From an uncultured cyanobacterium (GTDB lineage Bacteria; Cyanobacteriota; Cyanobacteriia; PCC-6307; Cyanobiaceae), in the NCBI GenBank assembly GCA_903935205.1, contig CAIZQU010000078.1, positions 1 to 64,000 on the forward strand: DNA of 64,000 nucleotides, written 5' to 3'. The number at the start of each line of letters is the position of its first letter. The stretch's first letter is position 1. Positions 1 to 64,000 of the stretch are shown piece after piece. The notes beneath the pieces were generated by a model, which was given only the letters and a program-made list of their open reading frames with translations, had not been told where the DNA came from and ran no database searches. A program made the translations under genes and the position numbers.

Positions 1-66
1 GCCGTACAGCTCCAGGAACTGCGACAATGACATCCCAGGCTGGAACTGGATCCGGTTCATAGCCAT
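1..66 (-). CDS. IS1595-family transposase, N-terminal fragment (runs off the left edge)
   Basis: Reading leftward from an ATG at 66, or a second in-frame one at 60, gives MAMNRIQFQPGMSLSQFLEL and continues in frame to the edge of the window. The pattern 'xNRIQFQxGxSLxxFLxxYG' is how transposases of the IS1595 (ISXO2-like) group begin, just ahead of their zinc ribbon. Only about 22 residues are visible, so whether the gene is intact cannot be judged. It would be one end of an insertion sequence lying next to the NRPS gene. Confidence 0.6.
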   Translation of the reverse strand, partial: MAMNRIQFQPGMSLSQFLELYG

Positions 67-133
67 GGCATCTGGGCCAGTACACGCGTACCAGCTTAGC
101 CTGGGAAAGCTGGTCGCGGAGCTTGGTGCCTAA

Positions 134-330
134 TCAAGTGGGCGTATGGGTGGTGAGGGAGGGGCTGGAGCAGGAAGAGGTGGAGTCGCTCGGGCGGGCG
201 GGCACCGGCGGCACGGCCATGGTGCCGCGTTCCTCGCCGGCCTGGATCTCGATGCGGCCGTGCCCGTCCTGACCGTCGGGGCAGAGCGTCAGGTTGCCGC
301 TGGCGGCGCTACCCCCGCCAGAGCTCAAGG
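134..330 (-). pseudogene. Gene remnant left of the NRPS (paired with 7905-8060)
   Basis: On the minus strand this stretch encodes a fragment containing LTLCPDGQDGHGRIEIQAGE. A closely similar fragment (LRPDGQNVRGRIGIQAGE) is encoded in the same orientation at about 7905-8060, beyond the other end of the NRPS. The fragment is vaguely like the C-terminal end of GspH/FimT-type minor pilins, which often carry a 'LTLCP..' strand, but it is too short to assign. It has no convincing start and lies directly after the NRPS stop. I read it as debris of a gene that occurs twice around the NRPS. Confidence 0.4.
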
Positions 331-368
331 GCCGCTGCGATCGGGCCCTGCTCACACGGGAACGAACG

Positions 369-3300
369 TCAGCGGCCTGGACCGCCGGCTCCTTCGTACT
401 CCTGAAGCAGAGCCTCCAGCTGGTCGTGGAGGGCCGGCATCAGGCCGGCGTTGTAGTAGTCGTCGTGATGCTCCAGGCAGCGGTGCAGACGGGCCCCGCG
501 GCGGGCGTAGAAGCTCCAGAGTTTGGCCTGCGAGGCCTGCAGTGCCCTGGAGCAGAACACCTCCACCTGCAGCGGTAAGCGCTCCGGGTTGTAGTAGGTC
601 TGCAGTTGCACAAAGTAATCACCGCGCAACGGTTGCGTCGGTCTTGGCCTGGCGGTTGGATCCAGCGATTCCGGCGCCAGTTCACCCCTGGAGCGCAGCA
701 GCGTCCAGCCGTGGAAGCGGAGCGCTTGCCAGGCCGCGACCAGCCGGGGGGCTATCGCGCTGCGCTGGCCATGCCGCAGCCGGCGCAGTCGTTCTGGCCA
801 GCGTTGCCGCTGACGATCCAGCAGCAGATGCAGGCGCAGGCGACGGTGCAGATCCGCCGTTGCTGCCGTATCCATCAGCGCAACCATGCCGACTTCCGCC
901 CCGCGTCGCAGCAGCTCAGCCGCCACAGCCCAGGCATACCAGCCACCGGCCGAATAGGCCAGCAGGTGATAGGGCCCGCTGGGCTGGAAGCGAAGCATCG
1001 CATCGGCATAATGCCGCGCCATCTCTTCCACACTCTTCTGGCGTTCGCCGCTGCCATCGAACCCGATCGCCTGCAGGCCATGGACAGGGCGATGGGGCGC
1101 AAAGGTGCGGGCCAGCTCGATGTGAATGAACACATCGCCTTCACCGCCATGGATGACAAACAACGGCCTGGCCTCTCCCCGGCTCTGCAGGGTCACCAGT
1201 GAGCCATCGCTCTGCCTGCCGCTCAGATCGCGCTGCTCCAGCCGCACCGCCAGCGCCTCGATCGTCGGCGCCTGAAACAGCACCGCCAGCGGCAGGTTCA
1301 CCCCCATCTCCCTCTCCAGCAACGCCGCCAGTGCGGCACTGCGCAGCGAGTTGCCCCCCAGCTCGAAGAAGGGATCCCTCACCCCGAAATCCCCGTGCCC
1401 CAGCACCTCGGACCAGAGGGCATGCAGACGCCTCTCCATCCCGTTGCGGGGGGCCAGACGTCCGCTCGGTTCGCTGGCGAAGCCAGGTTCCGGCAGGGCC
1501 CGGCGATCGAGTTTGCCGTTGGCGGTGAGTGGCAGATGGTCCAGAGGGATGAAGGCAGACGGCACCATCGGCGCCGGAACGCGGGCGCTGAGGTGGTCGC
1601 GCAATGCCCCGGCGAGGTCGCTGCTGGAGCCGGATGGGCTCGGCACCCAGTAAGCCACCAGGCAGGGATCGCGCCCTTCCGCCTGGTGCAACACCACCGC
1701 GGCGGCGGCAACGGCCGGGTGGCTGCACAGGTGGGCTTCGATCTCGCCGGGTTCGATGCGAAATCCCCGCAGCTTCAGCTGTTGATCGATGCGGCCATGG
1801 AAGCTCAGACAGCCATCGGATCGCCAGGCGACGAGATCCCCGGACCGATAGAAGCGCGCCCAACAATCCGCGGCCTCCGGATCGACGCCGAAGGCCTCGG
1901 CGCTGCGTTCCGGGTCATGGAGATAACCCCGGGCCAGACCGACGCCGCCGATCTGCAGTTCTCCCGGTACTCCGATCGGGCAGAGCTGGCCGGCCGGGTC
2001 GACGATGCGCACCTGGGTGCCGGCAATCGGCCGACCGATCGGCACCGCCGCTGGGTCGACTCTCTCACCAGCGGCAAGGCGGTGACAGCTGGTGAAGGTG
2101 GTGGCCTCGGTGGGGCCGTAGCCATTGATCAGCATGTGGCCGGGGGGCATGCGGTCCAGCAGCCGTTGCACCAGGACCGGCGACAGCACATCGCCGCCGG
2201 CCAGAACCTGGCTCACCCCCGCCAGGGCATCGGCCTGGTCCTCCACCATCGCGTCAAACAGACCGGCCGTGAGCCAGAGCGTGGTGATCCGATGGCGCCG
2301 CAGCAGCGCCGCCAGCTCCCGCAGCGAGGGCTGGCCCTGGGGGGCCAGCACCAGGGTGCCGCCATGCAGCAACGGACCCCAGATCTCGAAGGTGGCCGCA
2401 TCAAAGGCCACCGGCGCCAGCTGCAGCACCACGGCTCCAGGGCCGAGTCGAAAGCCGTTGCAGGGATCCACCAGCCGCAGGATGGCGGGGTGCTCCACCG
2501 CCACACCCTTCGGGATGCCGCTGCTGCCTGAGGTGTAACAGACATAGGCCAGCGGGGCACCGGCGATCGCGGCGTCGGGTGGTCGGGCCGCGGTCAGTGG
2601 TGTCAGACCCTCGCGGCTGATCAGCAGGGAGCAGCCGCCCTGGTCGAGCAGCTGCTGGCGCCGTTCCAGCGGCCAGCTGGGATCCAGGGGCAGGTAGGCC
2701 CCTCCCGCCTTGAGGATGGCCAGCAGGGCCACCACCAGCTCGGCTGAACGCTCCAGGCAGACCGCCACCAGCGCCTCGTTGCCCACACCCCGCGCGATCA
2801 GCTCCTGCGCCAGTCGTTCGGCACGGGCTTCGAGCTGGCGGTAGCTGATGGCCTGGTCGGCGACCACCAGGGCCACGGCATCGGGGCTGCGTTGCACCTG
2901 CTCGGCAAAGGCCTGATGGACCAGGCGATCAGCCGGATCGCAGCTGGGGCCCCGCTGCCAGGATTCAATCCGGGCACGCTCCCGATCCCCCACCATGGGC
3001 AGGCTGGCGGCAGCGCCATCCGGACCGCTCAGCGCCGCGGCAAGCAAATGGCGAAGATGGCTGGCGAGGCGGGCGATGCGATCGGCGTTGTAGAGATCCT
3101 GGCTGTAAATGATCTGGCCCTCGATCGCACCATCACCGCCAATAGCCAGGTGGAATTCCAGATCCAGCCGACAAACATCCGCTCCCCATTCCAGCGCTTC
3201 GACCCTCATTCCATCCAGCTGAGGAACAACCTTCTCGGTCTGCTCATTCAGCTGGACCATCACCTGCACCAGTGGATTGCGGCTGGTGTCGCGATCCGGC

Positions 3301-6300
3301 TGCAAGGCCTCCACCATCTGTTCAAACGGCAGCTCCTGATGCTGATAGGCGGCCAACGAGCGGTCGCGAACCTCGATCAGGACGTCACGGAAGCTGAGAT
3401 CCGGATGGATCTGAAGGCGTATCGGCAGCAGATTGACAAAAAAGCCGATCAGCTCCTCCAGGGACTGATGATTGCGGCACCAGAATGGTATGGCGATCGC
3501 GAAATCGCTCTGTCGGCTATAGCGATGCAGCAATACCGCCACCAGAGCCACAAGGCCCATCTGCAAGGTCGCCCCCTCCTGCTGGCAGAGCCGGCGCAAG
3601 GCCTCCACCTCTGCGGCCGGAATCGTGCAGGCCTCGCTGCCGCCCTGCTGCGTGGGCTGCAGCGGCCGGGCGCGATCGCTGGGGAGCTCCAGGGGTGCGA
3701 GTCCCTCCAGCTGCAGCGTCCAGTGGTCGAGCAAGCGTTGCCGTCGGCTGCCGCTGAGGCGCTGCCGCTGCCAGAGGGCGTAATCCTGATAGTGGATGTC
3801 CAGCGGCCTGAGAGCCGGGCTGCGGCCGGCGCGATAGGCGTTGTACAGCTCCCCCAGATCTCGGGCCAGCACCTGGCGGGACCAGCCATCCGATGCGATG
3901 TGATGGTGGTTGATCAGCAGCAGATGCTCCCGGTCGCTCACCATCAGCAGCCGTGCCCTCAGCAGCAGGCCGGAGTTCAGATCAAAGGGAAGGGTCTGCT
4001 CCTCCCGTCGCCAGTCTTCGAGAATGGCGTGGGGATCCCGCTCCCCAACGCCATCGCAATGCAGGCAGAAGGCTCCAGCGGGATGCACGATCTGGACCAC
4101 CTCGCTGCCCTGCAGGCGGAAGGACGATCGCAATGTGGCGTGGCGCTCGATCAGGGCGCCCAGACTGTGCTCCAGCGCCGCGAGATCCAATGCGCCGCTG
4201 AAACGCCAGAGCCCTGGCAGCTGATAGGCCGTCAGTCGGGGTTCGAGCTGCTGCAGAAACCACAGCCGGCTCTGGGCATGGGAGGCGGCAAAGGCCTGGC
4301 AGCCCTGCGGCCAGTCCCCCGGCAGGGGACGGGCGGTGGCGATCTCCGCCGGGGGGGCGGCCTCAGCCGCCAGAGCGGCGATCAGCTGCGCCTGCCCAGC
4401 GATCGTGGGGGTCTTGAACACCGCGGCCAGCGATGGTGCCCTGCCAAGGCTTTGCTCGATGCGGGAGACCAGGCGGGCGGCGGCGAGGGAATGGCCGCCG
4501 ACCAGAAAGAAATGGTCGTCGATGCCAAAGGCCGCATGGCCGAGAACCTCGGCCCAGAGGCTGTGGAGCTGCCGCTGCCGTTCGGTCTCTGGAGCCTGGC
4601 TGCCCTGCGGATCCGCCGCGAAGCAAGGGGCTGGCAGGGCGCTGCGATCGAGCTTGCCATTGCTGCTCAGCGGCAGCTCGTCCAGCTCCACAAAGGCGGC
4701 CGGCACCATGACCTCCGGCAGCCGGCCACGCAGATGGCCACGAAGGTCGGCGGGCGAGGCCTGGGCCCGGCCCCCAGCCCAGCGGCGGGCGGTCCAATAC
4801 GCCACCAAGGCGGGCGTCGACCCGGACCTGTCCCGCACAATCACCACCGCCTGTTCGACAGCGGGGTGGTCCAGGAGGTGGGCCTCAATCTCGCCGGGCT
4901 CGATCCGCACACCATGCACCTTGATCTGCATGTCCCTGCGGCCGAGAAACTCAATGGCGCCATCGCTCAGATACCGGGCCAGATCACCGGTTTTGTAGAG
5001 ACGGCCGGGGCCCCAGGGGTTGTTGATGAAGCGTTCGTCCGTCAGTTGTGGACGGTTCTGATAGCCGCGGGCAACCTGCACACCACCGATATGCAGTTCA
5101 CCCGGCACGCCGATCGGAACGGGCTGAAGCAGGGGGTCGAGAAGATAGAGCTCGGTATTGGCGACAGGCCGGCCGATCGGCACACCAGGTCCGTGATCCT
5201 CGGCTTGGCAACGCCACTGGCTGACATCGATCGCCGCTTCGGTTGGGCCGTAGAGATTGATCAGCTCCCCATGGCCCAGGACGCTGAAGAACTGACGGGC
5301 CAGCTCCGAGGACAGGGCCTCGCCACTGCAGAACACCTGGCGTAGGCCTGTGCAACGCTCGACACCCGGCTCACGCAGAAAGATCTGCAACATCGACGGG
5401 ACGAAATGGAGCGTTGTGATCTGCTTTCGCTGGATCAGATCGATCAGGTAGGCTGGTTCCAGATGTCCATGGGGACGCGCCAGGATCAATCGAGCCCCGA
5501 CCATCAGGGGCCAGAAGAACTCCCAGATCGAGACATCGAAGCCAAAGGGCGTTTTTTGCAGCACGCCATCTGCCTCGCTGAGCGGATAGTCGTGCTGCAT
5601 CCACCAGAGGCGATTGCACAGGCCCGCCTGATGATTGAGCACCCCTTTGGGTTGGCCGGTCGAGCCAGAGGTGTACAGCACATAGGCCAGCTGCTGGCCA
5701 TGACAGGGCCGCTGCGGATTGTTGCTTGACCGTTGCTTGATCGCCGCCGTCTGTTGATCCAGGGCGATGATGGTTGTGCCGTTACGGTCGCGCGGCAATA
5801 GGGCCAGAAAACGCTCTTCGCTCAGGATGCGTGCAACCCCTGAGTCCTCCACCATGAAGCTCAGCCGCTCCGCCGGTTGGCCTGGATCCAAGGGCAGATA
5901 GGCGCCACCGGCCTTGAGCACGGCCAGCAGGGCCACCACCAGCGCAACGGAGCGCTCCAGGCAGAGGCCCACCACCGTCTCCGGCTTCACTCCCTGGGCG
6001 ATCAGCTCATGGGCCAGCTGGTTGGCCCGTTCGTTGAGCTCCTGATAGGTGAGCTGCTGATCCTCCACCACCAGGGCCAGGGCATCGGGGGTGCGCTCCA
6101 CCTGCCGCTCGATCAGCTGGTGCACCCCAAGATCCGGGACGGCCAGGCGGGGGCCTTGCTGCCAGCGCTGCAGCTGCTGACGTTCCGCGTCCTGCAGCAG
6201 GGGGAGTGCCTCGCCCTGGGCATCCGGAGCCTGAACGGCCGCAGCCAGCAGGGTCTGAAGGTGACCCGTGAGGCGCTGGATGCGATCGGCCGCGAAGCGA

Positions 6301-7115
6301 TCGCTGTCGTAGGTGATCGCGCCGCCCACTCCACCATCGCCGCTGCGGCTGAGCACAAAGGAAAGATCACCACCCTCCATGACCGGCTGGGGAGCCTCAG
6401 GCGCTGCCAGCCCCAGGCCATCGCTGCCGTCAAGGGATGAGGCGCTGCGATCCAGCCAGCGGAGCGTCACCTGATGCAACGGCGGACGCTCGCCAGGGCC
6501 TGGCTGCCGGCCATCCTCGGCGATCCAGTCAACAGGGAGCTGGGGATGCTTGTTGGCGCCGCAGGCGGTGTCGTTGACCTGGCGGAGCAGTTGGCGGAAG
6601 CTCTGCTGGCGCGCAAACCGCACCCGGATCGGCACAAGCTGGCCGGCGGCTGGGATCCCGGGTCTCAGCTCCTGGTGCCGCTGCCCCCCGCAGCTCACGC
6701 CGATCGCGAGATCGTCCTGTTGGCTGTAGCGATGCAGCAGCAGGGCGACGCCAGCGCAGAGGCCGGTCTGCAGGTTGGTGCCCTCCTGGCGACAGAGGCT
6801 GTCCAGTGCGGCGATCAGCTCGGCCTGGACCCGCAGCCCCGTGGTTTCGCCCCGCTGCGATGGCGCTGCCGGGCGGGGGTGGTCGCTGGGAAGGGTCAGG
6901 GGTTCGAGGCCCCTGAGCTGATCGCGCCAGTAGTCGTGATCGCTCGCTGAGCTGACCTGGATCTGGGGCATCTCAGCGTTGGAGTCATGGCCAGCCAGGC
7001 CAGGCTGATGCTGGCCAGCCGCTGGTTGGGTGGGGCAGGCGGGAGCTAGTGAAATCAGGGTATCCTGATGGGCGATTTCTAGGCTTTCTGCCGACGAAGA
7101 CACGTTCGGCGACAT
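369..7115 (-). CDS. Two-module non-ribosomal peptide synthetase (partial C - A[Ser] - T - C - A[Val] - T - TE)
   Basis: This 2248-residue enzyme would assemble a short peptide on carrier domains in the cytoplasm and release it with its own thioesterase. Residues ~55-320 are the C-terminal half of a condensation domain with no HHxxxDG. Next come adenylation domain 1 (YTSGSTG ~480, YGPTE ~625), carrier 1 (GGHSL ~877), a full condensation domain (HHIASDG ~1072), adenylation domain 2 (YTSGSSG ~1528), carrier 2 (GGNSL ~1922) and a type I thioesterase (AYSAGG ~2053, His ~2217). Specificity residues read by eye are D-V-W-H-F-S-L-I-D in A1, nearly EntF's serine code, and D-A-F-W-L-G-G-T-F in A2, a valine-type code. 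No MbtH-like gene or epimerase is visible. The start at 7115 has no clear ribosome binding site; the Met at residue 49 is an alternative. NRPS genes are uncommon in picocyanobacteria, so acquisition by transfer is plausible. Confidence 0.9.
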   Translation of the reverse strand: MSPNVSSSAESLEIAHQDTLISLAPACPTQPAAGQHQPGLAGHDSNAEMPQIQVSSASDHDYWRDQLRGLEPLTLPSDHPRPAAPSQRGETTGLRVQAELIAALDSLCRQEGTNLQTGLCAGVALLLHRYSQQDDLAIGVSCGGQRHQELRPGIPAAGQLVPIRVRFARQQSFRQLLRQVNDTACGANKHPQLPVDWIAEDGRQPGPGERPPLHQVTLRWLDRSASSLDGSDGLGLAAPEAPQPVMEGGDLSFVLSRSGDGGVGGAITYDSDRFAADRIQRLTGHLQTLLAAAVQAPDAQGEALPLLQDAERQQLQRWQQGPRLAVPDLGVHQLIERQVERTPDALALVVEDQQLTYQELNERANQLAHELIAQGVKPETVVGLCLERSVALVVALLAVLKAGGAYLPLDPGQPAERLSFMVEDSGVARILSEERFLALLPRDRNGTTIIALDQQTAAIKQRSSNNPQRPCHGQQLAYVLYTSGSTGQPKGVLNHQAGLCNRLWWMQHDYPLSEADGVLQKTPFGFDVSIWEFFWPLMVGARLILARPHGHLEPAYLIDLIQRKQITTLHFVPSMLQIFLREPGVERCTGLRQVFCSGEALSSELARQFFSVLGHGELINLYGPTEAAIDVSQWRCQAEDHGPGVPIGRPVANTELYLLDPLLQPVPIGVPGELHIGGVQVARGYQNRPQLTDERFINNPWGPGRLYKTGDLARYLSDGAIEFLGRRDMQIKVHGVRIEPGEIEAHLLDHPAVEQAVVIVRDRSGSTPALVAYWTARRWAGGRAQASPADLRGHLRGRLPEVMVPAAFVELDELPLSSNGKLDRSALPAPCFAADPQGSQAPETERQRQLHSLWAEVLGHAAFGIDDHFFLVGGHSLAAARLVSRIEQSLGRAPSLAAVFKTPTIAGQAQLIAALAAEAAPPAEIATARPLPGDWPQGCQAFAASHAQSRLWFLQQLEPRLTAYQLPGLWRFSGALDLAALEHSLGALIERHATLRSSFRLQGSEVVQIVHPAGAFCLHCDGVGERDPHAILEDWRREEQTLPFDLNSGLLLRARLLMVSDREHLLLINHHHIASDGWSRQVLARDLGELYNAYRAGRSPALRPLDIHYQDYALWQRQRLSGSRRQRLLDHWTLQLEGLAPLELPSDRARPLQPTQQGGSEACTIPAAEVEALRRLCQQEGATLQMGLVALVAVLLHRYSRQSDFAIAIPFWCRNHQSLEELIGFFVNLLPIRLQIHPDLSFRDVLIEVRDRSLAAYQHQELPFEQMVEALQPDRDTSRNPLVQVMVQLNEQTEKVVPQLDGMRVEALEWGADVCRLDLEFHLAIGGDGAIEGQIIYSQDLYNADRIARLASHLRHLLAAALSGPDGAAASLPMVGDRERARIESWQRGPSCDPADRLVHQAFAEQVQRSPDAVALVVADQAISYRQLEARAERLAQELIARGVGNEALVAVCLERSAELVVALLAILKAGGAYLPLDPSWPLERRQQLLDQGGCSLLISREGLTPLTAARPPDAAIAGAPLAYVCYTSGSSGIPKGVAVEHPAILRLVDPCNGFRLGPGAVVLQLAPVAFDAATFEIWGPLLHGGTLVLAPQGQPSLRELAALLRRHRITTLWLTAGLFDAMVEDQADALAGVSQVLAGGDVLSPVLVQRLLDRMPPGHMLINGYGPTEATTFTSCHRLAAGERVDPAAVPIGRPIAGTQVRIVDPAGQLCPIGVPGELQIGGVGLARGYLHDPERSAEAFGVDPEAADCWARFYRSGDLVAWRSDGCLSFHGRIDQQLKLRGFRIEPGEIEAHLCSHPAVAAAAVVLHQAEGRDPCLVAYWVPSPSGSSSDLAGALRDHLSARVPAPMVPSAFIPLDHLPLTANGKLDRRALPEPGFASEPSGRLAPRNGMERRLHALWSEVLGHGDFGVRDPFFELGGNSLRSAALAALLEREMGVNLPLAVLFQAPTIEALAVRLEQRDLSGRQSDGSLVTLQSRGEARPLFVIHGGEGDVFIHIELARTFAPHRPVHGLQAIGFDGSGERQKSVEEMARHYADAMLRFQPSGPYHLLAYSAGGWYAWAVAAELLRRGAEVGMVALMDTAATADLHRRLRLHLLLDRQRQRWPERLRRLRHGQRSAIAPRLVAAWQALRFHGWTLLRSRGELAPESLDPTARPRPTQPLRGDYFVQLQTYYNPERLPLQVEVFCSRALQASQAKLWSFYARRGARLHRCLEHHDDYYNAGLMPALHDQLEALLQEYEGAGGPGR

Positions 7116-7880
7116 GATCAGACGAGGCTGGCGACGAGATGGAACTTCTTGAATATCCCCGCCATGATTTTCTCGCGGAGTGCGCGATTTTTAATCTGCT
7201 TATTGAATCACGCAGCCCCCCGTGCTGACAACCTTCCCGCCCCCGCCCCCCGAGCCCGCGTCAATCCTGCCCAGAGCTGCGATGCCTTGACCGCCAAGGC
7301 ATGGCCCCCGCTGTCGCCTTCGGAATGGTGTGGGGGGTGGGGGCACAGCCGGGTCTCCGCCACGGTCGCGCCAGCCTGTGATCATCGCTGCATGCCAGTG
7401 GGAACAGCCTTCGATCCGCTGCCACAGTCGCTACCGTCAGGCTATCGGCTGGCAGCCTGGAAGCCTCGATCACGTCCCCACGGCAGGGCTGATGCAACAT
7501 CCGTCAACGGTTCTTTTGCCGTGGCTGCGCGTATGGGTTGAGGTCGCTGGCATGGCGTGCCTCCTGGGCCTGCAGGCATCTCTGCCGCAACCGATGGCGA
7601 TCTGATCAGCGCCAAGAGGGCAATCGCTGGCCTGCAGATCGAGAAGGCGGGGTTGATGCTGGGTTCCAGGCTTTGATCTCTGTCTGCTTCTGGTCTCGAG
7701 GCTCCAAGATCACGATAGTGCTCAATGCGAAAGCTTGTCTCAGTTCAAAACATCTGATCCTCTCGATGATTCTCTGCAACGGATCTTGCTGCGCTGAGCG
7801 CAACATCGAATTTCCAGCTTTTGCCCTCCTCTGCCCAGCAATCCTCGGCACCCTCTAAGGCCCCGCCACCCTCCGCGGGG
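7116..7880. other. Intergenic stretch upstream of the NRPS, no gene recognised
   Basis: Part of this ~760-bp stretch (about 7660-7850) is clearly more AT-rich than its surroundings. A 31-codon open frame starting at 7139 on the plus strand is divergent to the NRPS, but it resembles nothing known and has no support as a gene. No terminator or tRNA is seen. It must hold the NRPS promoter; no convincing -35/-10 pair could be picked out. Confidence 0.4.
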
Positions 7881-7904
7881 TAGTGGTCATGGTGCCGCCG
7901 CAGG

Positions 7905-8060
7905 AGTCGGTGGAGCCGCTCGGGCGGGCGGGCTTCGGCGAACTACGGCCAAGCTGCCGCCCGCCCCCTCGCCGGCCTGGATCCCGATGCGGCCGCGCAC
8001 GTTCTGACCATCGGGGCGGAGCGTCCGGTGGCCTGCGGTGGCGCTCCAGCGTCCGCGGCT
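7905..8060 (-). repeat. Direct repeat right of the NRPS (partner of 176-314)
   Basis: About 140 bp here match 176-314 in the same orientation, sharing blocks such as CCGCTCGGGCGGGCGGGC (with one change) and CTCGCCGGCCTGGAT. On the minus strand the conserved part encodes a peptide like that at 134-330. The two copies bracket the NRPS. They may be two decayed paralogous genes or a duplication at an insertion. Confidence 0.5.
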
Positions 8061-8164
8061 GTTGACGCTGCCCTGGCCGTCCTTGCGGACACCGCAGCGG
8101 GCGGCGCCGCTGAGCACCCGCCGTGACGGGCGGTGGCACTTGCAGACCAGCCGCTTCTGTTGCC

Positions 8165-8527
8165 ATGGCCACCGGCGCCGTTTACAGCTTTGCGGGCTTC
8201 GCGGCGGCGGAGCCCAGCCACCTCTGGCTCCCCCACGACGGCTACCCCACCGGCGCCGCCTGGCGCTTCGCGGCCAGCCTGCGGCAGGGCGAACCGCCCG
8301 CAGACTTCCTGGCCGCCTTCCGCCGCAGCCAGCCCGCTGCCGAAACCCTGGCATGCATCGAGGCCGCGGCGGCAGCTACCTACCACTACCGCGTCCTGCT
8401 GCGGGCCAGGCCCGATCCAGCCCTGGCGGTGAGCTGCTGGCGCCGGCTGCCGGCGGCCGGGGGCTGGCAGCTGCGTTGCGGTCCGCTGGCGATGGCGCTG
8501 TTCATCCAGCGCTTTCTGCCCGGGTGA
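8165..8527 (+). CDS. Conserved hypothetical protein, 120 aa
   Basis: The product begins MATGAVYSFAGFAAAEPSHL and contains LPHDGYPTGAAWRFAASLR. I recall that 'DGYPTGAAxxF' pattern from uncharacterised proteins of cyanobacteria and phages, but I know no function. The ATG at 8165 is preferred over an in-frame one at 8123 because similarity to that pattern begins here. There is no signal peptide or membrane segment. The C-terminal half is Ala/Arg-rich and probably helical. It runs tail to tail with the aldo/keto reductase gene, so it is likely a single-gene transcript. Confidence 0.6.
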   Translation: MATGAVYSFAGFAAAEPSHLWLPHDGYPTGAAWRFAASLRQGEPPADFLAAFRRSQPAAETLACIEAAAAATYHYRVLLRARPDPALAVSCWRRLPAAGGWQLRCGPLAMALFIQRFLPG

Positions 8528-8601
8528 AGGCGGTGCTGCCTGCCCTTGGCCCCGGCCAGCCGCCTGCCCCGTCAGCAGCCGGCCACAAGCTCCCCACTCC
8601 C

Positions 8602-9567
8602 TCAACCCCCGGCCACAGGCTCCCCATTCCACAGGCTCTCCAGCGTGTAAGGGCCCCCCTCCAGACACCAGAAGCGCCCATCGATCAGCCGCCGCCCCTG
8701 ATCCAGCGCGGTCAGTCGGGTCAGCAGCTCCCCATCGAGCACCGCGTCCGCGGCGGCCAGGTTCTCGGCCAGCCGCGCCGGTTGCACGGATTTGGGGATC
8801 ACGGCGGTGCCGCAGCCGATCCCCCAGGCCAGCAGCAGCTGGGCCGCCGTCAGTCCCCGTTCCGCCGCCAGCGCCACCACCTGCGGGTGCTCCAGCACCA
8901 GCGGCGGCCGGTTCGCGCCGCTCGACCCCAGCGGTCCGTAGCCGGTCACCACCACCCCCTGCTGCCGGCACCAGGCCAGCAGATCGTTCTGCTGCAGCAG
9001 CGGATGGCGCTCGATCTGCAATGCCTCCGGCCGGATCCGCGCGCCGGCGCTCAGGGCCTTCAGTTTGGCGCCGCTGAAGTTCGACACGCCGATGTGGCCG
9101 GTCAGGCCCCGATCCACCAGCTCCTCCATGGCCGCCCAGGTGGCGGCCAGCGGCACCTGCTCCAGGCTGTACTGCTCCTCGGGGCTGCTGGCCATCGCCA
9201 CCCCCCGCCGCTGGGCCACCGGCCAGTGGATCAGGTACAGATCCAGCCGCTCCAGACCCAGATCCGCCAGGGATCGCTCCAGGGCTGGGCGCACCTCCTG
9301 GGGTTCGTGACAGTCGTTCCAGAGCTTGCCGGTGATCCACAGCTCCTCGCGTCGCACCAGCCCATCCCTGAAGGCCTGCCGCAACGCTTCGCCGATCTGC
9401 GCCTCGTTGCCGTAGATCGCGGCGGCATCGATGTGGCGGTAGCCGAGCTCCAGGGCGGTGCACACCGTGGCCGCCGTCTGCTCCGGCGCCAACCGCCAGG
9501 TGCCCAGACCCAGGGCGGGCATGGCGCCGCCATGGCGGAACGGCAGGGCAGGCATCGGCTGGGGCAT
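8602..9567 (-). CDS. Aldo/keto reductase
   Basis: This 321-residue protein of the AKR superfamily should be an NADPH-dependent cytosolic oxidoreductase reducing aldehydes or ketones. The catalytic tetrad is visible: Asp47 and Tyr52 (HIDAAAIYGNE), Lys81 (TGKLW) and His114 (YLIHWP). The C-terminal cofactor region includes AVIPKSVQPARLAENL, the usual 'IPKS..xxRixEN' motif. The start is set at the ATG at 9567 (MPQPMPALPF); the frame stays open to 9942, but the extra 125 residues are Pro/Arg-rich and unlike the family. Its upstream side is occupied by the tandem repeats at 9890-10375. The substrate cannot be predicted. Confidence 0.9.
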   Translation of the reverse strand: MPQPMPALPFRHGGAMPALGLGTWRLAPEQTAATVCTALELGYRHIDAAAIYGNEAQIGEALRQAFRDGLVRREELWITGKLWNDCHEPQEVRPALERSLADLGLERLDLYLIHWPVAQRRGVAMASSPEEQYSLEQVPLAATWAAMEELVDRGLTGHIGVSNFSGAKLKALSAGARIRPEALQIERHPLLQQNDLLAWCRQQGVVVTGYGPLGSSGANRPPLVLEHPQVVALAAERGLTAAQLLLAWGIGCGTAVIPKSVQPARLAENLAAADAVLDGELLTRLTALDQGRRLIDGRFWCLEGGPYTLESLWNGEPVAGG

Positions 9568-9889
9568 GGCGGTGCTGAACGGTCGGGGTGGAGCGGCGGC
9601 TGGGGTTGGCAGGGCGACCGCGCGCGAGGCGGGCTGAATGGGGGTCGGGAGCGGACTCGCGATTGAACTCGCAGCCAGATCGCTGGTGCGGCAGCCTCCC
9701 GGCCCGGCCCGGCCCGGCCTGCGGCTGACCCGGCTGATCCGTTGGACCCGGCTGGGCGGCTGCGGCTGCTGAATGGCAGGTCTGTGGCGGCTGCTCTCAG
9801 GATGGCCGCCCGGCGCGATGCTGACCGGCGGTTTTCCGCTGGCCTTCCGTCCGTTTGCCCCTGGCCGCTGGCCGTGTCCCCGCCGACCG

Positions 9890-10375
9890 CTACCGCTGGC
9901 CGCTATCGCTGGCCGTCGGCTGCTGGCCGCAACCGCAACCACTGATCGCTCAACAGCTGGCCCTTTGGCCGGGTGCCCTGGTCCGTTGGCCGGCTGGCAG
10001 CTGACCCCTAACCGCTGACCGCTGACCGCTGACCCCTAACCGCTAACCGCTGACCGCTGACCGTTGGCTGCTGGCCGTCGGCTGCTGGCCGCTACCGCAA
10101 CCACTGATCGCTCAACAGCTGGCCCTTCGGCCGGGTGCCCTGGTCTGTTGGCCGGCTGACCGCTGACCGTTGACCGTTGGCTGCTGGCTGCTGACCGCAA
10201 TCGCAACCGCTGATCGCACAACAGCTGGCCCTTCGGCCGGGTGCCCTGGTCCGTTGGCCGGCTGACCGCTGACCGTTGACCGTTGGCTGCTGGCTGCTGA
10301 CCGCAATCGCAACCGCTGATCGCACAACAGCTGGCCCTTCGGCCGGGTGCCCTGGTCCGTTGGCCGGCTGGCCGT
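9890..10375. repeat. Tandem repeat array, 106-bp unit, about 4 copies
   Basis: A unit running from CGCAACCGCTGATCGC through CAACAGCTGGCCCTTCGGCC to GGTCCGTTGGCCGGCTGACC recurs. The anchor CAACAGCTGG starts at 9951, 10113, 10219 and 10325, giving spacings of 162, 106 and 106 bp. The last two units are virtually identical. The 162-bp interval contains an extra run of short 'CCGCTGA/CCGTTGA/CCCCTAA' heptamer-like repeats (10005-10065). The array ends about 110 bp before the mtnA start. Open frames across it are by-products of the periodicity. Confidence 0.85.
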
Positions 10376-10484
10376 CGCTGAGACCCTCGGCCGGAGGATT
10401 CCCAGGGCCCCCGGAGCCCGCGGCAACCCGCCGGATCCCCGGGGTTTCAGGATGGGCCCGCGCCCTTGCTGCTTCCCCGGCTCC

Positions 10485-11660
10485 ATGAACATCCACGGCA
10501 CCCCCTGGCGCACCATCGGCCTGGAGGAGGGAGGCGAGGCGGTCTGGGTGATCGATCAGACCCTGCTGCCCCATCGCTTCGAGACCCGTTCCCTCCGCTG
10601 CCTCGACGACGCGGCGGAGGCCATCGCCACGATGGTGGTGCGGGGCGCCCCCCTGATCGGGGTGACCGGCGCCTACGGCCTGATGCTGGCCCTCCAGCGC
10701 GATCCCTCCACCGCCTCCTTGCAGGCCGCCTTCGAGCGGCTCAATGCCACCCGCCCCACCGCCGTCAACCTGCGCTGGGCCCTGGAGCGGGTCCGCGACA
10801 GGGTGGCGCCCCTGCCGGAGGCCGAACGGGCGGCCGCCGCCGGGGCGGAGGCCGCCGCCATCGCCGAGGAAGACGTGGCCATGTGTTCCGCCATCGGCGA
10901 CCACGGCCTGGCGATCTTCCGCCAGATCGCCGCCGCCCGCCCTGCCGAGCGCCAGGGCGAACCGCTGCGGGTGCTCACCCACTGCAATGCCGGCTGGCTT
11001 GCCACCGTCGACTGGGGCACGGCCCTGGCGCCGGTCTACAAGGCCCACAGGGCCGGCCTGCCGCTTCACGTGTGGGTGGATGAAACCAGGCCCCGCAACC
11101 AGGGCGCCAGCCTCACCGCCTTCGAGCTGGCCCAGGAGGGTGTGCCCCACACCGTGATCGTCGACAACGCCGGCGGCCACCTGATGCAGCACGGCCAGGT
11201 GGATCTGGTCATCGTCGGCACCGATCGCACCACCCGCCGTGGCGATGTCTGCAACAAGATCGGCACCTATCTCAAGGCCCTCGCCGCCAGGGACAACGGC
11301 ATTCCCTTTTATGTGGCCCTGCCTTTCTCCACCATCGATTGGAGCCTCGATGACGGTGTGGCCGAGATTCCGATCGAGGCCCGCTCGGAACGGGAGGTGA
11401 CCCACATCCAGGGATGGCTCAGCCCGGAGCAGGGAGCTGCGGCGGCACCCGGTGCCGGGGATGGCGCTGGCAGCGGTTCGGTCGGCGGCGCCTCTGAGGA
11501 GGCTGCCCGGCTGGTCACCGTGCAGCTCACCCCCAGCGGCAGTTCCGGTTTCAATCCCGGCTTCGATGTCACCCCGGCCCGGCTGGTCAGCGGCCTGATC
11601 ACCGAGCGCGGCATGGCGCCGGCCAGCGAGGCGGGCCTGCGCGGGCTTTACGGCGGCTGA
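10485..11660 (+). CDS. mtnA: S-methyl-5-thioribose-1-phosphate isomerase
   Basis: MtnA converts 5-methylthioribose-1-phosphate to 5-methylthioribulose-1-phosphate in the methionine salvage pathway, in the cytosol. The 391-residue product has VVRGAPLIGVTGAYG near residue 52, the catalytic Cys167 (THCNAGWLAT) and the catalytic Asp247 (VGTDRTTRRGDVCNKIGTY). It also has the family end piece FNPGFDVTPARLVSGLITERG. The ATG at 10485 starts MNIHGTPWRTI, where homologues start. A Gly/Ala/Ser-rich insertion (about residues 320-345, GAAAAPGAGDGAGSGS) precedes the last strands and looks like a lineage-specific loop. No other salvage gene is next to it. Expression may be affected by the repeat array just upstream. 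Confidence 0.95.
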   Translation: MNIHGTPWRTIGLEEGGEAVWVIDQTLLPHRFETRSLRCLDDAAEAIATMVVRGAPLIGVTGAYGLMLALQRDPSTASLQAAFERLNATRPTAVNLRWALERVRDRVAPLPEAERAAAAGAEAAAIAEEDVAMCSAIGDHGLAIFRQIAAARPAERQGEPLRVLTHCNAGWLATVDWGTALAPVYKAHRAGLPLHVWVDETRPRNQGASLTAFELAQEGVPHTVIVDNAGGHLMQHGQVDLVIVGTDRTTRRGDVCNKIGTYLKALAARDNGIPFYVALPFSTIDWSLDDGVAEIPIEARSEREVTHIQGWLSPEQGAAAAPGAGDGAGSGSVGGASEEAARLVTVQLTPSGSSGFNPGFDVTPARLVSGLITERGMAPASEAGLRGLYGG

Positions 11661-11900
11661 GCCGGGGCCTCAGGCCTGGGGATCCCGATGCCCTGATCGC
11701 CTCGTTCCCTGCCGTCCGGATCGGTGCCAGCGCCGCCCTCAGATCTGTTGAGAGGGCGCCGGATCAGTGGGCGCTCGATCAGAGGGCGCGGGGACCCCCC
11801 GGCACGCCGTGCGGAGCTTGCGGGTGCATCACGAGGCCACGAGGCGTTGTGAGGTTGGCGGAGGCTTCCCTGGCGGCCCGGGGGCGCGGCAGCGACCTGG

Positions 11901-12198
11901 GAGCCTGCTGCGCGGAGGTCGACTCATCAGGGTCTGAGCAGAGCCAGGGCCTGAACAGAGGCAGGGCCTGAGCAGAGGCAGACCCGATCGGGCGCCCCTC
12001 ACAGCCTCATCTTGAGACATAGGCCATGCAGAACACGGCAGCCTCTTCATCTCGAGATCCATCGCAGCGCAATCATTTCGCCCGTTGTCCCGGCGCCGCT
12101 GTCTCGATGCGGATCCAGATCCATGTGAGACCCGCGGCCGCTCAATGGCGGGATCTGCCCATGGACATTGGCCACATCCAGCGACGCGCAACAAGCGC
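11901..12198 (+). repeat. Inverted-terminus repeat element, copy 1
   Basis: This is the first of six related elements in the window. Its left end GAGCCTGCTGCGCG and right end GACGCGCAACAAGCGC are imperfect inverted copies. The shared core includes GAGGCAGACCCGATCGGGCGC, CCTCATCTTGAGAC, ATCTCGAGATCCATCGCAGCG and CCCATGG blocks. It is the most diverged copy, and its internal 'GGGCCTGA(G/A)CAGAGGCA' unit is duplicated. It does not code for protein. Confidence 0.7.
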
Positions 12199-12230
12199 CT
12201 GACCTGGGGGCTTGACCCGGCCTCGGTTGG

Positions 12231-12525
12231 GAGCCGGTTGCGCGTAGGTCGACAGGCCAGTTCCTGAACAGAGGCAGAGCCGATCGGGCGCCGATCGCGG
12301 CCTCAGCCTGAGAGAAAGGGCATCAGGACCAGGGCATCAGGAACAGGGCATCAGGAGCATCGCCGCAGCTTGATCGCAAGATCTACTGCGGCGCAATCAT
12401 TCTGCCCTTTGGTACGGCGCTGCAATCGCGATGCGGAGGGGAGGAGAGCCATGGGAGAGCCAGTTCCGTTCCACAGCGAGATCTCCCCATGGATCTGAGG
12501 CCACTGCGGCTACGCGCAACAGGCT
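12231..12525 (+). repeat. Inverted-terminus repeat element, copy 2
   Basis: This copy lies 32 bp after copy 1 in the same orientation. The left end is GAGCCGGTTGCGCGTAG and the right end CTACGCGCAACAGGCTC, a 17-bp inverted repeat with one mismatch. The interior has CAGAGGCAGAGCCGATCGGG, three units of a GGGCATCAGGAACA-type repeat at 12318-12360, GATCGCAAGATCTACTGCGG and two CCATGG-centred blocks. It is nearly identical to copy 5 (27635-27952) over the right half. Confidence 0.8.
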
Positions 12526-12770
12526 CCTGGTGGCCTTGGCCGCTGGGGATGGGCCGGGCATGCCGGAGGGCTGGGCGCTGATGCCCCATGGCCCTGGGAT
12601 CCAGTCCGCCGCCGCTTCCAGTTCGGCGTCCCGGGAGCGGCTGGGTGACAGCAGCGAGGGGGAGGCCAGGGGGATGTCATGTAAATAAATTTCAAAGCTT
12701 GGAGATTGCCCTTGATGCGTTGGTGTGACCGCGGAATGATTGCTGCTATCCGCTAGCCTCAGGCTGACCG

Positions 12771-13949
12771 ATGGCAGCAGCAAGCGCCCAGTCGGCGCCT
12801 GGCCGGGTGCCGCCGCGCCGCGCCCCCTTGCCCCTGGAGCCCGCCCCCTGGTTCAGCGGGCGCTGCGGCACCAAAGAGCAGTTTACTTTTGATACCCTGG
12901 CAGGCCGCTATGTGGTGCTCTGCTTTTTCGGATCAGCCGCCAATCCCCTCAGTCGCAGCGTGCTGGATGGCTTGATCCAAACCTGTCGCCCTCTGTTTGA
13001 CGACGCCAACGTCTGCTTTTTCGGGATCAGCACCGATCCCGAGGATGAACGGCAGCAGAGGCTGAGCGAGATGATGCCGGGTATTCGCTATTTCTGGGAT
13101 ACCGATTCCAGGATCAGTCGGCTCTATGGCCGCCTCGATGCCGACCGCTACCTGCCGGCCACCATTCTCATCGATGAGCGCCTGCGCCTTTATGACGTGC
13201 TGCCCTTCGGCGATGATGCCGCTGCCCATGTTGCCGCCGTCGCTGCCCTGCTCGCCGCTGTGCCGCCCCTGAGTGAGGTGGGCGAGGCCCGGGTGCAGGC
13301 GCCGGTCTTGCTGCTGCCCCGGGTGTTCGAGCCGTCGCTCTGCCAGGCGCTGATCGCCTATTACCAGCGCTGGGGTGGTGGTGATTCCGGCTTCATGCGC
13401 GAAGTTGATGGCATGACTGTCGGTGTCGTTGACCACAGCCACAAGCGCCGCCAGGACAAGCTGATTGAGGATCAGGAGCTGCGCATGGCCTGTCTGACCC
13501 GCATCCATGACCGGGTGGTGCCCGAAATCAAAAAGGCCTTTCAGTTCGACGCCACCCGCATCGAGCGGCACCTGATCGCCTGCTATGAGGGTGCCGATGG
13601 TGGTCATTTCCGCCCCCATCGCGATAACACCACCAGGGGCACCGCCCACCGGCGCTTTGCCGTCTCCCTGGTTCTCAACAGCGGCGATTTTGAAGGCGGT
13701 ATGTTGCAGTTTCCTGAATTCGGTCGCCAGCTCTACAGCCCACCCGCCGGCGGCGCCGTGATCTTCTCCTGCTCCCTTCTCCATGGAGTCACGCCGGTGC
13801 GCCGCGGCAGCCGCTATTGCTACCTGCCCTTCCTCTACGACAACGCCGCCGCCGAACTCCGCGAGCGCAACCAGCGCTTCCTTGCCCAGCCCAGCGCCGA
13901 TCCCGATCGCCACCGCCATCCACCGGAGGCTCCAGACAGCCAGGGCTGA
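12771..13949 (+). CDS. Peroxiredoxin-like domain fused to a 2OG-Fe(II) oxygenase (prolyl-4-hydroxylase type)
   Basis: The product has 392 residues in two domains. Residues ~20-165 have the AhpC/TSA thioredoxin-like fold pattern (FDTLAGRYVVLCFFGSAANP, FFGISTDPEDERQQRL, YLPATILIDERLRL). The peroxidatic Cys is missing: FGSAANP stands where peroxiredoxins have a TxxC loop. Residues ~178-365 are a 2OG/Fe(II) dioxygenase with metal ligands His283 and Asp285 (HFRPHRDN) and distal His338 (LLHGVTPV), followed by an Arg that should hold 2-oxoglutarate. This half resembles P4H/PKHD hydroxylases, so protein or peptide hydroxylation is possible. The peroxiredoxin half may be only structural or regulatory. 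The gene stands alone between repeat-rich gaps. Confidence 0.85.
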   Translation: MAAASAQSAPGRVPPRRAPLPLEPAPWFSGRCGTKEQFTFDTLAGRYVVLCFFGSAANPLSRSVLDGLIQTCRPLFDDANVCFFGISTDPEDERQQRLSEMMPGIRYFWDTDSRISRLYGRLDADRYLPATILIDERLRLYDVLPFGDDAAAHVAAVAALLAAVPPLSEVGEARVQAPVLLLPRVFEPSLCQALIAYYQRWGGGDSGFMREVDGMTVGVVDHSHKRRQDKLIEDQELRMACLTRIHDRVVPEIKKAFQFDATRIERHLIACYEGADGGHFRPHRDNTTRGTAHRRFAVSLVLNSGDFEGGMLQFPEFGRQLYSPPAGGAVIFSCSLLHGVTPVRRGSRYCYLPFLYDNAAAELRERNQRFLAQPSADPDRHRHPPEAPDSQG

Positions 13950-14198
13950 TGAGTAGCGCCGCCTCAGATCATCGATGCAGGCCGTCGTGATCGCGTCTTG
14001 CGCAACACCCATCCAAAACCGGCACAGCGACCAATCCCTCCCTGGGCCGGGTCATGGGTTGGGATCATTCCAAGCGCTGCTTTTCCCTCCGTGTCTGCTG
14101 GCAACGTTCCAACTCCGGGCTGTCAGCGGCTGAGCCTGCAGAAGCCAACACTCTGACTGGGGTGAAGCTGTTCGCTTGCCCGTTGCACCCAGCCCCAG
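13950..14198. other. Start of a gene-poor repeat region
   Basis: The gap of 13950-15195 contains no recognisable gene. This first part has no obvious repeat. It is followed by element copy 3, an 11-bp minisatellite, a 131-bp inverted-repeat element and a 12-bp minisatellite, each listed separately. Confidence 0.5.
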
Positions 14199-14464
14199 GA
14201 GCCTGTTGCCCATCGGTCGGTCGGCGGACCCTATCCGGCACAGAGGCAGACCCGATCGGGCGCTCATCACAGCCTCATCCTGAGCCGCAGCGCATCAACA
14301 ACACCCCAGCACCTTCATCTCAAGATCTGTTCTGGCGTCATCATTCCACCCATAGGCACAGCACCCCGATCCCGATGCGGATGAGACCCATGGGAGAGCC
14401 TTGTTCGCTCAAGGGCGGACCGTCCCATGGATCTGGGGCCGATGCAGCTACGCGCAACAGACTC
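14199..14464 (+). repeat. Inverted-terminus repeat element, copy 3
   Basis: The left end is GAGCCTGTTGCCCATCGG and the right end CTACGCGCAACAGACTC. Including flanking bases the termini pair as CCAGGAGCCTGTTGC against GCAACAGACTCCTGG. The interior keeps CAGAGGCAGACCCGATCGGG, CATCTCAAGATCTGTTC, the ATGCGGATGAGACCCATGGG block and CCCATGGATCTGGGGCC. It lacks the 14-bp internal tandem units seen in copies 2, 5 and 6. Confidence 0.75.
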
Positions 14465-14615
14465 CTGGCCAGGTTGTTCAGCGGGCTCCAGGTTCTCCAG
14501 GTCCAGCCAGCCCCCTGGCCTGGCCCCGGGGCCCAGGCGGCTCCCAGGCGGGATCGCGCCGCTACGCCGACGATCAGCCCTGCGACCATCTGCGATCCGC
14601 CAGCCCCCTCTCTCC

Positions 14616-14769
14616 TTCATCTCCACAACTTCACTCCAACTTCACTCCAACTTCACTCCGGCTTCACACCAGCTTCACACCAGCTTCACACCAGCTTCAC
14701 ACCGGGTTCGCTCCGGGTTCGCTCCAACTTCAATCCGGTTTCACTCCAACTTTGCTCCAGCTCTGCTTT
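14616..14769. repeat. 11-bp minisatellite (CAACTTCACTC family), ~14 units
   Basis: The sequence reads as successive 11-mers: CAACTTCACTC three times, then CGGCTTCACAC, CAGCTTCACAC three times, CGGGTTCGCTC twice, and variants ending near 14769. More units of the same kind recur at about 14912-14975, after the 131-bp inverted-repeat element. The gradient of variants suggests slippage followed by point mutation. Apparent open frames here only translate the period. Confidence 0.85.
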
Positions 14770-14780
14770 CTTTGGTTTCA

Positions 14781-14911
14781 GGGCATCTCGAAAAATTGAG
14801 ATTCCAGGGTCACCCAACAATTGAGACTCATTACCTCGACAGGGTCGACCGCCTCTGTGTAGCCGCGTCCTTGATCCCGAATCCACGGAAAAGACAATTT
14901 TCGAGGTGCCC
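14781..14911. mobile_element. 131-bp element with 17-18 bp inverted ends, interrupting the minisatellite
   Basis: GGGCATCTCGAAAAATTG at 14781-14798 is an inverted copy, with one base change and one missing base, of CAATTTTCGAGGTGCCC ending at 14911. The ~96 bp between are lower in GC than the surroundings and unrelated to the 11-bp repeats on both sides. The layout is what a MITE or the relic of an insertion sequence would give. No transposase is encoded and no target-site duplication could be fixed with confidence. Confidence 0.55.
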
Positions 14912-14998
14912 TTCACTTTGACTTCACTCCAACTTCACCGCAACATCACTCCAGCCTCCCTCACTTCAAACTCCCCGATCCCATCCGGCAACCATCAC

Positions 14999-15106
14999 GC
15001 CAACCAATCCACCAACCAATCCACCAACCAATCCACCAACCAATCCGCCAACCACCTGCCAACCAATCCGCCAACCACCTGCCAACCACCTGCCAACCAG
15101 CCTGAG
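14999..15106. repeat. 12-bp minisatellite (CAACCAATCCAC family), ~9 units
   Basis: Units CAACCAATCCAC are repeated, grading into CAACCAATCCGC and CAACCACCTGC variants. They end about 90 bp before the methyltransferase start codon. A second minisatellite with a different unit so close to the 11-bp one suggests a region prone to slippage and free of selection for coding. Confidence 0.8.
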
Positions 15107-15195
15107 GCACCACCCCGGGCAGCCGCTTTCTGTCCGGGATCGCTCCAGGGCTCTGCCTAGCCTGGGCCTGCCGCCCTGACCCGCATCCGTTCCCC

Positions 15196-16281
15196 ATGTC
15201 CGCGGCCCCGCTCAGCAGCGAACCCATCAACAGCGAACCGATCAGCAGCGCCCCGCCCCCCAACTGGGTGGCTTCGCGCCATCCGCTCGGCTGGCTGATC
15301 AACCGCCTGCTCGCGGTCCAACCATTGCGCTGGTTGCTGTTCCAGCAGGCGCGCCGCCTGATCATCCGCACCGCCGAGGGGCGTGGCATCGCCTGGCGCC
15401 AGCGCCGGGAGGCCCTGCGCCAGGCCGCCGAACCGCTGCTGGCCCAGAGCACCGATCCGGCCGTGGCGATCCCGGACTACTACCGGGTGCGCTTTCACGC
15501 CTACGACGCCGGCAACCTCTGCTGGGCCGCCGCCTGCGAAGCCGAACAGGCCACCGATGCCATGGCCCTGCGGGTCTGGCCCGAGCAGCCCGATCTGCAG
15601 CCGGCCGCCGCCCAGCGACGCCTGCGGCGGGCGATCTTCGCTGCGATCGAACCGAGCCTCGCTGGCCCGGTGCGTCGCGCCCTCGATCTGGGCTGTTCGG
15701 TGGGGGTGGGCACCGTCGCCCTGCGGGACTGGTTGCTGGAGCGCCAGGCCGAGGCCGGCGCCGCCGCTGCCGCTGGCTCGATGGAGACCGAGGCCATTCC
15801 CCAGGTCGAAGGACTCGATCTCTCCGCCGAGATGCTGGCGGTGGCCCGGGTGCGGGAGGCGGAACTCCGGGCGGCTGCCCAGGCCGCCGCACCGGCCGCG
15901 TCGCTCGCCGCCCCGCCGGCCCCGATCACCTGGCGCCACGGCGCCGCTGAGGCCACCGGCCTGCCCTCCGCCGCCTACGACCTGATCACCCTCCAGTTCG
16001 TCTGCCATGAGCTGCCCCAGGCGGCCACCCAGGCGGTGCTGGCGGAGGCGGCCCGCCTGCTGCGGCCCGGTGGCGTGATCGCCCTGGTGGATCAGGATCC
16101 CGATTCGGCCGTGATCCGTCGCCTGCCGGCTCCGGTGGCGACCCTGCTCAAGAGCACCGAGCCCTATCTGGAGGATTACTTCGGCCTCGACCTCCCGGAA
16201 GCCCTGCGCCAGGCCGGCTTCCACGCTGTGCGCCGCGCCGCCGCCGACCCCCGCCACCGGGTGCTGGTGGCCAGCCGCTGA
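15196..16281 (+). CDS. Class I SAM-dependent methyltransferase
   Basis: This 361-residue protein has a ~145-residue N-terminal extension (IPDYYRVRFHAYDAGNLCW, LRRAIFAAIEPSL). A Rossmann methyltransferase domain follows, with the SAM motif ALDLGCSVGVGT, acidic VEGLDLSAEMLAVAR, motif III-like FVCHELPQAATQAVLAEAARLLRPGG and DQDPDS. It looks like an UbiE/Coq5-like or small-molecule methyltransferase; the substrate is not predictable. The ATG at 15196 follows a CCCGCATCCGTTCCCC stretch with no strong Shine-Dalgarno. The next gene converges on it 18 bp later, so there is no room for a downstream partner. Confidence 0.85.
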   Translation: MSAAPLSSEPINSEPISSAPPPNWVASRHPLGWLINRLLAVQPLRWLLFQQARRLIIRTAEGRGIAWRQRREALRQAAEPLLAQSTDPAVAIPDYYRVRFHAYDAGNLCWAAACEAEQATDAMALRVWPEQPDLQPAAAQRRLRRAIFAAIEPSLAGPVRRALDLGCSVGVGTVALRDWLLERQAEAGAAAAAGSMETEAIPQVEGLDLSAEMLAVARVREAELRAAAQAAAPAASLAAPPAPITWRHGAAEATGLPSAAYDLITLQFVCHELPQAATQAVLAEAARLLRPGGVIALVDQDPDSAVIRRLPAPVATLLKSTEPYLEDYFGLDLPEALRQAGFHAVRRAAADPRHRVLVASR

Positions 16282-16299
16282 GGGCTGGGCAGCCGGGGC

Positions 16300-17328
16300 T
16301 CAGGGCCACCCCTCCAGCACGATCTTGCCGATGCAGCGGCCCCCCTCCAGGCGGCTGTGGGCCAGGGCCAGATTGGCCGGATTGATCGGGCTGAGCCGGG
16401 TGGTCAGGGTGGTGCGCAGCTCTCCGGCCTCCACCGCCGCCGCCAGCCGCCTCAGAATCTCCCCCTGTTCGCCCCGGTCCGGGGTGCGGCACTGGGGCCG
16501 GGTGAACATGAACTCCCAGTGGAAGCTGGCGCTCTTGGCCTTGAGCAGGTTGAGATCCAGAGGGGCCCGGTTGCCCACGATCGCCACGATCGAGCCCTGG
16601 GGGCGGATCAGCTCGGCCATCACCGACCAGTAGGCGTCGGTATCGCTGAAATTGGCGATCGCATCCACCGTGGCGCAGCCGAGGGCGGCCAGCTGGGGCG
16701 GCAGGGGCTGGCGGTGATCCACCACGGCGCTGGCACCCATCGCCTCGCACCAGGCCCTGCTTTCGGGCCGGGAGGCGCTGGCGATCACCCGCAGTCCCGC
16801 CCGGCGGGCCAGCTGGATGGCGATCGATCCAACTCCACCGGCCCCCCCGAGGATCAGCAGGGTGCGGTCCCGGTCGGCACCCTGCGGATCGAGCCCCAGC
16901 CGCTCGAAGAGCGCCTCCCAGGCGGTGAGGCCGGTGAGCGGCAGGGCCGCCGCTTCCGCCGCGCTGAGGTTGGCAGGCCTGGGGGCACAGATCGCCTCCT
17001 CCACCAGCACCTGCTCGGCATAGCAGCCCGGTCGGCTGATATCGCCCGCGAACCACACCCGATCCCCCACCGCCAGGCGGCCTACGCCCGGACCCACGGC
17101 TTCCACCACCCCGGCCGCGTCCCAACCCAGGAGTCGCGGGGGGATGCCGCCGCAGTTCCCCCGATCGGGCAGGCCGCTCCGCACCTTGGTATCGACCGGA
17201 TTGACGGCCACCGCTTCGATCCGCACCAGAAGATCCTCGGGGCCAGGAGAGGGCGGCGGCAGCTCGATCAGCTCGAACACACCGGGTTCTGCGCCGCTGG
17301 GGCCGCCGTAGGCGGCGATCGCTTTCAT
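16300..17328 (-). CDS. NADPH:quinone oxidoreductase / zinc-type alcohol dehydrogenase family protein
   Basis: The 342-residue product is a medium-chain dehydrogenase/reductase. The N-terminal GroES-like fold has VRIEAVAVNPVDTKVRSG and GWDAAGVVEAVGPGV. The Rossmann part has LLILGGAGGVGSIAIQLARRAGL, the nucleotide-binding AxxGGVGxxxxQxAxxxG pattern. Structural zinc cysteines are absent, which places it with quinone reductases (the YhdH/ZADH group) rather than true alcohol dehydrogenases. It probably reduces quinones or alpha,beta-unsaturated carbonyls in the cytosol. The htpX-like gene is next on the same strand, about 90 bp upstream, so the two may share a transcript. Confidence 0.88.
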   Translation of the reverse strand: MKAIAAYGGPSGAEPGVFELIELPPPSPGPEDLLVRIEAVAVNPVDTKVRSGLPDRGNCGGIPPRLLGWDAAGVVEAVGPGVGRLAVGDRVWFAGDISRPGCYAEQVLVEEAICAPRPANLSAAEAAALPLTGLTAWEALFERLGLDPQGADRDRTLLILGGAGGVGSIAIQLARRAGLRVIASASRPESRAWCEAMGASAVVDHRQPLPPQLAALGCATVDAIANFSDTDAYWSVMAELIRPQGSIVAIVGNRAPLDLNLLKAKSASFHWEFMFTRPQCRTPDRGEQGEILRRLAAAVEAGELRTTLTTRLSPINPANLALAHSRLEGGRCIGKIVLEGWP

Positions 17329-17418
17329 GGGCTTTTTGGTGGATGCGGTTCGGGCGATTCCTGCGCTTGGGGCGCTGCAGGATCAGCGGCAGGTCTGACC
17401 CCGCTGAGGGCGCCGCCG

Positions 17419-18315
17419 TCAGCTGCGCCCCTGGTTGGCGGCCTCCCGCAGGGCCCGGATCCGGGCCTCGATCGGCGGGTGGCTGGCGAACAGGCGCAGG
17501 AATCCGGGCGGTTCGGAGATCTTCAGGGTGGCCAGGGTGGGTTCGTCGCGGGGATCCTGCAGGTTGACCACCTGGCCGAGGCTCTGCAGGGCACCCACCA
17601 TCGCCCCGGGGCTGGTGAGGCGGGCGGCGCCGGCATCGGCGCGGAATTCCCGGTGGCGTGAGAACCAGGCGGTGATCAGCGACCCCAGAACCCCCAGCAG
17701 CACCTCCAGGGGCCAGATCAGCAGCATCGTCGGCGGTGGGGCCATGCCGCGGCCATCCTCCCGCTCGCCGCGGGGCAGCAGGAAGGCCACCGCCCGCGAC
17801 AGGAACATCACGAAGGCATTGATCACCCCCTGCAGCAGGGTCATGGTCACCATGTCGCCGTTGCCGACATGGCTCAGCTCATGGGCCAGCACGGCCTCGA
17901 GCTCCTCGGGGGGCATCCCCTGCAGGATGCCGGTCGAGACCGCCACCAGGGCCCGGTTGGGGGAGGGGCCGGTGGCGAAGGCGTTCCATTCGGGCGAGCC
18001 GTAGATGCCCACCTCCGGCATCGGCAGCCCGGCCCGCTGGGCCAGCTGGGCCACGGTGCTCTCCAGCCAGCGCTCGGCCGAGCTGCCGCCCTGGCCGACC
18101 AGCTGGATGCCCATCATCCGCTTCGCCGATTCCGCCGAAAACTGCAGCGAGATCCACGATCCCAGCAGACCCCAGACGAAGCTGCCCACCAGCAGGGGAA
18201 GCAGGGGCAGATCCGGCGGCAGCAGCCCCAGGGCGGTGAGCAGGTAGAGGATCAGTGAGATCGTGAGCACCACCGCCAGGTTGGTGATCAGGAACAGGAG
18301 CGTGCGCAGGGCCAT
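17419..18315 (-). CDS. htpX: M48 family membrane zinc metalloprotease (HtpX type)
   Basis: The 298-residue protein would degrade misfolded membrane proteins. Two N-terminal membrane helices (about 7-29 and 38-57) precede the catalytic HELSH motif at 145-149 (EAVLAHELSHVGNGD). The third zinc ligand is the Glu in HREFRADAGAARL. Two more hydrophobic segments lie between, around residues 155-175 and 193-215. Length and order fit HtpX. The ATG at 18315 (MALRTLLFLITN) is chosen because the first membrane helix follows at once; the frame is open much further but encodes nothing membrane-like. In E. coli htpX responds to the Cpx envelope-stress system; nothing comparable is visible here. Confidence 0.93.
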   Translation of the reverse strand: MALRTLLFLITNLAVVLTISLILYLLTALGLLPPDLPLLPLLVGSFVWGLLGSWISLQFSAESAKRMMGIQLVGQGGSSAERWLESTVAQLAQRAGLPMPEVGIYGSPEWNAFATGPSPNRALVAVSTGILQGMPPEELEAVLAHELSHVGNGDMVTMTLLQGVINAFVMFLSRAVAFLLPRGEREDGRGMAPPPTMLLIWPLEVLLGVLGSLITAWFSRHREFRADAGAARLTSPGAMVGALQSLGQVVNLQDPRDEPTLATLKISEPPGFLRLFASHPPIEARIRALREAANQGRS

Positions 18316-18701
18316 GGCGGAGTGAATGGGGGAAGGGGTTTTGGTGGCGCGCGCCAAAACCGGTTCCCGAACCGTAGCGACGGCCTCTGGATCTGACCCG
18401 TGCTCCCGGCGAGGTGCCCCCCCTGCCAGCGGCGAGGGCGGGTACCCCTGGTCCTGGCCCTCGCATCTGGTGCCTGCCCCCTGGACTCGGGCCTCCAGGG
18501 GCCGCCGCCGCCGCACCCCAAACGGTTGCGGGATCCGCACCGGCCGCCGCTGGCGGGAACCCCGACCCTGCGACAGCATCCAGATGGTCTCCGCATCAAG
18601 CCGGGATGCTTCTTGAGCAACCCCTCTCTGGCCCCCAGCGCCGCCCCGGCGGTCCTGGCGCCCCGCTGGTGCTTGTTCCGGCCGCCACCTCCCGCCCCTG
18701 T
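18316..18701. other. GC-rich gap between htpX and a small gene
   Basis: These ~385 bp separate the htpX-like gene (leftward) from a small rightward gene. Both 5' ends face it, so it should hold two promoters. No clear promoter elements, RNA gene or repeat were recognised. Confidence 0.3.
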
Positions 18702-18995
18702 GTGGCCGCGTCGACCCCCGTGACCGGGGCCCTTGAGGCGACGGTGCTGGAGGGCCTGCTGCACGGCGAGCTCGTGGGCGCTTCCCTGCTCGATGCGATC
18801 GCTGAACGCACCGCCAGCGCCCTGCAGCAGAGTCCCGCCGTCGCCCAGGGCCCCGCGGAGCTGCGCGGAGTGGCGGCCCGGCTGGCCACCGGCCTGGCGG
18901 TGGCCCTGTTGCAATCCGATCTGGCCGACCGCATCGCCGCCCGGCTGGAGGCCGAAGCCCCCTTCGCCGATGGTTGGCGCTCCTGCCCCGAGTGA
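18702..18995 (+). CDS. Small conserved-looking hypothetical protein, ~97 aa
   Basis: The stretch GALEATVLEGLLHGELVGAS onward, through LDAIAERTASAL and RGVAARLATGLAVALLQSDLADRIAARL to a stop, reads as a soluble all-helical protein with heptad-like leucines. The upstream part of the same open frame is Pro/Gly-rich and looks non-coding. The start is therefore placed at a GTG at 18702, with another GTG at 18720 possible. I recall no family. It precedes the aldolase/SDR gene by 134 bp on the same strand. Confidence 0.5.
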   Translation: MAASTPVTGALEATVLEGLLHGELVGASLLDAIAERTASALQQSPAVAQGPAELRGVAARLATGLAVALLQSDLADRIAARLEAEAPFADGWRSCPE

Positions 18996-19129
18996 GGCGG
19001 CCCTGGCCCGCACATGGGCAAGGGCGCCCCGCTGCAGATGGCAGGGGCGGGCCTGGCTGAGTGGAGCGGCTCCCCCAGGGGCGAGGCGGCGCGGCGCGTA
19101 GCCTCCCACCCATCTGCTCCGGTCGTTCC

Positions 19130-21265
19130 ATGCCCGTGCTCAACCGCTGGTCCGACGCCGACGCGGCCGCGGCGGTCGCCCACTACGGCGCCCAGGGCAT
19201 CGGCGAGGCGCTCGCCCTGCGCACCTATTCGGCCCGCCTGCTCGGGGCCGATCCCCAGCTGGTGCTCCACGGCGGCGGCAACACCTCGGTCAAGACCGCC
19301 GTCACCGGCCTGCTCGGCGAGACGATCCCGGTGCTCTGCGTCAAGGGATCCGGCTGGGATCTGGCCACGATCGAACCGCCGGGCCATCCGGCCGTGCGAC
19401 TCGAACCGCTGCGGGCCCTGCGGGTCCTGGAGGCGCTCAGCGATGAGGCGATGGTGGCGGCCCAGCGCAACAACCTGATCGATCCGGCCGCCCCCAATCC
19501 CTCGGTGGAGGCGCTGCTGCATGCCTTCCTGCCCCACACCTTCGTCGACCACACCCACTCCTCGGCCCTGCTGGCCCTGGCTGACCAGCCCGATGCGGCG
19601 GAGGTCTGCCGCCGCGTCTATGGCGAGCGGGTGGTGCTGGTGCCCTACGTCATGCCCGGCTTCGCCCTGGCCAAGGCCTGCGCCGACCTCTATGAGCAGG
19701 CCGCCGAACGGGCCGCCGCCACTGGCGTGGAGCTGGAGGGGATGGTGCTGCTGCAGCACGGCCTCTTCTCCTTCGGCGCCACCGCCCGCCAGAGCTACGA
19801 GCGGATGATCGAGCTGGTGGCCCTGGCCGAGCAGCATCTGGCCAGCGGCCAGCGCGCCCTGCAGCCGGTGCTCCTGGCGACACGGCCGGCGCCGGCCTCC
19901 CGGCTGCTGCCCCTGCTGCGGGGGGCGATCGGGCGGGCGGCGGCGGCGGCCGGCGTGCGCCGTCACTGGCTTCTCGATCTGCGCGACACGCCCCTGGCCC
20001 GCTCCGTCAGCGACGACCTGCGCCTCGATGACTGGGCCCGCCGCGGCGTCGCCACCCCCGACCACGTGATCCGCACCAAGGCCCATCCCCTGGTCCTGCC
20101 CCCTGCCCCGGCCGACGACGACAGGGCGGCCCTGGAGGCCTGGTGCGCCGCCCTCGACCCCGCCCTGGCCGCCTATGCCGCCGACTACCAGGCCTGTTTC
20201 GAGCGCCAGAACGCCCTGGTGGGGGGCATCAAGAAGCCCCTCGATCCCCTGCCGCGGGTGGTGGCGATCCCCGGTCTGGGCCTGGTGGGCCTGGGCCGTT
20301 CCGCCGTCGATGCGGCCGTCACCGCCGACATCGCCGAGGCCTGGGCCTCCACCCTGCTGGCGGCCGAGAGCATCGGTCGCTTTGCGCCGGTGGGGGAGGC
20401 GGACACCTTCGCCATGGAGTATTGGAGCCTGGAGCAGGCCAAGCTCGGCAAGGCCGCCGAGAAGCCCCTGGCCCGCACGGTGGTGCTGGTGACCGGTGGG
20501 GCCGGGGCGATCGGCGCCGCCACCGCCCGGGCCTTCGCCGCCCAGGGGGCCGATCTGGCGGTGCTCGATCGCGATGGGGCGGCGGCGATGGCGGTCGCTG
20601 CCAGCTGCGGCGGGCGGGCTCTGGGGCTGGCCTGCGATCTGCGCGAGCCCGGGCAGGTCGCCGACGCCTTCGCGGCGGTGGCGGCCCACTTCGGCGGCCT
20701 CGACATCGTGGTCAGCAATGCCGGCGCCGCCTGGGGGGGGCGGATGGCCGAGCTGCCCGAGGCCGATCTGCGGGCGAGCTTCGAGCTCAACTTCTTCGCC
20801 CATCAGCGCGTCGCCCAGGAGGCCCTGGCCCTGTTCCGCGCCCAGGACGGACAACCCGCCGGCACGGGATCCTCCCCGTCCCGGCGCCTCGGTGGTCAGC
20901 TGTTGTTCAACGTCAGCAAGCAGGCCCTCAACCCCGGGCCCGGATTCGGGGCCTATGGCACCAGCAAGGCCGCCCTGCTGGCCCTGGTCCGCCAGTACGC
21001 CCTGGAGGAGGGGCCCGCCGGCATCCGGGTCAACGCGATCAACGCCGATCGCATCCGCTCCGGTCTGCTCACCGAGGCGATGATCCGCGAACGGGCCGCC
21101 GCCCGCGGCCTCAGCGAGGCTGATTACATGGGGGGCAATCTGCTGGGAGCGGAGGTGCGGGCCGAGGACGTGGCCGAGGCCTTCGTGGCCCTGGCCCGTC
21201 TGCAGCGCACCACCGGCGCCCTGCTCACCGTGGATGGCGGCAACGTGGCGGCGATGGTGCGCTGA
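19130..21265 (+). CDS. Bifunctional class II aldolase / short-chain dehydrogenase
   Basis: This 711-residue fusion pairs an N-terminal class II aldolase/adducin domain with a C-terminal SDR, like bifunctional rhamnulose-1-phosphate aldolase/lactaldehyde dehydrogenases. The aldolase half shows VLHGGGNTSVKT near residue 45 and a metal-binding HTFVDHTHSSALLAL. The SDR half shows VLVTGGAGAIGAATARAFAA and a Tyr-x-x-x-Lys in AYGTSKAALLAL. It would cleave a sugar phosphate or sugar acid and oxidise the product with NAD. No other rhamnose genes are near, so the exact sugar is unknown. The ATG at 19130 gives the expected MPVLNRWSDADA start. It ends 3 bp before the convergent carrier gene's stop. Confidence 0.9.
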   Translation: MPVLNRWSDADAAAAVAHYGAQGIGEALALRTYSARLLGADPQLVLHGGGNTSVKTAVTGLLGETIPVLCVKGSGWDLATIEPPGHPAVRLEPLRALRVLEALSDEAMVAAQRNNLIDPAAPNPSVEALLHAFLPHTFVDHTHSSALLALADQPDAAEVCRRVYGERVVLVPYVMPGFALAKACADLYEQAAERAAATGVELEGMVLLQHGLFSFGATARQSYERMIELVALAEQHLASGQRALQPVLLATRPAPASRLLPLLRGAIGRAAAAAGVRRHWLLDLRDTPLARSVSDDLRLDDWARRGVATPDHVIRTKAHPLVLPPAPADDDRAALEAWCAALDPALAAYAADYQACFERQNALVGGIKKPLDPLPRVVAIPGLGLVGLGRSAVDAAVTADIAEAWASTLLAAESIGRFAPVGEADTFAMEYWSLEQAKLGKAAEKPLARTVVLVTGGAGAIGAATARAFAAQGADLAVLDRDGAAAMAVAASCGGRALGLACDLREPGQVADAFAAVAAHFGGLDIVVSNAGAAWGGRMAELPEADLRASFELNFFAHQRVAQEALALFRAQDGQPAGTGSSPSRRLGGQLLFNVSKQALNPGPGFGAYGTSKAALLALVRQYALEEGPAGIRVNAINADRIRSGLLTEAMIRERAAARGLSEADYMGGNLLGAEVRAEDVAEAFVALARLQRTTGALLTVDGGNVAAMVR

Positions 21266-21268
21266 ACC

Positions 21269-23101
21269 TCACCCCCCAGCCGAGGCCCCGGCCTGTCGGC
21301 GGGCCAGCAGCAGGGCCAGGCCGATCCAGAGCAGCACCAGCACCAGGCAGAGGCCGCTCCAGAGCGGCAGCCCCAGGGAGGTGATCGCCAGCGGTGCCAC
21401 CACGGTGATCACCCCTCCGGCGATCAGGGGCTGCAGCAGCAGCTGCTTGATCGAGAAGGCCGGCAGGGCATCGGCCTGATCCTGCGGATCGGCCATGTGC
21501 AGCAGCAGCAGCCCGCTGGCCGCCACACCGGTCGCCTGGCCGAACTCGAGGATGCCGCGCTCAAACCAGGGGCTTGGCAGGATCCGCGGTCCGAGCAGCA
21601 GCACCACGGCCAGATTCCAGACCAGGCCCACCACCGCCAGGGCGGTCAGGGGCAGCCAGTCGCGGGCGAGCAGTGAAAGATCCAGGCAGGCGGTGGCGGC
21701 GGTGATCAGCAGGTCGGCGGCGAGGGTGGCCACCAGCCCCTGGATCCGCGCCGATGCGAGGGCGGCCTGGCCGCTGCGCTCCAGGGCCAGGCGCACCAGC
21801 AGCGAGCCGATGATCGCCAGCGGGAAGACCGGAAAGGCCGCGGTCAGGCTGCCGATGGCGCCGCCCACCGTGCGGCCCAGCAGCTGCAGAGCCGCCAGGG
21901 CGATCCAGCCGAGCGCCACCCCCGCACCCGTCAGGGCGAGGTTCCGGGCCCAGGCCGCCGCCGCTTGGCCGCCGCCCCGGGGTACCGCCGCCGTGGGGGC
22001 ACTCGCCCGGCTCCTCGCAGGGCGATCGGGCGGCAGGGAGGCTCCCGCCTGCGCCGCAGCGCCTGGGGCTGACCCGTCGCCGCCCGTCGCCATGAATCCA
22101 GCCGCCCCTGCTGCACCGTCCGTCGCCCCAGCCGATGCTGCGGCTCCATGCGCCTGGCCGGCCGCCTCAGCGGCTACGCCAGTCGCCCACTCCGCTCCTG
22201 CCGCCAGGCGAGATGCCTGTGAGGCTGCTCCCACCTCCCTCGCTGCCCCATCTGTCGCCCCCGCTGCTCCGCCAGCCCCAGGCCCTTGGCCCGCTGCCTC
22301 AGCTGCCCTGTCCGTCGCCCCCGCTGCTCCGCCAGCCTCTGCCCCTTGGCCAGCCGCGCCTGGCGCCCCCCCACCAGCCCTGGCGGCCGCCGCCCCCGCC
22401 CCCGCCCGCGCCGCTTCCCCACCCAGCGGTGCCGCCGCCAGCCAGCCGAACCGTCGCGCCAGCACCACCACCAACCCCCCCACCAGGGTGGAGCTGAGCA
22501 GTCCCACGGTGGCCATCGCCAGGCCCAGGGCCTCGCCGCCGGGGAAGCCCAGCCGGGCGTAGGTGGGGCCCATCGCGGCCGCCGAACCGTGGCCGCCCTC
22601 GTAGGCCACCTCGATCAGGCAGGCCAGCAGGGGGTGGATGCCCTCCAGCCGGCTGGAGAGCGCCAGCACCACCAGTGCCGCCATCAGGTACTGCCCGAAG
22701 GCCAGGGTCAGGGCCAGCAGGATCTGGGCCGAGAGCGGTCGCCAGAGCTGCGCTGCCCGGGGTAGGGGTTTGCCGAGCAGCAGGGTGCCGAACACCAGGG
22801 TGAGCAGGATCAGCGGCAACTGCTCCCACACGGCGATCACCGCCTGGGGCAGCAGCGGCAGCGCTCCTGCCGGGGCGACCAGCAGGCCGAGGGCGCCGGC
22901 GATCAGGGCCTCGGGCACCCCCCAGCTGCGGCTGCCCAGCAGCTTGCCCAGGCCGGTGCCCAGGGCCAGCAGCACCGCCAGGGCCAGCAGGGCCAGCGCC
23001 CAGGCCAGGGGACCGGTGCTCGCTGGGGCGCCGAGGGCACCCGGGGCGGGGGGCGCGGGCAGGGGCATGGCAGCGGCGACGGCGATCAGAAGTGGGGCCA
23101 A
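21269..23101 (-). CDS. gltS: Sodium/glutamate symporter (GltS family) with a long Ala/Gly-rich insert
   Basis: The sequence matches GltS carriers: repeated hydrophobic helices, HPLLACLIEVAYEGGHGSAAAMGPTYARLGF around residues 156-194, and a mirrored second half (VFPLAIIGSLLVRLAL). It would import glutamate with sodium at the cytoplasmic membrane. GltS proteins are about 400 residues; this one has 610. Much of the excess is a low-complexity block at about residues 226-382 (bases ~21958-22426), built of Ala, Gly and recurring GGAAGATDGAA-like pieces, in the central loop between the halves. There is also an N-terminal Pro/Ala-rich extension of ~30 residues. The frame is intact throughout. It converges with the aldolase/SDR gene. 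Confidence 0.88.
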   Translation of the reverse strand: MAPLLIAVAAAMPLPAPPAPGALGAPASTGPLAWALALLALAVLLALGTGLGKLLGSRSWGVPEALIAGALGLLVAPAGALPLLPQAVIAVWEQLPLILLTLVFGTLLLGKPLPRAAQLWRPLSAQILLALTLAFGQYLMAALVVLALSSRLEGIHPLLACLIEVAYEGGHGSAAAMGPTYARLGFPGGEALGLAMATVGLLSSTLVGGLVVVLARRFGWLAAAPLGGEAARAGAGAAAARAGGGAPGAAGQGAEAGGAAGATDRAAEAAGQGPGAGGAAGATDGAAREVGAASQASRLAAGAEWATGVAAEAAGQAHGAAASAGATDGAAGAAGFMATGGDGSAPGAAAQAGASLPPDRPARSRASAPTAAVPRGGGQAAAAWARNLALTGAGVALGWIALAALQLLGRTVGGAIGSLTAAFPVFPLAIIGSLLVRLALERSGQAALASARIQGLVATLAADLLITAATACLDLSLLARDWLPLTALAVVGLVWNLAVVLLLGPRILPSPWFERGILEFGQATGVAASGLLLLHMADPQDQADALPAFSIKQLLLQPLIAGGVITVVAPLAITSLGLPLWSGLCLVLVLLWIGLALLLARRQAGASAGG

Positions 23102-23302
23102 GCGCCATGCCGCGTCGCCGCCAATCCTGGCGCCTGGCCGGACCTGACGGGCAGCGCGAACCAGGCCGATCCCAGAGATCGCCGCTGGGCGAAACCCTGA
23201 CGGCGGCTGCTCCGGCCGGCCCGCAACGGCGCGTTTGGGGGGATTTCTCGAGATGCTCCGCCGCTGGCCAGGACCCGGCCCCGCAGGAGCCCAGCCCTGG
23301 CG

Positions 23303-25653
23303 TCAGCCCAGCCCCAGGTGGCGCCGGAAGAAGGCCTCCGTGGCTTCCAGAACCCGCTGTTGAACGGCGCCGTCGCGGAAGCCATGCCCCTCGCCGGGGA
23401 ACAGGTGAACCTCCACCGGCACGCCCCGTTCGCCCAGGCTCAGGGCCATCCGTTCGGTCTGATCCGGCGGCACCACCCGATCGTCGAGGCCCTGGAAGAA
23501 GATCACCGGTGCCGTGATCGCCTTGGCCCTGCCCAGGGGTGAGCGCTCCCGGTAGGTGGCCGCCGCCTCCGGCCACGGACCCACCAGCCGATCGAGATAG
23601 CGGGCCTCGAAGCGATGGGTCTGGCGGGCCATCGCCTCCAGGTCGGCCACGGCATAGCGGCAGGCGCCAGCCGCCAGCACATCGCTGTCGCAGAGCAGGG
23701 CCAGCACCGTGAAGCCGGCGGCGCTGCCGCCTTCCATGGCGATGCGACGCGGATCGGCCCGACCGGTCTCCACCAGATAGCGGGCCGCCGCGGCGCAGTC
23801 GGCCACATCCACCACCCCCCAGAGGCGATCGAGCCGCTGGCGGTAGGCCCGGCCGAAGCCGGTGGAGCCGCCGTAGTTGACATCGAGCACCCCCCAGCCG
23901 CGACTGGTCCAGAACTGGATCGCCAGGTTCAGGCCGGTGCGGGCCATGCCGGTGGGGCCGCTGTGGGCCCGCAGCAGCAGCGGAGCATCCGGCCGGTCTC
24001 CACCAGCCGGCGGGTAGTACCAGGCATGGCAGGGCTGACCACCCTCCCCGGCAAACACGATCGCCTCCGGTCGGCTGATCGCATCGGCCGGCAGCGGCGG
24101 CGGGCTGGCGGGGCTGTGGCGCCAGCGCCCACTGGCCAGATCAATCTCCAACAGCCCGTTCGGCACGCTGCCGGAGGAGGCCAGCGCCACCACCCGCCCC
24201 GCCTCGGCCACCACGGCGCTGAGGTCGTCGAAGGGTGGCTTCAGCAGGCTCCAGGCCTGGAGCCCCTCGCTCCGGGATTCGCCAAGGGGATCAGGGGGCT
24301 CGAGCGGCAGCTCGCCGTCGGGGGCGGCTGTGAAGGCGCCGGCAGAGCTGGCTGCAACGGCGCTGACATCTCTGGAGCCAGGGCCCTGGGGCGATGCGCC
24401 TGGCTGCTCGGCGCCGGCGGGCAGGCCCCGGTCCGGGCTGTGCGCGGGGGCGGCGCCATCGGCAGCGAGGGCCAATCGGCCCAACTCCCAGCGCCCCTGG
24501 CGGCAGGCCATCGCCACCAGGGCCTCCCCATCCCAGGCGCAGCTCCGCATGCCGTAGACCCACTGAGGCAGGGCGAACTCCGCCTCCTGGGGGAACAGGG
24601 GGCGCCACTGGGGCGCCGTCTCCGGCCCCAGGGCCTCGGCTGCCTCCAGCAGCTCCAGGTTCCACCAGCCGCTGCGGTCGCAGGCCACCACCAGGGCGGC
24701 GGGACCCGTGGCGCTGGGGATCCAGAGCGGCTGGAAGATCGAGATCTCGGTCTCATCCCCGGCTCCGGAGCCGCCGATCGCCCGCACCTCCAGCAACTCC
24801 CCGGTCTCCGTCAGGCGCCCCAGCCAGAGCTGGCTGCGCTCCCAGGGCATCCAGGGCCGCTGCCATTCGACCCAGGCCAGGTGGCTTCCCGAGGGGCTGA
24901 GGGTGGCGTAGCCGCAGAAATCGGCCGGTTCGCGCAGGGGAAGCGGCTCACCGCCGGCGAGGGGAACGGCCACCAGGGCCTCCGCATCGCCCTGCTCCAA
25001 CACGCCGATCCAGCGCTGCCGGAGCGGGTCGATCAAGCCATCGGCATAGCGTCGCGCCGGATCGGCGGTGGTGATCGGTCTCGGCCCGGTGGCGGCAGGT
25101 TCGGCGGCGGTCGCCGTGGCCGGGGGGGGGGCTCGGCAGCGCCAGTGCCAGCGGCCACCGGCACCGGTACGGCCGGCAACTCCGGCTCTATCCGCTCGGT
25201 AGCGACCTGAGCGGAATCGGCCCGGGCCGATTCCGGCTGGGGCACGGTCCCAGGCACCGGCCCGGCAGCCCCCGGGCCCGGGCCCGGACCGCCGGCGTCC
25301 TCCGGCGCCGCCAGGGGCGGCAGCTCCAGGCTCCAGAGGGCCCTGTCCCGGTCGTTCACCCACACCACCGTGGTGCGGCCGGCTTCAGCGGGGGCCAGGC
25401 AATAGGCGCCACCTCCGTAGTCGTGCACGCGGCTGCGCAGATCCGCCGTCGCCGGCACGATCTCCCGAGCGGCTGCGGCTCCTCGATTCAGATCGTCGAG
25501 GGGCCGGCAGAGCAGGGTGGTCCGGCCCCCTTCAGCGGGACGACGCTCCAGCCAGAAGAGTCGGCCGCCCTGCAGCCGCGGCTCGGACCAGAGCGGCGTT
25601 GCCCCCACCACACGGGAGGCGCTCAGAGGCCGCCGCAGCGCTGAAGCCACCAC
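23303..25653 (-). CDS. S9 family prolyl-oligopeptidase-type serine peptidase, interrupted by a frameshift at a C10 tract
   Basis: Two minus-strand frames together make one S9 peptidase. The first (25653, GTG, to about 25131) encodes the propeller start SEPRLQGGRLFWLERRPAEGG. The second (about 25121-23303) continues with RRYADGLIDPLRQRWIGVLE, the rest of the propeller and the hydrolase domain. Catalytic residues are Ser in GGSAAGF, Asp in GLDDRVVPP and His in GEGHGFRD. They meet at a run of ten Cs (ten Gs on the plus strand, 25122-25131) in a Pro/Ala-rich linker. One more C, or a -1 slip, restores a single product of about 780 residues. It could be a sequencing error, a phase-variable tract or a young pseudogene. 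It diverges from def with ~56 bp between starts. Confidence 0.8.
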
Positions 25654-25709
25654 CGCTTATCGCTGCTGAAGGCTTCTACAATCTGCATCATTGTTTCAGG
25701 GTCTGCCAC

Positions 25710-26315
25710 TTGGCGCGCAGTTTCGCCCAGTTGGCCCGTTCCGCCGAGAAGGGTCAGAGCACGGTGCACGTCTCCAAGGAGCCGCTGGCCGAGCCGCCCC
25801 TGGCGATCCACACCCTGGGCTCCAGGGAGCTGCGCACCCCGGCCCGGCGGATCAGCAAGGTGGATGAAGAGGTGCGCGATCTGGCCCGCACGATGCTGCA
25901 GAGCATGTATGCCGCCCGGGGCATCGGCCTGGCCGCCCCCCAGGTGGGCATCCACAAGCAGCTCCTGGTGATCGATCTCGATCTCGAGGAGGCCGCCACG
26001 CCGCCGCTGGTGTTGATCAACCCCGAGATCACCGCCGCCAGCGCCTCGTTCAACACCTATGAGGAGGGATGCCTCAGCATCCCCAAGGTGTATCTGGATG
26101 TGGTGCGTCCCTCCACGGTGGAGGTGAGCTTCCGCGATGAGCAGGGTCGGCCGCGCAAGCTCAAGGCCGACGGACTGCTGGCCCGGTGCATCCAGCACGA
26201 GATGGACCACCTCAACGGTGTGCTGTTCGTCGATCGCGTCACCGACGAGCTGAGCCTCAATGAGGAGCTGCGCCAGCACGGCTTCCAGCGCGAGCACGTC
26301 CAGACGATCCGCTGA
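25710..26315 (+). CDS. def: Peptide deformylase
   Basis: Def removes the formyl group from nascent proteins at the ribosome exit. All three family motifs are present: GIGLAAPQVG, EEGCLSIP (metal-ligand Cys) and QHEMDHLNG (two metal His plus catalytic Glu). The frame is open back to 25599, but cyanobacterial homologues begin MARSFAQLARSAEK. That sequence starts here at a TTG at 25710 (TTG GCG CGC), giving 201 residues, the usual length. A TTG start may keep expression moderate. The upstream ~56 bp are shared with the divergent S9 peptidase gene. Confidence 0.95.
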   Translation: MARSFAQLARSAEKGQSTVHVSKEPLAEPPLAIHTLGSRELRTPARRISKVDEEVRDLARTMLQSMYAARGIGLAAPQVGIHKQLLVIDLDLEEAATPPLVLINPEITAASASFNTYEEGCLSIPKVYLDVVRPSTVEVSFRDEQGRPRKLKADGLLARCIQHEMDHLNGVLFVDRVTDELSLNEELRQHGFQREHVQTIR

Positions 26316-26386
26316 GCGGCCCCCTCTGGCTTCTGCCGGCCGTTCCGCTCTCCCCCTTCCAGGCCCCCTCGTTTTTTTCCTGTGCC

Positions 26387-26584
26387 ATGCCGATGAAACC
26401 CCTGGCGGGCCTGTTCCTCGCCCTGGCCTGCGTGCTCGGCATCGCCGCCACCGGTTCGGTGTTTGAGCTGGCCTACGGCGATCCCGACCTTGGGGTGACC
26501 GCCACCCGCGCCATCCTCGGGGCCTGCCTGCCAGGCACGGTGCTGGCCCTGCTGGTGGCGATCCGGATCAACCGGCCCGCCTGA
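26387..26584 (+). CDS. Small two-helix membrane protein, 65 aa
   Basis: The product MPMKPLAGLFLALACVLGIA begins with a hydrophobic helix. A short polar loop (FELAYGDPDLG) and a second helix (ILGACLPGTVLALLVAIRI) ending in NRPA follow. It is an integral membrane protein of unknown role, probably in the cytoplasmic or thylakoid membrane. Similar tiny proteins downstream of def are what I would expect in picocyanobacteria, but I cannot name a family. It starts 72 bp after def on the same strand, so co-transcription is likely. The second ATG at 26393 is an alternative start. Confidence 0.65.
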   Translation: MPMKPLAGLFLALACVLGIAATGSVFELAYGDPDLGVTATRAILGACLPGTVLALLVAIRINRPA

Positions 26585-26724
26585 GCAATCCCTGCCAGCC
26601 CCTCCCCTTACCGCGGCGAGGCCGGCTGGTCCAGGGCTCCGGCCGGCCAGCGGAGGGCACACCGCCTGAGCTTCTCCGCACCGGCCCTGCATACGATCGG
26701 GCAGCGCCCACCAGCGCCCTGACC

Positions 26725-27378
26725 ATGCCCCTGCCCGCCTTGACCCGCTTTCGTTCACGCCGGTCTGCGCCGGCTGCCGTGCTGGCCCTGGCCGCCGCGC
26801 TCCCCGGAATCCCCGCTGGGGCCCTGGCCCAGAACGCCCCGTCCCTGTTCGGCATGGGGGAGGTCCAGGCCGATCGCTTCATCCTGGTGGCGGCCCCGAT
26901 CGGTTCGGGCAGCCGCTCCCAGCTCAACATCTACGAGCAGCTCAACCAGCGGCGACCCTGCTTCTCTGTGGCGCCGGGCCTGCCTGCTGTGGTCAACCCG
27001 CTGTTGGCCAGCTTTGATTTCTCGGGCATCTGCAGCCGCTACATCGACACCAACGGCTATTCGCTGCGCATCGCTGACCGGGACCTGGCCACCGTCTATC
27101 GGCTCAGCGTGGTCCCCACCGCCAGCGACATTCAGCTCTTGGCGCTGCCCACCGCCGGCTCTGGTCCAGAGCTGGTGGTGGCGCGCACCCAGGGCCTTGC
27201 CAACGGTTTCCTGAAGCTCCACTTCGAGCCCGGCTGGCGCCTGGCGCGCCGCCAGTTCCGCGGCCGATCCCTCGGTCACGTCTACATCTATCGCGACAGC
27301 TGGCCCACCGAGGTGGCCCCGGCCGGCGCTGTTGCTGCTCCTTCGGCGGGGGCACCGCCCCCGGTCCCGGCCCCCTAA
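26725..27378 (+). CDS. Secreted DUF3747 domain protein
   Basis: The 217-residue product has an N-terminal signal peptide (basic RFRSRRSAP, hydrophobic AVLALAAALPGIPAGA, cleavage after ALA/Q). The cyanobacterial DUF3747 pattern follows: LFGMGEVQADRFILVAAPIG, LNIYEQLNQRRPCFSV, PLLASFDFSGICSRYIDTNG and YSLRIADRDL. Two conserved Cys in RPCF and SGIC may pair. It should lie in the periplasm or lumen; its function is unknown. The C-terminus is an Ala/Pro tail. The stop codon TAA (27376-27378) directly abuts repeat element copy 4. Confidence 0.85.
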   Translation: MPLPALTRFRSRRSAPAAVLALAAALPGIPAGALAQNAPSLFGMGEVQADRFILVAAPIGSGSRSQLNIYEQLNQRRPCFSVAPGLPAVVNPLLASFDFSGICSRYIDTNGYSLRIADRDLATVYRLSVVPTASDIQLLALPTAGSGPELVVARTQGLANGFLKLHFEPGWRLARRQFRGRSLGHVYIYRDSWPTEVAPAGAVAAPSAGAPPPVPAP

Positions 27379-27634
27379 GCGCCTGTTGCCCATCGGTCGA
27401 CAGGCCAGGCCCCGACCAGAGGCAGAGCCGATCGGGCGCCTGTCGCGGCCTCAGCCTGAGACAAAGGGCATCGGCAACGCCTTTGCACGTTCGTCGCAAG
27501 ATCCGTTGCGAAGCAAGCGTTCCGCCCATGGCTGCGGCCCCATAAGCTCGGCCCGGACGAGGTTCGGATGAGATTCCGATGAGATTCCGCATCGCCCCAT
27601 AGAGGGAGCTCCGCAGGGATCTGGGGCCACCTGG
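27379..27634 (+). repeat. Inverted-terminus repeat element, copy 4 (right end missing)
   Basis: This copy starts at the base after the preceding gene's stop codon, with GCGCCTGTTGCCCATCGG. It carries CCGACCAGAGGCAGAGCCGATCGGG and CCTCAGCCTGAGAC like the others, but the right half diverges (GATGAGATTCCGATGAGATTCC, a short duplication). It breaks off at ATCTGGGGCCACCTG, without the ACGCGCAACAGGCTC terminus, where copy 5 begins. Copy 5 may have inserted into, or recombined with, its end. Confidence 0.7.
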
Positions 27635-27952
27635 AGCCTGTTGCCCATCGGTCGACAGGCCAGGCCCCGACCAGAGGCAGAGCCGATCGGGCGCCTGTCG
27701 CGGCCTCAGCCTGAGACAAAGGGCATCAGGAACAGAGCATCAGGAACAGAGCATCAGGAACAGGCCATCAGGAACAGGCCATCAGGACCATCGCCGCACC
27801 TTGATCGCAAGATCTACTGCGGCGCAATCATTCTGCCCTTTGGTAAGGCGCCGCAATCGCGATGCGGCGGAGAGCCATGGGAGAGCCAGTTCCGTTCCCC
27901 AGCGAGATCTCCCCATGGATCTGGAGCCGATACGGCCACGCGCAACAGGCTC
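27635..27952 (+). repeat. Inverted-terminus repeat element, copy 5 (longest)
   Basis: The left end is GAGCCTGTTGCCCATCGG and the right end CACGCGCAACAGGCTC. Its first ~90 bp are virtually identical to copy 4. It carries about five 14-bp GCATCAGGAACAGR units at 27722-27788, against three in copies 2 and 6, which accounts for its greater length. The right half (GATCGCAAGATCTACTGCGG through CCCATGGATCTGGAGCC) matches copy 2 almost base for base. Confidence 0.8.
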
Positions 27953-28274
27953 TTGGTGCTTTGGGCAACAGGACCCCAACTGCACGAAACGCCGGCCCCG
28001 CTCAGCCCCCCTTGCCGAGTCGCTGCCGTTGGCCGTTCCGCCGGCCCGCCCTGCGACGCAGTTGCCTCGCCCCACAAGGATCTGGGCTCCGCAGCGGCCC
28101 AGGGCCACGCCCTGAACGGCAGCACGGCCGAACCGCACGGCCAAACCGCCGTGCATCACACCTGGCCGAACGCCCGAAAGGGTTCCCGGCAGCCGTTCCT
28201 GCAGCAGGCGGCCTTCCAGGGGTAGAGGGGGTGGTTGCTAGGGTTGGAAGCCGTTTGCTTCCGCGCAGCAGTTC
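27953..28274. other. Gap upstream of rpsU, no gene seen
   Basis: About 320 bp between element copy 5 and rpsU. It should hold the rpsU promoter. No RNA gene, repeat or convincing open frame was recognised. A run GGTAGAGGGGGTGGTTGC lies ~40 bp before the rpsU start. Confidence 0.3.
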
Positions 28275-28445
28275 ATGACCCAGGTCACCGTCGGCGAAAA
28301 CGAAGGGATCGAATCCGCCCTGCGCCGTTTCAAGCGCCAGGTCTCCAAGGCAGGGATCTTCGCCGACCTGAAGCGCCTGCGCCATCACGAGACCCCGACC
28401 GAGAAGTACAAGCGCAAGGCCCAGCAGCGCCGCCGCCGCCGCTGA
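28275..28445 (+). CDS. rpsU: 30S ribosomal protein bS21
   Basis: This 56-residue protein reads [20 protein letters not shown], then [19 protein letters not shown] and a strongly basic [12 protein letters not shown] end. That is the standard cyanobacterial S21, a small-subunit protein at the mRNA exit near the anti-Shine-Dalgarno region. Length and sequence are as expected. It stands alone on the plus strand with ~320 bp of non-coding sequence before it. A CCCCTGAGGGG hairpin at about 28470 could aid termination, but no T-run follows. Confidence 0.97.
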
Positions 28446-29062
28446 TCACCACAGCCATCGCCGCTGGTTGACCCCTGAGGGGCTGTCCCGATGGATCCTC
28501 CTTGGAGGGGGATTCATTGTGGTCCTTTGGCGCGGCCGGAGGTTTGGGGTCCGGAGGTTTGTGGTTGCGAATCTGGTCCGGGTGGTCACGGGTTGCACCA
28601 TCGGCTCGTCGGCTCTGTTCCGACGCTGGGTCGGCCGGTTTGCCTGGCCTGGCAGATCTTCCTTGGCAGTCCACACCTGACCCGCCTCGGCTGATGGGTT
28701 TTCTTCATTCCACTCGCTGAAGGCTGATCCCTGCGGTTTGCGCCGCTGGGGCTGGTCGGCTCGGCACAGCGCTGAATGGTCCGTCCTGGGTGGGCTTCAC
28801 TGCGTGGTCTTCACCCCCATGAATACCGCCTGGACTGCGCCCAGCGGCCCCACCGCCCAAGGCGCGCGCCCGCACGATCGCCATGGCTGCTGCATGCGTG
28901 CAGAGCCCTGGCGTCACAGCTGTCCTGCCGCCCTCCTGAGTCCTGCCGCCCTCCTGGGTGCAGCGGCGCTGCAGATCCGCCGCTCAACGGGAACCGGTGC
29001 TTCTACCGGTTCCCCACCGGGCTCGGCCGACCCAAGCTGAAGGAGCCCTGACGCTGCACACC
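28446..29062. other. Intergenic region after rpsU, no gene recognised
   Basis: About 620 bp. Several short open frames exist on both strands, none with a family pattern, a ribosome binding site or a composition like the neighbouring genes. Two small hairpins near the left end (CCCCTGAGGGG and CCTCCTTGGAGG) could end rpsU transcripts. The 5' part of the following small gene's promoter must be here. Confidence 0.3.
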
Positions 29063-29239
29063 ATGGAGTTTTCCGCTTCCGCTGACGAGTCCCGGGGTGA
29101 GGCTTTCCACTTCGGTCGCTGGCTCGCAGAGGCCCTCAACCACGCCTTCGGCAACCCCAGGGAGGAGGGCCTCAACCAGCCCCCGCTGGTGGGGGTGCAG
29201 CCCTACCGGGACCGCCCCCTCCGCCGCGGTGCCCGCTAG
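29063..29239 (+). CDS. Small hypothetical protein, 58 aa
   Basis: The product runs MEFSASADESRGEAFHFGRW, then LAEALNHAFGNPREEGLNQP and a basic end RPLRRGAR. It has normal high-GC codon use, no membrane segment and a compact, conserved-looking core (GRWLAEALNHAFGNP). I cannot assign a family or function. The stop TAG at 29237-29239 is followed immediately by repeat element copy 6, and the convergent ComM-like gene ends on the far side of that element. Confidence 0.6.
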   Translation: MEFSASADESRGEAFHFGRWLAEALNHAFGNPREEGLNQPPLVGVQPYRDRPLRRGAR

Positions 29240-29530
29240 GAGCCTGTTGCGCGTAGGTCGACAGGCCAGGCCCTGAACAGAGGCAGACCCGATCGGGCGC
29301 CTATTGCAGCCCCAGCCTGAGACAACGGGCATCGGCAACAAGGCATCGGGAACAAGGCATCGGGAACATCGCCGCACCTTGATCGCAAGATCTGGTGCGG
29401 CCCAATCCTTCTGCCCTTGGGCGCGGCGCCGCAGTCGCGCTGCGGATGAGATCCATGGGAGACCCAGTTCCGTTCCACAGCGCGATCTCCCCATGGATCT
29501 GGAGCCAATACGGCGACGCGCAACAGGCTC
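29240..29530 (+). repeat. Inverted-terminus repeat element, copy 6 (between two convergent stop codons)
   Basis: The left end is GAGCCTGTTGCGCGTAG at 29240 and the right end CGACGCGCAACAGGCTC to 29530; the termini pair over 15 of 17 bp. The interior has GAACAGAGGCAGACCCGATCGGG, three GGCATCGGGAACAA units, GATCGCAAGATCTGGTGCGG and two CCATGG blocks. It fills the whole space between the stop of the small gene (29239) and the stop of the ComM-like gene (29531), with no spare base on either side. Confidence 0.85.
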
Positions 29531-31177
29531 TTAGGCCGGGTCGGCTACCCCGTCGAAGCTCCGAAAGGTGAGGGCCTCGGCGATCGCGCCGGGCCCCACC
29601 CGATCCTGATCCTCCAGGTCGGCGATCGTGCGCGCCACCCTCAGAATCCGGCCGCCGCTGCGGGCCGAGAGCTGGCGCTGCTCGATCGCCCGCTCCCAGA
29701 GATCGAGGGCCTGGGGCTCCAGCCCCAGGCTGGCCCGCAACCTGGCGGTGTCGATCCGGCCGTTGCCGCCGCCGCCCGGGTTGCGCCGGGCCATCCGTTT
29801 CCGGGCCCGCCGCACCCGTCGGGCCACCTCGCCGCTGCTCTCCGGGGCCTCGCCTGGGCTCGGGCCCCTGGGCTGGCCCAGGGCCTGGCCAGGGGGCAAG
29901 CCTGCGGTCAGGCCAGGGCCCTGGCCCGAGCCCAGCGCATGGAAATCGCAGCGGTAGGCCTCCGCCAGCTGGCTGGAGGGGCAGCGGTGCATCACCACCT
30001 GCAGATCGAGCCGGTCCAGCAGGGGCCCCGAGATCCGGCCCCAGTAGCGCCGTCGTTCCGCCTCGCCGCAGCGGCAGGCCCGCTCCGGGTCGCCCCACCA
30101 GCCGCAGGGGCAGGGATTGGTGGCGCCCACCAGGGTGATGCGGCAGGGGAAGCGGCAGCTCTGGCGGGTGCGGCTGATCCACACCTCCCCCTCCTCAAGG
30201 GGTTGACGCAGCTGGTCGAGCACGGGCCGGCGGAATTCGGCCAGCTCATCGAGGAACAGCACACCCCGGTGGGCCAGGCTCAACTCGCCGGGGCGGGGCA
30301 CCGAGCCCCCACCCACCAGGGCGGCGGCCGAGCAGCTGTGGTGAGGGGCGCGGAAGGGGCGGCGGCGCACCAGGCCGGCGCCCCCCGGCAGCAGGCCGGC
30401 CACCGAATGGAGTTGGGTGAGTTCGAGGGCCTCGGCGCGGCTGAGGGGGGGCAGAAGACCCGCCAGACAGCGGGCCAGCATGGTCTTGCCGGAGCCTGGG
30501 GGACCAACCAGCAGCAGGTGGTGGTCGCCGGCGGCGGCGATCTCCAGGGCCCGGCGACCGTGCCGCTGGCCCCGCACCTCCCCCAGCTCCCCGGCGGGTT
30601 GCTCCGGCCGCTCCACCGCGGCAGGTTCCGGCGATGCGCCCCTGCTGGGATCGGCCAGCACCGCCAGGGCCTGGCCCAGGCTTGAGGCCCCCCAGACCGT
30701 GAGCCCCTCCACCAGTCGCGCCTCGGCCAGGTTGGGGGCCGCCACCAGCAGGGCCCGCACCCCCTGACGCCGCGCCGCCAGGGCGATGGCCAGCACCCCG
30801 CGCACCGGCCGCAGGCTGCCGTCCAGACCCAGCTCAGCCGCACTCCAGACCCCCTCCAGCCGCTCCGGTGCCAGCTGGCCGCTGGCGCTGAGCAGCCCCA
30901 GGGCGATCGGCAGATCGAAGGCGGGCCCCTCCTTGCGCAGGTCGGCGGGAGCCAGGCTGACGATCACCCGCGTCAGCGGCACCCGCAGGCCACTGTTGCG
31001 CAGGGCGCCGCGCACCCTCTCCCGCGATTCCTGCACCGCCGCATCGGCCAGGCCCACCATCTGCAGCCCCGGCAGGCCGGGGCTGATGTCGACCTCCACC
31101 ATCACGGGTTGGGCCTCCAGCCCCCGCAGGCCCGCACTGCCGCACCGTGCCAACATCAGATCGGATTTGGTGATCAC
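29531..31177 (-). CDS. YifB/ComM family Mg-chelatase-like AAA+ ATPase
   Basis: The 548-residue protein has the ComM layout. It begins with an N-terminal Lon-protease-like fold (CGSAGLRGLEAQPVMVEVDI, VSLAPADLRKEGPAFDLPIALGLL). A ChlI-type AAA+ core follows, with Walker A LLVGPPGSGKTMLARCLAG (~residue 225), Walker B-like GVLFLDELAEF and zinc-like cysteines CPCGWWGDPERACRCG. A C-terminal helical Mg-chelatase domain ends it. In naturally transformable bacteria ComM is a hexameric helicase that extends D-loops during integration of taken-up DNA. The catalytic-protease Ser-Lys pair is not evident, as is usual. No other competence genes are visible here. Its 5' end is near the divergent HIT gene. 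Confidence 0.9.
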   Translation of the reverse strand: MITKSDLMLARCGSAGLRGLEAQPVMVEVDISPGLPGLQMVGLADAAVQESRERVRGALRNSGLRVPLTRVIVSLAPADLRKEGPAFDLPIALGLLSASGQLAPERLEGVWSAAELGLDGSLRPVRGVLAIALAARRQGVRALLVAAPNLAEARLVEGLTVWGASSLGQALAVLADPSRGASPEPAAVERPEQPAGELGEVRGQRHGRRALEIAAAGDHHLLLVGPPGSGKTMLARCLAGLLPPLSRAEALELTQLHSVAGLLPGGAGLVRRRPFRAPHHSCSAAALVGGGSVPRPGELSLAHRGVLFLDELAEFRRPVLDQLRQPLEEGEVWISRTRQSCRFPCRITLVGATNPCPCGWWGDPERACRCGEAERRRYWGRISGPLLDRLDLQVVMHRCPSSQLAEAYRCDFHALGSGQGPGLTAGLPPGQALGQPRGPSPGEAPESSGEVARRVRRARKRMARRNPGGGGNGRIDTARLRASLGLEPQALDLWERAIEQRQLSARSGGRILRVARTIADLEDQDRVGPGAIAEALTFRSFDGVADPA

Positions 31178-31227
31178 TGACCTTCCAGTGCCACCACCCG
31201 CATCAACCCCGCCCAGTGCCCGGCGCC

Positions 31228-31632
31228 ATGAGCAGCAGTGAGGCCCCCTTTCCCACCCAGGCCGATGGCGGCGAGCGCGCGGCCGTTCCCGATAGCGGCG
31301 ACACGATCTTCGGTCGCATCCTGCGGGGGGAAATCCCCTGCGATGCGGTCTACAGCGATGAGCTCTGCCTGGCCTTCCGCGATGTGAATCCCCAGGCGCC
31401 GGTGCATGTGCTGGTGATTCCGCGCCAGCCGATCGCCCAGCTGGGGGAGGCCCATGAGGGGCATCGGGAGCTGCTGGGGCACCTGCTGCTGGTGGCGGCC
31501 CGGGTGGCGCGGCAGGAGGGACTGAGCGGCTGGCGCACCGTGATCAACAGCGGCGCCGAGGCCGGCCAGACCGTGTTCCACCTGCATGTGCATGTGATCG
31601 GTGGCCGACCCCTGGCCTGGCCGCCGGGCTGA
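31228..31632 (+). CDS. HIT family hydrolase (HINT type)
   Basis: This 134-residue protein has the histidine triad HLHVHV near the C-terminus, preceded by INSGAEAGQTVFHLHVHVIGG, and the N-terminal DTIFGRILRGEIPCD. Those are marks of the Hint branch, which hydrolyses adenosine phosphoramidates. It carries a ~25-residue polar N-terminal extension. The ATG at 31228 (MSSSEAP) is preferred to one at 31216. It is followed 89 bp later by the ABC transporter, so the HIT gene, the ABC gene and the HLIP gene may be co-transcribed. Confidence 0.93.
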   Translation: MSSSEAPFPTQADGGERAAVPDSGDTIFGRILRGEIPCDAVYSDELCLAFRDVNPQAPVHVLVIPRQPIAQLGEAHEGHRELLGHLLLVAARVARQEGLSGWRTVINSGAEAGQTVFHLHVHVIGGRPLAWPPG

Positions 31633-31721
31633 GATGTCGGCTGGACCACAGGCCAGGCGCATCCAGCCCCAGCCCTTCCTCCCCCGCCAGCGGCGACAAT
31701 GCCCTGATTCGCCGGCCCCCC

Positions 31722-33746
31722 TTGAACCCCCTGAAGGCCCTCCGTGAGCAGCTCGGCAAGCTGCAGCGCCTGGCCCAGCCCTATTTCCTTCCCCTCGATG
31801 CCAACGGCCAGGCGGCGAGCGGCGCCCAGTTCCTGCTGCTGATCCTGGCTCTGGTGGCGGTGGTGGTGGGGGTGACCCTGTTGCTCCTGACCGCGGCCGT
31901 CGGCGTCAGCGGTGCCCTGATTCCAGAGCTGCAGGGCCGTTTCCTTCCCGGTGTGCCCCAACAGGTGGCCTCGCTCTGGAGCGGGCCGGTTGGGCCGGTG
32001 ATCATGGGCCTGGCCGCCGCCGGGTCGTTCTGCTTCTGGTGGTTCCGCGGCCGGTTGCGCCAGGGACGCTGGCTGCCGTGGTTGCTGCTGGGGGTGATCA
32101 TCCTGCTGATCCTGGTGATCAACGGCATCAATGTGGGCATCAGTTTCATCGCCCGCAATGTCGACAACACCCTGGTCGCCTACGACAAGGATGGCTTCTG
32201 GAAGACGGTCGCGATCTATGCCTTCTGCCTGGTTCTGGCCCTGCCGATCCGGGCGATCCAGAGCTATCTGATCCCCAAGCTCGGGCTAATGTGGCGGGAA
32301 TGGCTGAGCAGCCGCCTGCTGCAGCGCTACATGAGCAACCGCGCCTACTACGTGCTCAATCCGAACGACGAAAGCCAGGAGGAAATCGACAACCCGGACC
32401 AGCGGATCTCTCAGGATACGGCCAGCTTCACAGCAACCAGTCTGAGCGTGACGGTAGAGATTCTCTCGGCACTTCTGACCTTCTTCAGTTTCATTATTGT
32501 GCTGCTGAGCATCAACAGTACCCTGGCCTTGTGGCTGCTGATCTATTCGGTGGCCGGCACGGCGGTGGTGGTGTTTGCCAGCCGTAAGCTCGTCAATCTT
32601 AATTACCAACAGCTCAAGCTCGAGGCCGACTTCCGCTACGGATTGGTTCACATCCGCGACAATGCCGAGTCGATCGCCTTTTACCGCGGTGAAAAGCAGG
32701 AGACCCATGAGGGAGAACGGCGCCTGGGCGGTGCGATTCGCAACTACAACCGCCTGATCATCTGGGAGGCCCTGATCCAGGTGATCCAGCGCTCCTACGA
32801 TTACTTTTCGCGCTTCCTGCCCTGGCTGGTGATCGCCCCGATCTACTTCGCCAAGCAGGTTGATTTCGGCGTCTTCGGCCAGGCCAGCATCGCCTTTTCC
32901 CAGGTGCTGTTCTCGGTCAGTTACATCGTCAACAACATTGACCGCCTCGCCGCCTTCTCGGCCTCGATCAGCCGCCTCGAGGGCTTCCAGAGCAAGGTGG
33001 AAGGCATCGCCGCCGCCCGCGCTGGCGCCGAGAACGGGGCCGGGGGCGAGCTTGCTCCCAAGCCAGCGGACAAGGCCTCCTCGATCGTGGTGCGCCATGT
33101 CGATCTGGTGCCACCCCGCTCCTCCCGCACCCTGATTCGCGATCTCAACCTCACGGTCGGTCCGCAGCAGCGGCTGCTGGTGGTGGGTCCCTCCGGCTGT
33201 GGCAAGACCTCCTTCCTGCGGCTGGTCAGCGGCCTCTGGCCGGCGGCCAGCGGTCAGGTGGAGCGGCCGCCGGTGGGGGAGCTGATGTTCATTCCCCAGA
33301 AGCCCTACATGCTGCTTGGCAGCCTGCGGGAGCAGCTCTGCTATCCCCAGCCCCCCGATCGCTTCAACGATTCCCAGCTCCGCCATGTGCTGACGGAAGT
33401 GCGGCTGCCGGAGCTGGTGCAGCGCTATCCGGACCTCGACATCAAGCAGGACTGGCCCCGGCTGCTCTCGCTGGGTGAGCAGCAGCGCCTGGCCTTCGCG
33501 CGGCTGCTGCTCAATGCCCCTCGCTATGTGGTGCTTGATGAAGCCACCAGCGCCCTCGATGTGGGCACCGAAAAGCTGCTTTATGAGCTGCTTCTGCAGC
33601 GCGATCTGGCCTTTGTGAGCGTGGGCCACCGGCCCACCCTGGTCGACTACCACGACACCGTGCTGGAACTCGATGGCACGGGCGGCTGGCGCCTGCTGCC
33701 GGCGGCCGGCTATAGCTTTGGGCGAACTGTTGGAACCGATGCCTGA
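31722..33746 (+). CDS. ABC transporter, fused permease and ATPase (SbmA/BacA - YddA type)
   Basis: This 674-residue half-transporter would work as a homodimer in the membrane. The permease half has about six helices and ends near residue 440; it includes EWLSSRLLQRYMSNRAYYVL and NPDQRISQD, typical of the YddA/ABCD/Rv1819c group. The ATPase half has Walker A VVGPSGCGKTSFLRL, signature LSLGEQQRLAFARLLL and Walker B YVVLDEATSALD. Relatives carry cobalamin, peptides or long-chain acyl compounds, so the substrate is open. The start is a TTG at 31722 (TTG AAC CCC CTG). Its stop overlaps the start of the HLIP gene. Confidence 0.92.
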   Translation: MNPLKALREQLGKLQRLAQPYFLPLDANGQAASGAQFLLLILALVAVVVGVTLLLLTAAVGVSGALIPELQGRFLPGVPQQVASLWSGPVGPVIMGLAAAGSFCFWWFRGRLRQGRWLPWLLLGVIILLILVINGINVGISFIARNVDNTLVAYDKDGFWKTVAIYAFCLVLALPIRAIQSYLIPKLGLMWREWLSSRLLQRYMSNRAYYVLNPNDESQEEIDNPDQRISQDTASFTATSLSVTVEILSALLTFFSFIIVLLSINSTLALWLLIYSVAGTAVVVFASRKLVNLNYQQLKLEADFRYGLVHIRDNAESIAFYRGEKQETHEGERRLGGAIRNYNRLIIWEALIQVIQRSYDYFSRFLPWLVIAPIYFAKQVDFGVFGQASIAFSQVLFSVSYIVNNIDRLAAFSASISRLEGFQSKVEGIAAARAGAENGAGGELAPKPADKASSIVVRHVDLVPPRSSRTLIRDLNLTVGPQQRLLVVGPSGCGKTSFLRLVSGLWPAASGQVERPPVGELMFIPQKPYMLLGSLREQLCYPQPPDRFNDSQLRHVLTEVRLPELVQRYPDLDIKQDWPRLLSLGEQQRLAFARLLLNAPRYVVLDEATSALDVGTEKLLYELLLQRDLAFVSVGHRPTLVDYHDTVLELDGTGGWRLLPAAGYSFGRTVGTDA

Positions 33747-34041
33747 CCCCGCCACTCCAGCCGATCCCCGTCGCGCCGCGGCCCGCGCTGGCGCTCCTGC
33801 CACCGCCGTCAACGCCGGCCAGGATGTGCCCGGCTCCGCCACGGCGGCAGCCCAGGCCACCGCTGGCGCGCCGGTCTCCCGGGCCACCACCCCCACCACC
33901 GGTGTGGAGCCGGCCTTCGGCTGGAGCACCTACGCCGAGCGGGTCAACGGCCGCTTTGCCATGCTCGGCTTCGCCGCGGTGCTGCTGATCGAGGCCCTCA
34001 GCCGCGACACCTTCCTGCACTGGGCGGGGTTGGTGCCCTGA
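33739..34041 (+). CDS. High-light-inducible (HLIP / one-helix chlorophyll a/b-binding) protein
   Basis: The C-terminal third has the chlorophyll-binding helix ERVNGRFAMLGFAAVLLIEA, followed by the luminal end LSRDTFLHWAGLVP. HLIPs sit in the thylakoid membrane, bind chlorophyll and carotenoid, and protect photosystem assembly under stress. An Ala/Pro/Thr-rich N-terminal ~60 residues is longer than in minimal HLIPs. The ATG at 33739 overlaps the ABC transporter's last 8 bases (ATGCCTGA), so translation is probably coupled. The alternative upstream frame is inside the ABC gene and not credible. Confidence 0.92.
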   Translation: MPDPATPADPRRAAARAGAPATAVNAGQDVPGSATAAAQATAGAPVSRATTPTTGVEPAFGWSTYAERVNGRFAMLGFAAVLLIEALSRDTFLHWAGLVP

Positions 34042-34429
34042 GCCCAGGGGGGGGCTTCCAGCGACGGCCCCCTGGCCGCGGCCACCGCCATTGGCGTACC
34101 CGAGTCCATTCGGCGGTGGCTCTGGGCGCCAGGCAGACCCAGTCCCCCGGTCTGGCCTGATCAGCCGAGGCACCGAGTTGGCTCAGTCTGAGCCTCAGCC
34201 TGATCCATGGTCGGCAGGCCGCAGGGCTGGCGGCCATGCAGCTCGCCGGCGGCTCGGGCCGGTTGGAAACGGTGCAGCAGCTCCGCTCCCGGCCCGCTCG
34301 GGCGAGCCGCCCCGCTGGCGGCACGAGGGCGGCGAGGCGAGCTGCTCAAGCATGGGCAGATCGATGGGGCTGGGTTCAAAGCAAGGGTGCAATCTGCTAG
34401 GTTTGAGAAGTTGAAATGAATGGGGCTAA
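34042..34429. other. Gap between the HLIP gene and the lic-like operon
   Basis: About 390 bp without a recognisable gene. It should carry the promoter of the three-gene operon that follows. The last ~60 bp (from 34375) are less GC-rich than the rest and contain an out-of-frame ATG at 34417. Confidence 0.3.
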
Positions 34430-36364
34430 CTGCGTAAGGCTTTTGTTATCCTCGCTGCCGGATTCGCCCAACGTTTCGGCGGCCAACATCACAAGGCTCT
34501 GGTTCCCCTGATCCTCTCCGAAGGAACCTTGCCGCGCCTCGTGCGCCAGCTGATTCTGCTCGCACCTGAAGCTCCAATCTGCATCGCCGTCGGTCACCGT
34601 GCCTCTGAGGTTGAGGCCGCTGTTGATGGCCTTTCCCCCAGCCTTGTCTGTGTCCAGGCTCCCCAAACCACCGCGACCTCGTTGCTCCACAGCCTCACCG
34701 CTGCACTCGATCGCCTGGCCGACCATGCCGATCTGCAGGGGGCATGGGTTTTGTTCGCCGACACCCTCTACCATCCCGATGCTCTGGTTCGCCTGATTCA
34801 GAGCGATGCTGATTCTCCCGTGCTCGCCAGCCAGCCCGTTCAGGCTGAGGCCAGCGCTGAGCCGATCGGAGTGCTTGTCGAGCCTGGCAGCCAGCGGCTG
34901 CTGGCCCTGGGGCCGGCTGTGCCCAGCTGCGATGGGGTGATGGCAGCTGCGGTCTATTGGCCCCGATCCTCCTGGTCCTTTGTTATGGCAGCCGTTGCCC
35001 GGGGCCTGGTCCTTCAGTGGCAGGTCCTGCGCGATTACCAAGGCCAGGGCCCCGTGACTGTCCTCCCCCTGGGGCGCGGTCAGACCCGCGACATCGACAC
35101 CCCAGCGGACGCGGGAGAAGCCCTGGGCCATCTGCGCGACCCGTTGGCCGTCAGCTTCTTCCGGCGCAGCATCAGCAAGGATGAACGCAACCTCAGCCAG
35201 GGCGACAGGATCACCAGCTCCGCCTATCGCAAGGTGTGCATGAGCGAGGGGCTCGCCCTCTGCGAAGCCCATGCTTTGGACTGGCTCCATGGCACCGCGG
35301 GTTGCCGGGTGCCCGCCTGCCTGGATCGTCAGGGTCGGATTCTGTTGCTGGAGCCGATCCATGGGATCCGCCTCTATGACCTGCTGCGACTGTTGCGCTC
35401 CATCGAGCGGCTCAGACCTGAGCAGGCCGCCCAGGCCAGAGCCGCATCGCTGCAGTTGCTACGGCGAAGCCTTGAGCAGTTGTGGTGCCTGCAGAGGGCC
35501 TTGCTGGCCTGGCCGTTGGCCCACGAGCGGCCGGCCTATCCACTCTCCAGCCATCTGGCGGGGCTATTGGCGACCTTGCTGCGCCTGCTGGGACTGCCGT
35601 CGCTGCAGCCAGGCGAATGCCGCGAATTGCGTGGGTTCGACCGACTCTGGCGGACGGCCGATGTGCTGATTCCCTTCCGAGATGCCACGGCAAAAAACAC
35701 CATTGTTCTGATCCCCGAGCTGGCGCCAAGGGCGGCTGAAAGCAGCGGCGATCGCATCGCCAAGATCGCGGAGTGGCTTGATCGTGACGAGAGCGCTTCT
35801 GTGCCACTGGTGGATATCGATTTCACCTCCGTCGTTCATCGCACCGCCCCGGAGGATGATTTGTTCAGTCTCTTGGCCCATGCCGGTAGCCTGCCGGTGG
35901 GTCGCAGGCTGCTGGCCGAGTTGGTGCCCAGCGCCGCCAACTGGCCGACGGCTGTGGCGGACCTGGTGAGCTGGATCGATCCTGCGATCCGTCGCGATGG
36001 CGGTCGGGCCGCCAGGGCGCTGCTGGTGCGCTACCTCCGATTTGGTGGACGGAAATTGCTGTATCGAATTCTCAATCCCGCCGCGTTCTGTGTGCGGTTT
36101 CGCTATGACGATCCCGTCTTTTATTTCAGGCAGCTTCCCCATCTGCTCAGCCAGCTCGATCCTGGATTCCACACCTCCTTTCCCTGCCTCTCCGCCCGGC
36201 TCGACCAGCTCAGCCAGACCGTTTCCCTCCTGCCAGCCTGGAGGGATGCAGAAGCCGGTCAGGACCTCTATCGCTCCCAGCTCGGTGCCAGCCTGACCTA
36301 CTGGCAGGAAAGCCCGCTGGAGATCCCCGATCGCGGTGCCCCATCCCTCTGGGGCCGGTCATGA
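34430..36364 (+). CDS. Nucleotidyltransferase fused to an APH/choline-kinase-like domain (LicC-LicA-like fusion)
   Basis: Residues 1-~215 resemble a sugar/choline-phosphate nucleotidyltransferase, with KAFVILAAGFAQRFGGQHHK. This is the LAAG..xR.G..xK loop that binds the NTP (LAAG 8-11, Arg15, Lys22). Residues ~230-560 resemble aminoglycoside/choline kinases: EAHALDWLHGTAGCRVPACL, then ILLLEPIHGIRLYDLL, a catalytic-loop-like FRDATAKN (Asp418, Asn423) and a metal-binding-like PLVDIDF (Asp464). In choline-decorating bacteria LicA phosphorylates choline and LicC activates it with CTP. The NTP loop is in frame only from a stop at 34427-34429, so a CTG at 34430 is the likeliest start; a TTG start at 34529 would lose it. 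It overlaps the next gene by 4 bp (ATGA). The kinase reading is an inference from motifs. Confidence 0.65.
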   Translation: MRKAFVILAAGFAQRFGGQHHKALVPLILSEGTLPRLVRQLILLAPEAPICIAVGHRASEVEAAVDGLSPSLVCVQAPQTTATSLLHSLTAALDRLADHADLQGAWVLFADTLYHPDALVRLIQSDADSPVLASQPVQAEASAEPIGVLVEPGSQRLLALGPAVPSCDGVMAAAVYWPRSSWSFVMAAVARGLVLQWQVLRDYQGQGPVTVLPLGRGQTRDIDTPADAGEALGHLRDPLAVSFFRRSISKDERNLSQGDRITSSAYRKVCMSEGLALCEAHALDWLHGTAGCRVPACLDRQGRILLLEPIHGIRLYDLLRLLRSIERLRPEQAAQARAASLQLLRRSLEQLWCLQRALLAWPLAHERPAYPLSSHLAGLLATLLRLLGLPSLQPGECRELRGFDRLWRTADVLIPFRDATAKNTIVLIPELAPRAAESSGDRIAKIAEWLDRDESASVPLVDIDFTSVVHRTAPEDDLFSLLAHAGSLPVGRRLLAELVPSAANWPTAVADLVSWIDPAIRRDGGRAARALLVRYLRFGGRKLLYRILNPAAFCVRFRYDDPVFYFRQLPHLLSQLDPGFHTSFPCLSARLDQLSQTVSLLPAWRDAEAGQDLYRSQLGASLTYWQESPLEIPDRGAPSLWGRS

Positions 36365-37335
36365 CGGCGCTCAGTTCCAGCCAGAGCCGCGCCCTGGCGG
36401 CCACGCTGGCCAGGCTGACGGGACCGCTGCAGGATCCCCCCGTCCCCACGACACCCGCCAGCCCCGAGCATCTGCTCGGGCTGATCGCTGCCCGCCCATG
36501 GCGCCGCAGCGCCTTGGATGAGGCCTCCGCTGCCGCTATGGCGACCAAGCTGGATCGCGCCGTGGCTGCGGGTGCCCCGATCGCCTTCAGCCTTCCCTTC
36601 GGTGGCTACCGGGGCTGGCAGCTCCCCTCGGCGCCGGATCCTGACTGGTCGGAGGTGTTCTGGCTCGACTATCTGCGCAGCTTCGCCGAGCGTCTGGTGG
36701 CCGTGCACCCTGCCGGTGTAAGGATCGCCCTGAGTTATGTGGGCGGTGTGATGGAGTGGGTCAATCAACTGCCGCAGCAAGCACAGAACCGTTACCTCGA
36801 TCGCCTGGACTTGCTGTTGCAGTTGCGCTCGACGCCCCGCCTGCGCTTTCAGCTTGTCGATCATGCCGACGCCCATGGCGGCAGGAGCGAGGTGCTGGCG
36901 CTGTTGCAGGCGCGCGAATCCGAGCAGCCCCCACCCAGCGATGCCGAGCTGAGCCGTGCCCGTCGCAATCTGGTGCCGTTGACAGGAGCGTGGGACGGCC
37001 AGCCTCCACCTGAGGCCCTGGTTCGCCAGGCGGCCCGCCGCTGTGGCGTGTTGATGGGCCTGGAGTCACGCCGTGCCTTCAACAAATTCGGCACCCACCT
37101 GCAGCTCTCCCATGGTCGCGGCGCCTCCCTGTGCTTGCACATCGGCAGTTGCCGCAGTGCCGTGGCTCAGCCGTGGGTCTCGACCGGGTTTCTGCAGTGG
37201 TGCCCGCAGCGCGACGCCTGGATCGAACAATTGGCCACCGGAGAGGCGGCGATGCGGAGGCGGCCAACCATCGGCGTTGAGCATCCCCTCATGGCGGTGT
37301 CTCCGGCCCTGCGCACCCTGCCCCTGCTGCGATGA
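36361..37335 (+). CDS. Uncharacterised protein between the LicCA-like and LicD-like genes
   Basis: The 324-residue product is soluble, without signal or membrane segment. Distinct stretches are APIAFSLPFGGYRGWQLPSA, DWSEVFWLDYLRSFAERLVA, a possible Tyr-Val-Gly-Gly turn (ALSYVGGVMEWVN, ~124-136) and KFGTHLQLSHGRG. The order 'small-molecule-like pocket ... DxxExxxLxxLxxxxxxxxxxxPxG' is faintly like PvcA/DIT1-type isonitrile synthases, but I do not consider that established. Start and stop overlap both neighbours by 4 bp (ATGA), so it is translated as part of the operon. Its role is probably in making or attaching the group that LicD transfers. Confidence 0.75.
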   Translation: MTALSSSQSRALAATLARLTGPLQDPPVPTTPASPEHLLGLIAARPWRRSALDEASAAAMATKLDRAVAAGAPIAFSLPFGGYRGWQLPSAPDPDWSEVFWLDYLRSFAERLVAVHPAGVRIALSYVGGVMEWVNQLPQQAQNRYLDRLDLLLQLRSTPRLRFQLVDHADAHGGRSEVLALLQARESEQPPPSDAELSRARRNLVPLTGAWDGQPPPEALVRQAARRCGVLMGLESRRAFNKFGTHLQLSHGRGASLCLHIGSCRSAVAQPWVSTGFLQWCPQRDAWIEQLATGEAAMRRRPTIGVEHPLMAVSPALRTLPLLR

Positions 37336-38234
37336 CGCCCGTCAGATTGTCCGAAGCTGACCTGCAGCAGCTGCACCGGATTCAGCTGGAGATGCTCTGT
37401 GAGCTCGATCGCATCTGCCGGCAACTGGGTGTGGTCTATCAGCTGGCCGCAGGCACGTTGCTCGGCGCCGTACGTCACGGTGGTTTCATCCCCTGGGATG
37501 ATGATATTGATGTTGTGATGACGCGCTGGGATTACGATCGCTTTCTCCGCCAGGCTCCCGCACTTCTTGACAAGCGTTTATTTTTGCAGACTCGGAGTTC
37601 CGATCCTGGCTACCCCCATCTCTTTGCCAAACTGCGCCGTCATTATAGTGTCTATCGCGAGAGCTACTGGCGCGATCATCAGCAGCATCACGGCATCTAC
37701 ATCGATATCTTCCCCCTGGATCCCGCCTGGCCAGGCAGCCGCCTCTGGCGTGGCCTGTTGCCGCTGCTGCGGCTTCTGGAGGGCCTGAGCCATCTGGCGG
37801 CCCATCCCCCCAAAGCCCGGCCGGCCCCGAGGCGCTCCCCCGGTCCCTGGAGGCTCGCTCCCCTCCTGCGCCGGTTTCTGTCGATGCTGCCGCCATCCCT
37901 GTGGGGGGTGGTGCATGACCGGCTGTTGCGTTGGCTCGCCTTCGTCCCATCCAGGCAGCTGGTCTGCCTGGTCAGTGGTGGCGCCCTGGCGGACCAGCGC
38001 TGGCGGGCCATGGTGCGACCGATCGCGGAAGGCATGGCGACCGTTTCCCTGCCGTTTGCAGGTCATTCCTTTCCCGCAACCGCCTATTACCACCAGGCCC
38101 TCACCCGCCTGTACGGCCACTACATGGAGCTGCCGCCGGTCGACCGCAGGATTCCAGGGCATCCTGTGGTCGAATTCCGGCTGCCACCCCAGGATCGCTG
38201 GCCTGGCCAAGGATCCGGACCTGAGCTGCGCTGA
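37332..38234 (+). CDS. LicD family phosphotransferase
   Basis: The 300-residue product is a clear LicD/Fukutin-type protein: LQQLHRIQLEMLCELDRICR, QLAAGTLLGAVRHGGFIPWD and the metal-binding DDDID at 56-60. LicD proteins transfer phosphocholine or a related phospho-group from a nucleotide-activated donor to a glycan such as teichoic acid, capsule or lipopolysaccharide, usually at the inner face of the membrane. The long middle part has a possible amphipathic or membrane-associated stretch (SRLWRGLLPLLRLLEGL). Overlap with the preceding gene (ATGA at 37332) implies coupled translation. No choline permease (LicB) lies within reach. Confidence 0.9.
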   Translation: MTPVRLSEADLQQLHRIQLEMLCELDRICRQLGVVYQLAAGTLLGAVRHGGFIPWDDDIDVVMTRWDYDRFLRQAPALLDKRLFLQTRSSDPGYPHLFAKLRRHYSVYRESYWRDHQQHHGIYIDIFPLDPAWPGSRLWRGLLPLLRLLEGLSHLAAHPPKARPAPRRSPGPWRLAPLLRRFLSMLPPSLWGVVHDRLLRWLAFVPSRQLVCLVSGGALADQRWRAMVRPIAEGMATVSLPFAGHSFPATAYYHQALTRLYGHYMELPPVDRRIPGHPVVEFRLPPQDRWPGQGSGPELR

Positions 38235-38488
38235 TCACCACCATCGAATCAGCTCCGTCCTTGACGGCGAAGGGGCTCAGTTTTCAGTGTCGCTTGACAC
38301 CGGCGGCTGAAGACCGGTGCGGCGGTGAGACCGGACAGGGGGCAGCGGGGCCGGTAAGCCCTGAAGCTGAAGCCACCCGGCGTTGGCCCGGCTGGCCGGC
38401 ACGGCTCTGCCCGTCTCCGGGGATGGGGCTGATCAGGGCAGGCAGGGGCATGGATGCGGGGACGGAGGCGGAGCATGGCCCCCCCCGA

Positions 38489-38986
38489 TCACGGCACCTG
38501 AATCAGATCCACCTGCCACACCCCGCCGCGGCTCACCTCCACCGCCAGCTCGCGGCCATCGGCCCGCAGGTTGACGCGCCTGGGGACGCCCGGCGGTTGC
38601 ATCGCGATCGGTTCGAGGGCCATCAGGCCGCGGCGGTAGAGCACCAGCTCGGTGCGTCCCTCCAGGTGTCGCACCAGGGCCAGCCGCTCACCGGCTGCAT
38701 CGACCGACACCGCGATCGGCTGGGCATCGGGCCGATTCAGACCCGGCAGCGGCACCGGCAGCTGGCGCTCCAGATCCACCAGCTGCACCTGTTCCCGCCC
38801 GTCGCGGCCGCCGATCAGGGCCAGCCATCGGCCCGCCAGAGCGGGAGATCGGCTGCTGCCGATCGCCTCCAGGCGGCTGTTCAGGCCGGGCAGGGGCTGG
38901 GGCATCGGGCCCAGGCAGCCGGCCAGGGGGACCGTCAACACCACCGTCAGGGCGGCCGTTCTGACGGCGGCGTGCCGGCGGTTCAT
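38489..38986 (-). CDS. Lipoprotein with TolB-like propeller repeats (second of a pair)
   Basis: This 165-residue product starts MNRRHAAVRTAALTVVLTVP followed by a lipobox LAGC, so it should be a lipid-anchored periplasmic protein. Repeats such as LAGRWLALIGGRDGREQVQLVDL and VDAAGERLALVRHLEGRTEL have the 'S.DGR.LA....G...I.L.D' pattern of TolB/WD40-like beta-propeller blades. Only three or four blades are present, too few for a closed propeller, so it may pair with its neighbour. Its start overlaps the stop of the upstream gene by 4 bp, suggesting that the two products are made together. Confidence 0.7.
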   Translation of the reverse strand: MNRRHAAVRTAALTVVLTVPLAGCLGPMPQPLPGLNSRLEAIGSSRSPALAGRWLALIGGRDGREQVQLVDLERQLPVPLPGLNRPDAQPIAVSVDAAGERLALVRHLEGRTELVLYRRGLMALEPIAMQPPGVPRRVNLRADGRELAVEVSRGGVWQVDLIQVP

Positions 38987-39504
38987 CGCAGCGGCCCCCC
39001 GCCGCTGAGGGGCGTGGCCGGCAGGTCGGGCTCCAGCAGGGGGGTGAGATCGAGCAGCTCCAGCCGCGAACGGCCCTGGCTCACCAGCTCCAGCGCCAGG
39101 CGGCGGCCATCGGGGGCCAGGCTGAGGCGCTCCAGTTCCCGATCGCCGCCCAGGGGCAAGCGGTGCAGCCGGCCGGTGGCCCTGTCCTGGATCACCGCCA
39201 GATGACGGCCGCCCTGTTGCACCAGCAGGGCCAGATAGCGGCCGTTCCAGCTCAGCGACGGCGAGCGGTGGGGCTGGAAGCGCCGTAACTCCGGCAGGGG
39301 CAACTCCCGGCCGGAGGGTTGCTCCTGCAGCAGCACCGTGCGGCGACCGCCGCGTTCCACCAGGCTGGCCAGGTAGCGGCCATTGCCGCTCAGGGCCGGA
39401 TCCTCACGGTTGGTTGGGCCGCCAAGGCCGCTGGGGCCGGCGCTGCGGCGGCCCCAGCTCCAGCTCCCGCAGGCCGGCATCGCCAGAAGCAGCAGGAGGG
39501 CCAC
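38983..39504 (-). CDS. Lipoprotein with TolB-like propeller repeats (first of a pair)
   Basis: The 173-residue product begins at a GTG (39504) with a short hydrophobic leader MALLLLLAMPAC, a likely lipobox with Cys12. Blades read LSGNGRYLASLVERGGRRTVLLQE, LSWNGRYLALLVQQGGRHLAV and LAPDGRRLALELVSQGRSRLELLDL. It is like the next gene, suggesting tandem duplication or a split propeller. The frame is open further upstream with no better start in view, so the leader could be longer. The stop overlaps the second lipoprotein's ATG. Confidence 0.7.
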   Translation of the reverse strand: MALLLLLAMPACGSWSWGRRSAGPSGLGGPTNREDPALSGNGRYLASLVERGGRRTVLLQEQPSGRELPLPELRRFQPHRSPSLSWNGRYLALLVQQGGRHLAVIQDRATGRLHRLPLGGDRELERLSLAPDGRRLALELVSQGRSRLELLDLTPLLEPDLPATPLSGGGPLR

Positions 39505-39650
39505 AGCGCTGAAGCCCAGACCTCTGGCCAGGAGGGGCCAGGGCCGGACGGAGCTGGCCAGAAGAAAGCCCCTGGTCGGGTTGCGCTCCTGGCGGCAACC
39601 GCACCGGGGACTGGCGCGTAGCGGTTGGCGATGGGGGCGTGGGGCGTCGA

Positions 39651-40646
39651 TCAGTCGTCGAAGCGGGAGGAGTTATCCCTGGCGCTGCCGGGGCCGGAGG
39701 GACGCTGCGAGCGGCTGTAGGTGGAGCCGCCGCCGGCCTGACCGCCCGCCTGCCCTCCCTGGGGCCCGGGGACGGGCTGGCCGCCGCGGCTGCCGATCGG
39801 CGAGAAATCAGCATCGCTCAGATCGGTGCTGGCTGTTGAGGCATCAGAACGGCCCGCCGGGCGAAGGGGTGAGCCCTGGGGAATGCCAGGGCTGGCGGAA
39901 CCCGGTCGGCCGGTCGGCGCCTGGGCCTCAGCGCCACCGCCAGGCCGGCGGCTGGAGCGGGGCATGCCATCGGGGCTGGCCACCGGTCGGCTGCCGCGGC
40001 GGATCTCACCCTGGTCGGGGCCGCGGCGGCGGGCGCCGAACTCAGGGGCGGAGCTGGCGCCGCCGCCGCCGGCGCTGTAGCGAGTGCCTGTTGTCTCGCG
40101 CTCAGCGGCGGGGGGCTCACGCCGGGGTGAGGGGCCGCCATCGTTCCAGTCGTCGGGTTCGGAACGGCGACTCACCGCGCGCTCAGGGATCGCCGCCCGG
40201 CTGCTGGGGCGGCGGGGACGGTAGAAGTCGTCCTCGTCGTCACGGGGGCGGATGCGCTGGCGGAAGCGATCGGGGGCATCGAAGCTGTCACCGTCCCAGC
40301 TGCGACCACTGAACCCATCCCGCGCCGGCAGGGGAGAGGGTTCCTCATCGTCGAAGTAGGAGGAGCGGCGGGCCTGCTCGGTGGTCACACCCCGCAGCCG
40401 CACGCTCTCGTAGGCGAAGAAGACGGTGGTGCCGGCCAGCAGGAACTGGCCGAACTGCAGGATCGGGTCGAGACGCCAGCCCTGGAAGAAGAGGATGCCG
40501 CCGCAGAGCAGGCCGATGGCGGCGAAGAAGACGTCGTAATCCCGGGCCAGGGCGGGCTTGAAATTCCTCATGAAATAGAGGAAGGCCCCGCCCACCGCCA
40601 GCACGATGCCGACGATGCTGGCCCAGTTGAGGCTGGCGTTGACCAA
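39651..40646 (-). CDS. Ycf66 family protein
   Basis: The first ~85 residues are the Ycf66 membrane domain, MVNASLNWASIVGIVLAVGG with four hydrophobic segments, found only in cyanobacteria and some plastids and of unknown function, probably thylakoid. The remaining ~245 residues are hydrophilic and disordered-looking, rich in Arg, Asp, Ser, Pro and Gly. They carry charged patches such as RPRDDEDDFYRPRRPSS. Such variable tails are common in the family. It is followed by the lipoprotein pair on the same strand, ~150 bp downstream. Confidence 0.9.
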   Translation of the reverse strand: MVNASLNWASIVGIVLAVGGAFLYFMRNFKPALARDYDVFFAAIGLLCGGILFFQGWRLDPILQFGQFLLAGTTVFFAYESVRLRGVTTEQARRSSYFDDEEPSPLPARDGFSGRSWDGDSFDAPDRFRQRIRPRDDEDDFYRPRRPSSRAAIPERAVSRRSEPDDWNDGGPSPRREPPAAERETTGTRYSAGGGGASSAPEFGARRRGPDQGEIRRGSRPVASPDGMPRSSRRPGGGAEAQAPTGRPGSASPGIPQGSPLRPAGRSDASTASTDLSDADFSPIGSRGGQPVPGPQGGQAGGQAGGGSTYSRSQRPSGPGSARDNSSRFDD

Positions 40647-41442
40647 GGGGATGGCCGGGCGGGTCCCGGGCGGAGGCGTGGTTTGGCTCAGTCTAGGGAC
40701 AGGGGCCTGGTGAGATCAGGAGCCAGGGCTCGATCCCATCCCGGGGGACGGACAGGATCGGAGGATCCCAAGCGCGTTGCCGCCACGGCGGGATGGTGCT
40801 GCTCTGCCCATGGCCGCAGCGAAGGTCTGCTCTGGCCAACCTGGCCGATGAGATGCCACGACAAGCCACCGAGCCGATGGCGAACGGCCCATGAACTGAG
40901 CGCCTTCCCACGCCAAAGGAACCTGGGAAGGCGCCCAGCACCCTTCGACTCTGCAGAGAGAGACCGCCGTGCGCGGAGGCTGATCGCGGCGCTGGAAGAG
41001 GCGAACGATCAGCGCGTCCCCCACGTGGCTGGGAACCCATCGAGACCAGATCTCATCAAGATCAGGGCAGGGTGTTGAGGGCCGTCGTGGGGATCTGATC
41101 AGCCTGGGTCCACAGCGACGCTCAAGCCATCAGCTCCCTCTGGACCCATGAACCATGGCGCAGGATTCCGCGGGAGTCTCCCAGAGACGTCTCAGCACGG
41201 TGGGACCGTGCGGCAGGGAAGCGGCATCACCTCCCAGGATCAGACGATCCCATCGATCAGCCACAACGATCAAGATGGGCCGCCTGCAGGTGGACCATCA
41301 GGGCATGAACGGACAGATCGGATCATCGACAGCTCCGGGTCTGAGTCCTGACAGGAATCCAGCCGGATCCGTTCGGGATCATCCCCATGCAACCAGGCCA
41401 CAACCGGAATTCGGGGTTGCGGCAGGACCGGACGGCAAGGGC
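40647..41442. other. ~800-bp gap between ycf66 and psbX, no gene recognised
   Basis: Open frames on both strands here are short, mutually contradictory and without family patterns. The base composition is a little lower in GC from ~41080 on. The sequence has several GATC/ATCC-rich patches but no clear repeat or hairpin. It should contain the ycf66 promoter on its left side. It may be decayed coding sequence. Confidence 0.35.
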
Positions 41443-41565
41443 TCAGAGCTTGCGGTCGACCCGGTCGTTCTGGCTGATGAAAAAGAGGGCGATCGAAATG
41501 GGGATCACCACGATCAGGGCGCCGTACACAAGGCTGCTCAGGAAGTTGGAGAGCGAGGGGGTCAT
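41443..41565 (-). CDS. psbX: Photosystem II protein PsbX
   Basis: The 40-residue product reads [20 protein letters not shown], continuing [20 protein letters not shown]. One transmembrane helix is followed by the conserved FISQxDxVxR end, matching cyanobacterial PsbX. PsbX is a small subunit at the edge of photosystem II near the QB site, affecting quinone turnover. The start ATG is at 41565. The YggT-family gene diverges from it, so they share a short promoter region. Confidence 0.92.
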
Positions 41566-41648
41566 GGCGTCGGCTTCGTGGCAAGCTCGCTGGATCTTAA
41601 GCAGTGACGGGCGCTTCCTACGATGGAGCGGCTTTCGCTTTGAGCTTT

Positions 41649-41963
41649 GTGACGGCGCCGCTGCCCCTGCTCCATCTTCTCCTCGGGCTGCTTCTGGGCG
41701 CCTGGACCCTGCTGTTCCTCGCCCGGATCGTGCTCACCTGGTACCCCCAGGTGGACCTGGGCCGGGGCGCCGGCAGGCTGCTGGGGTGGCCCACGGAGCC
41801 TCTGCTGGCCCCCACCCGACGCCTGATTCAGCCGATCGGTGGGGTGGATGTGGCGCCGGTGGTCTGGGTGGGGCTGATCAGCCTGCTGAGGGAGCTACTG
41901 GTGGGCCAGCAGGGGCTGGTGACCCAGGCGATGCTGCGGGCTGCCACCACCACGGTGGGCTGA
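41649..41963 (+). CDS. YggT family membrane protein
   Basis: The product has two hydrophobic helices ([25 protein letters not shown] and [18 protein letters not shown]) around the family motif [25 protein letters not shown]. YggT (Ycf19-like) proteins help in membrane protein or photosystem/cytochrome organisation and osmotic tolerance; the exact role is unclear. The frame opens at a GTG at 41604, but the GTG at 41649 gives a normal length (~104 aa) and leaves promoter space for psbX; a TTG at 41640 is also possible. Confidence 0.85.
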
Positions 41964-42074
41964 TGCCCATCCGCTGGGGCCGCCCCGTTGTGATGAGGGT
42001 TGGACGGCCCAGGCGTGCCAGGGAGCTGGCGATTGTGGACGGAGCCGCCGGGGTGGGGAGGGCGCCGGGGAAGC

Positions 42075-43424
42075 CTATTTCGGCAACATCTGCTCTTCGA
42101 CGAACTTGGTATAAACCTCACCCCGCTGGAATTCGGGCCGCTCTAGCAGGGCCAGATGGAATTCGATCGTGGAGGGGATGCCGGTGACGGCACATTCCGA
42201 GAGCGCTCGGCGCAGGCGCCTGAGGGCATGGTCGCGATCCACACCCCAGACGATCAGCTTGCCGATCAGGGAGTCGTAGAAGGGCGGGATCTCGTAGCCG
42301 GTGTAGACATGGCTGTCGATGCGCACCCCAGGGCCCCCCGGCGGCAACCAGCCGGTGATCTTGCCCGGTGCCGGCCGGAAATTCTGGGAGGGATCCTCAG
42401 CGTTGATCCGGCACTCGATCGCATGGCCGCTGAGGCGCACCTCCTCCTGCCGCACCGAGATCGGCTCGCCGCCGGCGATGCGCAGCTGCTCGGCGATCAG
42501 ATCGATGCCCGTGACCATCTCGGTGACGGGATGCTCCACCTGAATGCGGGTGTTCATCTCCATGAAATAGAAGCCACCGCCGCGGTCCACCAGGAACTCC
42601 ACCGTGCCGGCGCCCTCGTAGCCGATACTGCGGGCCGCCGCCACGGCGGCATCGCCCATGCGGCGGCGCAGTTCCGGGTCGAGGCCAGGGCTGGGGGCCT
42701 CCTCCAGCAGCTTCTGGTGGCGGCGCTGGATCGAGCAGTCCCGTTCGCCCAGATGGACCACATTGCCGTGGCGATCGGCCAGCACCTGCACCTCGACATG
42801 GCGGGGCCGGTCGATGAATTTCTCCATGTAGAGACCAGGGTTGCCGAAGGCCGCTTCCGCCTCCCCCTGGGCCGCCTTGAACAGGCTCTCCAGCTGCTCG
42901 GGGCCCGGCACGAGCCGCATGCCGCGCCCCCCGCCACCGGCGGTGGCCTTGATCATCACCGGGTAGCCCATCCGTTCGGCGAGCTGGGCCGCCTCCCTGG
43001 GGCTCTCCAGCAGGCCTTCGCTGCCGGGGATCGTCGGCACCCCCACCGCCTGCATCGTGGCCTTGGCGGTGGATTTGTCGCCCATCGCCCGGATCGAGTC
43101 GGGCGATGGGCCGACGAAGGTGATGCCATGGTCGCCGCAGATCTCGGCGAAGCGGTCGTTCTCCGCCAGGAATCCGTAGCCCGGGTGGATGGCATCGGCG
43201 CCGCGGGAGGTGGCGGCGGCGAGGATGTTGGGAATGTTGAGGTAGCTGCGGCTGCTGGGCGCTTCGCCCACGCACACGGCCTCATCGGCCAGCTGCACGT
43301 GCAGGGCGTTGCGGTCCACCGTGCTGTGCACCGCCACCGTGGCGATGCCGAGCTCCCGGCAGGTGCGCAGGATCCGGAGGGCGATCTCGCCCCGGTTGGC
43401 GATCAGCAGCTTGCCGATGGGCAT
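42075..43424 (-). CDS. accC: Acetyl-CoA carboxylase, biotin carboxylase subunit
   Basis: AccC carboxylates the biotin on AccB with ATP and bicarbonate, the first step of fatty acid synthesis. The 449-residue product starts [20 protein letters not shown]. It has the ATP-grasp glycine loop [28 protein letters not shown], catalytic [18 protein letters not shown] and the C-terminal [13 protein letters not shown]. The ATG at 43424 gives the standard length; an open frame to 43637 runs into the tRNA gene and is not used. It is a single gene here, as usual in cyanobacteria where acc genes are scattered. Confidence 0.97.
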
Positions 43425-43570
43425 CCGCGGCGGAGCCGGCCGGGGTGGATGGGCGGTCCCGGGGCTGGTGCGGACTGTATCAGCGCTCACTCTGCCCCCG
43501 GTCGGCGGGCCGGGGGAGGGGCGCATGGGTATAGTCGCTCTGTGAGCCGGCCCGGCCGGATCGCAACCAC

Positions 43571-43652
43571 GCGGATGTGGTGGAATTGGTAGACACGCAC
43601 GTTTGAGGGGCGTGTGGCTTCGGCCTTGCGAGTTCAAGTCTCGCCATCCGCA
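43571..43652 (+). tRNA. tRNA-Leu (anticodon GAG)
   Basis: The 82-nt gene folds as a class II tRNA. The acceptor stem GCGGATG pairs with CATCCGC (43645-43651), with discriminator A. The D-arm contains AATTGGTAGAC. The anticodon stem CACGT/GCGTG holds the loop TTGAGGG with anticodon GAG. A long variable arm (GGCTTCGGCC) and T-arm GCGAG-TTCAAGT-CTCGC follow. CCA is not encoded. A T6 run directly after the gene (43653-43658) can end transcription. It reads CUC and CUU codons. Confidence 0.97.
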
Positions 43653-43669
43653 TTTTTTCTCTTCCCACC

Positions 43670-44941
43670 GTGAGCCAGGCGTCGCCGGAGGTCCAGCCCG
43701 GGGCCGCGATCGTGCTCGTGAGCAACGGTCCCGGGGAACTGAGCACCTGGGTGCGGCCCCTCGCCGAGGAGCTCCACCGCCTCCTGCCCCTGCGCCCCCG
43801 CGAGCCGGACGCCCCCTCCCGCCTGGATCTGGTGCTGGTGCCCTGCCCCAACGCCACCGGCCAGGAGGACGCGGTGGCGCGGCGCTGGCAGCTGTTCAGC
43901 CGGGTGCTGCCCGCTGCCCGCTTCTGGTGGCTGCTGCTGCGGCCCGACCGCCATGGGCCCTGGCCCCGCCATGGGGTGGTGGTGTTCCTGGGGGGCGACC
44001 AGTTCTGGACGGTGCTGCTCTCGGCCCGGCTCGGCTATCGCCACCTCACCTACGCCGAATGGGTGGCGCGCTGGCCCCGTTGGAACGACCGCATCGCCAC
44101 CATGGGGCCGGAGGCCAGCGGCCGTCTGGCGCCGCGCTGGCGCAGCCGCAGCCTGGAGGTGGGTGACCTGATGGCCGACCTCTCCGCCGCCGCCCGCGCC
44201 GTTGACCCACTGCCGCCCGGGGAGTGGGTGGCGCTGCTGCCCGGCTCGAAGCGGGCCAAGCTGCAGGTGGGGGTGCCCTTCCTGCTGGAGACCGCCGATC
44301 GGCTGGCGGCCCTGCGGCCAGGGGTGCGCTTTCTGTTGCCCGTGGCACCCACCACCAGTGCGTCGGAGCTGCTGGCCTTTGCCGGCCCCGCCAACCCGAT
44401 CGCCCGCTTCTTCGGCTGCCGGGAGCCCCAGCGCCAGGGGGCGCGGCTGATCACGGCCGCCGGCACCACGATCGCCCTGCTGGAGGAGCATCCGGCCCAT
44501 GGGTCCCTGAGCCAGTGCCGCCTCGCCCTCACCACCGTGGGAGCCAACACCGCCGAACTCGGTGCCCTGGGCCTGCCGATGATCGTGCTCGTGCCCACCC
44601 AGCACCTGCATGTGATGCAGGCCTGGGATGGCTGGATGGGGCTGCTGGCCCGCCTGCCCTTGAGCCGGCGGTTGCTGGGGGTGGCCCTGACCGCCTGGAG
44701 GATGCGCCACCGCGGCTTCCTGGCCTGGCCCAACATCAGCGCCGATCGGGCGGTTGTCCCGGAGCGGGTCGGGCCGATCACCCCGTCCCAGATCGCCGTA
44801 GAGGCGGCGGACTGGCTGGCCCATCCGGCCCGCTTGCAGGGCATGGCCGATGACCTGCGCAGCCTGCGGGGGCGCCCCGGGGCGGTGGCGGCCCTGGCGG
44901 GACTGGTGCGGGATCTGCTGCCGGCGGCGCCGCCTGCCTAG
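43670..44941 (+). CDS. Lipid-A-disaccharide-synthase-related protein
   Basis: The 423-residue product starts at a GTG 17 bp after the tRNA. It has a GT-B-like shape with [20 protein letters not shown] at the N-terminus, [20 protein letters not shown] in the middle and [30 protein letters not shown] near residues 285-310. Those are LpxB-type features (GPGE, LPGSR, S/T.G..tlE). It belongs to the cyanobacterial LpxB-like group that is separate from true LpxB, so it probably transfers a sugar in the envelope. The acceptor is unknown. Confidence 0.82.
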
Positions 44942-44972
44942 GGTTGCGGGCTGATCCGTCCCCACCGCCGCG

Positions 44973-45437
44973 ATGCCGGAGTCCGCGTTCGATCCCACCC
45001 TTGCCGCTGCCGCCGCAGGCGCCGGCGCCTGCGGCCTGCCCAGCGGCCTGGCCCGGGGTCTCGATGAGGAGGCCTGGCGTCAGCGGCTCACGCCCGAGCA
45101 GTTCCGCATCACCCGCCAGGGGGGCACCGAGCGGGCCTTCACCGGCGCCTACTGGAACCACAAGGGCCAGGGCACCTACCGCTGCATCTGCTGCGATGCC
45201 GAGCTGTTCAGCTCCACCACCAAGTTTGATTCCGGCACCGGTTGGCCCAGCTTCTGGCAGGGGGTGGACGCCGGGGCGATCACCACCATCACCGACCGCT
45301 CCCATGGGATGGTGCGCACCGAGATCCGCTGCGCCAACTGCGACGCCCACCTCGGCCACGTCTTCAATGACGGCCCCCGGCCCACCGGCCTGCGCTACTG
45401 CGTCAACTCCGCCTCGCTCAGTTTTCAGTCGGCCTGA
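44973..45437 (+). CDS. msrB: Peptide-methionine (R)-S-oxide reductase
   Basis: MsrB reduces methionine-R-sulfoxide in proteins, repairing oxidative damage in the cytosol. The 154-residue product has the two zinc CxxC pairs (CICCDAELF and CANCDAHLG), the substrate stretch [12 protein letters not shown] and catalytic Cys143 in [10 protein letters not shown] ~30-residue Ala/Gly-rich N-terminal extension precedes the domain, and could instead be trimmed by a later start. It follows the LpxB-related gene by 31 bp and may share its transcript. Confidence 0.95.
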
Positions 45438-45888
45438 GAACGGTGCCAGGACTTTGATCACAGGGCTCTGGCTCGACCACCATTTCAGGGAAGGGCAACG
45501 ACCCCACAGAGTCGAAAGCGAGAGTTTGCTTGAAGCTTGTACTCAGTAGGGCAAGATCTCGATGGGGATGGCTCTTCTCCAGCTGGCCAGCTTGATGCCC
45601 AACTGTCGATCTGCCTGAGATCCACGGGCGTGAATGGCTTTGGCGCGATGCTGAGGTGGGATCAGATGGGAATCAGATCGGATCACTCCTGCTGAAATCG
45701 CCATCAATGGAGCTGGCGATTGCGTTGACTTATGGCAAGACTATGAAGAAATAGATGTTGCTTTTGATGGCATTTGCCCACGTTCGAATGAAGGGATCGG
45801 AGGCTTTGAAGATCCGTTGATCCAAGCCACGACCACCGTCGCCAATATTCCGGTCGTCGTGATGCTTCCACGCCGGCTCGCGAGTGGC
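45438..45888. other. AT-richer gap downstream of msrB, no gene recognised
   Basis: These 450 bp lie between two convergent genes. From about 45640 the base composition falls well below the window average and stays low through the glycosyltransferase gene. Open frames are short and unrecognised. The sequence may be the edge of a transferred segment, with decayed coding sequence. Confidence 0.4.
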
Positions 45889-47076
45889 TCAGGCGCCGGA
45901 GAAGCCTGTGATCAATGAGGCGATCTTGGGACCCTGAACGGCAATGCAACTTGTGCTGAAGACATGGTCCTGAAATCTCTTGCCCAGCATGGACAGTCTT
46001 TCTCGGTCCTGGCTGAGTGCGAACAACGCATCGGCAAAAGCCTCAATGTCAAGATATTTCACGGCTATGCTCATTCCCATCGAGGCGATTTCGGCGATGC
46101 CTCCGCAGTGCTGAAAACACACGCTCGGAATTCCCATCGCGCCAGCCTCCAGGGTCACGACCGGGCCGGGATCTTCCCTGGAGAGGCACGACATGACATC
46201 CAGTTGCCTCAACGCTGCTGCACCGCAGGAGACACCTGGCAACAGCAGGGCATGTTCCCTGGCGCCCAGGAGCCTCAGGTCTCGATCAGCCTTGACGTAA
46301 GCCAGCGAACCGGGTGAGCATCCCACCCAGACAGCACTGAATGGGGTGTTTGCAAACCGCCTGGCGCAGGCCTCAACGAGAATAGGGAAGATGTCAAACC
46401 CTTTGCGGTCGATGGCAGAGCCTGCAAATCCAAACAGGAAAATACCCTGCTTCTTCAGTTGTATCAGCTGGTCGATTGTCGGTTGAGTGGCTTCGTCGCA
46501 GCTGAGCTGCATCATCTGCTCGGGGCGATCAAAGGGAACATAGGCGGGAAGTACCACGCATTGATTGGGGTCGACTCGATAGTTGTCAACCAGATTTTCG
46601 CGTACACTATTGCCTTCGCAGATCAACAGGTTGGAGCGAGAGATCTGCTTATGAATGTCGCTCTTCGTGCTGGAGAGGAGCAATCCTATTTCCATCTCGT
46701 GAACGCTGCTGATGACCTTTGTCTTCTCGGTATCGATGGAAATTTTGCCAAGACAATAGCCCAGGACCAGGGTGTTCAGATACAAGCAATCGGGGTTGAC
46801 CTTGGCAAACACCTCGGCCAGCCAGCTGTCGGGGTCACAGGATTGGTTATGCAGGAAGCGGCGTTTCAGCCTTCGCGTCCACCGCTCGGCAATTGGCCTG
46901 GTGAAGGTATGGGTTGGGCAGATGGCTGCAAACTCCTCTCGCAGCGGGCCATCTCGCATCAGTGCCACCACTGGACGAATCGATGTATGCGCGACCAGCC
47001 AGCGAATCAGCCATAGCAACAAAAGGGGGGCCCCTGTACGTTGACCCTCGTGGCAGACAAACAGCGTGGTGCTCAT
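45889..47076 (-). CDS. GT-B glycosyltransferase (family 1-like)
   Basis: The 395-residue protein has an N-terminal nucleotide-fold half (MSTTLFVCHEGQRTGAPLLL, ISSVHEME). The C-terminal half has FLFGFAGSAIDRKGFDIF, VWVGC, LLPGVSCGAAALRQLDVMSC and the donor-site region REDPGPVVTLEAGAMGIPSV. That is the usual E-x7-E layout of family 4-like transferases using NDP-sugars. It would act in surface polysaccharide synthesis. Codon and base use are visibly more AT-rich than in its neighbours, and no other polysaccharide gene adjoins it, so acquisition by transfer is likely. Confidence 0.85.
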   Translation of the reverse strand: MSTTLFVCHEGQRTGAPLLLLWLIRWLVAHTSIRPVVALMRDGPLREEFAAICPTHTFTRPIAERWTRRLKRRFLHNQSCDPDSWLAEVFAKVNPDCLYLNTLVLGYCLGKISIDTEKTKVISSVHEMEIGLLLSSTKSDIHKQISRSNLLICEGNSVRENLVDNYRVDPNQCVVLPAYVPFDRPEQMMQLSCDEATQPTIDQLIQLKKQGIFLFGFAGSAIDRKGFDIFPILVEACARRFANTPFSAVWVGCSPGSLAYVKADRDLRLLGAREHALLLPGVSCGAAALRQLDVMSCLSREDPGPVVTLEAGAMGIPSVCFQHCGGIAEIASMGMSIAVKYLDIEAFADALFALSQDRERLSMLGKRFQDHVFSTSCIAVQGPKIASLITGFSGA

Positions 47077-47166
47077 GATTTCTGAACCGGCCTCGATCCG
47101 GGCAATGGCAGCCTGACACAGGTGTGATGGCGGGGAGCGGGGTGAAACATCACACCCACCCAGGGC

Positions 47167-48426
47167 CTACCAGGGATCATCGATCAGCTCGGCTTCCACA
47201 TCCACGGGGATGGATGTGCTCTCGAGACCAGGTCGTTGCGGACCACGCTTCGGTGGAGATGCCTCGGGGTAACGCGAGCGGGCTTCCATGGACCTGGACG
47301 GTGGTGGTGCATCTGATTCGTCCAGAGGGCGCAATGGGCCGCGCTCGATGGGGCGGTCGCGAACGTTGAAATCCGGGCGATCATCTTGATCGCGATCCCG
47401 GGGATCGCGATCCGGCCGGGACGATCCCCGGGAATAGCGGCGTTCCGGGAAGCTCTCCCCGATGGGTGGCTCAAGGTCCCGGAGGTCGGGGCGGGGGCGC
47501 TCCATGCCATAGGAGTCAGGATCGGAAACATCCCGATCCGTAGGGTTGCGACGGGGTGCGCCGTCGTCGCGGAAGCGTCCGTAGCCGCGCTCCTCCTCCT
47601 CATCGAGATAGCGGCGCTGGCGCTGGGGCTCGCGTTCGCGGCGCTCCTCCAGCTCGACATAGTCGTAGTCCCGTTCGGGGCGCAGGACGCTGCTGCTGGC
47701 GGGCTCGATGCGGCGCTGCTCCACGGCCGTGGGGAGGCCCGCTGGCAGCTGGTTTTCGGCCGGCACGGCCCCGGATCGGAACCGCTGCCGCTCCTCCTGC
47801 TCCCAGCTGCCGCCACCGATGCCGAGCTTTTCGAGCAGGCCGGTGCCGAGCTGCTTGAGCTTCTCCTCAGCACCTTCATAGACAATGATGCGATCGGAAC
47901 CGCTGCTGACGATCTCTCCGACCGGCATCTCCCAGGTGCTGAGCACGCCTTCCCCCAGCAGAGGCACCCCGAGGGCACCGATCACCAGGGTGGTGAGTTC
48001 GCCGGTCTCCACGTCGAAGCTGAATCCCAGCACCCGGCCGAGCTGGACTCCGGATTCGGTGATCACCTGGCAGTTGATCACCTTGCTGTAGCGCTCCGGA
48101 TCGAAGCCCTCGACCAGGGAATCAGCCGAATCGACCAGGATCACATCGCCCACCTGGCGGATCCGCTCCAGCGGCATCCAGCGGGGCAGGCCCGGCAGGA
48201 AGCGGGTCAGGGGATTGTCGCGCAGGCCGAGGGCGACCACCTCGCGCCGGTCGATGTCGACCACCACCTCGCCGACCACCCCCAGCCGCCGGCCGGTGTC
48301 CCGGGTGATCACCTGGGTGCCCATCAGTTCGGAGCGCAGCCAGAGTCGATCGCTGGGGGCCGGGGCGTTGGGGTCGGGGGCGGCAGGGGTGGAGGAGGTC
48401 AAGTCCCGGGGTGGTAGTCCGCCCAT
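47167..48426 (-). CDS. PRC-barrel domain protein with disordered charged tail
   Basis: Two PRC-barrel modules are visible: LMGTQVITRDTGRRLGVVGE-VVVDIDRREVVAL, then CQVITESGVQLGRVLGFSFDVETGELTTLVIG. They end with WEMPVGEIVSSGSDRIIVYEGAEEKL near residue 190. The other ~220 residues are Arg/Asp/Glu/Pro-rich (RRYLDEEEERGYGRF, RPDRDPRDRDQDDRPD) and probably unstructured. PRC barrels also occur in RimM and in photosynthetic reaction-centre H subunits. The gene lies 19 bp after smc on the same strand, suggesting an operon and perhaps a link to chromosome organisation. That link is inferred from position only. Confidence 0.85.
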   Translation of the reverse strand: MGGLPPRDLTSSTPAAPDPNAPAPSDRLWLRSELMGTQVITRDTGRRLGVVGEVVVDIDRREVVALGLRDNPLTRFLPGLPRWMPLERIRQVGDVILVDSADSLVEGFDPERYSKVINCQVITESGVQLGRVLGFSFDVETGELTTLVIGALGVPLLGEGVLSTWEMPVGEIVSSGSDRIIVYEGAEEKLKQLGTGLLEKLGIGGGSWEQEERQRFRSGAVPAENQLPAGLPTAVEQRRIEPASSSVLRPERDYDYVELEERREREPQRQRRYLDEEEERGYGRFRDDGAPRRNPTDRDVSDPDSYGMERPRPDLRDLEPPIGESFPERRYSRGSSRPDRDPRDRDQDDRPDFNVRDRPIERGPLRPLDESDAPPPSRSMEARSRYPEASPPKRGPQRPGLESTSIPVDVEAELIDDPW

Positions 48427-48445
48427 TGTGACCCACCCGGCCAGA

Positions 48446-51400
48446 TCAGGCGGCGGAGGGCAAACCGACCACCTGGGTGTGGGAGCCGCGGGCCTGGGTC
48501 ACGCCGATGGTGCGGGTGGAGGCGGCGATCATCGGCCGCCGGTGGCTGACCACCAGGAACTGGGCCGCTTCGGCCTGGGCGGCGATCAGGCCCGCCAGCC
48601 GTTCGACGTTGACACCGTCGAGAAAGCTGTCCACCTCGTCGAGGGCATAGAAGGGCGAGGGGCGGAACCGCTGCAGGGCGAACAGAAAGCTGAGGGCGGT
48701 GAGCGATTTCTCCCCGCCGGACATCGCCGCCAGGCGCCGCACCGCCTTGCCTTTGGGATGGGCCACCAGGGTGAGGCCGCCTTCGAGGGGTTGCTCCGGG
48801 TTCTCCAGCTGCAGGTGGCCCTCGCCTTCGGAGAGATCGGCGAAAATGGTCCGGAAATGGCCATCCACGGCGTGGAAGGCCTCCAGGAAGGCCTCCTGGC
48901 GCAGGGTGCCCACCGTTTCGATCCGCAGCAGCAGCTCCTCGCGCTCCTTGCTGAGCACCTCCAGCCGTTCCTCCAGCTCCGCCAGCCGGGTCTCCAGCTG
49001 TTGGAGCTCCTCCAGCGCCAGCATGTTGACCGGCTCCAGCGCTTCCAGCCGCTGCTGCAGGGTGGCCAGACGCGAGCGCAGCTCCTCCACCCCGGCCGCG
49101 CGGAGCTCCTCGGGGATCTCCGGCCTGGGATCGGGGAGGGTGCGCTGCAGCTGTTCCAGCCGCAGGGCCTGGCTGCGCTCCTCCTCGCCGAGGGCGCCGA
49201 GTTCTTCCACCAGCCGCTGCTGCTGCCACTGCTGTTGCTGCAGGGCCTGGCGCAGCGAGGCCAGCTGGGCCTCGGCTCCATCGCGCTGGCGCCGGCTCTC
49301 GCCGAAGCGGGCCGCCAGCTCGCTCTGGCGCGCCTCCAGGGCTGTGCGCTGCTCGGCGGCGGCCTGCTGGCGGCGCTTCCAGTCCTCCCGTTCCGCCACC
49401 AGGGCCTGCACCGCCTCCAGCAGCCGCTTTTCCTCCTGGCCGAGGGCCTCCAGCTGACTGGCGACCCGCTCCCTGGCCAGGGCCCTCTCCCGCCGGCGGG
49501 CTTCGAGGGCATCGCGCTGGGCCCGGGCGTCGCTGAGGTTGCGGTCGGCCGCCTCCAGGTCGGCCTGCAATCCCTGCCAGCGGGCGCTGTCCCCCCCATC
49601 CCCCGCAGCCTGTTCGGCGGCCTCCAGGGCGGCGAGGGCTTCCCTCAGGGGGGTGATCGTGTCCTGCAGCTGGCGCTGGCGCCGGGACTCGTTGTCGGCC
49701 TCCTGGGCGAGCCTGGCCAGGCGGGCCTCGAGCTGTTGGCGGCGCTGCTGCAACGGACTGAGCTGGCGTTCGGCCGCCTGGCGCTGGGCCTCGACCGCCG
49801 CCAGTTGCTGGCGGGCGCTGAGCAGCTCCTGGCGGCTGCCCTCAAGCCGCTCGGCCTGGCGGGCCTCCTGGCGGCGGCAGGCGAGCAGTCCCTCGCCGAT
49901 CTGGAGCAGGCGCTGGCGCAGGGGCTCGGCCTCATCGCTCTCCTGGGCGGAGCCGAACCCCAGCTGGCCCGCCCGTGGCTGGAGGCTGCCGCCGGTCATG
50001 GCGCCGCTCTTCTCGAGCAGCTCCCCCTCCAGGGTCACGGCCCGGCAGCGGCCCAGCTCGCGGCGGGCGTTGCTGAGGGTGTCGAACACCAGGGTGTCGC
50101 CGAAGACGTAGCGGAAGACCTCGGCGTAGATCGGTTCGTGGCGGATCAGCTCCACCGCCCGGCCCACCAGCCCGCCGGCCCCCACGGCCGCACCGACCGC
50201 TCCCCCCCGCTGCAGGGCCGCAGCCGTGGGGCCGGCGCCGCTGCCGCCGCGGATGCGGTTGAGGGGAAGGAAGGTGAGGCGACCGGCGCGGCGGCTCTTG
50301 AGCAGGTCGATCGCCCGGGCTGCGATCCGGTCGTCATCGACCACCACCTGGCCGAGGCGGGCGCCAGCGGCCACCTCCAGGGCCAGCCGGTGCCGCTCCT
50401 CCACCTCCCCCAGCTGGGCCACGGGTCCGTGGATGCCCTCCAGCCCCGCCTCCAGCAGCAGGCGCAGGGCGCCGGTGCCGCGGCTCTCCTGCAGGGTGTC
50501 GCGGCGGCTGTCGTGACGGGCGATCTCCCGTTCCAGGGTGCCCTGCTCCTGCTCCAGGCGGGAGCGGGTGCGCTGCTGCAGAGCCAGGGCCTCGGCCGCC
50601 TCCCCCACGGCTGCTTCCACCACCGCCAGCTGCTGCCGCAGCCGCCCCTCCTCGCCGCGGATCGCCTCCAGGCCGCTGAGGGCCTCGGTGTTGCCGTCCG
50701 CCTCCTGCAGGGCTTCGACTTCGAGCTCCTGGCGGCGCTCTTGATGCTGGCGCAGCCGCTCGGCCAGCTGGCTGGCTTCGCTCTCCAGGGGGGCGAGGCG
50801 GGCCTGCAGCTCCTGGCGTTCCTGGTCGCGCTGGCGGCGGGCTTCGATCCAGCTGCCGGAGCGATCGGCCACCTCGCCGAGCCGCCGCCGCGACAACTCC
50901 ACCGCCGCCTCCGTTTCACGGCAGCGCCGTTCCGCAGCCTCGAGCTCTGGGCCATCAGCGCCCTGCAGCTCCAGCCGTTCGCGGTCGAGCTCCGCCTGCC
51001 GCTGGCCGAGCTCCTGGCGGCGCCGCTGCAGGGCACCGGCCTCCTCGCGGTGGCGTTCGGCCTGGCGCTCGCGCTCCCGGTCGCCCGCCTCCAGGCCGGC
51101 CAGTTCCGCCTGCACGGCCAGCAGCTGGTCCTCGCCGAGGGCCTTGACCTCCGCCTGCAGGACCTCCAGCCGGCTTGCCGCCACCCCCACCTCCGCTTCG
51201 GCGGCGGCGATCGCCTCGCCGGTCGCCGCCTGTCGCCCCAGCAGCTCCTGGCGCCGCTGTCCCAGGGCGGCCTGGGCGGCCTGGCTCTCCTCAAAGGCCA
51301 GCACCTGCTCCTGGGCCCGGCCCAGCTGGAGCTGCTGCCGGATCTCCTGGTAGGCGCGGGCGCGGGCGCAGTCGCGCTCCAGCCGCTGACGGCCGATCAG

Positions 51401-52057
51401 CAGCTCCTGCTCCACGATCCGGCAGCGCTCCTGGCGCTCCTGCACCTCATCGAGCTTGCCCCGGCTCTGGGCGATGCGGGAGTCGAACAGGGCCACGCCG
51501 GCCAGCTCGTCGATGATGCCGCGCCGCTCCTTGGCGCTCATCGAGACGATGCGGGTGACATCGCCCTGCATCACGACGTTGCTGCCCTCCGGGTCGATCC
51601 GCAACCGCCGCAGCTGGGTCTGGAGCTGCTGGGCGTTGCAGGGCACCCCATCGGCACTGAAGCTGCTGCTGTAGGTGCCGCCTGGCGCCACCCGCAGCCG
51701 CCGGGTGACGCTCCACTCCCGCTGTCCGGGGCGGATCCAGGGGCCCTCGGCCGGGGCCTCCAGGCCCTGTTCCGCCTCATCGGGGCACCAGTCGCCGAGA
51801 TCGAAGCGGACGGTGACGGTGGTTTCGGCGGCGCGGCCCTGGCGCTGGAGGCTGCTGTTGATCAGGTCGGGCAGCCGCTCGGCGCGCATGCCGCGGCTGG
51901 TGGCCAGACCCAGGCAGAAGAGCACGGCATCGAGGATGTTGCTCTTGCCGGAACCGTTCGGACCGGTGACCACCGTGAAGCCCGGCTCGAGCGGAATGGC
52001 GATCGAACCGCCGAACGATTTGAACTGGTTGAGTTCGACCTGGTTGATGTGAACCAA
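48446..52057 (-). CDS. smc: Chromosome segregation protein SMC
   Basis: SMC dimers fold chromosomes into loops. The ~1203-residue protein has Walker A GPNGSGKSN near residue 33 and two long coiled coils rich in Gln/Glu/Arg/Leu. A hinge follows around residues 500-660 (LEGIHGPVAQLGEV, ALEVAAGARLGQVVVDDD, VFRYVFGDTLVFDTL). The C-terminal head has the signature AMSGGEKSLTALSFLFAL and Walker B FYALDEVDSFLD. The frame opens at a TTG at 52108, but a TTG at 52057 follows a good Shine-Dalgarno (AAGGG) and gives MVHINQVELNQFKSFGG, the usual beginning. No scpA/scpB are in the window. The PRC-barrel gene follows. Confidence 0.96.
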   Translation of the reverse strand: MVHINQVELNQFKSFGGSIAIPLEPGFTVVTGPNGSGKSNILDAVLFCLGLATSRGMRAERLPDLINSSLQRQGRAAETTVTVRFDLGDWCPDEAEQGLEAPAEGPWIRPGQREWSVTRRLRVAPGGTYSSSFSADGVPCNAQQLQTQLRRLRIDPEGSNVVMQGDVTRIVSMSAKERRGIIDELAGVALFDSRIAQSRGKLDEVQERQERCRIVEQELLIGRQRLERDCARARAYQEIRQQLQLGRAQEQVLAFEESQAAQAALGQRRQELLGRQAATGEAIAAAEAEVGVAASRLEVLQAEVKALGEDQLLAVQAELAGLEAGDRERERQAERHREEAGALQRRRQELGQRQAELDRERLELQGADGPELEAAERRCRETEAAVELSRRRLGEVADRSGSWIEARRQRDQERQELQARLAPLESEASQLAERLRQHQERRQELEVEALQEADGNTEALSGLEAIRGEEGRLRQQLAVVEAAVGEAAEALALQQRTRSRLEQEQGTLEREIARHDSRRDTLQESRGTGALRLLLEAGLEGIHGPVAQLGEVEERHRLALEVAAGARLGQVVVDDDRIAARAIDLLKSRRAGRLTFLPLNRIRGGSGAGPTAAALQRGGAVGAAVGAGGLVGRAVELIRHEPIYAEVFRYVFGDTLVFDTLSNARRELGRCRAVTLEGELLEKSGAMTGGSLQPRAGQLGFGSAQESDEAEPLRQRLLQIGEGLLACRRQEARQAERLEGSRQELLSARQQLAAVEAQRQAAERQLSPLQQRRQQLEARLARLAQEADNESRRQRQLQDTITPLREALAALEAAEQAAGDGGDSARWQGLQADLEAADRNLSDARAQRDALEARRRERALARERVASQLEALGQEEKRLLEAVQALVAEREDWKRRQQAAAEQRTALEARQSELAARFGESRRQRDGAEAQLASLRQALQQQQWQQQRLVEELGALGEEERSQALRLEQLQRTLPDPRPEIPEELRAAGVEELRSRLATLQQRLEALEPVNMLALEELQQLETRLAELEERLEVLSKEREELLLRIETVGTLRQEAFLEAFHAVDGHFRTIFADLSEGEGHLQLENPEQPLEGGLTLVAHPKGKAVRRLAAMSGGEKSLTALSFLFALQRFRPSPFYALDEVDSFLDGVNVERLAGLIAAQAEAAQFLVVSHRRPMIAASTRTIGVTQARGSHTQVVGLPSAA

Positions 52058-52255
52058 CAGGCCCTTCCGGCGGCCGCCGAAATGTAGCCAAGCTGCTGAC
52101 GTTGCCAAGGGGGCTGCCTAGGGTGAGCCCGAGGCCCCAGACGGCTTTCCGGCGGCTCCCGGCGGGTTTCCCGATCCCGCCAGCGGTTTCGGCCGCCGCC
52201 CACCCAGCCCACAGTGGGCTCTGTCCCCGCCTGACCCCTACCCCCGTTGGACGCG

Positions 52256-52789
52256 ATGGATCCCACCTCCCAGACCCCCGGCTCCAACTCCCAGTTCCCG
52301 GAGCAGGGCAATGGCGCCCCCCACGACGGCGGCGCCGGGCCCAGCCTGCTGAACGATGAGGTCGTGCTCCCCCGGGAGCATGCCGCCAGCCCCCATCCCC
52401 AGCAGGCCGCCTTCCGGGACCGTTTCGAGGCTTTGCTGCCCACGATCCAGCGCCAGTGGCCGGAGGTGGCGCGCCACACCCTGGAGGCCACCCGCGGCAG
52501 CTTCGACACCGTTGTCGAGGTGATCAGCCGCCAGACCGGCCTGACCAGCGGCGGGGTCCGCCAGCAGCTGCAGGAGCTGCTGCGCAACACCGGCGAGCAG
52601 GCCCATCAGATGGCCGACAATCTGCGGCCCCTGGAGGACCAGCTGGAGCAGCTGCTCGATGACCTCAACACCACCCTGCGGCCCCGGATCGAGAAACCGG
52701 TGCGGGAGAAGCCGTTGATGGCCCTCGGCATCGCGGCTGGCGTCGGCCTGGTGCTGGGGATGCTGCTCTCCGGCCGCCGCTCCGCATGA
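52256..52789 (+). CDS. YqjD/ElaB-like membrane-anchored helical protein
   Basis: The 177-residue product has a polar N-terminus, a helical middle (VARHTLEATRGSFDTVVEVI, RQQLQELLRNTGEQAHQMADNLRPLEDQLEQLLDDL) and a C-terminal glycine-zipper membrane helix (MALGIAAGVGLVLGMLLSGRR). That end is the DUF883 (ElaB/YqjD) hallmark; relatives anchor to the inner membrane and bind ribosomes in E. coli. The ATG at 52256 is preferred to a TTG at 52247. Its last 4 bases overlap the next gene's ATG. It diverges from smc. Confidence 0.75.
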   Translation: MDPTSQTPGSNSQFPEQGNGAPHDGGAGPSLLNDEVVLPREHAASPHPQQAAFRDRFEALLPTIQRQWPEVARHTLEATRGSFDTVVEVISRQTGLTSGGVRQQLQELLRNTGEQAHQMADNLRPLEDQLEQLLDDLNTTLRPRIEKPVREKPLMALGIAAGVGLVLGMLLSGRRSA

Positions 52790-53184
52790 GCGAGCGCGGC
52801 GGCGATGGCGACCGCCGGGGTGGCGGCCGGGGCATGTTGCGCGTCACGGCGCTGATGTCCTCGGTCGTCGACCTCCACGTCAAGATCGCCCTGCAGGAGG
52901 CCGACCGCGAGAAGCGGCGCCTGGTGGTGGCGGGGGTGATGCTGGGCATCGGCATCGGCTTCGCCACCTTTGCCGGCGTGGCCCTGCAGCTGGCCCTGCT
53001 GCTCTGGCTGCATCAGGCCTTCGCCTGGAGCTGGCTCGGTTGCGCCCTGGCCGTCGCGGCCCTCGACCTGGCCCTGGCGGGCCTGTTCCTGCGGATGGGT
53101 GGCGGCATGCTCAAGGCCCCGTTCCTGCCCGAGACCCTGGCGGGCCTGGGCCGCACCACCCGGGCGCTGACCGGCCGCTTCTGA
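52786..53184 (+). CDS. YqjE-like / phage-holin-superfamily membrane protein
   Basis: The 132-residue protein has a basic Gly-rich start and a helix LMSSVVDLHVKIALQEADRE. Two transmembrane segments follow (LVVAGVMLGIGIGFATFAGVALQLALLLW and CALAVAALDLALAGLFL), with a short basic tail. This matches YqjE (holin superfamily III / Actinobacterial holin-X), commonly paired with YqjD-like proteins. Overlap with the upstream gene is ATGA. It likely forms a membrane complex with that protein; the name holin reflects shape, not proven lysis activity. Confidence 0.8.
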   Translation: MSERGGDGDRRGGGRGMLRVTALMSSVVDLHVKIALQEADREKRRLVVAGVMLGIGIGFATFAGVALQLALLLWLHQAFAWSWLGCALAVAALDLALAGLFLRMGGGMLKAPFLPETLAGLGRTTRALTGRF

Positions 53185-53224
53185 GGGTTGGCGGCCTGGT
53201 GAACGGTCGCGGCCTCTGTCCGGC

Positions 53225-54565
53225 TCAGCGGATCTCGTAGCGGAGCCAGCGGCAGTCGATGCCGCCATTGCTGACGGGGATGCGGCGGCTGGCCTTCATC
53301 CGCAGGGCGCCGCTGAGCTGCGGGTTGCCGCTCAACAGCCAGAGGGTCCAGCCGCCGCAGCGCTCGCGCACCATTCGGCCCAGATCGGCGTAGAGGGATT
53401 CCAGGTCGTCGTCGGCACCGAGGCGGATGCCGTAGGGGGGATTGCAGACCAGGAGTCCGGGCCCCGGCGGCGGGATCAGATCGCGGAAATCGCCCAGCTG
53501 CCACGCGATCCGATCCGCCAGGCCGGCGCTGGCGCCATTGGCGCGGGCCTGCTCCAGCACCTGCGGATCCCGCTCCATCCCCAGGATCGGCGCCATCGGG
53601 CTGCCATCCACAAGGGTGGTGCGCTCCTGGCCGGCGGCTGACGCCACCTCCCGATCCCAGAGGGCGGCATCGAAATCGGGCCAGCGCTGGAAGGCGAAGC
53701 GGCGGGGCCGGGGGGCCGCCGCAGGGTTGGTGGGGCCGCTGTCGCCCCAGCCGGAGCCCTGGCCGCCGGCGGGATCGGCGGCCGGCAAGAGCCCGGGCGC
53801 CCGACCCAGCGCCATGGCGGCGGCCTCCAGCAGCAGGGTGCCGGAACCGCAGAGGGGATCCACCAGGGGAACGGAGCCATCCCAGCCGGTGTGGGCGATC
53901 AGGCCGGCGGCCAGGTTTTCCTTGAGCGGTGCCAGGCCCATGGCGGCCCGGTAGCCGCGGCGGTGCAGGCTGCCAGCGCCGCCGCCAACACCGCCGGCGC
54001 CGCCTCCCTCCAGGCTGAGGATCGCGGTGCCCTCCCCGTCCGGCGGCGCGCCGGGGCTCGGCCCCCTGGGCCCCGGTCCATTGGGCCCCGGCCGGCCGGG
54101 GCTCAGGTGGAGGTGCAGGCAGAGGTCCGGATCGCCGAGGTCCACCGTTGAGCGGCGCCCCCAGCGCTGCCGTTGCAGGTCGACCAGGGCGTTCTTCACC
54201 TCAAGGGCGGTGTAGTGGCTGTGGTTGAGCTCCGGCAGGCTGCCGCTGGCCTCCACCTTGAAGCTGGTCTCGGGAGGCAGCCAGTGGTCCCAGTCGGCGG
54301 CGTTCTGGACGCCCTGGTGCAGATCGCGGCGGCCGCGGCAGGGGAAGCGGGCCAGCTCGCGCAGGAAGCGGAAGGGGAGGCGGCAGCGCAGGTGGAGGCG
54401 GTAGAAGCCGGCCAGGTCGGTGCGGCAGGCCACGGCGCGGCGCAGGGGCCGCACCTCCCTGGCGCCCAGCGCCGCCAGCTCGGCGGCGGCCGGCTCCTCT
54501 AGGCCGGGGGGCACCACGGCGGTGAGATCGAAATCCTCCGGGGACGTTGCGAGCGGCTGCATCAC
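53225..54565 (-). CDS. THUMP-domain class I rRNA methyltransferase (RlmL N-terminal / YpsC type)
   Basis: The 446-residue protein would methylate a guanine N2 in 23S rRNA. An N-terminal ferredoxin/THUMP part (AVVPPGLEEPAAAELAALGA, FLRELARFPCRGRRDLHQGV) binds RNA. The catalytic domain has VDPLCGSGTLLLEAAAMALG, the NPPY motif LLVCNPPYGIRLG and WLLSGNPQLSGAL. It has two Gly/Pro-rich insertions, one after the THUMP part and one near FAFQRW. Its ATG overlaps the stop of the AbiEii-like gene upstream (ATGA), so it is translated from the same mRNA, an odd partnership. Confidence 0.9.
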   Translation of the reverse strand: MMQPLATSPEDFDLTAVVPPGLEEPAAAELAALGAREVRPLRRAVACRTDLAGFYRLHLRCRLPFRFLRELARFPCRGRRDLHQGVQNAADWDHWLPPETSFKVEASGSLPELNHSHYTALEVKNALVDLQRQRWGRRSTVDLGDPDLCLHLHLSPGRPGPNGPGPRGPSPGAPPDGEGTAILSLEGGGAGGVGGGAGSLHRRGYRAAMGLAPLKENLAAGLIAHTGWDGSVPLVDPLCGSGTLLLEAAAMALGRAPGLLPAADPAGGQGSGWGDSGPTNPAAAPRPRRFAFQRWPDFDAALWDREVASAAGQERTTLVDGSPMAPILGMERDPQVLEQARANGASAGLADRIAWQLGDFRDLIPPPGPGLLVCNPPYGIRLGADDDLESLYADLGRMVRERCGGWTLWLLSGNPQLSGALRMKASRRIPVSNGGIDCRWLRYEIR

Positions 54566-55272
54566 TCCACTGTGCCCGTGGGGGCGCCTCGCAGGGGCTG
54601 GCTCGGGCTCAGATCCAGGCTGCTGTGCTCCAGGGTGGGGATCGCATCGACAGCCCTCACGGCCTCGATCAGCTGCTGCTGGGTCGCCGCGGGCAGCTCA
54701 CCGAGGTCGCCATCGGCGAAGTACACCAGCGCCTTGAGTGCTTCACTCACCGGGAAGGCGGAGCCGTAGAGCGCCCGGGCGGCCCCCAGCCCCTCGGTCA
54801 GGGTGAGGCCCGAGGCCAGGAGTACCGCCACGTCGTCGTAATCCTTGCGCTCGGCCCGCTGCAGCAGCACGTTCAACTTGGTGGCGAGCAGATCGAGTGG
54901 AGAGGCCAGCAGGGCCACGCCGTCGCTGCTGGGCTCGGGTTCCGCCACCTGGCCGATCGAGAGGCCCCCGAAGAACGACACCTTCACACCGTCCTGGCGG
55001 GCGGCGTCCCCGGCACTGAGCACGGTGAAGGTGCCTGGCTGATCCTGAAGCACTGTGGAGCTTTTCAGCCAGGGCAGCAGGCGTTGCAGCCCAGCGCGAT
55101 CGAGGGGGCGGGCGGTGAAGAAGTCGAAATCCACCGACACCCGGTGACCGCAGCGCAGGGCGATGGCGGTGCCGCCGTAGAGCACGAAGCCGGCCGAGGC
55201 CAGGCCACGGAGTGATGGCCAGAGCTGTCGCTGCACGGGCGGCAGAATCTCGAGCCGGGGCGCGAGGGTCAT
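54562..55272 (-). CDS. Nucleotidyltransferase, AbiEii/AbiGii toxin family
   Basis: The 236-residue protein shows the nucleotidyltransferase core of AbiEii: FVLYGGTAIALRCGHRVSVD-FDFFT near residue 30-52. Also present are VKVSFFGGLSIG and LASPLDLLATKLNVLLQRAE-RKDYDDVAVLL, the 'D..atK..al..R...KDy.Dl..ll' part. AbiE toxins are type IV toxin-antitoxin and phage-abortive-infection enzymes that modify tRNA or other acceptors. The ATG at 55272 (MTLAPRLEILP) starts inside the stop region of the upstream gene (ATGA overlap). It could instead be a housekeeping relative recruited for regulation. Confidence 0.85.
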   Translation of the reverse strand: MTLAPRLEILPPVQRQLWPSLRGLASAGFVLYGGTAIALRCGHRVSVDFDFFTARPLDRAGLQRLLPWLKSSTVLQDQPGTFTVLSAGDAARQDGVKVSFFGGLSIGQVAEPEPSSDGVALLASPLDLLATKLNVLLQRAERKDYDDVAVLLASGLTLTEGLGAARALYGSAFPVSEALKALVYFADGDLGELPAATQQQLIEAVRAVDAIPTLEHSSLDLSPSQPLRGAPTGTVE

Positions 55273-55595
55273 CCGCCCATGAAGCGCCGCAGCGGCAGCG
55301 GTGGCACGGGCCCGGCGGGGGTGACTCCCAGCTTGCGGTGCCAGTAGCTCCAGGAGCGGGGGGAGAACCAGCCCGCCTCGGCCTGTTGCAGCACCTGGGC
55401 CAGCCGTGCATCGCCCAGGCTGCGGCGCAGCTGCAGCACGGTGTCGAAATCGCCGATCTCCATCACCTGGGCGATCACCCGCTCGGGCCGGCGCAGGGCC
55501 TGCTCGGCCGGTTCCCACCAGATCAGCCTTGCGGCCATGGGCCGGAGCAGGTTGATTTCTTCGGCAGCAGTTGGCCATGCGTGCGGTTCAAGCAT
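55269..55595 (-). CDS. DUF6922-like partner of the AbiEii-type nucleotidyltransferase
   Basis: About 108 residues: AARLIWWEPAEQALRRPERV, IAQVMEIGDFDTVLQLRRSLGDARLAQVLQQAEAG and FSPRSWSYWHRKLGV. The 'WW..p..al...r.I.qVm..Gd..d...lr...G' and 'fs.rsw.fW...l' patterns match the small proteins usually found just before AbiEii genes (DUF6922), taken as antitoxin or regulator. The ATG at 55595 is used; 55622 or 55535 are possible. It overlaps the downstream toxin-like gene by 4 bp. Confidence 0.75.
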   Translation of the reverse strand: MLEPHAWPTAAEEINLLRPMAARLIWWEPAEQALRRPERVIAQVMEIGDFDTVLQLRRSLGDARLAQVLQQAEAGWFSPRSWSYWHRKLGVTPAGPVPPLPLRRFMGG

Positions 55596-55657
55596 CGCAG
55601 GACCCGATTCAGAACAACGCAACGCAAGATCGCTGGGGGAGCTCGAAGGGCTCCCGT

Positions 55658-56383
55658 TCAGATCTGGCGCCTGAGCATGAACAGAAAGGCACTCACGATC
55701 GCCGCCCCGAAGAACACGCGCAGGGTGCCGGGCAGGGAGGTGCGCAGCGTCTCGGCGCGTTGATCGCGAAGGCTGCTGCTCACTCGGGAGGTGTTGATGG
55801 CGATCGCCTCAATGAGCTGCTGTTTCCGCTCGGCCAGGGAGCCGCCCTGCAGGGGCGGCAGGGGCGCTGGATTGGCGGCGGCGAGCAGGATGCTCAGCTC
55901 AGCTTCGGAGCGGCTGGCCTGGATGCGGCTGGGCAGGGCGGCAACGCCCCTCTCGCCCTGGTTGATCTGGCGGATCAGCTGGCTCTCGCTGTCGGCCCGG
56001 AGCCAGGCGTAGCCGATCAATTGCAGGGGAACGCGAAGGGCGAACACCAAGACCCAGCGGCTGGTCAGCTGATGACTGCGCCGGGCGCTGGTCCGGGCTT
56101 CATCGGAGTCGCTGTCGAGCAGAACATTGCCCAGACGCAGCACCATCACCGCCAGCAGCAGAACCGGGGCGAGGTTGACGGCGGCATCGGAGAGCCGCAG
56201 CCACCACACCGGCTGCTCCGGGGCCAGGGGAACGGCGCTGGCGAGAAGCGAGATCAGCACCAGGGCTTGCAGGGCATGGGCCAGCCATTGGCTGTGGCGG
56301 GCGAAGGCAGCGCGGCGATCGAGAGGGAGCATCCGTCTCCCGCTCGATCCCCGGGAGATCGAGCCAGGCAGCGGCGACACCAT
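55658..56383 (-). CDS. HpsJ-like membrane protein (first copy)
   Basis: This 241-residue protein has membrane helices at about 32-50 (QALVLISLLASAVPLA), 68-85 (AAVNLAPVLLLAVMVLRLG) and 108-125 (WVLVFALRVPLQLIGYAW). A helical soluble middle (RIQASRSEAELSILLAAANP) and a final helix LRVFFGAAIVSAFLFMLRRQ follow. It shares plan and motifs (VPLQL, RIQASR/GIQASR) with the protein at 61842-62630. HpsJ was described in the hormogonium polysaccharide cluster of filamentous cyanobacteria; in unicellular species the role is unknown. It diverges from the phd antitoxin gene. Confidence 0.7.
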   Translation of the reverse strand: MVSPLPGSISRGSSGRRMLPLDRRAAFARHSQWLAHALQALVLISLLASAVPLAPEQPVWWLRLSDAAVNLAPVLLLAVMVLRLGNVLLDSDSDEARTSARRSHQLTSRWVLVFALRVPLQLIGYAWLRADSESQLIRQINQGERGVAALPSRIQASRSEAELSILLAAANPAPLPPLQGGSLAERKQQLIEAIAINTSRVSSSLRDQRAETLRTSLPGTLRVFFGAAIVSAFLFMLRRQI

Positions 56384-56411
56384 TTGACTAAGCTAGCCAG
56401 AACAGCTAGCT
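56384..56411 (+). promoter_or_regulatory. Candidate operator/promoter of the phd-vapC pair
   Basis: Two AGCTAGC boxes (56391-56397 and 56404-56410) lie 13 bp apart, ending 9 bp before the antitoxin ATG. Each contains the palindrome GCTAGC. A -35-like TTGACT precedes them at 56384. Phd-type antitoxins bind short palindromes over their own promoters, so this is a natural autoregulation site. It is inferred from position and symmetry only. Confidence 0.45.
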
Positions 56412-56419
56412 GCTTTCCT

Positions 56420-56680
56420 ATGGTCGCCCAGTGGACGTTGCAGGACGCCAAGAACCGCTTCAGTGCCGTGGTGGAGGCAGCCCTGGCGGGTGAGCCCCAG
56501 AGGGTCACCCGCCGCGGGCGCTGGGTGAGTGTGGTGATCTCGGCCGCCGAATATGAGCGCCTGCGCCGGCTGGATCAGGCGAGTGCGCCCTCGCTGCCGG
56601 AGCTCCTGCTGGCGCTGCCTCAGGACGACGAACCCTTTGAGCGAATCGGGCTGACGCCGCGGGAATTTCCGTGTACCTGA
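56420..56680 (+). CDS. Antitoxin, Phd/YefM family
   Basis: The 86-residue protein starts MVAQWTLQDAKNRFSAVVEA and continues with VTRRGRWVSVVISAAEYERL. This is the Phd pattern of N-terminal DNA-binding beta/helix fold with 'W.lqdAK..fs..v..A....p..VtrrG...vvi....Y..l'. The C-terminal ~35 residues (PSLPELLLALPQDDEPFERI) would thread into the toxin. The ATG at 56420 follows the paired AGCTAGC boxes. Its end overlaps the toxin start by 10 bp, the usual coupled TA arrangement. Confidence 0.92.
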   Translation: MVAQWTLQDAKNRFSAVVEAALAGEPQRVTRRGRWVSVVISAAEYERLRRLDQASAPSLPELLLALPQDDEPFERIGLTPREFPCT

Positions 56681-57084
56681 TCGACACGATGGTGCTCTCG
56701 GAGCTGCGCCGCCGCCAGCGCGATCCAGGGGTGGTGGCCTGGATCGCCCGGCAGCAGCACGATGACTTGTTTCTCAGTGTGGTGAGCATCGGCGAGATCG
56801 AGCGGGGTATCGCCCGGCAGCGCAGCACAGATCCGGCCTTTGCCGAAGAGCTGGTGACCTGGCTGAAACGCCTGCTGCACCTGCACCGAGAGCGAATGCT
56901 GGCGGTGGATCTGCCCGTCGCCCGCCGCTGGGCACAACTCTCGGCGGCCCTGGGCCACGACAGCGCCGATCTGCTGATCGCCGCCACTGCCCTGGAGCAC
57001 GGCCTCACGGTGGTGACCCGTAACCTGCGCCACTTCACCCCCACCGGTGTGGCCACTCTCAATCCCTGGCAGGGCGAAGCCTGA
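56671..57084 (+). CDS. vapC: PIN-domain ribonuclease toxin, VapC family
   Basis: VapC toxins cut specific RNAs, often initiator tRNA or rRNA. The 137-residue product starts at a GTG (56671) with MYLIDTMVLSELRRRQRDPG. The acidic PIN residues are visible: Asp5, Glu42 (SIGEIERGI) and Asp97/Asp100 (HDSADLLIAATALEHGLTVV). The end TRNLRHFTPTGVATLNPW is typical for the FitB/VapC branch. It overlaps the Phd antitoxin. All catalytic residues are present, so the toxin looks functional. Confidence 0.93.
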   Translation: MYLIDTMVLSELRRRQRDPGVVAWIARQQHDDLFLSVVSIGEIERGIARQRSTDPAFAEELVTWLKRLLHLHRERMLAVDLPVARRWAQLSAALGHDSADLLIAATALEHGLTVVTRNLRHFTPTGVATLNPWQGEA

Positions 57085-57122
57085 GGCCGCTTGTGCGCTC
57101 TTACCCTGCCCAGTGGACTTGA

Positions 57123-57275
57123 TCACGGAGCTTGTCGATCGGCCCGTTGGCGATCAGCTGGCCAGCTTTGGCCGGGAAGGGGCGACATCCTCTGCCCGGC
57201 CGGTGTGCCTTGCCGGCGGGCCCGCTCCGCAGCGGCCTTGAGCACGTCGATCTCCATGTCGAGCGTGGTGCGCAT
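57123..57275 (-). pseudogene. VapB-type antitoxin remnant (orphan)
   Basis: A 50-residue frame reads MRTTLDMEIDVLKAAAERAR followed by RQGTPAGQRM and then SPLPGQSW. The first 30 residues follow the VapB pattern 'MRTTLdI.dDVL.aAkelA.r.g.taG'. After that the family's short 'lS.LaR.aL' sequence has decayed. No toxin follows on this strand; the convergent vapC of the other pair ends 38 bp away. It is probably the relic of a second toxin-antitoxin locus. Confidence 0.5.
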
Positions 57276-57509
57276 GGGGCAGGGAGGAGATGCCAGGGCC
57301 GATCTCAGGTCGCATCAGCGCATCAGCGCATCTGCGCATCAGAGCATGATTCCGCCCTCGATTTCAGGCCAGCGCTGCCATCCCCCTGAGGCCCAGCCAG
57401 CGCCCCATCCGGGTGGTTGCTGCGATCCGATGGGGACTGCCGGGTTCCGTGGTTCGGTGATGCCCACCCGGTCGGGTCTCGCCCAGCACCAGCCGCCGGT
57501 GCCATACTT

Positions 57510-57793
57510 CAGGGGTCGGTCTTCGGGCCGACTAGGTGGCTCACACCGGTGTTTCGGACAGCGGTTCGATTCCGCTCAGCTCCATTCCCCCGCCGCCGGC
57601 CCCATGGCCCGGCAGTTCCGGGGCTGCAATGGTTTCGACGGGGCATGAGGAGGGTGACTGAAGCCTGCTCGGTCAGAGCAAACCCGTAACAGCGAACAAC
57701 ATCGTTCGTTTCTCCCGTCAAGCCGCCCCTGTGGCTGCCTGACCCTGTAAGGGAGATGGGGTGAGGTCAGCCTTATCACCCAAATGACCCACG
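57510..57793 (+). ncRNA. ssrA: Transfer-messenger RNA, circularly permuted (two-piece) gene
   Basis: The tRNA-like 3' half comes first: a T-arm AGCGG-TTCGATT-CCGCT (57560-57576) and acceptor strand CAGCTCC plus A, ending at 57584. A ~35-nt spacer follows. Then the 5' half begins at 57620 with GGGGCTG, which pairs with CAGCTCC, and GGTTTCGACGGG. The tag frame at 57692-57742 encodes ANNIVRFSRQAAPVAA then stop. Processing removes the spacer to leave two RNA pieces. The tag is the known type of marine and freshwater Synechococcus/Prochlorococcus. tmRNA with SmpB frees stalled ribosomes and tags the product for Clp proteolysis. The 5' limit (~57510) is approximate. Confidence 0.95.
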
Positions 57794-57814
57794 GGGCCTG
57801 GAAGGGCCCTTTTT
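57794..57814 (+). terminator. Rho-independent terminator of ssrA
   Basis: GGGCC (57794-57798) and GGCCC (57805-57809) form a stem around TGGAAG and are followed directly by TTTTT (57810-57814). It is placed right after the last paired region of the tmRNA. Confidence 0.8.
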
Positions 57815-57851
57815 CGTGGCTGGTCCAGCCTCTGGCCGGAGAGCCGGGCCC

Positions 57852-57875
57852 CAGGCGGCTACGCGAGCCAGGCTC
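57852..57875 (+). repeat. Solo right end of the inverted-terminus repeat family
   Basis: GGCGGCTACGCGAGCCAGGCTC here resembles the right terminus of copy 2 (TGCGGCTACGCGCAACAGGCTC) at 18 of 22 bases. No matching body or left end precedes it. It stops exactly where the PilZ gene's stop codon (CTA on this strand, 57876-57878) begins, the same placement as copy 6 next to the ComM-like gene. Confidence 0.45.
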
Positions 57876-58292
57876 CTAAGCGGCAATCGGCAGGCTCCGG
57901 CCGAGCACGGAGCTGTTGCGGATCAGGGCGGCCAGGAACGTGCGGCTGAGATCAAGCGGTCGGGTGAAGGCCAGGCCGGCGTAGTACATCCCCATCACCT
58001 TGTCCTGCCAGACGATGTCGGCGTGGGTATCGATCCAGTTCGCATCGGCTGGGGAGTGGATGCGCAGCTGGCCGATCTGGCCTGGCAGGAGTGGGGAGCG
58101 CAGCAGCAGGCAGGCGCCATGTTGGCTGACATCCCAGAGCTGGCAGGTGTGGCTTCTGATCACAGTGTGCAGATCAACCCGGATCGGCAGGTCGCAGGTG
58201 GGCAACGAAAAGCGCTGGCTGCGGCGCTGGATTTTGGTTTTGGTTTTCTGGGAAATGATGTTCTGGGAGACGGGGTAGAAAAGCTCGATCAT
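57876..58292 (-). CDS. PilZ domain protein (probable c-di-GMP receptor)
   Basis: The product has the two c-di-GMP-binding motifs: RRSQR (RxxxR, residues 23-27) and DVSQHG (D/NxSxxG), followed by ACLLLRSPLLPGQIGQLRI and a beta-barrel end. Such single-domain PilZ proteins switch partners when c-di-GMP rises, affecting motility or cellulose-type polysaccharides. The ATG at 58292 (MIELFYPVSQN) gives ~138 residues; the frame is open to 58346. No diguanylate cyclase is adjacent. Its stop abuts a solo repeat end. Confidence 0.85.
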   Translation of the reverse strand: MIELFYPVSQNIISQKTKTKIQRRSQRFSLPTCDLPIRVDLHTVIRSHTCQLWDVSQHGACLLLRSPLLPGQIGQLRIHSPADANWIDTHADIVWQDKVMGMYYAGLAFTRPLDLSRTFLAALIRNSSVLGRSLPIAA

Positions 58293-58606
58293 GGCAGGGT
58301 CTGACGGGGTGGTGAAACCGGTGAGAAAACCTTGACTTAGAGCCAACCAAAACGGATGGATTTTCTGCAGGGGAACGGCGCTCCTCCTGGATCGGGTCGG
58401 AGAGCGGGCATCGACCGGAGTGAGCTAAGGCGAGTATGGCGATGGGCGGCCCCCCCGCTTGGTGTTGCTCACTACCTTTTCGGGGGCCGTTCAGGGGATC
58501 CGGTCAAGGCGGGTGCGATGGCGGTTCTCCCCTTTCAGCATCGGCTGGCTTGCTGCTTAGGTTGTCGACAAGCAGATCATCTGCATCCCATTCGCTGCCC
58601 GATTCC
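58293..58606. other. Gap between divergent PilZ and small genes
   Basis: These ~315 bp must hold promoters in both directions. Near 58320-58340 an AT-richer patch lies upstream of the PilZ start. No RNA gene or repeat was recognised. Confidence 0.3.
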
Positions 58607-58876
58607 ATGGCCGCATCCCCTCTACCGTCCTCGGCGATCACGCCGCTGACCCTGCCGATGGCCACCGTGCTCGTGCTCGGTGATTTACGTCCCATGGCCG
58701 GGCGAATCCGTGCCGTTCTGGCTGGTCTCTCCGCCGCCGCCGCCCAGTCCCTCGATCAGGAGGTGGAGCGCAACGGACAGGCTGTCCTGTTCCGCGGCGA
58801 GCCGGCCGAAGGGCACCGTCTGGCCCGGGCACTGCGATCTGCCGGCCTGACCACCTCGGTCAATACCCTCAGCTGA
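58607..58876 (+). CDS. Small hypothetical protein, 89 aa
   Basis: The product reads MAASPLPSSAITPLTLPMAT, VLVLGDLRPMAGRIRAVLAG and a C-terminal part VERNGQAVLFRGEPAEGHRLARALRSAGLTTSVNTLS. The last ~35 residues superficially follow the 'G.avv..g....a..l...L...GL.t.v' rhythm of ClpS-like folds, but the ClpS N-degron pocket is absent. I do not assign it. The ATG at 58607 is chosen on length; a later Met (MATVLVLGD) would give ~71 residues. It converges with the thioredoxin-like gene. Confidence 0.55.
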   Translation: MAASPLPSSAITPLTLPMATVLVLGDLRPMAGRIRAVLAGLSAAAAQSLDQEVERNGQAVLFRGEPAEGHRLARALRSAGLTTSVNTLS

Positions 58877-58894
58877 GGGGGCAGCGGGAGGGGG

Positions 58895-59353
58895 TCAGCG
58901 GATGGTCCAGCCGCTCCAGCGAGCCAGCTCCTCCAGGCTCAGCACCCCCTCCCGCCGCTCCTGGCCCCGCACCCAGGTGGGGTAGGCCCTGATTCCTGCG
59001 GCCTGGCAACGCTCGCGACCCGCCTCGCTGCGGTCGCACTCCACATAGGGGAGTTTGCGACCGGCCTGTTCGCCGAACAGGTTCTTCTGGTGGAAACAGG
59101 CCGGGCACCACCAGGCCCCATAGAACAGAAAGCCTTTCTGGCGCAGATGGGCACCGAGTGCCATCTGCTCCGCGCTCGAGGGGGCGCTGGCCTCGCCCAG
59201 CCCCTGAGCGCCGGCGGCGGTGGCCTGCGCCGACAGGGCCTGGGCTCGCAGCGGCCCCGAGGGAACCAGGGGCGACAGCGACAGGGCCAGGGCCGCGATT
59301 GCAAGGGCTCGACCCTGGCGGTCCTGGATGCGGCGAACCGGGGAGCGGCGCAT
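58895..59353 (-). CDS. Exported thioredoxin-like protein (VKOR-associated type)
   Basis: The 152-residue protein has a signal peptide (RQGRALAIAALALSLSPLVPSGPLRAQA) and a thioredoxin-like domain. The active-site region is LFYGAWWCPACFHQKNLFGE with Cys-Pro-Ala-Cys, then YVECD, a second cysteine in RERCQAAGI and cis-Pro loop AYPTWV. This matches the thioredoxin half of cyanobacterial VKOR proteins, here without the VKOR membrane part. It probably makes or isomerises disulfides in the lumen or periplasm. The partner VKOR would be elsewhere. Confidence 0.88.
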   Translation of the reverse strand: MRRSPVRRIQDRQGRALAIAALALSLSPLVPSGPLRAQALSAQATAAGAQGLGEASAPSSAEQMALGAHLRQKGFLFYGAWWCPACFHQKNLFGEQAGRKLPYVECDRSEAGRERCQAAGIRAYPTWVRGQERREGVLSLEELARWSGWTIR

Positions 59354-59524
59354 GAAGCGTTCGGCTGGAGAGCCGCCGATCAGGGTGTCTCCAGCCTACC
59401 GAGATCGCTCCAGGCGTACGGGCTTCCACCCCTGTCGGCTGCGTCAGCGGCCGAAGGCGGCTGAGACAATGGCGGATGAGCGCCTGAGCCGCACTCCTGC
59501 GGACCGCTGCTGGATGAGCCCCCG

Positions 59525-60487
59525 ATGAGCGTCAACGGCTATCGCGATTACTTTCAGGTTCTCGGGGTCGAGCGTGGCGCTGACGCCGATGCGATCAAGC
59601 GCGCCTTCCGCCGCCTGGCCCGCCAATACCACCCCGATGTGAACCCCGGCGATAAGAACGCTGAAGCCCGGTTCAAGGAGGTGAGTGAGGCCTACGAAGT
59701 GCTGTCCGATCCTGATAAGCGCCGCCGCTACGAACAGTTCGGTCAGTACTGGAACCAGATGGGTGGCCCCGGCAGCGGCGGCGGCCCCGGCGGTTTTGAT
59801 GTGGATTTCGGCCGCTACGGCAATTTCGACGACTTCATCAACGATCTCCTCGGACGCTTCGGGGCTGGCGGTGGAGCTTCTGGGGGTGGCTTTGCGGGGT
59901 TCGGCAGCGGCTTCCCCGCCGGCTTCGGTGGCCGTGCCGGCGCTCCTCCGGATCTCGATGCCGAGGCCACCCTCAATCTCTCTCTCTCCGAGGCCTTCCG
60001 AGGCTGTGAGCGCACCCTGGCGGTCAATGAGGAGCGGGTTCAAGTGCGGATCCCTGCAGGGGTGCGCAGTGGCAGTCGGCTGCGGCTCAAGGGCAAGGGC
60101 AACCTCCAGCCCGGTACCGGCCGCCGCGGCGATCTCTATCTCAACCTCCAGATCCAGGCCCATCCGGTCTGGCGGCTCGATGGTGATCAGCTCCGGGCCG
60201 AGCTTCCCCTCAGCCTGGATGAACTGGCCCTCGGCGGCGAGGTGGTCGTGGCCACCCCCGATGGGGAGGCCACCGTTCAGGTGCCACCTGGCATGAGCGT
60301 GGGCCGCAGTCTGCGGCTCAAGGGCAAGGGCTGGCCGATCAAGGGGGGGCGCGGCGATCTTCTGCTCACCCCGGTGCTGCGCCTGCCCGAAACCCTCAGC
60401 GAGCGGGAGCGGGAGTTGCTGGCCCAGCTGCGCCAGGCCCGCAGCGCCGACCCGCGGGCCGGCTGGATCCGTTCGGCCAGGCTTTAA
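59525..60487 (+). CDS. DnaJ/CbpA-type co-chaperone (no zinc finger)
   Basis: The 320-residue product has an N-terminal J domain with HPD at 36-38 ([36 protein letters not shown]). A Gly/Phe-rich linker (~80-135) follows, with two beta-sandwich substrate-binding domains ([35 protein letters not shown]). The cysteine-rich zinc domain of true DnaJ is missing, so it belongs with CbpA/Sis1-type proteins that stimulate DnaK. The ATG at 59525 is preceded by GAGCCCCCG. HemB follows on the same strand after ~330 bp. Confidence 0.93.
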
Positions 60488-60820
60488 CCGCCACGCTCCG
60501 ATCGCGCTGGCCCGCGGCTCAGATGGTCCGCCCAGCTGCCGAGCTGGGCAGGTTTCCAGCTGACCAGGTGCCCGCCAGCGGCCGTGGGCCCCGATCGCCG
60601 CACCGCTCCCACTGGCCGTGGGGGGGCACGGGCCGTGCCTTTTGCTGCGGCCGTTCCGATCGCCAGGCCCAGATCCAGTGCCGAAGGCGCGGGCGTGGCT
60701 GCGGCCCAGTTCGAGGGCAGCCGGCCCGGGGGCTGGCCCGCCGCAGCGTTCGCGACACCGGCGCGGGCCTGAGGGATGCGGCCGCCGATCCGTAGGATCC
60801 GCCCAGCCCTTTCCGCCCGC
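60488..60820. other. Gap between the dnaJ-like gene and hemB
   Basis: About 330 bp, very GC-rich, with no recognisable gene or RNA. Short open frames run through it on both strands but show no family pattern. It includes an inverted stretch CCCAGCTGCCGAGCTGGG at about 60531 that could form a hairpin after the dnaJ-like gene. Confidence 0.35.
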
Positions 60821-61822
60821 ATGGAGCTCACCTACCGCCCCCGCCGGCTGCGGCGTACGCCGGCCCTGAGGGCTCTGGTGCGCGAAACCCAGCTCGCAGC
60901 CACCGATTTCATCTATCCGCTGTTTGTTCACGAGGGCGCCAGCAACGAACCGATCGGCGCCATGCCCGGCGCCAACCGCTGGAGCCTGGAGGGGCTGGTG
61001 GATGAGGTGGGCCGCGCCTGGGATCTGGGCATCCGCTGCGTGGTCCTGTTCCCCAAGGTGGCCGATGGCCTGAAGACCGAGGACGGCGCTGAGTGCTTCA
61101 ACGAGCACGGCCTGATTCCGCGGGCGATCCGCCGCCTCAAGGAGGTGCACCCTGGCATGGCGATCATGACCGATGTCGCCCTCGATCCCTATTCCTGTGA
61201 CGGCCACGATGGCATTGTCAGCGCCGAGGGTGTGGTGCTCAATGACGACACCGTCGAGATTCTCTGCCGCCAGGCGGTCGTGCAGGCCCGCGCCGGTGCC
61301 GATCTGATCGGTCCCAGCGACATGATGGATGGTCGGGTCGGTGCGATTCGTGAGAGCCTCGATGCCGAGGGCTTTGAGCATGTGGGCATTATCAGCTACA
61401 CGGCGAAATACGCCTCGGCGTACTACGGACCCTTCCGCGAAGCTCTCGATTCGGCACCGCGGGCCATGGCCACTAAGCCGATCCCCAAAGATAAGAGCAC
61501 GTATCAAATGGATCCGGCCAATGGCCGTGAAGCGATTCTTGAATGCCAGCTTGATGAAAGCGAAGGCGCCGATATTTTGATGGTGAAACCTGGCCTGGCC
61601 TACCTTGATATCATCCATCGTCTGCGTCAGGAAAGCGAACAACCCATCGCGGCTTACAACGTCAGTGGCGAATACGCGATGGTCAAGGCGGCGGCTGAAC
61701 GTGGCTGGATTGATGAGCGGGCTGTCACGTTGGAAACCCTGCTCTGCTTCAAGCGAGCCGGTGCTGATCTGATTCTCACCTACCACGCCTGTGACGCTGC
61801 GGCCTGGCTACGCCAGGGGTGA
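60821..61822 (+). CDS. hemB: Delta-aminolevulinic acid dehydratase (porphobilinogen synthase)
   Basis: HemB joins two 5-aminolevulinates to porphobilinogen, for heme, chlorophyll and bilins. The 333-residue product has MTDVALDPYSCDGHDGIVSA, SDMMDGRVGAIRESLDAEGF, a Schiff-base Lys in SYTAKYASAYYGPFREA and the second active Lys in MVKPGLAYLDI. The metal-binding stretch carries a single Cys rather than the zinc Cys triad, fitting the Mg-dependent plant/cyanobacterial type. The ATG at 60821 gives the standard MELTYRPRRLRRTP start. Bases from about 61380 to 61750 are visibly less GC-rich than the first half. Confidence 0.96.
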   Translation: MELTYRPRRLRRTPALRALVRETQLAATDFIYPLFVHEGASNEPIGAMPGANRWSLEGLVDEVGRAWDLGIRCVVLFPKVADGLKTEDGAECFNEHGLIPRAIRRLKEVHPGMAIMTDVALDPYSCDGHDGIVSAEGVVLNDDTVEILCRQAVVQARAGADLIGPSDMMDGRVGAIRESLDAEGFEHVGIISYTAKYASAYYGPFREALDSAPRAMATKPIPKDKSTYQMDPANGREAILECQLDESEGADILMVKPGLAYLDIIHRLRQESEQPIAAYNVSGEYAMVKAAAERGWIDERAVTLETLLCFKRAGADLILTYHACDAAAWLRQG

Positions 61823-61841
61823 ACGCCAAGATAAGGTTCGC

Positions 61842-62630
61842 TCACCCTTCATCCTCCCCCCGCAGCTGTCGCAGGTACTCCTCATCGGACTGGGCCTGGC
61901 TTCTGCGGTTGCGCCCTGAACGCATTGGCATCAAGCCCCAGGCCCTGGGTTGGAGCTGCTCGAACAGGGACAGATCCGAGTCGGCGCTGGTGGAGAAGAT
62001 CGCATAACCGAGGGCCAGGATCAGGCTGGCGAGCGAGGTGCGCAGCAGTTCGGGCAGCAGGCGCAGCGGCCCTGTTCTGGGCAGAGCATTGCGCTCGCGG
62101 TTGATCTGGGCCTGGCTCTGGTCGAAGACGGAGATCACCTGGGCCTTGAGCAGCGGCAGCGGTAGGGCCAGGTCGGCCGGGCTGAGGGAAGGCCCGTTGA
62201 GTTTGCGCAGGCCCTCTGCGAGGGTGTCGGTGCTGCTGGCCTGCTGGACAGCTCCGCGGAGGGCGGAGAGCTTGCGTTCGGCCGCATCAAGACGGCTGGC
62301 CTGGATGCCGTCCATGCTGCTCTGAAGCCTCAGGCCGGCGCTGATCTGGAGGGGAACCAGCAGCAGGAATCCGAGGGCGGCGGCGCTGGCGATGCGGCTG
62401 AACCGTTGCCAGCGGCGGTTGACCACCGGATCATCGGGATCGAGATAGGTGCCGAGCTGCAGCAGGGCCAGAGCGAACAGGGGCAGGGTGCCGGCATTGA
62501 CGAAGGAGCCGGTGAGACGGTTCTGCCACGCCGGATCGAAGGGTCTGAAGGGAACAAGGCTGCCGATGACGATGGCGGCGAACAGTGCGAAGAGCACCAG
62601 GGCGAGCCGGCTCAGATTGCGGATCGGCAC
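61842..62630 (-). CDS. HpsJ-like membrane protein (second copy)
   Basis: The ~262-residue product has hydrophobic helices LALVLFALFAAIVIGSLVPF, TLPLFALALLQLG, AAALGFLLLVPLQISAGL and, near the end, LASLILALGYAIF. A helical middle segment (ASRLDAAERKLSALRGAVQQ) lies between. Plan and motifs parallel the protein at 55658-56383. The start is a GTG at 62630 (VPIRNLSRLAL); a TTG at 62657 is possible. The C-terminal tail is charged (SDEEYLRQLRGEDEG). It converges with hemB, 19 bp apart. Confidence 0.7.
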   Translation of the reverse strand: MPIRNLSRLALVLFALFAAIVIGSLVPFRPFDPAWQNRLTGSFVNAGTLPLFALALLQLGTYLDPDDPVVNRRWQRFSRIASAAALGFLLLVPLQISAGLRLQSSMDGIQASRLDAAERKLSALRGAVQQASSTDTLAEGLRKLNGPSLSPADLALPLPLLKAQVISVFDQSQAQINRERNALPRTGPLRLLPELLRTSLASLILALGYAIFSTSADSDLSLFEQLQPRAWGLMPMRSGRNRRSQAQSDEEYLRQLRGEDEG

Positions 62631-62657
62631 TCGAATGAAGCAGTCAGAACAACACAA

Positions 62658-63356
62658 AGACCTTGCATCTGCTGAGGGCTATGCATTAACGAGCCTAGTC
62701 TGTTTGGCCTCTGCAGTGTTGACTGGTCTGCGAATCCTTGATCGGGGATTGAGGGCAGCCGTCTGGCTCAGCGTCCCTGCCACGCCACCGCGCTGAACGC
62801 AGCAGGCTCCCTGGCTGCTCCGCGCCGTCTGCTCACTTCTGCGGCTGAGCCGCCATCCCCCAGCCCTACGGGCGCTCTGGGCCTGCACGGTGCGCTCCCC
62901 AGCGGCGCTGCACGGACAGGATTCGGGAGGCTGAGGGCTGATCCATCGGCACGGAGGATGCTCATTCCCCCCCCTCCCCCCGGCTGCTCAGGCTCTGGCA
63001 GCTGCCTCGGAGCGGAAGCACCTGGCGAGGCGATGGGCCCTGGTCCTTCAGAAGCCGCTGAGGCCGCTGAGACCGCTGCTGTTGAGGGGATCGCTTCGCT
63101 GGTCGCTGACCTCCAGCCCCAGGAGGCTTCCCCTCGGCCCGTCTGCCTGGGCGGCCCGGGTCGAGCGGTCCACGGCGGGCCCTCCTCTCGGGGGCCTTCC
63201 TGATGCCCTCCTGAGCCAGTGGCCAGCCCTTCCCCGCCCTGTGGATTGATGTCCAAATGTCACGAAGACCCCCCCCCTTAAGGGGGGGATTCAGCGATCA
63301 ACTATCGCTTTGAACGGTATCCATCCACACAATGAGTGCGTTTTCATGGTTTCTGC
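62658..63356. other. ~700-bp gap without recognised genes
   Basis: The left third is less GC-rich near the HpsJ-like start. The rest is GC-rich with open frames that carry no family pattern. At 63272-63289 a perfect CCCCCCC-TTAA-GGGGGGG hairpin occurs, but no T-run follows it on either strand, so it is a weak terminator candidate. Upstream signals of the secreted-protein gene lie in the last ~60 bp. Confidence 0.35.
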
Positions 63357-63647
63357 ATGACCCGATTCACGGAACCAGGGCTGCGCGGTTGGGCTGGGCT
63401 CTCCCTTGGCCTTGTCTCCTCCTTGCTGATCCCAGGGGCAGCCTTGGCTGTGCCGATCCAGGCCCCTGGTGCAGCCAGTGCAGCGGCGCCCAACGGCACT
63501 GCGGCCGTGAGCCCCGGCCCCCGGCGTCCCGGCCTGATCCCCTCCAGCTCCCCGCGCCCCGGCTCCGGCCTGGCCTCGGATCCCTCCTCCTCGCCCCCCC
63601 GTCGTCCCGTTCCCGGCCAGAACAGGGCCCTGTCAGCCAGCCAGTGA
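63357..63647 (+). CDS. Small secreted Pro/Ser/Gly-rich protein
   Basis: The 96-residue product begins MTRFTEPGLRGWAGLSLGLV with a signal peptide ending near GAALA/VP. The mature part is a low-complexity chain of Pro, Ser, Ala, Gly and Arg (GPRRPGLIPSSSPRPGSGLA) with no cysteine or fold. It may be a surface or pilus-associated linker. The ATG at 63357 is preferred to 63336 because it places the basic residues just before the hydrophobic core. Confidence 0.5.
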   Translation: MTRFTEPGLRGWAGLSLGLVSSLLIPGAALAVPIQAPGAASAAAPNGTAAVSPGPRRPGLIPSSSPRPGSGLASDPSSSPPRRPVPGQNRALSASQ

Positions 63648-63817
63648 GTTCTTGATGAAAACGCTTTGCAAAAAGAGCGCCAACGAATGATTCTGGCAAC
63701 ATCATCTCCGCGAAGAATGATCTGCAGCTCGCCTCCGATCATCGTTGGCCCCTGAGCCTCCAGGCGGGCTGGGGGCCGGCCTGCAGCCTCAGGGCTCAGG
63801 AGATGCCAGGGCATTCC

Positions 63818-64000
63818 TCATTCCGTCACCACGCTGAGCAGGGTGGTGGCGGTGTAGGTGCCGGCAGGCAGCGGGGCGCCGTTGGTGCTGTAGAAGCGGA
63901 CGTTGACACTGGCCTGGAAGGCGCCCCCCGGGATGCGCCTGCTGCCGCCGCCAGCGGTGGTGGCGCCCACCAAGGGGCTGCCATTGCTGCTGAGCTGGAT
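63818..64000 (-). CDS. C-terminal end of a secreted beta-rich protein (runs off the right edge)
   Basis: The visible 60 residues read IQLSSNGSPLVGATTAGGGS, then RRIPGGAFQASVNVRFYSTNGAPLPAGTYTATTLLSVVTE and a stop at 63818. The 'LPAGTYTATTLLSVV' ending with alternating hydrophobic residues is the last strand pair of an immunoglobulin-like or fimbrial-type (spore coat U / DUF4402-like) domain, where 'aGtYtdt..v.v' ends the chain. The bulk of the gene lies outside the window. Confidence 0.55.
   Translation of the reverse strand: MQLSSNGSPLVGATTAGGGSRRIPGGAFQASVNVRFYSTNGAPLPAGTYTATTLLSVVTE

Follow-up and report, generated by a model that had tools for sequence, protein, structure and literature searches.

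A LicD-type operon with a remote relative of isonitrile synthases in an uncultured cyanobacterium

Gene organization and distribution of the locus

The 64,000-nucleotide stretch of DNA analysed here (the window), from an uncultured cyanobacterium, carries three genes on the same strand, joined by ATGA overlaps at 36361-36364 (genes 1/2) and 37332-37335 (genes 2/3), as listed in Table 1. Such an overlapping trio, with a 324-residue middle protein, had been proposed in the first-pass annotation, and the frames, both overlaps and this length were all borne out. As for the beginning of gene 1, position 34430 is a CTG codon immediately 3' of an in-frame TAA, and the first ATG, GTG or TTG of this frame is the TTG at 34529, a start that would remove the LAAG..R..K loop described below. 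Since the Rhodobacter relative has an ATG at the position equivalent to the CTG, gene 1 would start either at this CTG or at a true start that a frameshift or an erroneous base masks.

Table 1. Features of the operon and of its borders, in window coordinates
Feature	Coordinates	Strand	Description or basis
Gene 1	34430-36364	+	NTP-transferase domain (residues 1 to ~225) and kinase-like C-terminal part (residues ~240-600)
Kinase-like part of gene 1 (our own cut)	35117-36361	+	Column conservation across three sequences; motifs only
Gene 2, distant homologue (324 aa) of the isonitrile synthases (PvcA/IsnA/DIT1 fold)	36361-37335	+	Profile and structure comparison
Gene 3, LicD-family phosphotransferase (GTLLGAVRHGGFIPWDDDID)	37332-38234	+	Pfam LicD
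Left border gene, chlorophyll a/b-binding, Hlip-like	33673-34041	+	Match in 42/42 genomes of the genus
Right border gene, 165 aa, without Pfam match	38489-38986	-	Adjoins the left border gene in 3/6 relatives

The synteny search suggested for the trio recovered the same order, namely nucleotidyltransferase (NTase), kinase-like part, PvcA-like protein and LicD, in three genomes: that of the window, a second genome of its genus (G021) and a Rhodobacter MAG. In the latter, gene 1 is also fused and the identities are 44-52%. In G021, gene 1 is divided into two genes and the LicD is another protein, only 23% identical while the other sequences of the set are conserved; the kinase-like counterpart is a separate gene at positions 1182-2375 of L004. 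Because two other genomes share this order, and also the sequences except for the G021 LicD, the gene set is, judged by these comparisons, a real unit beyond chance. The fusion of kinase and cytidylyltransferase, annotated at first as a new form of the pathway, is indeed found in the window and in Rhodobacter, but it is not essential, since the two halves are separate genes in one relative. A LicC-LicA fusion probably exists in Treponema denticola; no confirmation of it was found in the open-licence PMC papers searched. The swapping of LicD while the NTase, kinase-like and middle genes stay in place would be expected if the donor were constant and the acceptor changed.

The set is rare, being found in 2 of 400 genomes of the family, and lies in a variable slot, which is empty in three of six relatives with the two border genes adjacent there. 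The operon has apparently been acquired. As a point against the pathway proposed below, no glycan-synthesis gene was found among its nine scanned neighbours, one of which is an ABC transporter also present in relatives devoid of the operon. Peptide patterns for close relatives of gene 1 matched 35 stretches of the genome contigs, none of them a relative; searches of viral contigs gave 37 and 7 pattern matches, again with no relative, and plasmid and phage records gave no match (phages being searched with the middle protein only). A second match within the Rhodobacter family (G615; 20.9 bits over 65 residues, with one stop) was set aside as chance.

The two parts of gene 1 and the LicD protein

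The N-terminal domain of gene 1 is a well-supported GT-A-like NTP transferase of the GlmU/PntC/IPCT/LicC fold class, as already recognized in the first-pass annotation. It matches PF12804 with 34.3 bits (Pfam cut-off 27), and fold comparison with VIA gave Z-scores of 20.1 for GlmU and 19.4 for PntC-AEPT. The LAAG-x3-R-x6-K loop is found in all three gene 1 NTase sequences (window, Rhodobacter and G021) and the acidic pair D111 and D223 is retained, both of which we take to have their usual functional roles in NTP transferases. PntC-AEPT comes first in the Foldseek ranking and LicC is at rank 50. A preference for CTP and phosphocholine, as in LicC proper, is a candidate property.

GlmU and other sugar nucleotidyltransferases make up much of the VIA list. 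They would suit a sugar-nucleotide pathway, in which this domain is a sugar-1-phosphate nucleotidyltransferase beside a sugar-kinase-like part and an amino sugar receives its formyl group from the middle protein. We find this distinctly improbable: the top VIA matches differ by less than one Z unit and are thus tied, and LicD proteins, to our knowledge, transfer phospho-alcohols, not sugars. The formylation step draws some support from Dit1, a relative of PvcA-type enzymes, which most likely yields formyl-tyrosine rather than an isonitrile, according to PMC7345447.

Gene 1 is kinase-like in its C-terminal part at the level of motifs, without confirmation in profile or structure searches. Candidate motifs follow each other in the kinase order: a beta3 Lys, an alphaC Glu, an LEPxxGIRLYDLLRLL hinge, a PFRDATAKN loop and VDIDF. 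The catalytic D-x4-N loop (RDATAKN) and the later metal-site Asp (DIDF), from which a kinase domain had been annotated, are thus present, and neither the D and N nor the D-x-DF varies in the alignment of the window sequence with those of its two relatives. The profile matches to kinase families expected for such a domain are absent. No kinase model was matched in the Pfam scans at E<=5 and E<=10 (HMMER drops most matches above 0.1), neither choline kinase (PF01633) nor APH kinase (PF01636) profiles matched, and no PDB sequence was found at E<=5 in the profile search; hhalign against 13 APH domains gave 0.8%, and the APH profile an E-value of 19. The structural model is of low confidence over this part (pLDDT mostly 27-64), and the fold lists of gene 1 are filled by its NTase domain.

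These negative or low-confidence tests, which extend to every profile and fold comparison made, would all be accounted for if the C-terminal part were an unrelated helical domain and not a kinase, in which case the substrate would arrive already phosphorylated. We regard this as a possible but rather unlikely explanation, in view of the Lys, the Glu, the LE..GIRLYDLLRLL-like stretch, RDATxKN and D-x-DF, all conserved in kinase order in three sequences. None of the 5000 shuffles made from each of these sequences matched the long form of a pattern describing this order, and 12, 18 and 3 of 5000 matched its short core. The pattern was, however, composed after the sequences had been seen, and the G021 protein itself misses both forms, which makes the pattern weak evidence. 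The short core also matches 30 of 495 open frames. The long form returned five rows: two differently cut frames for each of the window and Rhodobacter genes, and a single APH frame.

The third gene encodes a LicD-type transferase, in agreement with its first annotation. The window protein reaches 115.2 bits with Pfam LicD (PF04991, cut-off 22.6) and the Rhodobacter protein 114.8, the core being GTLLGAxR...DDDID. The G021 LicD, at 15.6 bits, is under the Pfam cut-off, yet it retains GTLLGxVR and DDDID. The only credible PDB match of the window LicD is fukutin-related protein (FKRP; E 1.7e-5, over the LicD core only), which we take to be a ribitol-5-phosphate transferase.

In NCBIfam, the window LicD matches a cholinephosphotransferase model with 56 bits, far under its cut-off of 225. 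Together with the presence of LicC in the NTase fold list, this match is what could be expected from a phosphocholine (Lic-1) pathway, in which gene 1 would combine a choline kinase with a CTP:phosphocholine cytidylyltransferase, LicD would transfer phosphocholine, and the middle protein would be accessory or acceptor-specific. Such a pathway is very unlikely in our view, given the missing choline kinase match, and since no LicB permease was recognized by eye among the listed frames of the three loci. We also know of no role of a PvcA-fold enzyme in phosphocholine synthesis.

The middle protein and the isonitrile synthase fold

The middle protein had been annotated as a new component of unknown nature; the component is real, but it can now be named as a PvcA/IsnA-fold protein. 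A profile of the three middle proteins, run against 177,635 PDB sequences, placed PvcA first (E 0.0022), followed by two PIsnA sequences and by nothing else at E<=5. Comparison with three PvcA proteins by hhalign gave 87.0% (E 4.1e-6), versus 0.12% and 0.74% for the negative controls. All eight Foldseek matches of the structural model at E<=0.001 are PvcA/PIsnA. These also lead the VIA list with Z-scores of 12.1, 11.5 and 11.4, the next row, unrelated, being at 7.6; the tyrosyl-tRNA synthetases found at Z 7.6 and lower are read as sharing a Rossmann-like arrangement. In the reverse direction, a PvcA profile searched over 727 frames ranked the three middle proteins 5 to 7, behind its own three members and one distant PvcA-like protein, with E-values (0.087, 2 and 3.9) that are individually weak. 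Profile and structure comparisons agree in relating the middle protein remotely to the isonitrile synthases (PvcA/IsnA/DIT1), on a model of modest confidence (mean pLDDT 58.5, unreliable past residue 250). Isolated weak matches of single members to DUF6009 (E 0.052), RTG2_C (E 0.21), formimidoylglutamate deiminase (E 0.022) and a receptor chain (E 0.73) were rejected.

The local sequence similarity to PvcA spans about 109 residues, and PF05141 (DIT1_PvcA) matches only one of the three middle proteins, below threshold (12 bits, cut-off 26.4). Comparators were sought with PF05141 in 299 genomes from the phylum of the Rhodobacter MAG, which yielded four matches, three of them above the cut-off. 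The motifs tested were invariant in three PvcA, such as AFPxKSP, CSDG, IRLSIHPQP and TPWHG. Among the 103 PvcA-invariant columns, 16 are kept in all six sequences (three PvcA and three middle proteins) and 87 are lost from at least one of the middle proteins, the Asp of CSDG and the His of PWHG being replaced. Because most of the invariant residues are replaced, these two included, isonitrile chemistry may be lost in the middle protein. A PF05141 scan matched none of 99 relatives (the genomes of the window and of G021 included) and none of 14 controls either, so that it does not demonstrate absence.

PvcA enzymes use ribulose-5-phosphate, as stated in PMC7949033 and PMC7345447. This substrate could fit a CDP-pentitol (ribitol-like) pathway, in which the role of the PvcA-fold protein is confined to handling the pentulose phosphate, a CDP-pentitol is formed by the NTase, and an FKRP-like LicD transfers pentitol phosphate. 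FKRP as the best PDB relative of LicD points in the same direction, as does a TagD-like cytidylyltransferase adjoining the set at one relative locus. There is little likelihood of such a route, however: ribulose-5-phosphate requires no kinase, the set comprises no reductase, and the FKRP match is limited to the LicD core.

Proposed pathway and comparison with known systems

The best explanation retained is a lic-like activate-and-transfer pathway, to which we give about an even chance, in which the middle enzyme would modify the small molecule, LicD would transfer a phospho-group, and the decoration would be other than phosphocholine. The route to choline or another small alcohol suggested at first is thereby kept for its activation and transfer steps, with nothing specific to choline. 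The kinase-like part of gene 1 would phosphorylate a small hydroxylated molecule, which its N-terminal domain would couple to a nucleotide, most likely CMP. The gene 2 protein would modify the molecule chemically, either ahead of its activation or following it. If it worked as PvcA does, it would convert a primary amine into an isonitrile or a formamide and draw the one-carbon unit from a pentulose phosphate; this chemistry is uncertain, as most positions that are invariant among the PvcA comparators carry other residues. LicD would then transfer the phospho-group of the activated donor to a candidate acceptor, a surface glycan or lipid, and so leave the surface decorated with a modified amino-alcohol in phosphate linkage. 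A more specific version is unlikely: the primary amine of an amino-alcohol would be converted by the PvcA-fold enzyme, the product activated as a CDP-linked donor by the fused kinase-nucleotidyltransferase and placed by LicD onto a glycan, which would then display an isonitrile or N-formyl group. This would provide covalently displayed metal- or protein-binding chemistry, common to cyanobacteria and Rhodobacter through horizontal transfer.

Pathways of the LicD type have been described for choline, phosphonates and pentitols; isonitrile synthases are known from the formation of small metabolites. No earlier description of LicD in connection with an isonitrile was found in the open-licence PMC literature, nor, among the 10 listed of 26 matching papers, one of LicD together with isocyanide synthase or DIT1. 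An operon uniting both logics predicts a modified amine covalently displayed on a bacterial surface, and offers a compact three-gene system in which to test it. The middle protein also represents a divergent branch of the isonitrile synthase fold with altered conserved residues, useful for probing the range of chemistry of this fold.

Comparison with Lic-1 (LicA, LicB, LicC and LicD) shows a shared NTase of the LicC fold class, a kinase-like partner and a LicD within one operon; in the window, however, the kinase part is unrecognized by profiles, the trio has no permease gene, a PvcA-fold enzyme is added and choline is not specifically indicated. PntC-AEPT, which ranks first among the Foldseek matches of gene 1, is likewise a fused LicC-like nucleotidyltransferase, involved in phosphonate tailoring via CMP-AEP with LicD-like or glycosyltransferase genes nearby, as reported in PMC6697681, whereas the fusion partner in the window is kinase-like, not a transaminase, and the trio lacks a PEP mutase. 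With PvcA, IsnA and Dit1 the middle protein shares fold and local sequence, but its partners are an NTase, a kinase-like part and LicD, with no PvcB/IsnB oxygenase in the trio. In the rhabduscin cluster isnA-isnB-glycosyltransferase, an isonitrile synthase gene is likewise coupled to a transferase, and its product is believed to function at the bacterial surface; this product is reported in PMC6386379 to be non-covalently associated with the surface, and the transferase is a glycosyltransferase there and a LicD in the window.

Operon layout and the two outer proteins

The three frames of the operon lie on the same strand and are joined by two ATGA overlaps, in the 34430-38234 stretch correctly given by the first-pass annotation. 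The beginning of gene 1 is peculiar, with CTG immediately 3' of an in-frame TAA in place of a canonical start codon. No ATG, GTG or TTG is found in this frame upstream of 34529, a position already within the nucleotidyltransferase (NTase) domain. Since a relative of gene 1 has ATG at the equivalent position, the start is either unusual or masked by a frameshift or a base error.

Coordinates of the operon, its relatives and other features
Locus	Feature	Positions	Strand	Remarks
Window	Gene 1 frame	34430-36364	+	open frame
Window	Gene 2 (middle protein) frame	36361-37335	+	open frame
Window	Gene 3 (LicD) frame	37332-38234	+	open frame
Window	Region of gene 1 start	34380-34530		ATGs at 34416 and 34420, out of gene 1's frame
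L004 (G021)	NTase gene, separate	428-1171
L004 (G021)	Kinase-like gene, separate	1182-2375
L004 (G021)	Protein at LicD position	3264-5046		about 280 unrecognised N-terminal residues
L016 (another genome)	Distant PvcA-like protein	1248-2093	-	22 bits to PF05141
L077 (relative)	Operon slot	5873-12322		occupied by other genes
L079 (relative)	Operon slot	4518-10285		occupied by other genes
Window	tmRNA (ARAGORN)	57495-57833		asterisk flag, interpreted as permuted two-piece form
Window	Tandem repeat array	9886-10374		units up to 162-base
Window	Tandem repeat array	14629-15104		8- to 24-base units, inside 2-kb stretch with GC skew -0.20
Window	GGCATCAGGAACA-like 14-base tandem units	12317-12356, 27723-27787, 29328-29368		three separated sites

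Residues 1 to about 225 of gene 1 have an NTase fold. They match MobA-like NTP transferases over the Pfam cut-off, and most of this stretch is modelled well, with pLDDT 71-90 in 16 of its first 22 blocks of ten residues. Structure comparison relates the gene 1 model to GlmU (Z 20.1, rmsd 3.0, 219 aligned), PntC-AEPT (Z 19.4) and IPCT-DIPPS (Z 17.8), while Foldseek ranks PntC-AEPT first and LicC 50th. Rows whose Z differs by less than 1 were treated as tied, and the nucleotide and substrate are thus not readable from fold ranks. Gene 3 belongs to the LicD family (Pfam, 115 bits) and has both GTLLGAVR and DDDID; among solved structures, it is related to fukutin-related protein (E 1.7e-5). The NTase and LicD assignments of the first-pass annotation are therefore retained.

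Its kinase-like domain fares less simply. Residues ~240-600 of gene 1 do display a Lys, a Glu, a hinge-like LE..xGIRLYDL, a PFRDATxKN loop and D-x-DF in kinase order, and these motifs are conserved across three aligned sequences. However, no kinase model of Pfam supports this part, a profile search with it gave zero matches among PDB sequences at E<=5, APH comparisons lent no support, and its predicted structure is poor. The part is called kinase-like here, and a true kinase fold is judged probable.

A PvcA-like fold in the middle protein

The middle protein, previously listed as unknown, keeps its place in the set and can now be related to the isonitrile synthases PvcA and PIsnA. Taken alone against the PDB, it meets isonitrile synthase chains only weakly, at E 0.46-0.51, with an unrelated receptor nearby at 0.73; DIT1_PvcA (Pfam) matches one of its relatives at E 0.15. 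With a three-member profile searched against 177,635 PDB sequences, PvcA (E 0.0022) and two PIsnA make up all matches at E<=5. The alignment of middle proteins matches that of three PvcA proteins by hhalign at 87.0% (E 4.1e-6, 109 columns), against 0.12% and 0.74% for unrelated control pairs. In the reverse search of 727 open frames with a PvcA profile, a distant PvcA-like protein (L015) takes rank 4 and the three middle proteins follow at ranks 5 to 7; each of their E-values (0.087, 2 and 3.9) is weak by itself. The predicted model is modest (mean pLDDT 58.5, five models ranging from 41.0 to 58.5, residues 250-324 below 50), and all eight of its Foldseek matches at E<=0.001 are PvcA or PIsnA. 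By VIA, it aligns with 3e59 at Z 12.1 (rmsd 4.5, 245 aligned) and with PIsnA at 11.5 and 11.4; the next VIA rows are tyrosyl-tRNA synthetases, at Z <=7.6. Sequence profiles and the predicted structure together show a PvcA-like fold.

All six proteins retain only 16 of the 103 columns invariant in three PvcA comparators, two of which are 68% identical to each other. The middle proteins have V, C or T in place of the Asp in CSDG and V in place of the His in PWHG, in an alignment that is uncertain beyond the 109-residue core. At the sequence level, these replacements count against a catalysis shared with the known synthases. The fold family is capable of other chemistry: according to PMC7345447, yeast Dit1 most likely yields formyl-tyrosine rather than an isonitrile. 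The L016 protein, adjoined by genes resembling 5-oxoprolinase subunits by eye, is possibly a further branch of the family.

Relatives of the operon and the proposed pathway

The linkage is conserved. A Rhodobacter MAG contig (JAIXRW010000014.1) shares the operon's three genes, their order and the gene 1 fusion, with identities of 46% (gene 1), 52% (middle protein) and 44% (LicD). The four flanking frames that were scanned there code for a peroxidase, RecJ, a regulator of the AraC type and a short-chain dehydrogenase, and the G+C of the operon falls inside the range of the locus; both suit a Rhodobacter chromosome, a binning error being possible. Within the window's genus, a second genome (G021) has a middle protein at 47% identity, and its fourth gene encodes a longer protein sharing the LicD core only (15.6 bits, 23% identity). 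A convergent TagD-like cytidylyltransferase gene overlaps the end of the latter. Since G021 has split NTase and kinase-like genes and this different LicD-core protein, gene 1 need not be fused and the transferase can be exchanged. The NTase, kinase-like part and PvcA-fold protein remain linked in these three genomes.

In the proposed pathway, the kinase-like part would phosphorylate a hydroxyl, the NTase would activate the product with a nucleotide, LicD would transfer it to a surface acceptor, and the PvcA-fold protein would modify an amine or use a pentulose phosphate. An amino-alcohol would be the simplest substrate class meeting all four steps. The lic-like scheme suggested initially stands for its NTase and LicD, but its kinase is without profile support, and choline, having no primary amine, is unsuited to a PvcA-like reaction. 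Precedents exist: PntC systems have LicC-like enzymes specific for non-choline substrates (PMC6697681), and another cluster pairs an isonitrile synthase with a transferase, its product being thought to be located at the cell surface (PMC6386379). A PvcA-fold enzyme within a LicD pathway is unexpected; its chemistry is a prediction, and the conserved residues of the synthases differ.

Rarity and genomic slot

Counting the query genome, the middle protein occurs in 2 of 60 relatives, 1 of 386 genomes in a phylum draw and 2 of 400 in a family draw, with at most five candidates scored per genome in the large draws. A Rhodobacter family draw gave 2 of 394, namely the known MAG and one match judged to be chance. 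Gene 1 was found in 2 of 60 relatives and the kinase-like part in 2 of 42 genomes of the genus. Two peptide patterns matched 89 stretches of genome contigs, two of which encode relatives; diverged members may have been missed because this search relied on these patterns.

On one side of the operon lies a chlorophyll-binding, Hlip-like gene, on the other a 165-aa gene recurring in relatives. These border genes are adjacent in three of the six relatives read (G008, G036 and G023, where the alignment ends lie 6, 22 and 6 bases apart) and separated by ~6 kb of other DNA in G027 and G010; in G024, the right one was not found within the stretch read. Third-position G+C is 0.72-0.79 in the operon genes versus 0.83-0.89 in nine neighbours. 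Slot variability and base composition fit acquisition into a variable slot. By eye, the L077 and L079 slots hold a toxin-antitoxin-like gene pair along with a repeat protein whose tail is PEP-CTERM-like; in L077, the right border gene is also matched a second time, partially.
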